Shown here in pieces: positions 1 through 31,967 of a stretch of DNA of 31,967 nt. The notes beneath the pieces are model-generated. The model saw nothing but the letters and a program-made list of their open reading frames with translations. It was not told where the DNA came from and searched no databases. This DNA comes from a virus. A program made the position numbers and the translations under genes. Positions within the stretch are counted from its first letter, which is position 1; each line of letters begins with the position of its first letter. The DNA lies in the IMG/VR virus record IMGVR_UViG_3300004097_000031, positions 1-31,967 of that record; one strand, given 5' to 3'.

Positions 1-1115
1 TATCCAGAGCTAACGTCATTACGACTACCACTCATCAGCATATATTCATGTGGAACATGTTCCACTTCCCAACAACCTTTAGGTTTAAGGACACTTGCTA
101 AGTTAACCATTACCATCAGTGATGACTTGTACATATTACAACTATGTTCCCACATCTTATCAACGTGCAATTTAGTTAATAAGTCTATAACAGGCGCTTC
201 TTCTTTATGTAAAACTAAAGAGAAACCACCATCCGATGTCATCTTACCTAATAGTTCAATATCATCTTTAGACTTGTTATGGTCACCTAAGAAGTAGTGT
301 GTGTATTTCTCACCATCGATAAGTGTAGCAGGTCTATTCAAGTCAGACATCTGATACGCCCACTTCTGCTGTAGCATTGTAGGGATAGGTTTTTCAGGGT
401 CCCAGTATCCAGTTTCATGTATTGAAGTAAGGATCCATTTATTACCGACCACGTCATTGACAGAACCTACCGAAGCAAGCGCAGCGTTTCTATCAGATAT
501 CGTGTTTCCGAATGGAGAGGTGTTTGGACCACCGTCTTCGAACAACTTGGTGTCTTTACCGCCTCTCGTAACTTCGACTTCAAATAATCCTTCACGCGCT
601 TCCAAGAGTGCATCCACTTCCTCCCATAACTTCCTATCATTAATATCCGTCCCATCACGTTTAAGCCACTCGTTGGCTTTCCATCGTTTTAGCCCACTGT
701 TTAAACCTACATGTAAGTATTTGTCATCGGTTAGGATTAACGTGTTCTTACACTCAGAGTATTCAAGTAGTGCCAGTAATGTTTTAACAATGGCTGTAGT
801 AGCGAGTACAGTGCCACAGCTAATGAGACCATCCACTAACGTAATGTCAGTACCGTCCTTAACCACTGTTCCCTCTTTAGCTTTAACTTTAAGACCTAGT
901 CCTGAATATTCAGGATCATACTCTTTATCTTTCTGTTCGGCACCAGACAACTTCTTAGCATAGCCTCTAGGCGTTACCTGAACAGGCACTCTAGCATAAC
1001 GCGTACTTTCTAATGTGTCAAAGCAGATTGCGTGTATACCGCCACCAGTGCCGCCATGCGGACGATGTTCAATATTTGCACTACTTATGTAGGCAACACA
1101 GTATTCTCGTTTCAT
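1..1115 (-). CDS. RNase HI-fold protein, probably catalytically degenerate (3' end outside window)
   Basis: The frame is open from the ATG at 1115 to the window edge (371 codons read without a stop), so the C-terminus is missing. Residues about 5-215 resemble RNase HI: a first strand followed by a GGTGGG turn, a helix with AIVKTLLALLE, the strand ILTDDKY, a long WKANEWLKRDG...LWEEVDALLE segment that matches the RNase HI handle and following helix, and a last helix SDRNAALA. By eye only the acid equivalent to E. coli D70 (TDD) is kept; the positions of D10, E48 and D134 appear to be S, L/A and A. This suggests a binding or structural role rather than hydrolysis. About 150 further residues look like an additional domain I do not recognise. 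The ATG overlaps the stop of the upstream exonuclease gene (ATGA), so the two are probably translationally coupled. Confidence 0.7.
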   Translation of the reverse strand, partial: MKREYCVAYISSANIEHRPHGGTGGGIHAICFDTLESTRYARVPVQVTPRGYAKKLSGAEQKDKEYDPEYSGLGLKVKAKEGTVVKDGTDITLVDGLISCGTVLATTAIVKTLLALLEYSECKNTLILTDDKYLHVGLNSGLKRWKANEWLKRDGTDINDRKLWEEVDALLEAREGLFEVEVTRGGKDTKLFEDGGPNTSPFGNTISDRNAALASVGSVNDVVGNKWILTSIHETGYWDPEKPIPTMLQQKWAYQMSDLNRPATLIDGEKYTHYFLGDHNKSKDDIELLGKMTSDGGFSLVLHKEEAPVIDLLTKLHVDKMWEHSCNMYKSSLMVMVNLASVLKPKGCWEVEHVPHEYMLMSGSRNDVSSG

Positions 1116-2056
1116 TTTTCACTACCCTTTTCTATCGGCGTGTGATTGATTGTTATCGGAGCCGTATCTGTAGAACTAGCATCAATGTGTGACGCTTTGA
1201 CTTCTTTAACAACTTTTCCCAATTGGTCAAAGACTTCTTTAACTTCACCGTGTGAACTGTTGATAGATTCGGCCACGCCTAACTTGTACTCAGGCTCAAA
1301 CGCACGACCAGCTCGCATCTTGTTATAAACAGCCATGTAATCTACTGTGTATTCTTCAAGCGGTTTAGCAGCTTCGGACCATGACTTAACCATCTCCATA
1401 GTACCGTCATAACCCAATAGACGAAAACAGTGAAGTATGTGATACATACGCGCAGTCTCATACCCTTCCCAAGCGGCATCGAACACTGCAACATGGTGCA
1501 ATGGCTCAGGACCTTTCCACCAACGCTGTACTTCATTTTCACTAGCAGGCGGAATTCCTAACGCACTAATCACACGCTCAACCGTTCTATGTGAGTCTAA
1601 ATTACGTGCAGGCATTCTGTAGTTTATCCCAGCATCCTTTAACGCATCACGTAGTATAACGTAATCGAAATCGGGACCACGCATAGGAACAACAGTAACA
1701 CCATTACGTGGATTCTCATTCATATACTTTGCAAATTGCTGCATACCGTCTTTGAACTTAGTCGTACCGTTCCATGTTAAGTCATATGCCTGCTGTGATG
1801 GAAACGCATTTCCCGGCTTTCTTGTATTCCACCAATCGACTGTTCGCTCGCAGACAGTTCGATTACCTTGCTCAGGATCGTTAGGATCGAAGTCAATGCG
1901 CCAAGTGGCAATAACTTTTAGTGTGTGGTTATCATAAAGCACGGCACCAATGGCAAGAATGTATGAACTAGGAACAACGTCTTTAGTTTCAATATCTAAA
2001 CCTAATGTATATCGTGGGATTTCTGGAACTATTGATAGTACTGACATTTCTTCCAT
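1112..2056 (-). CDS. DEDDh 3'-5' exonuclease (Rv2179c/DexA-like)
   Basis: This is a 314-residue protein with an exonuclease fold. The first motif is GLDIET (D21, E23), the second lies in GPDFDYVILRDAL, and the third is HHVAVFDA, an H-x4-D pattern typical of DEDDh enzymes. The pattern of strands and the WWN...P segment after motif I recall the Rv2179c-like 3'-5' exoribonuclease family and T4 DexA. It probably degrades single-stranded nucleic acid during phage replication or host nucleic-acid turnover. An ATG at 2107 gives a longer form, but the ATG at 2056 has AAAGGTAA just upstream, while the earlier one has no clear Shine-Dalgarno, so I choose 2056. The stop overlaps the next gene (RNase H-fold) by 4 nt. 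The terminator at 2124-2160 lies upstream, so a promoter in the short gap between is expected. Confidence 0.85.
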   Translation of the reverse strand: MEEMSVLSIVPEIPRYTLGLDIETKDVVPSSYILAIGAVLYDNHTLKVIATWRIDFDPNDPEQGNRTVCERTVDWWNTRKPGNAFPSQQAYDLTWNGTTKFKDGMQQFAKYMNENPRNGVTVVPMRGPDFDYVILRDALKDAGINYRMPARNLDSHRTVERVISALGIPPASENEVQRWWKGPEPLHHVAVFDAAWEGYETARMYHILHCFRLLGYDGTMEMVKSWSEAAKPLEEYTVDYMAVYNKMRAGRAFEPEYKLGVAESINSSHGEVKEVFDQLGKVVKEVKASHIDASSTDTAPITINHTPIEKGSEK

Positions 2057-2123
2057 TTTGTTACCTTTATTAGTAAGTGTGTACTTGTATATGATATATA
2101 TCTCCATTATTTTTTAATAGTAA

Positions 2124-2160
2124 CGACAAATAAAAAAGGGCGTGGGCAAAACGCCCACAC
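2124..2160 (-). terminator. Rho-independent terminator after the spanin genes
   Basis: Read on the minus strand, GGGCGT and ACGCCC (plus-strand 2138-2156) form a 6-bp stem directly followed by TTTTTTATTTGTCG. A competing stem GTGGGC/GCCCAC overlaps it. It sits just past the stop of the outer spanin gene. The T6-ATTTGTCG tail recurs at other terminators in this window. Confidence 0.8.
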
Positions 2161-2163
2161 TCC

Positions 2164-2637
2164 CTAATAGGCACAAAGCCGCTTCTGAACTTCTTCAATA
2201 GCCGCTTCTGAATCTACCCTGTCTTGATACTGTTGTTTTAGCACCTTTATGTAATTGACCAACTCCCACTCATACGCGTCCGAGTCATTTAAGGCGCTAT
2301 TCTCCGGCTCAAACTCTGGAAGAGGTAGCATAGGTTCCCGCAATACCAATTTACAGACAGGCTTCTCAATAGATGGAACCCAGCCACGAGTCTCTGCATA
2401 GTTGTTCAGCATAATCACATTCACGAACGTATAATTAAGATACCAGTTATAGTCGTCCACGAATTGGTAGAACTCCTCGTTATCTACGTAGGGGTTTACA
2501 TAGGCCCTTGGCGATGGCGGAGGCTGAACATCCTTTAACATCCCATTACCACGCACAGGAAGCTTCGGCGGCGGCGGGTGCATGAACGCACAGCCTTGTA
2601 ATAGTAACATGGTTAGTATTAAAACTTTTATCATCAT
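2164..2637 (-). CDS. Probable outer-membrane spanin subunit (Rz1-like lipoprotein)
   Basis: The 157-residue product starts with a short hydrophobic signal (residues 3-14) ending in the lipobox LLQGC, so Cys16 would be the lipidated first residue of the mature protein. The mature N-terminus is proline rich (PPPPK, then PPPSP), as is usual in Rz1-type o-spanins. It lies 8 nt downstream of a membrane protein with an i-spanin layout, with GTGGAG as Shine-Dalgarno. The two products would meet across the periplasm and fuse inner and outer membranes at the end of lysis. At about 142 mature residues it is much longer than classical Rz1, so it may carry an additional periplasmic domain. Another phage lipoprotein, for example one involved in superinfection exclusion, is the main alternative. 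Two adjacent ATG codons exist (2637 and 2634). Confidence 0.65.
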   Translation of the reverse strand: MMIKVLILTMLLLQGCAFMHPPPPKLPVRGNGMLKDVQPPPSPRAYVNPYVDNEEFYQFVDDYNWYLNYTFVNVIMLNNYAETRGWVPSIEKPVCKLVLREPMLPLPEFEPENSALNDSDAYEWELVNYIKVLKQQYQDRVDSEAAIEEVQKRLCAY

Positions 2638-2645
2638 TTACTCCA

Positions 2646-3086
2646 CTAATTATATTTGTTGATGGCCTCGGTCATCTTCTTCCTGAGAGCTGACTTGTCC
2701 ACAGTACGTCTAACTCTCTCTATAACTACGGGAGTCCGCTGTCCATTGTATGTTACACGTGGCGGTATTTTAGGTTTCTCTACGGGTATCCCCGTAGGTA
2801 CACACGCAACCGACAAGAGAACATTTTTCTCATCGAGTGTCTTCTGAACCTCTTCTAACCTCACTTCCTTTTTAGCTAGCTCTAATTGAACTTCCATCTT
2901 CTCTGTATGTAAAGCAAAGAAGCTTTGAGAAGCGTAACCTAAAAGAGCCAGCAACACTAGTATAGTCAGAATACAAATTCGCTCAACTGGCGATGTTCTG
3001 CTATTATCCGTTCCGGGTACGATTACTTCTTTAACGTACTCTAACACCAACGGCATGAATAGTTTTATCCAAGCATATAACGTCAT
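2646..3086 (-). CDS. Probable inner-membrane spanin subunit (Rz-like)
   Basis: The 146-residue protein has a hydrophobic/amphipathic N-terminal stretch (residues 5-24), one clear membrane segment (about 37-58, ICILTILVLLALLGYASQ) and then a charged coiled coil (about 61-92, rich in E, K, L and V). The rest is basic and proline-containing. A single N-terminal membrane anchor with a periplasmic coiled coil is the i-spanin layout, and the next gene encodes a proline-rich lipoprotein, which fits a two-component spanin. The Shine-Dalgarno AAGGTGA precedes the ATG at 3086, and a TTATATAAGG element lies directly upstream. The membrane segment is not at the extreme N-terminus as in lambda Rz, so the assignment comes from architecture and neighbourhood only. 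Confidence 0.65.
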   Translation of the reverse strand: MTLYAWIKLFMPLVLEYVKEVIVPGTDNSRTSPVERICILTILVLLALLGYASQSFFALHTEKMEVQLELAKKEVRLEEVQKTLDEKNVLLSVACVPTGIPVEKPKIPPRVTYNGQRTPVVIERVRRTVDKSALRKKMTEAINKYN

Positions 3087-3090
3087 TGCT

Positions 3091-3108
3091 TCACCTTATA
3101 TAATTTAT
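3091..3108 (-). promoter_or_regulatory. Candidate phage promoter element upstream of the spanin operon
   Basis: On the minus strand the sequence reads ATAAATTATATAAGGTGA just 5' of the spanin operon. TTATATA with a purine-rich flank recurs upstream of two other minus-strand gene blocks (near 6050 and 11560). The AAGGTGA end also serves as the ribosome binding site, so a transcript starting here would be nearly leaderless; the assignment is tentative. Confidence 0.3.
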
Positions 3109-3140
3109 GTATTTTTAACTTGGTCTTATGGAGTGCACCT

Positions 3141-4445
3141 ATGTACAATATCAAAGGGTTTATTGGAATAACGGCATTAGCCAACAACACACCCAACAAC
3201 GTCTCGGCCTTAGGCGAGTTATCTAATATGTCTCTGTCCTACGCAACAGAGAAAGGCAAGTACAATAAAGCGGATGCTGACAATGTAGAATTAACTACAT
3301 TCACCAGTAAGACCGACGGAGTAACTGTAGAAACACCAGCAGCCTATCATGCCCACATTCTTGACGTAGCACAATGGATATTTGATAATTCTATCAGCGG
3401 CAATATCACAGACGATTCAGAACGATTCAGAACGTTATTCCTTTCTGAATTTCAGACAGATATCGGTGATGTTGAATTTGGAGACATGGTTACCGCTAAA
3501 AGTAACTGGATGCCAGCGTACATTACGTGGGATCTAATTAACGGCACTGAAGAGAACGAGATTAGAATCTGGTTTAATGACGAAGCCTTTAAAGCGCAGT
3601 ACGATGATTACGAAATAACAGTAATACCGCCAGTAACTGATGTCGATACATTCATGAAGACATTAGAATACGTTAAGCCAGCACTAGCCGCCTTTAACTT
3701 GCCTGAACACGATCTCAAAGTGACGGCGTTAGCACTAGAGAATCCGTATTCGTTCCGAGTGACTAATGATTATGATTGGTATGATCGTGAAGATGAGAAC
3801 GCTACGCTTGAAACTTACTGGACAGTTGTTATATACGGCGTTGCCGGAAACAATCCGTTAGTAATTAAAGAAGCGATTGCAGAGTACATTTTAGCGAATT
3901 CAGATTACCCTAAAGATGATTGGATCAACGTATTTCCGGATATATTCACATCGACTGAATTCACTATAGTTCCGCTTTGGCACTTAAGAAGCATACCTGA
4001 CGAGAGTGTCCGTGGACAATTATACTCCCCTATAGTACCATACAATACCATTGGGACGCTAGCGGAAAAGTATATAAAAGTCTCTGAAAGCGGGCATGTT
4101 AAGAAATATTTAGAAATCTCAACAGTCCATTACAAGTCATTGGCCTTTGTAGCAGCAGGCGGTATCGAGAATCGTGACGATAAGTATAATCTCAGCGATT
4201 ACTTCCCTGAATATGCTTTAATAGCATCGTCATCTGCAGACTTCAACCGCATGAGTAAGTTCACTACTGATTGGATATTCATGTTACAGAGCGCAGTCAT
4301 TGCAGCGGAAGAGATGGATGAGTATTCTTATCTTGATGTTCAGTTCGCACGTATAGAACGTGACGGATTAAACTATGTTGGGTTCACGTATAACGACGTG
4401 CTATATTTAGTACTCGCACGTCAATCAATGGAAGAGGCAATCTAA
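3141..4445 (+). CDS. Unrecognised protein, probably a virion component
   Basis: I do not recognise this 434-residue protein. The ATG at 3141 has GGAG 7 nt upstream; an in-frame TTG at 3120 is possible but lacks support. The sequence is acidic and rich in aromatic residues and beta-branched residues, with no signal peptide, membrane segment or coiled coil. The start MYNIKGFIGITALANN is followed by a Ser/Thr/Asn-rich stretch. It forms a two-gene plus-strand unit with the next ORF (stop TAA followed by one base and the next ATG), ending at a shared terminator. Size, composition and the company of structural genes suggest a tail or baseplate component, which is inference. A perfect 10-nt tandem repeat (CGATTCAGAA twice) lies at about 3414-3433 and encodes part of DDSERFRT. 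Confidence 0.8.
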   Translation: MYNIKGFIGITALANNTPNNVSALGELSNMSLSYATEKGKYNKADADNVELTTFTSKTDGVTVETPAAYHAHILDVAQWIFDNSISGNITDDSERFRTLFLSEFQTDIGDVEFGDMVTAKSNWMPAYITWDLINGTEENEIRIWFNDEAFKAQYDDYEITVIPPVTDVDTFMKTLEYVKPALAAFNLPEHDLKVTALALENPYSFRVTNDYDWYDREDENATLETYWTVVIYGVAGNNPLVIKEAIAEYILANSDYPKDDWINVFPDIFTSTEFTIVPLWHLRSIPDESVRGQLYSPIVPYNTIGTLAEKYIKVSESGHVKKYLEISTVHYKSLAFVAAGGIENRDDKYNLSDYFPEYALIASSSADFNRMSKFTTDWIFMLQSAVIAAEEMDEYSYLDVQFARIERDGLNYVGFTYNDVLYLVLARQSMEEAI

Positions 4446-4446
4446 T

Positions 4447-5097
4447 ATGGCAGACGCCCGCATCAGATTTTTGATAACCCCTCCGGTACACACTACTGGG
4501 GTGTATTCTTTATATAGTCCGTGGACTGTGGCCCTTACGGATGTTTATCGTTGTCATGCGATACGTTCTTTTGATGAGCTAATACGTAAAGGTATAGATG
4601 TCTATGCCGATTATTATGAACCGATGGGTGTGTCGGAATCTATATACAAAGAAGACCTAGCATTAGGCGCTTCTATAGTTACGCTCATATCTGCCGTTAA
4701 TGAATATCTATACGTACCTAACACATACATTGAATCATATCCGGGAATGTCAGGTATAAAGTACTCACGTAAATGTGTTTTACTTGACTTAGGCCCTCTC
4801 CCAGATAACTTCAGCATTACTTACTTACTTGATGATATACAGTCGTTAATAAAGAAAGGTGCAGGTGTAGTGGAAGAACAAGTTAATATAAGAATGGCTA
4901 CGATTCCAATGACGACTACTGTCACGCACGAAGACCACATTCAATTGGAGGCGACAAGACGTGCCGCAATACAACTGCATGTGCCTTTAGCAGTTCAGTT
5001 GTCAGAACAGACAGCTAGAGCTGACGCACTTCAGGAACAAAACGATTTACTGCTAAACGTAATATCTGAACATCCTGAACTGTTCACAGAACTGTAG
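4447..5097 (+). CDS. Unrecognised protein coupled to the preceding gene
   Basis: This 216-residue protein is not recognised. Its ATG lies one base after the stop of the preceding gene, with GGAAGAGG 10-17 nt upstream inside that gene, so translational coupling is likely. The first 130 residues are rich in Tyr and hydrophobic residues (MADARIRFLITPPVHTTGVY start). The last 50 residues (LEATRRAAIQLHVPLAVQLS onward) look helical and could form a short coiled coil with QTARADALQEQNDLL. That layout would suit a small tail or baseplate assembly protein, but nothing diagnostic is visible. Transcription of the pair would end at the bidirectional hairpin immediately downstream. Confidence 0.78.
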   Translation: MADARIRFLITPPVHTTGVYSLYSPWTVALTDVYRCHAIRSFDELIRKGIDVYADYYEPMGVSESIYKEDLALGASIVTLISAVNEYLYVPNTYIESYPGMSGIKYSRKCVLLDLGPLPDNFSITYLLDDIQSLIKKGAGVVEEQVNIRMATIPMTTTVTHEDHIQLEATRRAAIQLHVPLAVQLSEQTARADALQEQNDLLLNVISEHPELFTEL

Positions 5098-5100
5098 CGA

Positions 5101-5140
5101 CAAAAAAAAGAGGGGAGCCGAGGCTCCTCTTTTTTATTTG
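5101..5140. terminator. Bidirectional terminator between converging genes
   Basis: The stem AGGGGAGC/GCTCCTCT (5111-5130, loop CGAG) is flanked by A8 on the left and T6ATTTG on the right, so it can terminate both the plus-strand pair ending at 5097 and the minus-strand transglycosylase gene ending at 5154. On the minus strand the T-run is followed by GTCGC. Confidence 0.88.
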
Positions 5141-5153
5141 CTATTATATAGAA

Positions 5154-6035
5154 CTACACTAACCAACGTCTGTCAGTTAACGGTGTAACTGTCTTATAGG
5201 ACTGTCCACCATGATGCTTATGACCGTTTATAAGTAAGTCGTCAGTCATTGGCAAATCTGCAATAGTTAGCGGTATATTAACTTTAGCCAACACTTGCTC
5301 TACGAAATCAGGCCCCCATTTACGAAGCTCCTCATCCGCCGCACATACCCAGTATTCAATAGCAGCATCAGCATACTCAGTTAGGAACGCATCCATGTGT
5401 GAATTGTAGGCAGTTAGTGCGCGGTCAGAATACTTACCATAGGCACGTAATACTTTATCATTGATGTAGTCTTTAAACTCATTTACAGTTCTTGATTTAC
5501 CATCCTTATAAAAGATAGAAGTATTGTATCGAGCAAGTCTAGGGTAAATGTCTGCAATAGCTAAATCGTGGTCGACTGACTCTAATGCGGCAACACGACG
5601 CGGCGCTATAAAATGTGCCATGTAAAGATCAATAAGGGTAGGCTCTCTATCCATCTTCTTTAACAACACACGGTAATTCTCCTTTAAATACTCAGCACCC
5701 ATTAAAGTGTTAGCCCATGCATCTGTTCTACCTACACGTCTAGTTAACCCGTACTGACTTCCATAATTACCTAATGTAACTCTCCATGTACGACTAGTGA
5801 ATTGAAACAGTCCAGTTGCACTAGTACCTTTAGCACTAACACTAGATCTAAAAGAAGATTCCAATGCTGCCATCGCCGCCAGATCTCTAACGTCAACACC
5901 CGTTAGTCTTGCGGCTTCGACGAATGTGTCCTCATGTGCAGCCCAAGATGCCTCAGCCTGTTCAGAATACGTTACTGCTATTAATGTAAGGCATAACGCG
6001 ATAGTTAAAAGTATTACTTTAGTGAATGTGTTCAT
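5154..6035 (-). CDS. Exported lytic transglycosylase (SLT/goose-type lysozyme fold)
   Basis: The 293-residue protein begins with a Sec-type signal peptide: a Lys at position 6, a hydrophobic core (residues 7-22) and an AEA site with likely cleavage after Ala29. The next 120 residues match the soluble lytic transglycosylase domain, with the catalytic Glu in MAALESSFRSS (E59) and the SATGLFQFTSRTW motif (73-85). It would cleave the MurNAc-GlcNAc bond in the periplasm. The C-terminal 130 residues are of unknown role. The signal core is rich in Ile, Leu and Val, unlike the weakly hydrophobic anchors of SAR endolysins, so ordinary export is more likely. It stands alone as a transcription unit between a candidate TTATATAAGAG promoter and a bidirectional terminator. 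It may be a second lysis enzyme beside the GH108 muramidase, or a virion-associated enzyme. Confidence 0.85.
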   Translation of the reverse strand: MNTFTKVILLTIALCLTLIAVTYSEQAEASWAAHEDTFVEAARLTGVDVRDLAAMAALESSFRSSVSAKGTSATGLFQFTSRTWRVTLGNYGSQYGLTRRVGRTDAWANTLMGAEYLKENYRVLLKKMDREPTLIDLYMAHFIAPRRVAALESVDHDLAIADIYPRLARYNTSIFYKDGKSRTVNEFKDYINDKVLRAYGKYSDRALTAYNSHMDAFLTEYADAAIEYWVCAADEELRKWGPDFVEQVLAKVNIPLTIADLPMTDDLLINGHKHHGGQSYKTVTPLTDRRWLV

Positions 6036-6044
6036 AATGGTGCT

Positions 6045-6057
6045 CTCTTATATAAAT
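6045..6057 (-). promoter_or_regulatory. Candidate promoter element upstream of the transglycosylase
   Basis: The minus strand reads ATTTATATAAGAG ending about 10 nt before the ATG at 6035. It shares TTATATAAG with the element upstream of the spanin operon. The opposite strand reads TATAAATA, the T4 late-promoter octamer, but that orientation faces the 3' ends of minus-strand genes, so I prefer the minus reading. Confidence 0.3.
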
Positions 6058-6112
6058 AGATACATAGCAAGTACCGCGGTGACAACTAAGAGTCACTGCG
6101 GCCTAGTATAGT

Positions 6113-6496
6113 TTAAGGGTTAACGTTTCGGATTTTACAGTCTGACAGGTATGATTGTCGTATCTGACATTTAACACCGCGATGGGTGGTTATTATTTCA
6201 GGACGTGGTCGCATGTCACCCAACTCAATATTGGAGTACATGAAACACTTCTTTCTTTTATCCCATTGTGCAGTCTTCATAAAGGACAGGTCGTCCAGAG
6301 GCAGTGCAGTAATGACATTACAGCGTTTAGCATATCCCTGAATTACCATCGCAGTCTGGCCCATTAGTTGAACCGTCTTAGTGAGGTTATGGAAAGCCAA
6401 CTCATCTAATATATCTGCTGCGTTGTATGATGTTTTACGTTTACGTGCGGGCTTGTCATCCAACGACGCCGCAACGATTTTAGCAACTGTAGACAT
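6113..6496 (-). CDS. Unrecognised small basic protein
   Basis: This 127-residue protein is not recognised. It has a basic patch near the N-terminus (KPARKRKTSYN), a helical middle part (DILDELAFHNLTKTVQLMGQ) and a C-terminal region with RGVKCQIRQSYLSDCKIRN containing two cysteines. No signal or membrane segment is visible. It is the last gene of the minus-strand block that includes the Nudix and macrodomain genes; its ATG lies 4 nt past the Nudix stop, with only a weak GGGAT as Shine-Dalgarno, so expression may depend on coupling. A nucleic-acid-binding role would fit the basic composition but is speculative. Confidence 0.7.
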   Translation of the reverse strand: MSTVAKIVAASLDDKPARKRKTSYNAADILDELAFHNLTKTVQLMGQTAMVIQGYAKRCNVITALPLDDLSFMKTAQWDKRKKCFMYSNIELGDMRPRPEIITTHRGVKCQIRQSYLSDCKIRNVNP

Positions 6497-6500
6497 GGTT

Positions 6501-7049
6501 CTATAATCCCAACGCTGTAGTTAACATATGACTTATACGGATATCGCTATCCAATATCTCATCCAAGGTCATCCATTTAATCCAATGGTGCTTTAACGGT
6601 TCTGGATTAGATAAGTCACCTAATTGTTGTGTGGTCTCATAGACGAACTCACATACATTACCGTAAGCGGGGTACGAACGGTTAGAAACGTCCATTAATG
6701 TTAGAGTGGATTTGTCAAGCTTGTAGTCCAGCTCTTCTGCCACTTCACGACACAATGCTGTTAGCGTATCCTCACCCATGTCAACTTTCCCAGACGGTAT
6801 AGTCAACATATTACCCTTAACATGATATTGGATACAGTACTTCTCACCATCACGCGCTATAAGTCCGACTGTTCGAACATCGGCATGATAGTTAATAGCA
6901 CCCACATGCTCGCGAGCTTTACCAACAGTCATTATACGGTCGTTACTATTATACCCATCCTGTCCATTTTCAGCCCCTACCGCAATATCAAATATGAAGA
7001 TATCCTTTATTCTTCGTGTACCGTTTGTTGTCATTTTACTATTTTTCAT
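6501..7049 (-). CDS. Nudix hydrolase
   Basis: The 182-residue protein carries a Nudix box: G87-x5-E93-x7-R101-E-V-A-E105-E106-L-D, which fits GX5EX7REUXEEXGU except that the last Gly is Asp. The preceding IPSGKVDMGEDT and the strands VGLIARDGEKYCIQYHV are typical of the fold. It would hydrolyse a nucleoside diphosphate linked to another group (ADP-ribose, NADH, capped RNA, dNTP or similar), releasing a phosphate-containing half with Mg2+ help. Substrate cannot be told from the motif. It is two genes downstream of a macrodomain protein, which makes ADP-ribose an attractive guess. The ATG at 7049 overlaps the upstream gene by 11 nt and has AGAAAG as Shine-Dalgarno; an ATG five codons in (7034) is possible. 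The N-terminal 55 residues are additional to the core fold. Confidence 0.88.
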   Translation of the reverse strand: MKNSKMTTNGTRRIKDIFIFDIAVGAENGQDGYNSNDRIMTVGKAREHVGAINYHADVRTVGLIARDGEKYCIQYHVKGNMLTIPSGKVDMGEDTLTALCREVAEELDYKLDKSTLTLMDVSNRSYPAYGNVCEFVYETTQQLGDLSNPEPLKHHWIKWMTLDEILDSDIRISHMLTTALGL

Positions 7050-7659
7050 TTCTTTCTAATTCCTGCATTATGTTGTAGGCAGCGATGCTGCTGCTAAAGA
7101 TGTAAAGTCCATTAGACGGTAACGTCTTAACGGGTGCAATTGTGGAACTGCGGTCTGGTGTTAATAACACGTTTTCAGCAAATAGCTTATCCATCACTTC
7201 CGCCTTGCGTAGGAGCGTCCGAAACTCCTCAAGGTTCACCAAGCGGCGGATAAGTAATGTATCCACTAAACTACTAAACACATCACTGTCAACTCGCAGA
7301 CCTTTCATAATCCCGAACTTTGAGATGTCTCCACCCGTAGTGTAGGGACCGCCCTGTGATCTGATGATCGCACCTAAACTGTCGAGTATGATAGTACTGT
7401 CCACATCGCTATTCACAATCAGCCATTCGCGCAACACCATATAGATGTTCTTATGTGCTGTCGACGTATCGGATGGTCTTTCCGGACAGACCTTATTTAT
7501 AAGGCGCATCGTTTGAATACGTCTAACTAACGCCGCCACAGGTCTAAGCGGTGCTGCTAATGCAGTTGTTCCCTTAATGACATCTAGTGCGGAATCGTGC
7601 GCGCTCGACATCCAGAGGAGCGACATACGGCTTAAGAAAACTCTTATATTTACATTCAT
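7039..7659 (-). CDS. Unrecognised protein in the macrodomain/Nudix operon
   Basis: This 206-residue protein is not recognised. It is preceded by a good Shine-Dalgarno (AAGGAAG) and sits between the macrodomain gene and the Nudix gene, overlapping the latter by 11 nt, so the three are almost certainly co-expressed. The sequence is mostly helical with basic clusters (residues 38-60, RPVAALVRRIQTMRLINK) and no signal peptide, membrane span or metal-binding motif. An alternative start (MSLLWM, codon 12) cannot be excluded. Its position next to two enzymes that may act on ADP-ribose is the only functional hint. Confidence 0.75.
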   Translation of the reverse strand: MNVNIRVFLSRMSLLWMSSAHDSALDVIKGTTALAAPLRPVAALVRRIQTMRLINKVCPERPSDTSTAHKNIYMVLREWLIVNSDVDSTIILDSLGAIIRSQGGPYTTGGDISKFGIMKGLRVDSDVFSSLVDTLLIRRLVNLEEFRTLLRKAEVMDKLFAENVLLTPDRSSTIAPVKTLPSNGLYIFSSSIAAYNIMQELERNEK

Positions 7660-7672
7660 GATACTTCCTTTT

Positions 7673-8134
7673 TTATTTGTAAAGTACTACAGGTATGTCC
7701 ATTGACTCTAATGTCTTCACTAGAAAGTCCCATACCTCTTTTTTGTCATTACCGCGTAACCAGCCGTTAGACATACCGGGAGGAACAAAAGCTAGAGACG
7801 TTATCCCTAGTCTTTCATAAATCTCCCCAAGCCGCTTTAGATTATCCATCACCATTTCTTTGGGGGATGGGTTTCTCCACAGTATCTTTGTAGGGAATAG
7901 TAATGCCTGCTTACCCTCGCCAAATTTAACAGTTGTTAACGAGTTAGGTGATAACAGTCCAAGATTACATGCCTTTCTATATTTAACATACACCTCCGGA
8001 AGATCGTCACGCATTGATTTAGCAACACCTGCACCTGCTACACCTTCCAAGTTTATAGTAATAGTTATTGTTTGCTCAGGCGCATTGACTATATTACCGT
8101 CCGGCAGTTCAGACCGCTCTTTGATCGTTAACAT
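7673..8134 (-). CDS. DarG-type macrodomain protein (putative ADP-ribosyl hydrolase)
   Basis: The 153-residue protein is a single macrodomain. Residues 26-38 (TINLEGVAGAGVA) match the ADP-ribose-binding loop, written VN..GVMGKGLA in relatives. FPTKILWRNPS (80-90) matches the FPTK..WR segment characteristic of the DarG/ALC1-like branch, whose lysine (here K83) is reported as important in DarG catalysis. VPPGMSNGWL (117-126) corresponds to the second loop, PPLGCGNGGL. DarG proteins remove ADP-ribose placed on thymidines of DNA by the toxin DarT, and DarTG systems act as phage defence. I see no DarT-like gene nearby, so a phage-borne orphan would plausibly counter host ADP-ribosylation; that is inference. 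The start overlaps the upstream stop by one base (TAATG). Confidence 0.85.
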   Translation of the reverse strand: MLTIKERSELPDGNIVNAPEQTITITINLEGVAGAGVAKSMRDDLPEVYVKYRKACNLGLLSPNSLTTVKFGEGKQALLFPTKILWRNPSPKEMVMDNLKRLGEIYERLGITSLAFVPPGMSNGWLRGNDKKEVWDFLVKTLESMDIPVVLYK

Positions 8135-8658
8135 TATTTAGCCCCACATGTGTTAATGTATTTCAATATAAGCCCGTCATTGTCACGTAGTAATCCGAAC
8201 TGTAATAAATGATCCATTATTACAAAGGACTTACGGTAGCTAACCATCGTAGGATATTCGATAACGGCATTTATGTGTAACCTTACACTTAGACGGCAAA
8301 AGGGCGTCTTGTCATGCGCAATAGCTCTACATATTTGCGTACTTTCACTGTTAGTGTGTCGGTAATGGATCGTATCAACGGCCTCGCTAAGTATTTGTCG
8401 CCTAACAGGTACATTCCCAGTGAACCACTCAGAGATGAACGTAGCGAACGCTATGGCGTTCCTGTAGGTGTCTTCATTAACCGGACCCTCGTCATACATC
8501 AGTGCCTTAACTACGATCGGATCGATAACTACTAGCGGGGCGCTTTCGTTTACCTGCCGCGATATTAAACAGCGTATCGCCGCCCACCCGTACTTCCTTG
8601 TAGCCTTTTGACCCAGTGCGTTCATTATTGCTTTCAACATACGTAAGTAGTAATACAT
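8134..8658 (-). CDS. Unrecognised protein upstream of the macrodomain gene
   Basis: This 174-residue protein is not recognised. It starts at 8658 with GGAG upstream; the next in-frame Met is seven codons in. The sequence looks mainly alpha-helical with several aromatic and arginine residues (KATRKYGWAAIRCLISRQ, RLSVRLHINAVIEYP) and a few scattered cysteines with no metal-binding spacing. No signal or membrane segment is evident. It heads the block of minus-strand genes leading to the macrodomain and Nudix genes and its stop overlaps the macrodomain start, so it is likely co-translated with it. Confidence 0.75.
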   Translation of the reverse strand: MYYYLRMLKAIMNALGQKATRKYGWAAIRCLISRQVNESAPLVVIDPIVVKALMYDEGPVNEDTYRNAIAFATFISEWFTGNVPVRRQILSEAVDTIHYRHTNSESTQICRAIAHDKTPFCRLSVRLHINAVIEYPTMVSYRKSFVIMDHLLQFGLLRDNDGLILKYINTCGAK

Positions 8659-8714
8659 CTTTTAAATCTCCATTAAGTTAATATACACTAAGATAATATA
8701 TATCTGACATTATT

Positions 8715-11204
8715 TTAACTAATTAGTACATTCTTGTTAAAGCTAGCAGGACCTTCAATACCGTCATTGTCCAAAACGATCAAGTCCGCATGTGTTAACT
8801 TAAAATGCGTCGTTGCATCATGAGATATCATAAAGCATTGTGAATGGTGCTGTTTACCAATCAGATCTTTAATAAAGTTAATAGCCTCGTCACGATGTCC
8901 CGTATCAAATGCTGCTAATGTCTCATCAATAAGTAATGGGTAACTAGCTAAGTCAAGCGCACGGTATACCGCTAAGACAAATACAAAGTCGATTACTTCT
9001 TTCTGCGCACTAGAGCCATGACTAACGTCAGCATTGGGACGCGACTTATCTTTAGCCCAGAACGGAAATTTGTAATCCATCTCACCACCATCAATAGCAC
9101 ATGGTAGTATCTTCATCTCATAACCCCAGATATGATTAATATATCCGGTCATTAAGTCAGTAATGCGTGTAATGCCCTCGTAGATGTATTTAGCAAGAAT
9201 ACCTTCGTCAGGAGACATTGACTTAACTAATTTCTTAGAGGCTTCAAAACGTCGCTCATAAGTGGCCAGCTCATCTTCCTGATATTGCAACTTAATACGA
9301 GAAGCTTCCATATCGTCGTAGCGTACCTTAGCGACGGTGAGCAGCTCCCACAGCATCGCTTTATGATCCTGCAGTGCATCATACTTCATATTGACAGACA
9401 TGATGTCAGAGACTTGATTGACCTTACGTGCTTGCATATCTAACCGTGTGTTGTATGATTCCATCGCTGTAGCAACGTATTCCATCTGATTAGCGGTGTT
9501 AAGCATTGAGTTATATAAGTCTTCATCCTTACGTATCTCAGAGATAGCTAACTCAGTAGCGCTGTGCATTGACTTCAACATGCCAGTATCTTCAGCCTGC
9601 GTGGCAAGCGCTAGCGTAAGTTCGTTAGTTATAGAAACAATAGACTGTTTGGCATTAACGATTTGTACGGCACGTGCTAACTCTGTCTGGTACTGATTAA
9701 TAAGACCAAGATGCATCGATGGCGAGTCCGTAAATGCATTCTTAGCTTTTAATGCGTCGAATAGTACACTCACGGCGGGATTAACCCGATAGTTTCTAGC
9801 AGTCAGCGCAATGTTGTTAGCAGCAACAGCAAACGTAGTATACAGTTCAATGTTTTCTTCTAATGCTTTAAGTTTCGCATCCTGCGCTGTTAATAAATCA
9901 AACACCTCAAGACTTCTAGCCTTAGCACGCTCAATCTCTACATCACTCACGCCCGGTTTGAAGTCAGTACTACACTTAGGACAGGTAACTTCACACACAT
10001 TACTCATATGTTTTAGGTCTGCAACTAAAGTAGCGTCATGATTAACCAATTTCTGCTTATATGCCTGACATTTACCAGCCTCCGCTCTAAAAGCATCTAA
10101 TCTAGCCTTAGGATCGTCCACCGGATGGTCTGTCGTTAACGCACTCATAGATTCCGTAAGTGTGTTACAGAAATTACTAGAGTCTTCTAACGCATGGCAC
10201 AGGGCGTTTAAATCACAGTCTAATAAAGTAGGGAAAGCAAACATAAGTTTACTCTCTTCGGCCACAAAAGTAGTTAGGTTATCGACCTGCCCTTGTAATT
10301 CATTAACATCAACGCTGTTAACATCGTTAGCCTTACTAATACGCTTCTCTAAGTCAGCAAGTTTGGCTAACTGTCCCTCACTTGCCGCAGTAAGGTAGGA
10401 TAACTTAGACTCTAACTCACGTGAATTGTATTTCTCATGGTCGGTAGGTAACCATGTCTGTAGTTTAATGATTTCTTTTGATAGATTCTCTAATGTATTG
10501 AGTTCGTTATCAAGCGTCGTGTCGTTAACACTACGGTCTTTTGTTATAGGCGTTAGCAACTGCTCTACTTTACTAATATCGTCCTGTAGAACGCCGACAC
10601 GGAGCTTCAGCGCCTCACGATCGTCTTCATTCTCCAACACCTGAGGTCGTAACTCACCTATAGTGCGTTTAAGTGATTTAATGACGCCACTAATGTCGCG
10701 ATTATGTTCACGAGATTTCTTATAAAAGTTTAAAGCGTATGTTAAATCAGATTCGGACAGTAAGCTAAACCACTTTCTACGTTCAGGCGTTTTCATCTCG
10801 GTTAACTTAACTTGCCCAGTAAACAACTCATGTAGATCTTTGTCGTATTTGAATATATCTTTAACAAACTTATTATAGACGCTCGGGTTGGCATTCTCAC
10901 ACATGTACTCGCCAGTATCGACGTTAAGGAAGCTACACTTTAGTGCTTTACCAGTATATGTGCAAGTAAGTAAGTAGGTAGTACCGCTATGTTCGCAAGT
11001 TAACTCTTTGAAGCCACCCTCACTAAAATCAGTCTTACTCGGCGCTAACGGACTTAATTGAGACATTAGACGACTCTTACCAGAACCATTACGTCCCAAG
11101 ATAAGATTGATAGACTCTTTAATCTCAAACTCAAACATCCCGATATTGTTTAACCACATGCCTAGGAATTTAGACAGTCTAATCTTTTTATAAGTCAAGT
11201 ACAT
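8715..11204 (-). CDS. sbcC: SbcC/Rad50-like recombination ATPase (T4 gp46 type)
   Basis: This 829-residue SMC-like ATPase has a Walker A motif GRNGSGKS at residues 37-44, two long coiled-coil arms, and a CPKC zinc hook (C408, C411) near the middle. The ABC signature lies in DVSHGSSAQKE (about 725) and the Walker B in YPLLIDETLAAFD (about 750), followed by the switch histidine in MISHD. With an SbcD/Mre11 (gp47) nuclease partner, not in this window, it would process DNA ends for recombination-dependent replication and may help degrade host DNA. It is clearly longer than T4 gp46 (about 560 residues), mainly because of the coiled coils. TAGGAGC precedes the ATG, 8 nt after a small zinc-ribbon gene, so the two are likely co-transcribed. 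Confidence 0.93.
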   Translation of the reverse strand: MYLTYKKIRLSKFLGMWLNNIGMFEFEIKESINLILGRNGSGKSRLMSQLSPLAPSKTDFSEGGFKELTCEHSGTTYLLTCTYTGKALKCSFLNVDTGEYMCENANPSVYNKFVKDIFKYDKDLHELFTGQVKLTEMKTPERRKWFSLLSESDLTYALNFYKKSREHNRDISGVIKSLKRTIGELRPQVLENEDDREALKLRVGVLQDDISKVEQLLTPITKDRSVNDTTLDNELNTLENLSKEIIKLQTWLPTDHEKYNSRELESKLSYLTAASEGQLAKLADLEKRISKANDVNSVDVNELQGQVDNLTTFVAEESKLMFAFPTLLDCDLNALCHALEDSSNFCNTLTESMSALTTDHPVDDPKARLDAFRAEAGKCQAYKQKLVNHDATLVADLKHMSNVCEVTCPKCSTDFKPGVSDVEIERAKARSLEVFDLLTAQDAKLKALEENIELYTTFAVAANNIALTARNYRVNPAVSVLFDALKAKNAFTDSPSMHLGLINQYQTELARAVQIVNAKQSIVSITNELTLALATQAEDTGMLKSMHSATELAISEIRKDEDLYNSMLNTANQMEYVATAMESYNTRLDMQARKVNQVSDIMSVNMKYDALQDHKAMLWELLTVAKVRYDDMEASRIKLQYQEDELATYERRFEASKKLVKSMSPDEGILAKYIYEGITRITDLMTGYINHIWGYEMKILPCAIDGGEMDYKFPFWAKDKSRPNADVSHGSSAQKEVIDFVFVLAVYRALDLASYPLLIDETLAAFDTGHRDEAINFIKDLIGKQHHSQCFMISHDATTHFKLTHADLIVLDNDGIEGPASFNKNVLIS

Positions 11205-11212
11205 AAATGCTC

Positions 11213-11515
11213 CTATACGTAATTTGTTGGAGACTCTTTCAACCGATACAAGTTATGTCCGATAATATTCTTACAAGCAGAACAGCTGAAGCCATAGGGT
11301 TCTTTATTCATGCGACCACTGCTAGAACATCGTGGACGTACGCAGTAGGGAATCCAACCTTTGCGAGGAGTGCCCGACTTAGCATCGGCTGTTAACTTCT
11401 CAGCGTCTAAAACACTGTACTTAACTTCAGTATCAATCGAACTCATCTGGTCCCATAGCTCACGACTAATCGTCAACACTCGTCCGTTCTTATCTTTCGC
11501 TACTTCATTTGTCAT
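11213..11515 (-). CDS. Small zinc-ribbon protein upstream of sbcC
   Basis: The 100-residue protein contains four cysteines arranged as C58-x4-C63-x14-C78-x2-C81 (YCVRPRC ... FSCSACKNI), a probable zinc ribbon. The first 45 residues are charged and likely helical. Zinc ribbons of this kind in phages often bind nucleic acid or act in transcription, but no family is recognised here. It directly precedes the SbcC-like gene by 8 nt, so it is the first gene of that operon; a candidate promoter lies 35-50 nt upstream of its ATG. Confidence 0.78.
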   Translation of the reverse strand: MTNEVAKDKNGRVLTISRELWDQMSSIDTEVKYSVLDAEKLTADAKSGTPRKGWIPYCVRPRCSSSGRMNKEPYGFSCSACKNIIGHNLYRLKESPTNYV

Positions 11516-11550
11516 CGTTAAATCTCCAGTCAGTATATAGTGAGGTACAG

Positions 11551-11567
11551 CCCTCTTCTATATAATC
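11551..11567 (-). promoter_or_regulatory. Candidate promoter element upstream of the zinc-ribbon/sbcC operon
   Basis: The minus strand reads GATTATATAGAAGAGGG between the terminator of the upstream block and the zinc-ribbon ATG. It resembles the TTATATA elements upstream of 3086 and 6035. A second AT-rich element, CTATATACTGAC, lies closer to the gene. Confidence 0.3.
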
Positions 11568-11583
11568 GCACACCCCGTAAAAA

Positions 11584-11612
11584 AACAAATAAAAAAGAGG
11601 GCCGAAGCCCTC
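11584..11612 (-). terminator. Rho-independent terminator after the 11631-12395 gene
   Basis: On the minus strand GAGGGC-TTCG-GCCCTC forms a 6-bp stem capped by a stable TTCG tetraloop and followed by TTTTTTATTTGTTTTTTT. It lies about 20 nt after the stop of the gene ending at 11631. Confidence 0.9.
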
Positions 11613-11630
11613 AGTTAATGCAGAAACAGA

Positions 11631-12395
11631 TTAACAGATGATGTTAATGCCAACTGCCACTAACTCGGCAGGTGTGAATGTGATACGAGGTAAGTCTTCG
11701 ACCGTATTGCCTGCAACATGAAAACGGAAGTTATCAAAATCAGAAGCTTCATCGAAAGATAATACTCGCGTACTTACAATAGTTGCTAACTTAAGTTCGT
11801 TCTGACGCCCAGCAAACGTAGCACGTCCACCTAGTAAGTTGTCATATGCAATCGTGTCACAAATCTCAATGCGTTCACGTTCAAACATCTCTTCACTTGA
11901 TTTATTATGCGAAGCAAGATTATTAGCCTGCTCTTCAACACTGACGACACCCTCTTTCATATCAGGTAGGGCAAGTCTCTCAGCACGGATTAAGTTAAAC
12001 AATCTAAACTTAATTACGTTAGAGAACTTCATCATACCTTCAGCACGCGCATTAGCTTGACGCACACGTGACTTCTCGCCGTCTGACAGCACGTTACTTT
12101 TAAGTAATGAGTTTAATACATCACTGTAGGTTACTGCAGGATTGTGCACAGTAACGTCTAGCTTTAGTACTTCAATACCTTTAAGAGAGAACACACCACG
12201 CTCCCAACCGAGTGTGCTGACAGTGGATAACGGCGCTAACGATGGAACTGTTAAGAACGTATCGCTGTCCGCAGTCAGTTTATCATTAAGACGACCACGC
12301 TGGCTAATACTGAACGTACCAATACGCATTAAGCCAAAGAAGATACGTGATAACTTGACAGGGGATGATTTAATTAATGTAGCATTTAAAGACAT
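11631..12395 (-). CDS. Unrecognised single-gene unit
   Basis: I do not recognise this 254-residue protein. It is transcribed alone, from a divergent promoter region it shares with the spike gene to a strong terminator. CTGGAG lies 9 nt before the ATG. The first 90 residues look beta-rich (SRIFFGLMRIGTFSISQRGR), the middle is helical and charged (residues 105-185), and the end is again beta-rich (LPRITFTPAELVAVGINIIC). There is no signal peptide, membrane segment or enzyme motif. The beta-helix-beta layout is compatible with a virion or capsid-associated protein, but this is not established. Confidence 0.75.
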   Translation of the reverse strand: MSLNATLIKSSPVKLSRIFFGLMRIGTFSISQRGRLNDKLTADSDTFLTVPSLAPLSTVSTLGWERGVFSLKGIEVLKLDVTVHNPAVTYSDVLNSLLKSNVLSDGEKSRVRQANARAEGMMKFSNVIKFRLFNLIRAERLALPDMKEGVVSVEEQANNLASHNKSSEEMFERERIEICDTIAYDNLLGGRATFAGRQNELKLATIVSTRVLSFDEASDFDNFRFHVAGNTVEDLPRITFTPAELVAVGINIIC

Positions 12396-12541
12396 GAGGT
12401 AATTCTCCAGTTAGATAGTTGTATATTTTTTTGTAAGTAACGCCTAACATGTTAGCATTGAGGACACTCTTACTCATATTTATGTACCACACGGTTATTT
12501 TTAATCACTAACACACTACAACGGCTTTCGAGGAACTATCA
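12396..12541. promoter_or_regulatory. Divergent intergenic region between the 12395 gene and the spike gene
   Basis: These 146 bases separate two divergent ATGs, so they should hold promoters for both directions. The minus strand has ACATAAATATGAG and ACAAAAAAATATACA; the plus strand has ATATTTATGTA, also seen as AATTTATGTA upstream of the gene at 3141. None of these matches a sigma-70 promoter well. Ribosome binding sites are present at both edges (CTGGAG and GAGGAA). Confidence 0.4.
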
Positions 12542-13483
12542 ATGGAACTATCAAAACTACACTACCATTCATGGGGGTTAGTATCTAGCGTCAAAGAACT
12601 AACCTCAAAAACGGTGATGGTTATGCCAATTGAATACCGCTTTGGTGCAGTAGAAGACATTGTTGATAACGCCACAGTGGTCGAAACGCTCATCAATACG
12701 CCAGACGGTGAGGAACAGCTTAGTATTATCAATAACTCATCGGTAGAGGCGACATGGTTAAACTTCAACTCTAACCGAAGAACTGCACCTGATGTACGTC
12801 GTAACGATAATGTAATCATCTGGAGACTAGGCGACACCGATAAATATTACTGGTCAGATATGAACACCTCTAACGTTAAACGATTAGAAACAGTTGTCTA
12901 CGCATGGTCTGCCGATCCTAACAATCCAATGAAAGACGACTTATCTAACGCTTATTTCTTAGAAGTGTCTACACATAACAAGACAATCACACTACAGACC
13001 TCACAGGCTAACGGCGAACCATTCGGATACACACTGCAGCTTAATACCGATGAGGGTATCTTTGTATTGAAAGATACCGATGAGAATGAGATATATTTAA
13101 ACAGTGCCGAAACTATCATTGGATTCATCAACGCTAACTTAACTGAGTTAAGACTAGATAAGAAGAACATAATTGCATACGCACCAGACAGTATCACGAT
13201 GACAGCTGTTAACAATATAAATCTTAACTGTAAAGATCTTGTGGTTAAAGCATCTAACTCGGTTTCAGTAGAAACTAAAGCAACATCGATCAAGTCCTCA
13301 GCAACCATCGCTTTAGAAACCTCAGCCCTCACTATGGCCGGAGACACAATAGCAATGGAAGCGAAGTCTATCGCCTTGGCAGCGCCAGCAGTCAAACTGG
13401 ATGCGGCAGTAGTTGATGCAACAGGTATAATCAACTGTGAAGTTATCAACGCTAAGTTAGGTAAGTTTGTAAAACATTCTTAA
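12542..13483 (+). CDS. Baseplate central spike / tail-tip puncturing protein
   Basis: The 313-residue protein has an N-terminal beta-barrel-like part (about 1-115, with VMPIEYRFGA and DNVIIWRLGDTDKYYW), consistent with the OB fold of spike proteins. The C-terminal half (about 130-300) is made of short beta-strand repeats rich in T, S, A, N and V (TMTAVNNINLNCKDLVVKAS, SSATIALETSALTMAGDTIA). This is the pattern of the intertwined trimeric beta-helix of T4 gp5C and Mu gp45. It would sit at the tip of the tail tube and pierce the outer membrane. There is no lysozyme domain as in T4 gp5. GAGGAA lies 6 nt before the ATG. It is the only plus-strand gene between two minus-strand genes and ends at a bidirectional terminator. 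Confidence 0.8.
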   Translation: MELSKLHYHSWGLVSSVKELTSKTVMVMPIEYRFGAVEDIVDNATVVETLINTPDGEEQLSIINNSSVEATWLNFNSNRRTAPDVRRNDNVIIWRLGDTDKYYWSDMNTSNVKRLETVVYAWSADPNNPMKDDLSNAYFLEVSTHNKTITLQTSQANGEPFGYTLQLNTDEGIFVLKDTDENEIYLNSAETIIGFINANLTELRLDKKNIIAYAPDSITMTAVNNINLNCKDLVVKASNSVSVETKATSIKSSATIALETSALTMAGDTIAMEAKSIALAAPAVKLDAAVVDATGIINCEVINAKLGKFVKHS

Positions 13484-13485
13484 TA

Positions 13486-13532
13486 ACAAATAAAAAAAAG
13501 GGGAGGCATGAAGCCTCTCGCTTTTATTTGTC
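13486..13532. terminator. Bidirectional terminator between spike and 13524-14759 genes
   Basis: The stem GGGGAGGC/GCCTCTCG (loop ATGAA, about 13500-13520) is bracketed by ACAAATAAAAAAAA on the left and TTTTATTTGTCGCGA on the right. The brackets are inverted copies of the same tail, so it works in both directions. The right T-run contains the stop codon of the minus-strand gene. Confidence 0.88.
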
Positions 13533-14759
13533 GCGACTAAAGTAATTGTAAATAGTCATATGTGATTTACGAAGAGGATTAGTTCCAACACGCGCATCAT
13601 TAATGCGTGCTAGCTTTTCCCACCCCATAGTTTCATTCACAAGGTTAGGTATTTCTTTCTCTGTCGTTTTCAATGCCCACTGCCCACATTCCCACACTGG
13701 CCAGTAATCAACAGCATTACCTAAATCGTTACGTAACGCACCAAGACGCGCAGTATCAGGAATAATGTAACTGCCAGCCATTGCAGCGTAACTAACCGCA
13801 GCGGTGTCCACAGCCATCTCAGCGTTATCAATCAACACCAAGAAACTATACTTCGATGTTAAGTAAGCAACCACATTAGCTTCATCCAAGAAACCATCCA
13901 CACTCACGCCATTGTTAATCTGATCTAATTCCATAAAGGAAAGATCCAATACTTCCATAGACCGAGTAATGCGATTCAATAGATCATAGTTCCCTAAACT
14001 AATAGAGATCATCGTATCCCCTATCTGCTTAACCATCCCATCTAATAAATGTAAATGCCCACCAATCACAATACCCACCGTCTTACCAGTAATACTCATC
14101 GTAGTATCAATCAGTAATGTATCATACCAAGTACTCTCAGTATTCACCGTGTTAATCATGTTAGCAGTAATAGGTACTTGCGTTATCTTCCCAACGTTCT
14201 CAAAGTTTAAGAACCCAGCATTCATCTCACCTGCTTTACTAACAGGCACAGCACAGTTCTCTACACGCACACCATATTCTTGATACTTACTCGTAAAGTA
14301 ATAACCATTAAAACTAAACAAACAATAATCAGTTATTAATCTACTATCCAGTTCTTCAAAGGTAAGAATGATATCATCAAAGTCACTCTCTACTGATTGT
14401 GAGGGATGGTAACCAGACTTAGCACCTTGCACTATTGTTTTATGATAATTAACAGGAACGTAGTTAACATAAGAAAAGGATAGCGTAGGAAGCCCGTCAG
14501 TTAACGCTAAGGCCGTATTGCCTAATAACCCTAGCCATTGCCCTACCGTCCAGTCACGATTGCTTAGCGCGCTCTCATAAGCGTATAAGTCCACCGTCTT
14601 CTTTTCCCCATAGAAATCCAGCACCCCAACTTCTATCTTCTTATAAGCAGAAAACAACGCTTCCATCGTCATCTCACCCACGTCAACCTCGCTCCATCTA
14701 TTCGTGCTCTTCTCTTTTACGATAGCATTCCCGCTCTCTAGAGTATACGACCCAGCCAT
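13524..14759 (-). CDS. Unrecognised protein, probably a virion component
   Basis: I do not recognise this 411-residue protein. AGGAGAG precedes the ATG and the gene is alone on its strand between the spike gene and the fibre cluster. The sequence is beta-rich with many aromatic residues (SFSYVNYVPVNYHKTIVQGA, CLFSFNGYYFTSKYQEYGVR) and a hydrophobic stretch VGIVIGGHLHLLDGMVK that is too polar for a membrane span. There is no signal peptide or catalytic motif. Placement between spike and fibres suggests a baseplate or tail role, for instance a fibre connector; this rests on location only. Confidence 0.75.
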   Translation of the reverse strand: MAGSYTLESGNAIVKEKSTNRWSEVDVGEMTMEALFSAYKKIEVGVLDFYGEKKTVDLYAYESALSNRDWTVGQWLGLLGNTALALTDGLPTLSFSYVNYVPVNYHKTIVQGAKSGYHPSQSVESDFDDIILTFEELDSRLITDYCLFSFNGYYFTSKYQEYGVRVENCAVPVSKAGEMNAGFLNFENVGKITQVPITANMINTVNTESTWYDTLLIDTTMSITGKTVGIVIGGHLHLLDGMVKQIGDTMISISLGNYDLLNRITRSMEVLDLSFMELDQINNGVSVDGFLDEANVVAYLTSKYSFLVLIDNAEMAVDTAAVSYAAMAGSYIIPDTARLGALRNDLGNAVDYWPVWECGQWALKTTEKEIPNLVNETMGWEKLARINDARVGTNPLRKSHMTIYNYFSRDK

Positions 14760-14862
14760 GTTCTCTCTCCTAACATTAAGACGTCATACTATGCCTAAGC
14801 AGGTAATAAATTTATCCCCTGTAATAGACCTAATTATAAACCTCCTAATAAGGGAATTTCTC

Positions 14863-17800
14863 ATGACTCAGTTCACCTATCCATTTGACCCTAACGCAGC
14901 ACTAGCAGCTAACGTTATCAGTAATGAACAACACCCCCTCCCAGATACAACCCAAGGGTACCGTACTCTCTTTCCAACCTATGCTCCTTTCTATGATAAT
15001 AAGACGTTTAGTATTAAGGTAGATGATACACCATTAGCAATAGGGATTGATTACTATTTAACGCATAAGTACTTTAAAGCAGTAGAGAGAACAGGTAAGT
15101 TGGTTTATGGGGGTATTTGGTTTATTAATCCAAACTTAGTAGGGAATGTAAAGATAACGTATCATACCTTAGGGGGGAATACAGCAGTAACGGAGGAAAG
15201 AAAGACCGCTTACTTAACCGATCAATCAGCACCCCAATCTTCGTCTTGGGAAGAGGTACAAGATACTGAAGTGTATTTCCCAGCAGTGGATGTACAATTT
15301 GATAGAACTGAAAAGAAAGGTGAGGAGGATGTGACTTCGGTTGTTTCCGAAATTGCCACCAGTATAAGAGAGAAAGATAGAACACAGGAAGATATTTATT
15401 TATTACTCGATGAGTGGTTTTTAACCCTTGAAGAAGTGGTAGATGCTTCCCCTATTTCATCACACAAAAATAATGAATTAAATCCTCATCAAAATAATTG
15501 GTACAATGCCGGAGCCCTAGCTGAAACTGGCATCACTGTCGATGCGTCTACCGCGTACGGAAAGTCATTAGCTGAGCTAACATCGCATATAAACGCCCTA
15601 GGACTCACCCAGAGCGATTTAAACCAATATGTTAAGCTATCAGGCGGCAACACCCTGTTAGGGGACGTACGGTTGGCTGACGGCGCAATGGCGATACGCT
15701 TCACTGATAACGATCTCCCGGTAGCGCGCATTAACATGTCCTCTGGGAATATCCACTTAGACGTGGTAGGTGGTGGGATCATTCAGGCAGATAAGCACGC
15801 CAACAAAGCGGGCGTGATGGCAGAACTCAAAGCGGGTCCTATTACCTTACAAGTGGTCTCTACTGCAGATAGTCAAGATGATAACAGTTTACTGATTAAT
15901 GGTAAGGCGATTATGCATGAGGGTAATATTGCAGATCACCTATCAGAAGAAGCCAGTGGGTATATTCAAATTGCGGTAGAAGACACGAGTACATTAACGA
16001 TCTCTGGAAAAGGGATGGGGTATAATCCGTTAGAGGCTGATGCGGTATTAAAGCAGGCATCGGGTGGCGTTAATGGGGTCGCTAAGGGCAGTACTGCTAC
16101 TAACTCGTCTAGTGACACGGTAGCGGCGTTCTCAGAGGCGTCTAAGCAGGTGAATGATGAAGTGGCTGGCAAGGTAGACAGTGGATTGAAGATCAACAAT
16201 AAAGCGATTGATAATGATATCACGATTGTGCCTGCAGATATTGGGTTGGCTGCGGTAACGAATGTCGCTGATGCAGATATGCCTGTGACGGACCAACACC
16301 TGACTGCGTTAGAGGGTAAAGCCTTAGTAGGGCATACCCATGACTTCTCTGAAATGCAAGTACCTGATGCGACTGAGAGCGTGTATGGTATCTCTATCCT
16401 GAGTAAGGACTTAACGAAAGATGATGAGGCGTTAGCGTTCTCTGAAGTCAAATCGTACCATGAGAAAATAGAGACGTTAGAAGAGGAAGCGGGTTCTGCA
16501 GTTCCTGCTGATGCGATAGACTTAACCCAGTATGGTGGGAACAACTACTTACCTATTCCTGTTCTAGGGAGCTATGAAGCGTCTGGGAGCCAATCACAAC
16601 AACAAGGCTTAGGGGTATTGGTAGAACGTAATGGCGATCTTGTTATATTACGTAATGGGGAAGATGTTAATACGCGTGGTGTGTTCTATGCTTACGGGAC
16701 ATTAGACAGTGACGGTAAAATAGTGAGTCTTACTGCGACTGCAACACGATACAATCCGTCGTTTCTTCCATCTGGGGCCTTTGTAGAGTCTGTGGGGCGT
16801 AATACCGACGATGTGATGCTAAGTCTCGTCCGTAAAGCAGACGATTCATTAGTGGTGTATGCTACCTTACTGTACAATACCATGGATGATACACGCCATC
16901 TTGGTTGTGAGATAGTAGCTGACCTACGTACTGGTGTGAATGACTTCCATACTCATCAGATATTCGTACATGATGAAACAGTGTATATTCTAACGACGGT
17001 GAAGAATACATCCACTCCATTCCAAGTTGAATTACGCAGTGCACCCATTAGTGCATTTAAGTTAGATGAAGTCGTTACCTTTACTGAACTCGCTATTAGT
17101 GGTGTAGATCTATACGGTGATGCGGTTGCAGCAACACCTAATTACCCGTTAATTAGTAGTAATAATAAATGGTACAGTACTGAGGCGGAAGATAAACCTT
17201 TCATATTAGTAGATGAAGATTATACCTCTGCAAATGCTTATCACAGCAGTCGCCAGCAGACCGGGTTAGTTGTTCAAGCTAATCAGATGCGTGTTACCGT
17301 CGGGATGTCAACCGTAGGGTGGTACTCTACAGGCGTGCATACTGGACATACTGCATTTAGCTTTGTTATTGATTTAGATACGTTAGTACTAACGCCTGAT
17401 GATAACTGTAGACCGCCTATGGTGTTCTCAGCCGATCACAAACAGTCAGGTGAGTTATATCGTAATCCATCCTACCTAGTATCTGCAACAGGAAGTGGTT
17501 CGTGGGGTAGTAACTATTATACGGGCGGTTTTAGCTTCACTGCTCACGGATCACCCAATTTCGCCTATCGCTTAATTTCATGGGAAGATACTTCAGGAAG
17601 TGACTTTGACAATGCAGACATTAACCGCGGTGACATGAAATATATTGATGTTACAACAGTTGAAGGAAACTTCGGGAGTGTGGTTGAGGGGATTCCCTAT
17701 GCGGTAAGTATACAGCCGGGTAAGGTCATTAAGTTCTTACAACGGTCAGGTGCCGGAGCGGTAAAAGTTGCATACAGTGACGAGTCAACGTACGGTACTG

Positions 17801-20403
17801 AGTTTAGAGACTTGGGCCCAACAGAAGATCGAACAGCCATCAACGCATCAGTACTTTACGAAGACAAACATGCAATCACTGCCTCAGATGAAGATGGCAA
17901 TACATGGTGGGCAGGCGCTACAGTGGGTGACGGTATATTAAGTGTCACTAGAAATCCAGATACTAATGAAACGCTAACAATTAGCCAGACATTATTAGAT
18001 GAGATAAAAGCAGCGGCTGCCGCGATTGTTGCAGAGCCAACTGACACTGGCGTACATATGGGCTACTTAGCAGTGCTAACCGAACACGACAACACTGCCT
18101 TCTTTACACTGTACTTACTAGCAGAGTTAGCAACACCGTCTGTGTTGAAGTACTGCTTTAAAACGACATTTGATCTTAAAGTAACGGTAGTGGATGATGT
18201 AGTAACCGGATACAGCGACTTAAGTGTCATTGCATCTATACTGGTAAAAAGTAACGCTACACAGTTTTCCACTGGGTCTATAAACAACTGTAACTCGTCA
18301 GGTGTGTTAATACGGGATGATACGTACCACATGCTCCTTAATACCTCACCTACTATACATTACACAGGTTGGGCTGCATATTACACCTCTGCGGTTAAGT
18401 ACACCATCGCAACTGGCAGTAGTTCGCAGGTGTATAATTACACGTATGATGATCGCGGTGATGCAGAGGGCGGTTTACTCGTGCCGGGTGTGGGTTTAGT
18501 TACACTCTCTACCGATACTTCACAAACTGCTATTATGGGGACAGTGAATCATCCGGTTACTGGATGGTCGTCCGGTGAGAAGATATTGATCTCATCAGCA
18601 CAGGTGGTGTCAGGGTGGAATATCTACTTTACAGAAGAGATTGGCTATTTCTGCCAGAGTATCTATTTTCAAATGCCTGTATCAGCAGTGGACTTAAAAG
18701 CAGACTTCCCTGAAACGTATAAGAACAACACGTTCTACATATATGCGTCTATTGAGGGTGGTGATCCACACTACGTTGTATCAGAGCAGTATGTAACTGA
18801 CTCATCAACAGATACTTACATCGGTACTTGTAAAACTGGTAACACGCAGATACTGACCTTGGAAGTAGAACGTGCTACACGCTTAGGATCATTCAGAGAG
18901 ATGGAGGAGCATATAAACTCTTCAAGTCCTCATGGATTTGATCCATCTAGCGCTACCGCAGAAACGTTAGGGTTAGGACTAGTAGAAAACAAACCGTTAC
19001 GACAAACTTTAGTATCAACATCATTTGAGGAGGTATTCAACAGTTGGTATCGTTTATCACACTCACCAGACTTCCCACGTCAGTATCCCGCAATTCCTGA
19101 AGAAACAGAAAAGTGGGAATATGATGAAGAGACGGATTCAATACGTAATACGACCAACAGTGGTAGTATGGTAGCCATGATGTCTCCAGAAGACAACACA
19201 GTGGGTGATTACGACTTTGAAACAGTAGTTAGCTCAACGTCTGGTGATGATGATTGGATAGGGGTTATTATAGCGTTAGTGGAAAGAGACGGTATTGAGC
19301 ATACATTGTCAGTACTTGCCTCAGCCACAACGACGCATACGCAACACCTTACTATCGGTTACAACCATCGTCAGTCCGCTAATGAAGGTAATGTAACTAT
19401 CATAACGGATACAACTGATATAGTGGCTGGGTGGAATAAGTTCCCAGAACGTACTATAAAGGTAACGCGCCGAGGAAGCGTGTTTACCATTAAAGTTACT
19501 ACTTATCAGGAGATGGCGATTGGTCCAACACCAAACCGCATATCTGGCATGTCGGGGCCGCTACCAATGGTGCCTGCAAGTCTGAGTGGTCAACAAGATT
19601 TACGTTGGTTAGCTAGAAAGACCGCCTTTTTTAAGGCAGGAACAGTAACCTACAACGTGTTGACAGATGATAACAGTTATATCTATTTTGACGGTGTGTT
19701 AATTGCAAGTCCAACAACTGGCGAACTGGTAACAGGAACACTTGAAGTAACAGAAGGGGATCATGACATTGCTATCATGGTGCAGGAACTCTCTGGGTGG
19801 TCGTACGCGCTATGTAACTTTACAGATGGTACGAATTCTTACGATTCAGATACTACTTGGAAAGCAGCGGTTTATCATGGCACCTTCACAGGCACTAACT
19901 TAGATACTGCAGACCTAGAAGAGGTAATCCACGTAATTGATGTAAATGACCATGACTTCCTCGATATGTTTAAAGGGGCAGTTAGGTTCGGATACACAGC
20001 GTTGTCACAACCCAATTCAACATGGAAGAATATACTACGACCTGATGAAGACGGTAAGAACTATTATGCTACTCAAAAGCTGTTAACGGATACTGCAAGT
20101 TGGAGTAATCGTGCAATACACGCCACTGGGTTTGTGTGGGATACGTCAGTTGATGACGATGGGACATTCTTCTTTGATGTCCCTATTCCGGAAGGTGCAG
20201 TAGGGCGGGCATATCTAGCACAGGCGAGTTACGCAGACGCGGGCATCTCCCTTAGCGACGATAAAGGCTTAACTGATGCAAGAATATCCTCTTATAAGCT
20301 TGATGACTTTACTATCCGTTTCCGTGGTGATAAAGACATTGAATATTCACGATTACAGTATGCAATCACTTTTTACCTTGACGATCGACTAGTCGGGTTT
20401 TAA
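14863..20403 (+). CDS. Tail fibre 1 (large modular receptor-binding protein)
   Basis: The ATG at 14863 gives 1846 residues and has AGGG 9 nt upstream; the frame stays open further 5', but the N-terminus of the paralogues (Y-P-x-D-P) fixes this start. Residues 1-105 form the N-terminal domain shared by all four fibres (TYPFDPN, APFYDNKTF, GIDYYL, TLGG). A linker with INNKAIDNDIT and DIGLAAVTNV leads to GHTHDFSEM (H491, H493), like the metal-binding HxH of other fibres. A large beta-rich segment runs from QYGGNNYLP (556) to RATRLG (1337), then FREMEEHINSSSPHG and a concanavalin-like beta-sandwich. A PA14/lectin-like domain (1585-1671) is inserted before the C-terminal part. It is the first gene of the plus-strand fibre block, divergent from the gene at 13524. 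TAATTATAAAC at 14830-14840 is a weak candidate promoter. Confidence 0.9.
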   Translation: MTQFTYPFDPNAALAANVISNEQHPLPDTTQGYRTLFPTYAPFYDNKTFSIKVDDTPLAIGIDYYLTHKYFKAVERTGKLVYGGIWFINPNLVGNVKITYHTLGGNTAVTEERKTAYLTDQSAPQSSSWEEVQDTEVYFPAVDVQFDRTEKKGEEDVTSVVSEIATSIREKDRTQEDIYLLLDEWFLTLEEVVDASPISSHKNNELNPHQNNWYNAGALAETGITVDASTAYGKSLAELTSHINALGLTQSDLNQYVKLSGGNTLLGDVRLADGAMAIRFTDNDLPVARINMSSGNIHLDVVGGGIIQADKHANKAGVMAELKAGPITLQVVSTADSQDDNSLLINGKAIMHEGNIADHLSEEASGYIQIAVEDTSTLTISGKGMGYNPLEADAVLKQASGGVNGVAKGSTATNSSSDTVAAFSEASKQVNDEVAGKVDSGLKINNKAIDNDITIVPADIGLAAVTNVADADMPVTDQHLTALEGKALVGHTHDFSEMQVPDATESVYGISILSKDLTKDDEALAFSEVKSYHEKIETLEEEAGSAVPADAIDLTQYGGNNYLPIPVLGSYEASGSQSQQQGLGVLVERNGDLVILRNGEDVNTRGVFYAYGTLDSDGKIVSLTATATRYNPSFLPSGAFVESVGRNTDDVMLSLVRKADDSLVVYATLLYNTMDDTRHLGCEIVADLRTGVNDFHTHQIFVHDETVYILTTVKNTSTPFQVELRSAPISAFKLDEVVTFTELAISGVDLYGDAVAATPNYPLISSNNKWYSTEAEDKPFILVDEDYTSANAYHSSRQQTGLVVQANQMRVTVGMSTVGWYSTGVHTGHTAFSFVIDLDTLVLTPDDNCRPPMVFSADHKQSGELYRNPSYLVSATGSGSWGSNYYTGGFSFTAHGSPNFAYRLISWEDTSGSDFDNADINRGDMKYIDVTTVEGNFGSVVEGIPYAVSIQPGKVIKFLQRSGAGAVKVAYSDESTYGTEFRDLGPTEDRTAINASVLYEDKHAITASDEDGNTWWAGATVGDGILSVTRNPDTNETLTISQTLLDEIKAAAAAIVAEPTDTGVHMGYLAVLTEHDNTAFFTLYLLAELATPSVLKYCFKTTFDLKVTVVDDVVTGYSDLSVIASILVKSNATQFSTGSINNCNSSGVLIRDDTYHMLLNTSPTIHYTGWAAYYTSAVKYTIATGSSSQVYNYTYDDRGDAEGGLLVPGVGLVTLSTDTSQTAIMGTVNHPVTGWSSGEKILISSAQVVSGWNIYFTEEIGYFCQSIYFQMPVSAVDLKADFPETYKNNTFYIYASIEGGDPHYVVSEQYVTDSSTDTYIGTCKTGNTQILTLEVERATRLGSFREMEEHINSSSPHGFDPSSATAETLGLGLVENKPLRQTLVSTSFEEVFNSWYRLSHSPDFPRQYPAIPEETEKWEYDEETDSIRNTTNSGSMVAMMSPEDNTVGDYDFETVVSSTSGDDDWIGVIIALVERDGIEHTLSVLASATTTHTQHLTIGYNHRQSANEGNVTIITDTTDIVAGWNKFPERTIKVTRRGSVFTIKVTTYQEMAIGPTPNRISGMSGPLPMVPASLSGQQDLRWLARKTAFFKAGTVTYNVLTDDNSYIYFDGVLIASPTTGELVTGTLEVTEGDHDIAIMVQELSGWSYALCNFTDGTNSYDSDTTWKAAVYHGTFTGTNLDTADLEEVIHVIDVNDHDFLDMFKGAVRFGYTALSQPNSTWKNILRPDEDGKNYYATQKLLTDTASWSNRAIHATGFVWDTSVDDDGTFFFDVPIPEGAVGRAYLAQASYADAGISLSDDKGLTDARISSYKLDDFTIRFRGDKDIEYSRLQYAITFYLDDRLVGF
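19615..19875 (+). other. PA14/lectin-like domain in fibre 1 (copy near C-terminus)
   Basis: Fibre 1 residues about 1585-1671 read K-T-A-F-F-K-A-G, then TDDNSYIYFDGVLI, LEVTEGDHDIAIMVQ and DGTN...TTW. The same spaced pattern occurs in fibre 3 at 24883-25155. The AG...DD...DG...EG-H order resembles PA14/GLEYA-type sugar-binding domains; that family call is by eye. Confidence 0.65.
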
Positions 20404-20420
20404 TACAGGAGACATTAAAC

Positions 20421-23400
20421 ATGTCAATACAAGTCACATATCCACATGACCCATCAGCGGTCATGGATGTGTGCCTTATTAAGGACGAGAACCACGTTAT
20501 TATTACCAATGATAATTCATACCGTGTAATCGTACCTGAACTGGCACCATTCTTTAAACTGAATTTAGTGATAGTGCATGCTATTTCAGGATTGGTCTTA
20601 TCTGAAGGCACCGACTACAACTTAGGCTACAAGTTAATAGATGCCGCTAAGATTGCTAACCGCGAACTCTTTGGCGCTATTGTTATTACTAACCCTAACC
20701 TAAAAGGGGAGTTTGTCCTAGAGTATAGAACGGTAGGTGGAGATTACGTAGGTATTCAGAGCGCTGTATTAAAGCATCTGGCTGACTTACTAACAGATCC
20801 AGCTAAGGTCTACTTTGAGAACATACTAGATAGACCCTCGTACAGTACACCTGTAAAGCATGAACAACATTATTCAGACTTTGCTAATAAAGAGAGTCTA
20901 GCGGCGAGTATTGATGAGATATCAGCAGCATTAGACTCAGCAGCAGCTGAATCGTCAGCGACAGCACTGGACGATATAAAGGGACGTATAAAAGCCCTTG
21001 ATAATTACCTAACGTCTGTTCGTTATGAATTACATATCAAAGATACGACTAATCCGCACAATGAAACAGCAAAGCAGGTAGGCGCATTAGAACTTAACGC
21101 AGACGCAGTTGACGCATTCAGTGTATATGGCCGTAGTTTAGTAGAGTTAGCAGAATACATCAATAGTCGTGGTGTTACACAGACAGATATTGACGCTTAT
21201 CTACATTCGCACTCTAGCAGTGACTATTCTGGAGACCTTATATTAAAAGACGGAAAATCAGTCTTACGTAATGAAGCAGGTACTACTGAGATAGACCTCG
21301 CTAACGGAAATATAACAATTAAGTCTGAGTTGATGTCAGAGTTGTTTGTAGACTCTACCGTCAGTAATGCAAATGAGCGTATTGTCCTACAGTCAGGTCT
21401 AAACGTCTTAGAGATTATCTCTTCAGGCACTAACGGGTTTGGTACAAGTACTTTACGCTATAATGGGCATGTAGTATTAGATGCAAATAATGCAGCAGGC
21501 TTATTAGCGGGAATTACATCAGGTGGGATGGTTGTTGTTACTAATGACACCAGTACTATTAAGTGGTCAGGGCAAGGAACGGAAGCTTCGCCATTAGAAG
21601 CTACGCTAACGCTCCCTGAGGCGACTACTACTGAAGTAGGTGGTGTTAAGTTATCAAACACTAGAACTGCGTCAGGGACATCTACAGCGCCAACCTCTTA
21701 TGTTATCAATGAGATCAGAAAAGACCTCAATAACAAACTAGACGGCAGCATTAAAGTAAATGGCCACACATTAGACAGTAATCCCGTATTAGATAAAGAT
21801 GACCTTTACCTAGATAAGGTAGATAATACATCAGATGCTAATAAACCTATTTCTGCAGAACAGGAAGCGCTGATTGATCTTTACTCTGAAGTGGGACACA
21901 AACATACCGGGGACGATATAGCTTTCCCAGTAGCCACAGGTGCTGATAAGGGCATTATGCGACTAGCAGATACGTTAGACGACAATGATCTAGAAGGGGC
22001 CGTAGCAACGCCTCTATTACTACAGCAGTTAAATGAAGACATCGTTGATTTAGCAACCCTATCTGCACGCCTCATGCCAAGTGATGTATTAGATGTACGT
22101 TACTGGGAACCTGTTGGTGATGTTGTATGTGCAGGAACCACTATTACGTTCCCTGCAGGTGCATTGCTATATATGCAGCAGGTAGACTATAGTGCAAATA
22201 CTGAATTATCTAATGTAGGTGCCGTATTAGACTTTGCAGCGTTATTCCCAACTAACTATACAAACCAAACGTTTTACATTTACATAGGGGTTGAAGAAGA
22301 CGCTATCATCTATTGGGCAGATCGCAACAAGTTAGTCAACAGTGGCCCACAGATGCATATTGCAACGATAAGGCTATCTAACACTGATATCATGGATATG
22401 TCTAGTGTGAATGGTGGTGTCAATACTTACGAAAGTAATATCGGTGGGATTCTTCAGGTTAAACCTGTGACATCGGTGGGTATCTTTAGAGAACTCGTGG
22501 AACATACAGAAGACGATAACCCACACAGCGGTTCATCACTTAACCTATCCAGTAACACGATAGGATTAGACTTAATGAGCAACTACCGTGCGGTTACTTA
22601 TATGTCAGATGCAAGTCATCAAGGTGTTAAGTACTGGGACATCCTTTCTACGTTCTCACCTGCTAACGCTAAAGCAACTGCTAGCGATATCACGATTAAG
22701 AATGGGTCAGTAGACCTTAACGTCGGCTCACTGTTAGAACTGCCATTAACAAGCGGAACTAACCAACTGGTGTTGTTTAGAAACCCTAACTTTGAGTTCA
22801 ATGATCCAGACCGAGCTATTACCACGGATTTAGGTGAGAAACAACGTTATGTTGAATACAACCTAAATGTGGATAACGCCGCAGTTAGTACGCCAACAGT
22901 AGAGACGTGGGGGATCGTCTTAGGGTCTTATATAGACCCTGTGGGATTGGTCCATGATATCTTGTTCTTACCTAGACGCGTTAAAGGTGCTTATGTCGGC
23001 TTCTCCCTATTCTACTATATCAACGGAATAGAAGAAGAAGTACTGTTTAATCACGACCCAACGATTACGGGAACGGATGCTAATTTTGTTACACTAACAG
23101 CATCGTTGGAATACACCCCAACCGCAGTCGGGTTTCAATACAGCGCAGTGGTACGTTACCATGCAGTAACTGAAACGCGTACGTTTAGACTAGACCTTGA
23201 TATCGCCAACTCGGAAGCAGTGATTGACTTCTATGCTTACTTAAATACTGACACACAACCTGACATATTAGCATCTAAGACAATATCCATAACATCAGGC
23301 TATGTTAAGAATGTACTATTGTCAGGTACTATCGGTTTCGGTGGGTATGTGACCAGTACAGGAAGTGCAGATACATTCCAAATGACAGTCGATGCACGCA

Positions 23401-23708
23401 GATCCTATGAAATAAAACAAGACGAGCGGTATGTATCGGCAGCTGCAGTTTACCAGTCTTTGAAAGACGGCTGTAACATGTACGTTGCAACAGGTACATT
23501 AGCGCCGGGCGAAACGCTGCCAGAGGTGCCTCATGCATCGAAGACGATTGTTTACACTGGTTTAACACAGTTAGGTACCACCGAAAGTACCGCGGCGATA
23601 GATACCTTCACAGCCATAAGTGGTAAGGTAGAACAATCTGTTTTAAATGATAATACTAAAACTGAAGCACCTAGTACATTCATGATCATTGGCTATCGTG
23701 ACTTGTAA
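20421..23708 (+). CDS. Tail fibre 2 (shorter paralogue)
   Basis: The 1095-residue protein starts 18 nt after fibre 1, with AGGAGA as Shine-Dalgarno. It shares the N-terminal domain (TYPHDPS, LAPFFKLNL, GTDYNLGY, TVGG), a helical linker with a NNYLTSVRYELHIKDTTNPH segment, the DILKDG-type strand repeats, INGHTLDSN-like linker (VNGHTLDSNPVLDKDDLYLD) and the HxH motif GHKHTGDD (H493, H495). It then passes almost directly to the FRELVEHTEDDNPHSG module (about 688), lacking roughly 650 residues present in fibres 1 and 3. The C-terminal 400 residues contain the concanavalin-like sandwich (GIVLGSYIDPVGLVHDI) and end in MIIGYRDL. No PA14-like insert is present. It could be a structural companion of the large fibres or a fibre for a different receptor. 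Confidence 0.88.
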   Translation: MSIQVTYPHDPSAVMDVCLIKDENHVIITNDNSYRVIVPELAPFFKLNLVIVHAISGLVLSEGTDYNLGYKLIDAAKIANRELFGAIVITNPNLKGEFVLEYRTVGGDYVGIQSAVLKHLADLLTDPAKVYFENILDRPSYSTPVKHEQHYSDFANKESLAASIDEISAALDSAAAESSATALDDIKGRIKALDNYLTSVRYELHIKDTTNPHNETAKQVGALELNADAVDAFSVYGRSLVELAEYINSRGVTQTDIDAYLHSHSSSDYSGDLILKDGKSVLRNEAGTTEIDLANGNITIKSELMSELFVDSTVSNANERIVLQSGLNVLEIISSGTNGFGTSTLRYNGHVVLDANNAAGLLAGITSGGMVVVTNDTSTIKWSGQGTEASPLEATLTLPEATTTEVGGVKLSNTRTASGTSTAPTSYVINEIRKDLNNKLDGSIKVNGHTLDSNPVLDKDDLYLDKVDNTSDANKPISAEQEALIDLYSEVGHKHTGDDIAFPVATGADKGIMRLADTLDDNDLEGAVATPLLLQQLNEDIVDLATLSARLMPSDVLDVRYWEPVGDVVCAGTTITFPAGALLYMQQVDYSANTELSNVGAVLDFAALFPTNYTNQTFYIYIGVEEDAIIYWADRNKLVNSGPQMHIATIRLSNTDIMDMSSVNGGVNTYESNIGGILQVKPVTSVGIFRELVEHTEDDNPHSGSSLNLSSNTIGLDLMSNYRAVTYMSDASHQGVKYWDILSTFSPANAKATASDITIKNGSVDLNVGSLLELPLTSGTNQLVLFRNPNFEFNDPDRAITTDLGEKQRYVEYNLNVDNAAVSTPTVETWGIVLGSYIDPVGLVHDILFLPRRVKGAYVGFSLFYYINGIEEEVLFNHDPTITGTDANFVTLTASLEYTPTAVGFQYSAVVRYHAVTETRTFRLDLDIANSEAVIDFYAYLNTDTQPDILASKTISITSGYVKNVLLSGTIGFGGYVTSTGSADTFQMTVDARRSYEIKQDERYVSAAAVYQSLKDGCNMYVATGTLAPGETLPEVPHASKTIVYTGLTQLGTTESTAAIDTFTAISGKVEQSVLNDNTKTEAPSTFMIIGYRDL

Positions 23709-23716
23709 CAACTAAC

Positions 23717-23736
23717 GGTGGGGGTAATGTCCCACC
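23717..23736 (+). other. Hairpin between fibre 2 and fibre 3
   Basis: GGTGGG and CCCACC form a 6-bp stem with an 8-nt loop in the 61-base gap between the fibre genes. There is no T-run, so it is not a standard terminator. It may slow RNA decay, be a processing site or reduce read-through. Confidence 0.4.
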
Positions 23737-23769
23737 TAACCCCAACATACAAACTTAGAGGTTAATCTG

Positions 23770-26700
23770 ATGTCAACATACGCATACCCTTATGACCCAA
23801 GTGGAAGCAATCCAGAATGTGTGGTATCTAATGAATCACATCCTTTGGTTAACTATCCAAATGAATGGCGTTGTATCATTCCCTTATATGCACCATTCTA
23901 TAGAAAAGACCTAGTACTGCGTATCGTTGAAACTGGACGAATCCTGTATGAAGGTATTGACTACTACTTAGGACATTATTACAAAGAAGCTTCTGAGGCA
24001 ACTAAGTTACCTGTCTTTGGTAGTATTATGTTCTTAGATAAAACAAGCACGGCTACGGTTGAGTTTGTGACCTATCAAACATTAGGTGGACGTTACAATA
24101 CACTACAACGTGTTATTGATGCATACTTAAGTAAGGTGGACTTAAAAGACCCAAGAAATGAAGATTGGAACGATGTTACTTTAGCGGTTCAGTCGGTAGC
24201 ACCTGTAGAAGCTCCAGAGAACTACCTAGAAGCACGTAGTGATGATCCTGTAACCAAAGCGCTAACGGGTGTTAAAGATCGCTTACGTTCTCTTGTAGAC
24301 GCACAGGCTACCGGGTACGATGATGTCATTGAAAGTCTTTCCACATTAGCAACACGAATAGCTGACCACGATATTGCCAGACACCACACTCACCAAGGTG
24401 TGCACAACGTTACCTTAGCCCAACTAGGCGCACTAGGGAAAGACGCAACAGCAAAGAATGCATTAAAAGCATACGGTTATTCTTTATCTCAACTTGCTGA
24501 ACTCATCAATGGGATGACCTCAGGTCCTGAAGACCTAGACCGCCTCTTTAAGCTAGTAGGCGATACCTTAACAGGGGAACTTCGCTTACAGGGCGAGAAT
24601 GTCCTTATAAAGAACAGTTCTGGTACAAGTGTTATTAACCTTGCTAATGGGAACCTGCAAATCATAGCAGAATCAGGCGTTAGTATCACGTCAGACACAG
24701 GAGATACAACCAGTGGGATTCCGGTAGGTCTTAGAGCGGGGGATAACCTATTAACGGTGCATCCAGACACAGGGGACTTTACCGTACCTGTAGCACACAG
24801 CGTACAGGCTTCATTAGTACATCCTGATGCAGTGTCTATTGCCCCTACGGCTAACTACCAAGAAGACGATGGCGTCTTTGCAGTTTATAAGAACATCTAC
24901 TTTAATGCAGGCGTAATTGATTGGATAGTGTCTGCTGACGATGAAGTTATCTTAGCGATAGATGGCATTATCCTCCATAACGGCGACGCCTACCCGGCTA
25001 ACGTATCTGGCATGGTAGAGATAACTGAAGGCTACCACTGGGTATCGATGGTCGTAACAAACAGCGCTGGCCATTGTCGTGTGAACGCAGCCTTTGACAA
25101 TGACGGTAGTGTAACAACGACTGACACGTCTTGGACGCTCCTACAAACCACGCTAGCAGAAAGAGACGATGCGGTTTATAACTACCCAACAGTACTTGAT
25201 GATAACGTTGTCTATAATGGCGTCTTTGTTATCCATGCGGGTAATGTAGCGCAATACGTTCCTGCCTCAGAGTACAGTGATACTTACTTACATGTTGAAC
25301 CAACCGACACGGTTGAGTTAATGGGACGTGGTATTGAAGAATCTCCTTTATTTGGGGCGGTAACATTACCTGTAGCCTCTACTGCTAAGAATGGGGTATT
25401 TAAACTCTCTTCTTCTATCTACAGTGGTTCTAAAACACTAGTAGCAACTGCAAGCGCTGTACGTGCTATCATGTTATTAGCTGATGGCAAGCTAGACGAT
25501 ACTGCAACGATTAACGGCAAACGGTTAAACAATGACATTACATTAACAAAAGCAGACCTAGGACTGGGGAACGTAAACAATACAGCGCCAGCAGATAAAC
25601 CTGTGTCTACTGCATTTACTGCAGCCATTGCTAATAAGTCACCGACAAACCACACCCATAGCGCAGAAGATTTCGGCGATGTCCCTGCAGCAACTAATGA
25701 CTCACACGGTTCAGTTAAACTAACTACTACGGTAAGTGATAGTACCACACTAGCTGCAACACCTATTATGCTAGCCGAGGTGAAAGAGGGTGTGTTATCA
25801 GCAGAGGTGTCAGTAGGGAAGTCTTTATTCTCTACCCCATTTGATATCATGCAGTATGGTGGGTTTGGCTACTTACCTGTCCCTGTGTTAGGTAAATATG
25901 GTGCAGCTGGGTTATCAGCATATAGAACCGTAGGACTTATTGAGACCAACGGCGATCTAGTGTTGTTACGTAACGGTGCTGACTTAAGTACAAGTGGTGT
26001 TTACTACTGGTATGTGTCTTATAAGGCAGATGGTAGTTTTGGAGAGCCTACGGCAACCACTACTGAGTACTTACCTGAATTCATTCCGGCAGGTCAAACG
26101 GTTGCAACGGTTCAACGTGGTACTGAGGGCGTCTTCTTACTACAGTCTAGTAATGATGACATTTATGTTGTCCTTACACGTAACACTATGGACAGTGATA
26201 AACATGCAGGAGCTAAGATAGGTATATTTGATGGGTTCAATCCGTTAGATAATGCAAGTACCTGTATCTTGTGGAAAGACAAGGTAGTATTCACCTACCA
26301 GTACAGTGGCGATAGTGGACTTAAGTTCTCTATATGGACATGTGATATCGCAGATATTGAGAGTGGTGGCCCGCTAACATTAACCGCAGTTAAAACAACC
26401 TGTGATAGATGGGACGGCACTAAAAGTACAGCTGCAACCTCTACATACTTCACTAACGTCGGGAAATCAAGCGATCCAGATGACTTCCCTTTCTTATTAA
26501 CCACCGTGGATTCAGGATGGACTACGGTACAGACCCGTCGTGGCGTTAATAGCCCACATCTAGCGATATCGGGAAACCGTTTAAGAATGGCGCTAGATAA
26601 CCGCCCATGGGTGAGTAACTCACAACAGGCTAAAGCAACTGCAATGGTATTCTCTTGGGTATTAGACCTAGAGACGATGCATGCAGTCTTTGATGGTGAT

Positions 26701-29313
26701 AACTTCCCGTACACAATAGACTCAACAGGCTTTGTTTATAAGGACAGTAAAGTTGACGGTTGGCCATTCCCTAACGTGGGTAGTGGTAGTACATTAACTA
26801 CTATATCGTCACGCGGTAAACAGATCCTAGTAAGGTACCACAATGCAACGTCACCACCGTTCCTACGTTCATATGAAGATAAGAATGGACTAAGCCACTT
26901 TGATAGTCTAGATAATAGTGTCGGCGATTACACGCTGATAGACCTTGTCTACATATCAGGTAGCTACGGGTCCGTTGTAAAGCCTAATGCTAAGCAGATG
27001 GGTTGGATAGGTGAAGACCGTTTTGTTTGTCGACAAATAGACAACAGTTCGGTTATAGTGGAAGTTGATACAGACGGCCATATTGAGGGAACAGACTCAC
27101 GTGGATTTGGATTAACCGCTAACCGTCAATCTATTACTACGACTGAATACTACGAGGCACTGCGTGTTCCGATGTTGTGGGATACCGTGAAGCAGTCTGG
27201 TGGTTCATTAAGCCTTGCGGTGATGTCGTGGAACACAGAGTACGCGAACGATACCCCTAGTGGGAATATGTTCTGGACAAACGATACCCTCGGTGAAGCA
27301 ACAACCGCGTTCAGAGCGATACATCCGGTAGAGGGCACTGAGATATTATTCGGTGATCGCGTTATGTTCCACATGTTTGGTACAATGGCATCAAGCGATA
27401 TGTTTGTAGCCTATACTAGAATGCAGTATACTGACGACGCTAAAACACGTAGAACTGCAATCATGTATTACCACCGATGTACTATCACTAACAACGGTGA
27501 TGAAGTAACACGCATCATCATAGGGGATGAGATTGGTAATAAGTACTTTGCCAATAATGTAACTTCGTGGAACACGTTCGAGGACTTCGGTCAGAATAGC
27601 AAGGTAACGTTAGATGATGGGAATACATTATACATTATCAATAAGTCACATTACGTTAACTGGGTAGGATATGGTGGCGGATTAAACATGTCTGTTATCT
27701 ATTCACCTAGTGGTGAAGTACTGTGGACAAACTTCGATAACGAATATAGCCCAGTAATGTATGGCTCACATTATCATCCTAAGCTTGGTTTTCACAAACC
27801 TAGAACGGAAGCTGCGGGTGAAGCACTTAGAGCGGTTGTCTATGGCAAGACATTAGCAGAGATAACGTCAGGGACTTCATACGAGGTTATTATACACAGT
27901 ACACAGGTAGCTACTGGTTTAATCCTTTACTTTACTGAAGTATCTCGTTTCTTTGTAAATGGCAATGCTTACGAGTTACCCGTTCAGAGTATCGACCTAT
28001 CCACATATGGTGTACCTTACGCTAACGAGACACTGTACCTATATGTTGTGTTAGCTACAGACGCTGACGGAAACCAATACCCTGAGTATGTCATATCTGC
28101 AACACAGGCCGACGACACCGAACTTTCTCTATTCATTGGCACAGTCACATGCGATGATTCAACAATCACTGACATTAACGTACAGCGCGCCACGCGCCTA
28201 GGGGAGATTTACGAGTTAGAGGAACATGCCAACACGGTTGATGCGCACGGTAAGGACTTTTTGATAGGGGGTGCTGCATACGGGCTAGGGAACTTAAAGA
28301 ATATGGGTATGTTACATACGCTACAGTTACCTACCTTTAAAGATGTATTCAATAACTGGATACGTCTGTCACACCTTAACACTAACGATACCCAACCCGC
28401 AAAAGAATCTGAACTTGATACATGGAAATATGATGAGGTGGACGATATCGTCTCTAACGACACCAACACGACGACCTTTGTTGGTCTGGCAAGTAAGGTT
28501 GAGTTAGGTGATGGCGTATTCGATACCATTATAGGGTCTAGCACTAACGACGATGACTCACTTGTAATAATTCTAGCATACAAGGTAGGTCCCGACGGCC
28601 GTGAGAAAACGATTTGTGCTGTAGCAACACGGACGATTAAGGGTGTCCACACTAAGACAAAAACTAACTTCGACATCTGGTATAACTACCACCAGTCGGA
28701 TGCTATCCTTTTGGCTAACTCTATCAAGGCTAAAGAGTACGGCGGATGGAATGGGAATTTCTTACGGATACGTTCAGAACGTGAGGGAAATATCTACACG
28801 GTTACTGAAACACCAATGAAGACAGGTACCACTATCGCAGATCATCCAATCGACGATACGGCAAATCACTATACATTTACTTTAGATGACTACCCAGAAC
28901 TGAGTGTCTTTAAAGATAGTGCAAGCTTTGGTTACGGTGCCATGTCTCAACCGGGATGTCAATACTACAATATACAGCGTCCGGATGAAGATGTGAGTAA
29001 CTACTATGCATCTGCCGAGATGGTACGTGTAATGTATGAAGCATTGTCTAATACAGTAAGGCATGCTACAGGTGTAGTTAGCGGAGGAAAGACCATACCA
29101 ACACCGTTCGGCTTCACTGAAGATGACTGTGAGGTTGTCTTATCGTATGAATCATCAGGCAGTACTACAGAAGTACGCTACATGAACATCACACTTAAGG
29201 GCATGGTCGCGAATATGGACGTGGGATATGTTGGGTCTAGTGAAATTAAAACTAACCCAAGTGGCAGTTCTATTAGGTACTATTTAATAGCAAGAAAAAA
29301 TGCAGAGGTATAA
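23770..29313 (+). CDS. Tail fibre 3 (large paralogue of fibre 1)
   Basis: The 1847-residue protein has GAGGT upstream of its ATG. Its order is: shared N-terminal domain (AYPYDPSGS, YAPFYRKDL, GIDYYLGHYY, TLGG; 1-115), a helical linker with a HHTHQGVH segment, strand repeats (GELRLQGENVLI), a PA14/lectin-like insert (372-462), INGKRLNNDITLTKADLGLG linker, HxH motif NHTHSAED (H628, H630), QYGGFGYLPVPVLG (695), a 780-residue beta-rich central segment, RATRLGEIYELEEHANTVDA (1473), a concanavalin-like sandwich and a C-terminal part ending YYLIARKNAEV. The central segment is collinear with that of fibre 1 but only moderately similar. The following Tfa-like gene begins 3 nt later and probably helps this protein trimerise. 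Confidence 0.9.
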   Translation: MSTYAYPYDPSGSNPECVVSNESHPLVNYPNEWRCIIPLYAPFYRKDLVLRIVETGRILYEGIDYYLGHYYKEASEATKLPVFGSIMFLDKTSTATVEFVTYQTLGGRYNTLQRVIDAYLSKVDLKDPRNEDWNDVTLAVQSVAPVEAPENYLEARSDDPVTKALTGVKDRLRSLVDAQATGYDDVIESLSTLATRIADHDIARHHTHQGVHNVTLAQLGALGKDATAKNALKAYGYSLSQLAELINGMTSGPEDLDRLFKLVGDTLTGELRLQGENVLIKNSSGTSVINLANGNLQIIAESGVSITSDTGDTTSGIPVGLRAGDNLLTVHPDTGDFTVPVAHSVQASLVHPDAVSIAPTANYQEDDGVFAVYKNIYFNAGVIDWIVSADDEVILAIDGIILHNGDAYPANVSGMVEITEGYHWVSMVVTNSAGHCRVNAAFDNDGSVTTTDTSWTLLQTTLAERDDAVYNYPTVLDDNVVYNGVFVIHAGNVAQYVPASEYSDTYLHVEPTDTVELMGRGIEESPLFGAVTLPVASTAKNGVFKLSSSIYSGSKTLVATASAVRAIMLLADGKLDDTATINGKRLNNDITLTKADLGLGNVNNTAPADKPVSTAFTAAIANKSPTNHTHSAEDFGDVPAATNDSHGSVKLTTTVSDSTTLAATPIMLAEVKEGVLSAEVSVGKSLFSTPFDIMQYGGFGYLPVPVLGKYGAAGLSAYRTVGLIETNGDLVLLRNGADLSTSGVYYWYVSYKADGSFGEPTATTTEYLPEFIPAGQTVATVQRGTEGVFLLQSSNDDIYVVLTRNTMDSDKHAGAKIGIFDGFNPLDNASTCILWKDKVVFTYQYSGDSGLKFSIWTCDIADIESGGPLTLTAVKTTCDRWDGTKSTAATSTYFTNVGKSSDPDDFPFLLTTVDSGWTTVQTRRGVNSPHLAISGNRLRMALDNRPWVSNSQQAKATAMVFSWVLDLETMHAVFDGDNFPYTIDSTGFVYKDSKVDGWPFPNVGSGSTLTTISSRGKQILVRYHNATSPPFLRSYEDKNGLSHFDSLDNSVGDYTLIDLVYISGSYGSVVKPNAKQMGWIGEDRFVCRQIDNSSVIVEVDTDGHIEGTDSRGFGLTANRQSITTTEYYEALRVPMLWDTVKQSGGSLSLAVMSWNTEYANDTPSGNMFWTNDTLGEATTAFRAIHPVEGTEILFGDRVMFHMFGTMASSDMFVAYTRMQYTDDAKTRRTAIMYYHRCTITNNGDEVTRIIIGDEIGNKYFANNVTSWNTFEDFGQNSKVTLDDGNTLYIINKSHYVNWVGYGGGLNMSVIYSPSGEVLWTNFDNEYSPVMYGSHYHPKLGFHKPRTEAAGEALRAVVYGKTLAEITSGTSYEVIIHSTQVATGLILYFTEVSRFFVNGNAYELPVQSIDLSTYGVPYANETLYLYVVLATDADGNQYPEYVISATQADDTELSLFIGTVTCDDSTITDINVQRATRLGEIYELEEHANTVDAHGKDFLIGGAAYGLGNLKNMGMLHTLQLPTFKDVFNNWIRLSHLNTNDTQPAKESELDTWKYDEVDDIVSNDTNTTTFVGLASKVELGDGVFDTIIGSSTNDDDSLVIILAYKVGPDGREKTICAVATRTIKGVHTKTKTNFDIWYNYHQSDAILLANSIKAKEYGGWNGNFLRIRSEREGNIYTVTETPMKTGTTIADHPIDDTANHYTFTLDDYPELSVFKDSASFGYGAMSQPGCQYYNIQRPDEDVSNYYASAEMVRVMYEALSNTVRHATGVVSGGKTIPTPFGFTEDDCEVVLSYESSGSTTEVRYMNITLKGMVANMDVGYVGSSEIKTNPSGSSIRYYLIARKNAEV
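24883..25155 (+). other. PA14/lectin-like domain in fibre 3 (copy near N-terminus)
   Basis: Fibre 3 residues about 372-462 read K-N-I-Y-F-N-A-G, SADDEVILAIDGIIL, VEITEGYHWVSMVV and NDGSV...TSW, matching the fibre 1 domain at 19615-19875 position by position. In fibre 3 it lies upstream of the HxH motif rather than near the C-terminus. Confidence 0.65.
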
Positions 29314-29315
29314 TT

Positions 29316-29705
29316 ATGTTTTATGGATTTAAGAAATCGACAGGCAAATGTGTTTGGTCGATTGATGTTAAACCGACACAACCTGATGGTGTTGTTATCC
29401 TAGAGTCTGAGATAGACTACGATATTGGCAAGGTGTGTTTAGGCGGCACTGAAGACGCACCTACCATTGATGCAGTCATCATGTCCGAAGAAGAGAAGCT
29501 AGCTAATGAGAAGTCAAAGCGTGACTACTTGTTAAATATCGCAACCGCTAAAGTGGGTGTGTTAGCTGACGTTGTCGAGTTCGCTAACACTGAAGAGAGT
29601 GAAGCCAATTTAGAACAGTGGCGCAAGTACCGCGTAGAGTTATACCGCCTAGATTTCACAGATCTAGATAACATTAAATGGCCAACTGAGCCAGCGGCTT
29701 ATTAA
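29316..29705 (+). CDS. Tail fibre assembly chaperone (Tfa / Caudo_TAP-like)
   Basis: The 129-residue protein ends in the pattern typical of Tfa proteins: a helix with EEEKLANEKSKRDYLLNIAT, a second helix EANLEQWRKYRVELYRLD and the tail NIKWPTEPAAY (W..YR..L...D...I.WP..P). Tfa proteins bind the C-terminus of a fibre and promote its folding or trimerisation. The N-terminal 60 residues contain short beta-strands (MFYGFKKSTGKCVWSIDVKP). The ATG is 2 nt after the stop of fibre 3, with GAGG 8 nt upstream inside that gene, so coupling to fibre 3 is expected and that fibre is the likely client. Confidence 0.85.
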   Translation: MFYGFKKSTGKCVWSIDVKPTQPDGVVILESEIDYDIGKVCLGGTEDAPTIDAVIMSEEEKLANEKSKRDYLLNIATAKVGVLADVVEFANTEESEANLEQWRKYRVELYRLDFTDLDNIKWPTEPAAY

Positions 29706-29713
29706 ACAATAAA

Positions 29714-29752
29714 TGGAGGGTGAGTCTGTAGTGGACTCACTTATTTACTATG
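29714..29752 (+). promoter_or_regulatory. Structured ribosome binding site of fibre 4
   Basis: GGAGG (29715-29719) lies 30 nt before the ATG at 29750, too far for normal initiation. The bases between are a perfect hairpin: GTGAGTC (29720-29726), loop TGTAGTG, GACTCAC (29734-29740). Folding it leaves TTATTTACT, a 9-nt spacer, between Shine-Dalgarno and ATG. No other Shine-Dalgarno is near the start, and the start is fixed by homology to the other fibres. Confidence 0.8.
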
Positions 29753-31291
29753 GCATTGAAAAAGCTGATATACCCATTTGACTTATCGGGCAGTCTAACT
29801 TCTAACCGTGTAGAGGAGAACCATGTACTTGGCACGTCTGAATACCGAACTATCGCGTTAAAGAATGGTCCTTTCTTTACAGAGGGATTAACTGTCCGCG
29901 AGCGTAACTCAACGACACTGCTATCACGTGGCACCGACTACGAGTTAGTATTCTACTACAATGAGCTTGCAGTATTAACAGCAGGTAAAGAAGTCTGTGG
30001 TGTAATAGTTGTCCACAATACCGACGTTTCGACAGATGTTGTTGTCGGCGCTAATATTGTAGGTGGACCGTTTGCAAACTCTGGCCAAGTAATTGAAGAT
30101 GCAATCACTGCGCTAGAAGAAGCAAATAAAAACGTATACTGGAAAAACATCATCGATAAACCAGACCTATTCCAACCAACACCTCACCTGCATGACTTTG
30201 GTGATATTTACGGTTTTGAATTTCTGATTGATGTCCTCGGTAATATTCGCGATACACTACTTATCGGAAGTAACGCACAGTTCGAGCAAATCTCCGAACG
30301 TATAAGTTCAATGTACGATACGTTGAATAACAGTATCACCGACCATGCCTCAGATAAGACCAACGTGCACAAGGTTACTGCAGATCAGGTTAATGCGTAC
30401 GATAAAGAACATATCGATGCATACAAACAAACGGTAAATGGCCAGTTCAGTGCATTAGAACCACGCGTAACTACAATCCTACAATCTATCGCAGCGAATA
30501 CAGGTAAGTTCGATTCACTCACAGATGCAATGACAGGCTTGTCAGAATCGGCGGCTGCTAGTAGCAATTCGGTGGCGAGAGTACAGCGTTTGATAGCGGA
30601 AGTTAATGTATCTTTATCTGAGATTTATGATCAGATGTCGATTATTAGCAACACCCTAACCTCACTGCGCCAACGCGACACTGAACTGACAGCCGCTATA
30701 AATGCAAATATCAATGCGATCAATGTCGAAAAAGACCGTAATGATACTCAGGATAATTCAATTAGTAATCTAGCTTCTAAAGATACTGAGCAAGATGTAG
30801 AGCTAGCACGCCTGAAGCAAGTTGATACTACATTAGAAAATGCAACTACTGAATTAACCGAACGTGTCCGTCTGGAAGAGAATGCCGGAAATAATAGAGG
30901 AACAGTTATTAATTCCCATACACAGTCTTTATCCACTTTGCAGGAATTGATATCTAAGTTAACGACCCGCGTTGCTGCAATTGAGACAGACAAAGGTAAG
31001 TTCTTCACAGGTACCTCGTCTATCAGCGGCCTTACAGGTGGCAAGAAATACGTTGTCCATATTTACGGCGTTACAACAAACCGTGGTGGCGATACACGTA
31101 CGCTCGCACCTGTCACTGTCACTAACTCTAGCGGTAGTGTATTGGCAACTACAGCAGGCGGTAATATTAACTGGCATGATGGTTCTGCACCGCATACAGC
31201 TACGCTTGTAATTACTGCACCTAGCGACGGGAAGATATACGGACAAACCGATGTCGGTGATTCTTGGAATTTATTAGCATACCCACTTTAA
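29750..31291 (+). CDS. Tail fibre 4 (short fibre with coiled-coil shaft)
   Basis: The 513-residue protein begins with the shared fibre N-terminal domain (1-120: IYPFDLSGS, GPFFTEGLTV, GTDYELVFYY, IVGGPF). Residues about 125-415 are helical and heptad-like (SLTDAMTGLSESAAASSNSV, SEIYDQMSIISNTLTSLRQR, ELTERVRLEENAGN), a probable trimeric coiled-coil shaft. The last 95 residues are a compact beta domain beginning FFTGTSSISGLTGGKKYVVH and ending LLAYPL, likely the tip. None of the central or C-terminal modules of fibres 1-3 are present. It may be a short fibre or spike that binds a second receptor irreversibly. Translation seems to depend on a hairpin-bridged ribosome binding site. Confidence 0.88.
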   Translation: MALKKLIYPFDLSGSLTSNRVEENHVLGTSEYRTIALKNGPFFTEGLTVRERNSTTLLSRGTDYELVFYYNELAVLTAGKEVCGVIVVHNTDVSTDVVVGANIVGGPFANSGQVIEDAITALEEANKNVYWKNIIDKPDLFQPTPHLHDFGDIYGFEFLIDVLGNIRDTLLIGSNAQFEQISERISSMYDTLNNSITDHASDKTNVHKVTADQVNAYDKEHIDAYKQTVNGQFSALEPRVTTILQSIAANTGKFDSLTDAMTGLSESAAASSNSVARVQRLIAEVNVSLSEIYDQMSIISNTLTSLRQRDTELTAAINANINAINVEKDRNDTQDNSISNLASKDTEQDVELARLKQVDTTLENATTELTERVRLEENAGNNRGTVINSHTQSLSTLQELISKLTTRVAAIETDKGKFFTGTSSISGLTGGKKYVVHIYGVTTNRGGDTRTLAPVTVTNSSGSVLATTAGGNINWHDGSAPHTATLVITAPSDGKIYGQTDVGDSWNLLAYPL

Positions 31292-31315
31292 CATAAAAAA
31301 AAAGGAGCTTGCGTA

Positions 31316-31951
31316 ATGGCAAACTTACAACACGAAAAATTTAAGAAAGAATGTATCGACGGTGAAACTGACGTAGAAGGTGGTCATGTAAATGATCCGA
31401 ATGATCTAGGTAAAGAAACCAACCACGGTATTACGATTGCAGTTGCAGTGAAGCGTAAGAAAGATCTCATCGCTAAATTTGGATGGGACGGCACGATGGT
31501 CAACCTATCGAAAGATATGGCGTACTATCTTTACGGTGTCGACTTTTGGGATAACATGTATTTAGACCAAGTATGTGACCGCTCTTATGCACTAGCACGT
31601 ACTATGTTCCGTTGGGGCCTTAAATCTGGTTCTACTCGTCCTGTTAGCGCAATACAAGAATCATTAAACTGCCTTAACAACCGCCAGAAGTATTGGAACA
31701 ATATCGTCGCTGACGGATACATGGGACCTACTACCTTGAAGACGATTGATGCGTTATTATTAAAACGTGGACATTATACAGGTATGTCTTTCTTAGTAGC
31801 ACAAACTAACGCTGACCAAATGTGTTGGATGAAAGAGATCACCCTCGCACGCGCTAAAGAAGCTAACGAGAAATATTACTGGGGTTGGAACATTCGCTGT
31901 ATCCGCGAAGTTATCGGCTACGTAAGATCGTATTACATCAAAGACGTTTAA
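31316..31951 (+). CDS. GH108 endolysin (N-acetylmuramidase) with peptidoglycan-binding domain
   Basis: The 211-residue protein opens with the GH108 motif VEGGHVNDPNDLGKETNHGIT (E21 is the expected catalytic Glu). The rest fits the family: a helical core and the C-terminal DGYMGPTTLKTIDALL, which matches the peptidoglycan-binding part that accompanies GH108 (PF09374). It hydrolyses the MurNAc-GlcNAc bond. There is no signal peptide or membrane anchor, so release to the periplasm would require a holin, which is not identified in this window. GGAG lies 8 nt before the ATG, 24 nt after fibre 4. The start of a further terminator-like tail (GCGACAAAAAAA) follows the stop. Confidence 0.92.
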   Translation: MANLQHEKFKKECIDGETDVEGGHVNDPNDLGKETNHGITIAVAVKRKKDLIAKFGWDGTMVNLSKDMAYYLYGVDFWDNMYLDQVCDRSYALARTMFRWGLKSGSTRPVSAIQESLNCLNNRQKYWNNIVADGYMGPTTLKTIDALLLKRGHYTGMSFLVAQTNADQMCWMKEITLARAKEANEKYYWGWNIRCIREVIGYVRSYYIKDV

Positions 31952-31954
31952 CCT

Positions 31955-31967
31955 AGCGACAAAAAAA
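31955..31967. terminator. Partial terminator at the window edge
   Basis: GCGACAAAAAAA after the endolysin stop is identical to the left flank of the bidirectional terminator at 5098-5109. The hairpin itself would lie beyond the window, so this is a prediction. Confidence 0.5.

Follow-up and report, generated by a model that had tools for sequence, protein, structure and literature searches.

Does a phage macrodomain that stands without a DarT toxin remove ADP-ribose marks from phage nucleic acid, and is the Nudix hydrolase encoded two genes downstream its partner? The question arises from a run of five tightly packed minus-strand genes in a linear virus record of 31,967 bases, which was analysed as a whole and is called the window here. 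An initial annotation of this DNA had proposed that the macrodomain erases a mark placed by the host, that the Nudix enzyme then acts on the freed ADP-ribose, and that the whole run may form one anti-defence or NAD/ADP-ribose-salvage set. The idea that Macro and Nudix domains of jumbo phages counter ADP-ribose-based defence has already been published (PMC7824862, PMC9503650).

Layout of the five-gene run

The run lies between an SbcC-like gene and a gene for a transglycosylase with an SLT domain (Table 1), and its spacing is as the initial annotation gave it: ORF-A and the macrodomain gene share a TAATG (1-nt overlap), a 13-nt gap separates the macrodomain gene from ORF-C, ORF-C overlaps the Nudix gene by 11 nt, and 4 nt separate the Nudix gene from ORF-E. 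The flanking gaps are 56 nt between the SbcC-like gene and ORF-A, and 77 nt between ORF-E and the transglycosylase gene. The terminator-like hairpin probably marks the end of the minus-strand unit, against the convergent genes. Three of the five genes had been taken as unknown, and indeed no relatives of ORFs A, C and E were found among phage proteins, family libraries and the fetched macrodomain loci; ORF-A also bears no detectable resemblance to the ORFs that occupy its place in the sister phages.

Table 1. Features of the window in and around the five-gene run (positions are those of the window).
Feature	Positions	Strand	Description
DUF7194 gene	4447-5097	+	PF23824, 4.3e-66; convergent; gene that follows in the conserved order
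Terminator-like hairpin	5106-5135	both	T-run on each strand
SLT-domain lytic transglycosylase	5154-6035	-	PF01464, 1.6e-8; downstream anchor of the conserved block
ORF-E	6113-6496	-	127 aa; orphan cargo
Nudix hydrolase, MutT/RppH-like	6501-7049	-	182 aa, N-terminus longer by about 60 residues; lineage-specific cargo
ORF-C	7039-7659	-	206 aa; orphan cargo
DarG-type standalone macrodomain	7673-8134	-	153 aa; N28 and K83 correspond to the catalytic N22 and K80 of T. aquaticus DarG
ORF-A	8134-8658	-	174 aa; orphan, overlaps the macrodomain start via TAATG
SbcC-like gene	8715-11204	-	PHROG 77, 5.6e-79; upstream anchor of the conserved block

The macrodomain and its predicted active site

The macrodomain had been assigned to the DarG type, and the comparisons made here support this. 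It contains the segment FPTKILWR, its best matches among solved structures are DarG macrodomains (5m31, 1.6e-14; 5m3i, 9.2e-14), with those of T. aquaticus and M. tuberculosis ranking ahead of the Thermosipho DarTG protein, and the PADLOC DarG model matches it at 4.9e-24. Pfam searching of the protein gave zero matches, as did a single-sequence scan of viral contigs, which with a macrodomain alignment returned 80 loci. An AlphaFold2 model built from 31 sequences (pLDDT 95.7) was used for a fold search, where DarG takes ranks 1-4 (TM 0.80-0.85 by query length) and human TARG1 ranks 5-12. The predicted fold is thus nearest to DarG and TARG1, as should be the case for hydrolases of the DarG/TARG1 class.

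Concerning the catalytic residues, the window and 177 other aligned loci all have N22, K80, G117 and G121 (T. aquaticus DarG numbering). In the T. aquaticus enzyme K80A is inactivating, K80 being the catalytic lysine, and N22A is the next worst mutation (PMC5179494). The invariance of the Lys and the Asn over 178 loci argues for catalysis and not for binding alone. Relative to DarG, four ligand-site positions have changed in the window: K29, Q34, H82 and G119 are replaced by A, S, L and S, respectively, so the protein may prefer other ligands or substrates than DarG does; K29E and G119E are harmful in the T. aquaticus protein (PMC5179494). Judged by residues and predicted structure, the window macrodomain looks like an active ADP-ribosyl hydrolase of the DarG/TARG1 class with an intact predicted active site, and erasure of a host ADP-ribose mark, the first part of the original proposal, remains plausible; the second part, which concerns the Nudix enzyme, did not hold up (see below).

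Relation to DarTG antitoxins

The macrodomain had also been described as lacking a DarT toxin, and DarT was found neither among the genes of the window nor in 17 related phage records. Bacterial relatives of the macrodomain are mostly of about 215-450 aa and the phage forms mostly of about 150 aa, and DarT accounts for 33 of the 37 suitably placed upstream neighbour genes scanned beside the bacterial relatives. The window protein scores 72.2 bits with the DarG equivalog NF048014, whose cut-off is 250, because the C-terminal half is absent (153 aa versus about 350 aa in total). With no DarT gene and no C-terminal domain, it is ruled out as a DarTG antitoxin, and is at most like the catalytic half of DarG, without the DarT-binding half. 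Such a catalytic half could be useful by itself, since the T. aquaticus macrodomain on its own rescues cells from DarT and its K80A form does not (PMC5179494).

A conserved block and an apparent lineage-specific insertion

The order SbcC-like gene, variable small ORFs, macrodomain, transglycosylase and convergent DUF7194 gene recurs in 19 fetched loci, some of which are duplicates of one phage. Carriers include Vibrio phages pVa-21 and pVp-JHP1101, Erwinia phages Derbicus, Phobos, Wellington and phiEaH2, Salmonella phage SPLA3 and metagenomic contigs. In the macrodomain tree the window groups with pVp-JHP1101 and two further loci (L020 and L021) with an SH-aLRT of 97; the tree is built on few columns, with hardly any bacterial rows and without an outgroup, and therefore does not speak to an origin of the phage forms within DarG antitoxins.

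The distance from the macrodomain gene to the transglycosylase gene is 1,638 nt in the window versus 52-658 nt in the 19 syntenic relatives, and this longer interval holds ORF-C, the Nudix gene and ORF-E, which reads as a lineage-specific insertion.

The Nudix hydrolase

The presence of a Nudix hydrolase is borne out by PF00293 (5.6e-10; 39.8 bits versus a cut-off of 21.1) and by the Nudix box, GKVDMGEDTLTALCREVAEE. Among family models, those for MutT, RppH-like proteins and NTP-pyrophosphatases fit the protein best, each scoring far below its cut-off, and no match to TIGR00052 (NudF/AdpP) or PRK10729 was found. The single-sequence structure model is unusable (pLDDT 33.5), so what can be said about the substrate rests on sequence and not on fold. 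The protein, being MutT/RppH-like and far below the cut-offs for ADP-ribose pyrophosphatases, was rejected as such an enzyme, contrary to the splitting role first given to it; most likely, as far as its sequence tells, it hydrolyses a nucleoside triphosphate or an RNA 5' end, acting independently and not on the product of the macrodomain.

Its nearest phage relatives belong to Vibrio and Photobacterium jumbo phages, for example VP4B, where the Nudix gene lies near those for dihydrofolate reductase and thymidylate synthase, and where a search of 236 kb found no macrodomain. A single-sequence scan of viral contigs with the Nudix protein gave zero matches and the Nudix alignment two loci. No ORF with a Nudix motif was found within about 8 kb of the macrodomain in any of 97 viral macrodomain loci (some loci are shorter than this). 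Since this motif scan had a single outside positive control (VP4B), a Pfam search of whole records was added; it detected Nudix domains in 10 of 31, VP4B included, the nearest to a macrodomain at about 8.4 kb. The window is the sole case, against 97 viral loci, with macrodomain and Nudix genes together. Conservation of the gene neighbourhood had been suggested as a check, and in related phages the two are never found together, the observation named at the outset as speaking against a joint function. The Nudix protein was accordingly rejected as a conserved partner of the macrodomain.

These data bear directly on the model in which the macrodomain frees ADP-ribose and the adjoining Nudix enzyme splits it into AMP and ribose phosphate, within a five-gene anti-defence operon. 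Tight packing into one apparent transcription unit fits this model, as does the same two-step logic having been proposed for jumbo phages (PMC7824862), and the sister phages have an ADP-ribose pyrophosphatase at another site: in pVa-21 and pVp-JHP1101 a 299-aa protein passes TIGR00052 (89.5 versus 79.55 bits) and is similar to ADP-ribose pyrophosphatases of solved structure (down to 9.5e-26). It sits, however, 62-65 kb from the macrodomain gene, so that two-step chemistry may exist in the clade by way of a different Nudix protein. In addition, the DarG reaction, as far as known, is independent of product removal. Given also the neighbourhood counts, the MutT/RppH-like sequence and the VP4B relative, we hold the model to be very unlikely, and a single anti-defence set of five genes is not supported. 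The case calls for caution: adjacent phage genes need not form a pathway, and the Nudix gene, attractive as a partner, is a lineage-specific insertion.

Probable connection to the phage nucleus

A chimallin profile search was positive for pVa-21 (1.9e-92), pVp-JHP1101 (7.6e-92) and one contig (G002); the window, a 32-kb fragment, contains no chimallin gene. Because its sister phages encode chimallin, the window is very likely part of a nucleus-forming jumbo phage, the kind grouped as Chimalliviridae. Macrodomain proteins of such phages are known, since the phage nucleus takes up PhiKZ gp104 and PhiPA3 gp108, which serve as model cargo, gp104 being described as of unknown function (PMC11087766). 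We found that PhiPA3 gp108 matches DarG first among solved structures (5m3i, 1.8e-22), with TARG1 at only 0.017, and that the PADLOC DarG model detects it at 2.2e-38. As the PhiPA3 copy lies outside the gene order of the block, orthology of the window macrodomain to gp104 is likely rather than proven. VP4B has a chimallin match together with its lack of a macrodomain, which indicates that the nuclear lifestyle does not require the macrodomain gene.

When PhiKZ104 is knocked down, less ChmA accumulates while PFU and CFU do not change substantially; the authors expect genes of this kind to help the phage where competition is stronger or where hosts carry other defences (PMC12571901). That this effect is seen in an undefended laboratory host could also mean that the macrodomain is an ADP-ribose binder or reader, or acts on ADP-ribosylated nuclear proteins of the phage itself, with no anti-defence role. 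Import-screen escape mutants that avoided losing gp104 import (PMC11087766) and the changed ligand-site residues of the window protein point the same way, whereas the invariant catalytic Lys and Asn point to an enzyme; this reading appears rather improbable. Searches for phage-encoded ADP-ribosyltransferases covered DarT and KptA.

Substrate and proposed mechanism

A nuclear location would put the enzyme together with phage DNA, and it is chiefly for this reason that we favour a nucleic-acid substrate. The principal competitor is a macrodomain that degrades small ADP-ribose derivatives used by host defences as signals or toxins, candidates being ADP-ribose-1''-phosphate, O-acetyl-ADP-ribose and cyclic or amino-acid-linked ADP-ribose. 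Relatives of the macrodomain are annotated as Appr-1-p processing, and the published proposals on jumbo-phage Macro and Nudix domains prefer small molecules as targets (PMC7824862, PMC9503650). Sequence and predicted fold, however, place the protein with DarG, for which the known substrate is DNA, its bacterial relatives adjoin DarT, and the nuclear import of homologues suits a nucleic acid or a nuclear protein better than a diffusible substrate, so that we judge this alternative unlikely, if still the one to be taken most seriously. Much further down stands clearance of ADP-ribose-1''-phosphate arising from RNA repair by KptA-type 2'-phosphotransferases; the historical Appr-1-p annotation and a suggested RNA-repair role for some phage macrodomains (PMC7824862) favour it, but of the 17 related phage records only that of RAY contains KptA, which the sisters of the window all lack, and this highly improbable option was set aside.

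The reading we favour, to which we give about an even chance, is that the window macrodomain is a standalone hydrolase of the DarG/TARG1 class, belonging to a conserved block of nucleus-forming phages and freeing ADP-ribose from phage nucleic acid, with the Nudix protein, ORF-C and ORF-E as cargo. Under this reading an infected host would free or activate an ADP-ribosyltransferase of the DarT type, which would mark phage nucleic acid and stall replication; the macrodomain, imported into the phage nucleus as gp104 and gp108 are, would bind the ADP-ribose, and Lys83 would break the link and restore the template. The target would be phage DNA (or RNA) that carries marks from ADP-ribosyltransferases of the host, DarT-like or other, and the protein would act as a catalytic half-antitoxin devoid of the DarT-binding half. 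Predicted fold, residues, gene order and the chimallin of the sisters come from the present analysis, import and DarG chemistry are published for relatives, and for the window protein we infer substrate, nuclear location and benefit. Points against the favoured reading are that DarT would somehow have to reach DNA inside the phage nucleus, that the K29, Q34, H82 and G119 changes include two positions at which substitution harms the T. aquaticus enzyme, that VP4B does without a macrodomain, and that the PhiPA3 copy lies in a different gene order.

More tentatively, and with the balance leaning against it, nucleus-forming phages in general may import a DarG-type de-ADP-ribosylase of their own that repairs ADP-ribosylated phage DNA or RNA after the damage, a catalytic counter to DarT-like defences unlike an inhibitor that binds DarT. 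No demonstrated catalytic DarG-type phage counter was found in the open-licence papers searched. The window macrodomain belongs to a known family, and the useful step is to tie a family of nuclear cargo to DarG with its catalytic residues fully conserved. PhiKZ gp104 is a standard cargo in phage-nucleus work; its placement with DarG makes the function of at least one nuclear cargo directly and cheaply testable, and opens a test of whether jumbo phages answer nucleic-acid ADP-ribosylation by repair.

Comparison with known systems

Closest to the window macrodomain are the Appr-1-p/macrodomain genes of pVa-21 and pVp-JHP1101, with 52-54% identity and the same block and order; they differ in having no Nudix gene beside the macrodomain and an unlinked ADP-ribose pyrophosphatase instead. 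PhiKZ gp104 and PhiPA3 gp108 are likewise standalone DarG-type macrodomains, of about 160 aa, from the same kind of phage and with the same invariant catalytic residues, whereas gp108 has 25% identity to the window protein and different gene neighbours, and nuclear import has been demonstrated for the Pseudomonas proteins only (PMC11087766). The Nudix protein shares its box with that of VP4B, at about 41% identity over the aligned part, but differs from it and from MutT/RppH-type enzymes in its N-terminal extension and gene neighbours. With the DarG antitoxin the macrodomain shares the fold, the FPTK..W segment and the catalytic Lys and Asn, and it departs from it in the missing C-terminal half, the missing DarT neighbour and the four changed ligand-site residues. 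Finally, AdfB and other phage anti-DarT factors resemble the window macrodomain in being phage-encoded and in acting, or possibly acting, against DarT; AdfB, however, is an inhibitor of 77 aa with a sequence unlike DarG that binds DarT (PMC11481870), whereas the macrodomain would target the modification.

Macrodomain distribution and its surroundings

The macrodomain is not universal among nucleus-forming phages, since Vibrio phage VP4B (locus L005, record NC_042136) matches the chimallin profile (5.8e-14), yet no macrodomain was found in this record. In the sister phages pVa-21 and pVp-JHP1101 the macrodomain gene, annotated as Appr-1-p, has been assigned too late a start in both. Their NudF-type ADP-ribose pyrophosphatase gene lies 62-65 kb away from the macrodomain, and in both phages its product carries about 100 extra residues at the N-terminus.

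Features of the window and of the sister-phage loci (L-numbers, fetched loci)
Feature	Location	Strand	Details
Rv2179c-like 3'-5' exoribonuclease	window 1112-2107	-	PF16473, 9.3e-15
Lipoprotein-like ORF and adjoining small membrane-protein-like ORF	window 2164-3086	-	157 and 146 aa
Four large tail-fibre-like proteins, tandem paralogues	window 14704-31291	+	1899, 1095, 1847, 513 aa
Glycosyl hydrolase 108 protein	window 31316-31951	+	PF05838, 5.7e-15
Appr-1-p as annotated, pVa-21	L002:7208-7465
Appr-1-p as annotated, pVp-JHP1101	L001:7118-7465
Full-homology frame, pVa-21	L002:6989-7465		158 aa, start at 6989
Full-homology frame, pVp-JHP1101	L001:6989-7465		158 aa, start at 6989
NudF-type ADP-ribose pyrophosphatase, pVa-21	L181:1069-1968
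NudF-type ADP-ribose pyrophosphatase, pVp-JHP1101	L182:1069-1968

Concerning the other window genes, the glycosyl hydrolase 108 protein is possibly an endolysin, and the lipoprotein-like and membrane-protein-like ORFs, which gave zero matches in a Pfam search, possibly form an outer/inner spanin pair. The tail-fibre-like paralogues share stretches of 24-44% identity and, near the N-terminus, a YP[FHY]D motif common to all four.

Between the SbcC-like gene and the macrodomain, Erwinia and Salmonella phages (loci L004, L010, L011, L012 and L019) present a gap of 2.5-4.5 kb filled with variable small ORFs, including acetyltransferases in some of them. This gap looks like a cargo hot spot of interest for anti-defence gene screens.

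Follow-up and report, generated by a model that had tools for sequence, protein, structure and literature searches.

The question raised by this locus is why two paralogous fibres of almost equal length carry their sequence landmarks at different distances from the two ends, and whether, as a preliminary description had proposed, one sugar-binding-like module placed twice in a duplicated fibre is the cause. The window (the whole stretch of DNA analysed, a virus record of 31,967 bases) holds a fibre cluster in its right half. Fibre 1 (14863..20403, plus strand) has 1846 aa from its ATG and is the orthologue of gp125 of Vibrio phage pVa-21; its open reading frame is also readable from a GTG at 14704, and alignment to the pVa-21 orthologue begins at residue 1 counted from the ATG. 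Fibre 2 (20421..23708, plus strand; 1095 aa) and fibre 3 (23770..29313, plus strand; 1847 aa) follow, the latter being the orthologue of pVa-21 gp123 and of gp124 of Vibrio phage pVp-JHP1101. Downstream lie a tail fibre assembly protein (Caudo_TAP; 29316..29705, plus strand; Pfam PF02413, E 6.5e-12), fibre 4 (29750..31291, plus strand), which has its N-terminal part in common with the fibre family, and, as the last gene of the cluster, a glycosyl hydrolase 108 protein (31316-31951). Upstream, on the minus strand, stands a conserved neighbour gene (13524..14759; phrog_3337, E 3.9e-105), and the pVa-21 gene at the same place is annotated as a putative virion structural protein.

Both Vibrio phages carry homologues of the three large fibres in the order found in the source phage; next come genes for an assembly protein, for a smaller homologue of the fibres and for a lytic transglycosylase. 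A similar run of three large genes was found in Cronobacter phage CR5, in Erwinia phages Derbicus, Phobos, Wellington and ChrisDB, and in Salmonella phage SPN3US, where it adjoins a structural or hypothetical gene on the opposite strand. Phage pVa-22, which also infects V. alginolyticus, is termed phiKZ-like by its authors in the part of their report that was covered.

The landmark distances given in the preliminary description were recomputed and are correct. Counted from the ATG at 14863, fibre 1 has its HxH motif at residue 491, QYGG at 556 and RATRLG at 1337, leaving 509 residues from RATRLG to the end; the corresponding values for fibre 3 are 628, 695, 1473 and 374. The orthologues of both fibres in pVa-21 and pVp-JHP1101 measure 1699-1715 residues and have one landmark ruler in common, which in pVp-JHP1101 reads 492 (HxH) and 373 (RATRLG to end) for fibre 1 and 488 and 372 for fibre 3; RATRLG is unusable as a landmark in fibre 1 of pVa-21 and in loci L049 and L050, where the motif is changed. 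Against this ruler, fibre 1 of the source phage keeps the first distance (491) and is longer in the second (509), and fibre 3 keeps the second (374) and is longer in the first (628). Fibres 1 and 3 are old paralogues, with 29-30% identity in two long aligned pieces of 1265 and 336 columns.

Alignment to the orthologues placed each surplus at one site. Residues 1-336 of fibre 3 align with residues 1-336 of pVp-JHP1101 gp124, and residues 477-1847 with 337-1715, the single gap of at least 5 residues being a block of 140 residues (337-476; 24778..25197, plus strand; profile core 24826-25152) in the N-terminal part, directly before the stretch VYNG..IHAGN. As residues 336 and 337 of gp124 are contiguous, 140 residues stand inserted in fibre 3 without loss. 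Fibre 1 aligns over residues 1-1546 with residues 1-1548 of pVa-21 gp125 and over 1692-1844 with 1562-1714. Its surplus, too, lies at one place, where 1546->1692 faces 1548->1562 in pVa-21, a net excess of 132 residues that MAFFT splits into 51, 66 and 15; the remaining gaps of at least 5 residues are +11, -8 and -8. The fibre 1 insert occupies residues 1547-1685 (19501..19917, plus strand, ends approximate; profile core 19558-19881) and was matched by the module profile with E 4.7e-45, a value obtained with a model that includes this row. At residue level the extra lengths were thus concentrated in both fibres and showed no scatter over many small gaps.

Relatives lacking the inserts were also sought and found. 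Neither insert was present in the four orthologues of its fibre (4/4 in each case; pVa-21, pVp-JHP1101, L049 and L050), which have short linkers at the sites; L051, which gave the same match as L050, was not counted as a further module-free set. Each insert is accordingly an in-frame insertion relative to module-free orthologues. The two modules had been described as lying at opposite ends of the fibres, which is correct for the N-terminal part of fibre 3 but not for the end of fibre 1, where the alignment indicates that the module is nested inside a conserved C-terminal domain. A concanavalin-like lectin was tried as an identity for this domain and was not supported by the PDB sequence search (best E 0.99) or by Pfam, and it is therefore called only the conserved C-terminal domain here.

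The two inserts are homologous and belong to one family, as judged from their sequences and from their predicted folds. Their local alignment scored 100, as compared with a mean of 31 (sd 5.6, maximum 63) in 2000 shuffles, and windows of the other fibre starting away from its insert scored at most 35 in fibre 3 and at most 51 in fibre 1. AlphaFold models of both inserts were built from alignments of 18 rows, each of which contains the other insert as a row, so that neither model is fully independent of the other. For both, seven strands in the same succession were predicted (residues 29-38, 41-49, 52-57, 60-63, 70-77, 80-89 and 97-102 of the fibre 1 model; 38-47, 50-58, 61-66, 69-73, 79-87, 90-99 and 107-113 of the fibre 3 model). 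The mean pLDDT was 75.8 for fibre 1 and 60.3 for fibre 3, whose model is only moderately confident; in the latter, blocks 41-100 reached 76-88 and 57 of the 146 residues fell below 50. That both fibres carry the same domain, as the preliminary description had it, is thus borne out by the local score, by the strand succession and by the best Foldseek match, which for both is a PA14 domain.

Structural neighbours point to a small beta-sandwich. In the Foldseek search against the PDB, ranks 1-9 were PA14 sugar-binding domains of RTX adhesins for both models, with best E values of 2.3e-4 (fibre 1) and 5.1e-5 (fibre 3) at a query TM of only ~0.47-0.48, and the GLEYA/Flo5-Epa adhesin entries Epa1, Flo5 and Lg-Flo1 ranked below PA14 (E 2.6e-3 to ~2e-2). 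VIA-align ranked other folds of this kind higher: for fibre 1, GH78 rhamnosidase 2okx (Z 10.5), the tail tip of phage Chi (8vjh_B, 10.3), the lectin of Pleurotus ostreatus (POL, 10.2) and 3w5n (9.8), with no PA14 chain among the matches listed (50 rows, lowest Z 7.3); for fibre 3, the Pleurotus lectin (Z 9.5), the Chi tail tip reaching 8.3 and PA14 7.3. Searched against PDB sequences, a profile of 18 modules found POL best (E 1.2e-9), and a profile of six modules (five with an Asp-Asp pair and that of pVa-21 with Asp-Asn) found the RTX-protein chain 36gk (3.5e-8) and the PA14 domain MpPA14 (~6e-4). Neither insert matched Pfam PA14 or GLEYA at E≤10, nor did the 18 modules at E≤1. Among viral models, the best match of the fibre 1 module was a protein of 534 residues (E 4.6e-7), the length of the pVa-21 small fibre, followed by several phage proteins, some of them named PA14 domain-containing. 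As to the label PA14/GLEYA-like used earlier, the Foldseek ranks favour PA14 for both models, Pfam gives no family match, and VIA-align prefers other beta-sandwich lectins. The module is predicted to be a small PA14-like beta-sandwich and is not assigned to the PA14 family.

The comparison with PA14 lectins singles out one acidic pair. Asp1602-Asp1603 of fibre 1 (19666..19671, plus strand) and Asp390-Asp391 of fibre 3 (24937..24942, plus strand) align with the calcium-binding Asp pair of these lectins. MpPA14 is reported to hold its sugar-binding calcium on Asp110-Asp111 (DcisD), with contributions from Gln156, Gly157 and Asp159 of loop 11 (PMC8092209). The sole Asp pair in the matched MpPA14 stretch aligns with the pair of the modules in the six-module profile alignment, and the numbering agrees because Gln-Gly-Gly-Asp of loop 11 is likewise shifted by nine. 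In the source copies, S/A/H (fibre 3) and L/S/W (fibre 1) stand in place of the loop 11 ligands; therefore the specificity, and perhaps binding itself, may differ there. Across 22 distinct modules, nine have Asp-Asp, two have Asp-Asn (pVa-21 and pVp-JHP1101) and 11 have neither, the last all standing at one loop of fibre 2 in CR5-type phages; calcium-dependent binding therefore cannot be general in the family. This count, like the module trees, takes in 22 of the 24 distinct modules found, leaving out the fibre 2 modules of L028 and L080.

The family to which these modules belong rests on profiles; tblastn with single sequences finds one record per insert. Among 50,697 phage records, the fibre 3 insert matched pVp-JHP1101 alone at E≤1 (E 0.05), the fibre 1 insert matched pVa-21 alone at the same threshold (E 7e-4), and the pVa-21 module matched only pVa-21 and pVp-JHP1101. 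Scans of viral contigs with whole fibre 3, with an alignment of four modules or with the pVa-21 small fibre found no relative; those with fibre-family alignments did. In a profile search of 20 whole phage records, 13 matched at E≤1 and 12 at E≤1e-4. Four of these 12 (the source record, pVa-21, pVp-JHP1101 and CR5) had supplied rows to the model, and the other eight, Derbicus, Phobos, SPN3US, pEa_SNUABM_29, Wellington, ChrisDB, phiEaH2 and pEa_SNUABM_11, had not. Aphrodite1 gave a weak match (E 0.011), and no module was detected at E≤1 in Serratia phage BF, Psa21, SURPRISE13, AR9, KpLz-2_45, 201phi2-1 or RAY. An iterated profile run on 2880 open reading frames of at least 80 aa, from the source stretch and 57 loci, returned 36 matches at E<0.01 (24 distinct, with 12 repeats of the same sequence), all in frames identified as fibre genes, and returned none from reversed or shuffled copies of the same 2880 frames.

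These modules stand in several fibre contexts. Besides the N-terminal part of fibre 3 and the loop of the fibre 1 C-terminal domain in the source phage, a module follows the strand HVLTI in fibre 2 of IMG/VR contig L049, and modules also stand in a fibre 2 loop of CR5-type phages, ahead of an FFIY- or HFVY-type strand that was read in CR5, Derbicus, Wellington and SPN3US, the others being placed by gene and position. No module was detected by profile search in fibre 2 of the source phage. Fibre 3 has a module at its C-terminal end in CR5, Derbicus, Phobos, Wellington, pEa_SNUABM_11 and L080; the first three have it behind the conserved C-terminal domain, which is apparently missing in Wellington and pEa_SNUABM_11. 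In pVa-21 (pVa_089) and pVp-JHP1101 (pVp_090), the module lies in the N-terminal part of a separate small fibre of 534 residues, and behind it comes a domain related to the C-terminal one in which the fibre 1 insert is nested (e.g. E 6e-21 to L050 fibre 1). The fibre 1 insertion loop is also longer in CR5, Derbicus and Phobos. The proposed mobility of the module is thus upheld at the level of the family, with several fibre contexts in related phages, but not for one recently moved cassette.

How the two source copies came to their sites was considered with a backbone tree of fibres 1 and 3 from which the modules had been removed, made with a quick method, midpoint-rooted and read by SH-aLRT only. 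Fibre 3 of the source phage adjoins the pair of pVa-21 and pVp-JHP1101 (94), with L049 and L050 outside (94 and 98), and all five sequences of fibre 1 group together (100), with the source phage as the first branch (96). The paralogues therefore predate the split of these phages. The shortest history for the fibre 3 module, going by this tree, is one gain on the source branch, as against the three losses (in the ancestor of pVa-21 and pVp-JHP1101, in L049 and in L050) that would be needed if modules had been ancestral in both fibres and lost in parallel in relatives. In fibre 1, gain would be the shortest by one step only and depends on fibre 3 as the outgroup because the source phage branches first there, and the absence of the module from the other four could be explained by a single loss in their ancestor. 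Ancestral presence also agrees with the age of the module family in the wider lineage; against it, the nine CR5-type sequences of fibre 3 in the backbone tree all lack a match at the site used in the source phage (0/9), and the fibre 3 junction is contiguous in pVp-JHP1101, without a remnant. It is considered improbable. Still further from likely, and rejected on identity, is a history in which one cassette was recently copied or moved between the fibres of this genome by a mobile or programmed mechanism. Such a history would accord with the presence of two members of the same family and of similar length in the same phage, and with an in-frame insertion without loss at the fibre 3 site, but the two source copies are only 23% identical over 105 positions and thus no closer to each other than to the small-fibre copy of the sister phage pVa-21 (28% and 24%), and the fibre 3 backbones of the source phage and pVa-21 are 41-53% identical. 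The module trees, which carry a warning that long branches meet, join the two copies weakly: in one they fall inside an open group of 10 rows (58/38), and in the other they are paired at 55/17, and with the pVa-21 and pVp-JHP1101 copies at 65/86. Because of this low identity and weak joining, the copies look like two family members and not like one recently moved segment, and the proposal that one module was placed twice is not supported. The 60-base flanks of the two junctions share no exact direct repeat of more than 6 bases, and insertion by a repeat-leaving element was rejected on this ground. The GC content gives no clear sign of a foreign source, being ordinary in the fibre 1 insert (0.451 vs 0.440 for the gene) and slightly high in that of fibre 3 (0.471 vs 0.439, ~1.4 sd above windows of the same gene).

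The reading preferred here, and judged probable as a whole, is that of a lineage-wide family of PA14-like modules, of which two diverged members were gained as likely calcium-dependent, glycan-binding add-ons. Phages related to phiKZ would carry these beta-sandwich modules at loops and junctions of their large fibres, and the source lineage would have gained its two members after the duplication that gave fibres 1 and 3, presumably by domain-level recombination and not through a dedicated mobile element. By fold and motif, a calcium ion would be held by the Asp-Asp pair and would in turn bind diols in the sugars of surface glycans; with these extra sites the fibre would have a second hold on capsule, LPS or exopolysaccharide. 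A structural role instead, in which the beta-sandwich would serve as a knob or spacer to stiffen the trimer or to contact a further virion protein, is a minor but serious possibility. It would suit the half of the modules, all at the one fibre 2 loop, that lack the Asp pair, the unconserved loop 11 ligands of the source copies and the similar fold of the phage Chi tail tip; on the other hand, lectins or sugar-binding domains make up most of the highest-ranking neighbours by structure and the best ones by sequence, both source copies keep the acidic pair, and changing insertion sites are more readily expected of an exposed add-on for binding than of a fixed part of the structure. Under the preferred reading the module looks like an exchangeable add-on for host recognition, because blocks of this kind recur at yet other positions in related viruses. 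Sugar binding by the modules is inferred from fold and motif, and they may affect host range and be exposed at different heights on the shaft, as the preliminary description has it.

Among characterized proteins, the closest counterpart by Foldseek for both modules is MpPA14 of the RTX adhesin MpAFP (PDB 5j6y, 6x7j; PMC8092209), which shares a profile match and an aligned calcium pair, Asp110-Asp111. It differs in size (a construct of 182 residues vs a module core of ~100), in its loop 11 residues Gln156, Gly157 and Asp159, in its lower place in the VIA ranking and in its setting, an RTX adhesin as opposed to a phage fibre, and the modules lack a Pfam PA14 match. POL (6kc2) and the beta-sandwich domains of GH78 rhamnosidases (2okx, 3w5n) have the top VIA Z scores, and POL is also the best PDB sequence match; these are a fungal lectin and bacterial enzymes, compared by fold and sequence match. 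The fibre 1 model also matches, at E ~1e-3 and weaker, BFVD entries of uncultured phages and cyanophages that bear the name PA14 domain-containing protein.

The nearest parallel in arrangement is the evolved Dit and the other tail proteins of siphophages, in which carbohydrate-binding inserts are in frame and present or absent among relatives, as here; for evolved Dit an effect on adsorption has been reported (PMC6669499, PMC10688798). In lactococcal skunaviruses, such insertions in the distal tail protein restore infection of exopolysaccharide-bearing hosts (PMC10688798), and 936 phages carry carbohydrate-binding modules on several virion proteins (PMC6669499). That group concerns tail, neck and baseplate proteins of lactococcal siphophages, whereas large fibres of jumbo phages are concerned here, with one module family at many sites and a putative function. 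Domain shuffling is described as general in receptor-binding proteins, with domains common to otherwise different proteins (PMC10684548); the present case differs in that comparison of paralogous and orthologous fibres locates the sites to the residue. An overview of jumbo phages lists discoidin and concanavalin-type lectin domains in virion components; the word PA14 is absent from it, and the passages covered name neither the module nor its changing sites (PMC7824862). No description of the module was found among the matches listed in the literature searched, nor in the passages covered of that overview and of the pVa-21 report (PMC6472347); the words PA14 domain and tail fiber do occur in PMC7468147.

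The very large fibres on which phiKZ-related jumbo phages depend for host recognition have few annotated domains. As a tentative generalization of low probability, these phages may keep a pool of diverged PA14-like lectin modules repeatedly relocated among tolerant loops of three large fibres and a small fibre, so that position would be under selection beside specificity; the copies at the fibre 2 loop would have given up calcium binding, and those seen elsewhere would have kept an acidic pair. Carbohydrate-binding modules inserted in siphophage tail proteins are already known, and the arrangement is met here in unusually clear form; what is new is one module family whose insertion sites are readable residue by residue across orthologous and paralogous fibres of jumbo phages. 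Such exactly readable sites mark fibre positions that tolerate insertion, and the modules are small expressible domains for glycan-binding tests. The same kind of module, at different places on one fibre family and with or without the calcium pair, offers a natural comparison.

A large central portion of the large fibres is optional too. The fibre 1 orthologue on the IMG/VR contig L050 (L050:5681-8947) lacks about 680 residues relative to window fibre 1 (14863-20403); its layout is therefore that of fibre 2. The stretch that is absent corresponds to window fibre 1 residues about 568-1249, from just past the QYGG landmark to ISSAQVV.

The conserved C-terminal domain of the fibres lies, in fibre 3, at window 28312-29139. 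Tail fibre genes of two Bacillus phages also match this domain over fibre 3 residues 1522-1674, at E 8e-16 for PBS1 and E 1e-15 for AR9; searches of PDB sequences and Pfam gave no fold for it. For the PA14-like module, a weak second match was observed close to the C-terminal end of fibre 2 of Erwinia phage Phobos (L014:8417-8674), with E values of 0.015 in the whole-record profile search and 0.043 with the iterated profile on ORFs; the second match in Derbicus was still weaker (E 0.69, iterated profile on ORFs).

Two homologues of window fibre 4 are encoded by adjacent genes on a second IMG/VR contig, L049, at 18394-20028 (42% identity over 374 columns) and 20543-21955 (40% over 388 columns). 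Upstream of the fibre cluster, PHROGs matches indicated a nudix hydrolase (window 6501-7049) and an SbcC-like nuclease subunit (window 8715-11204).

The annotated start of gp123 of Vibrio phage pVa-21 (L002:12440-17539) corresponds to window fibre 3 residue 18, and both pVp-JHP1101 and window fibre 3 start earlier; the annotated start in pVa-21 may be misplaced. In the tree of fibre backbones without modules, pVa-21 was the sister of window fibre 3, and window fibre 1 split off ahead of the L050 and L049 orthologues. This topology may reflect either misleading long branches or separate histories for fibres 1 and 3 of one phage.
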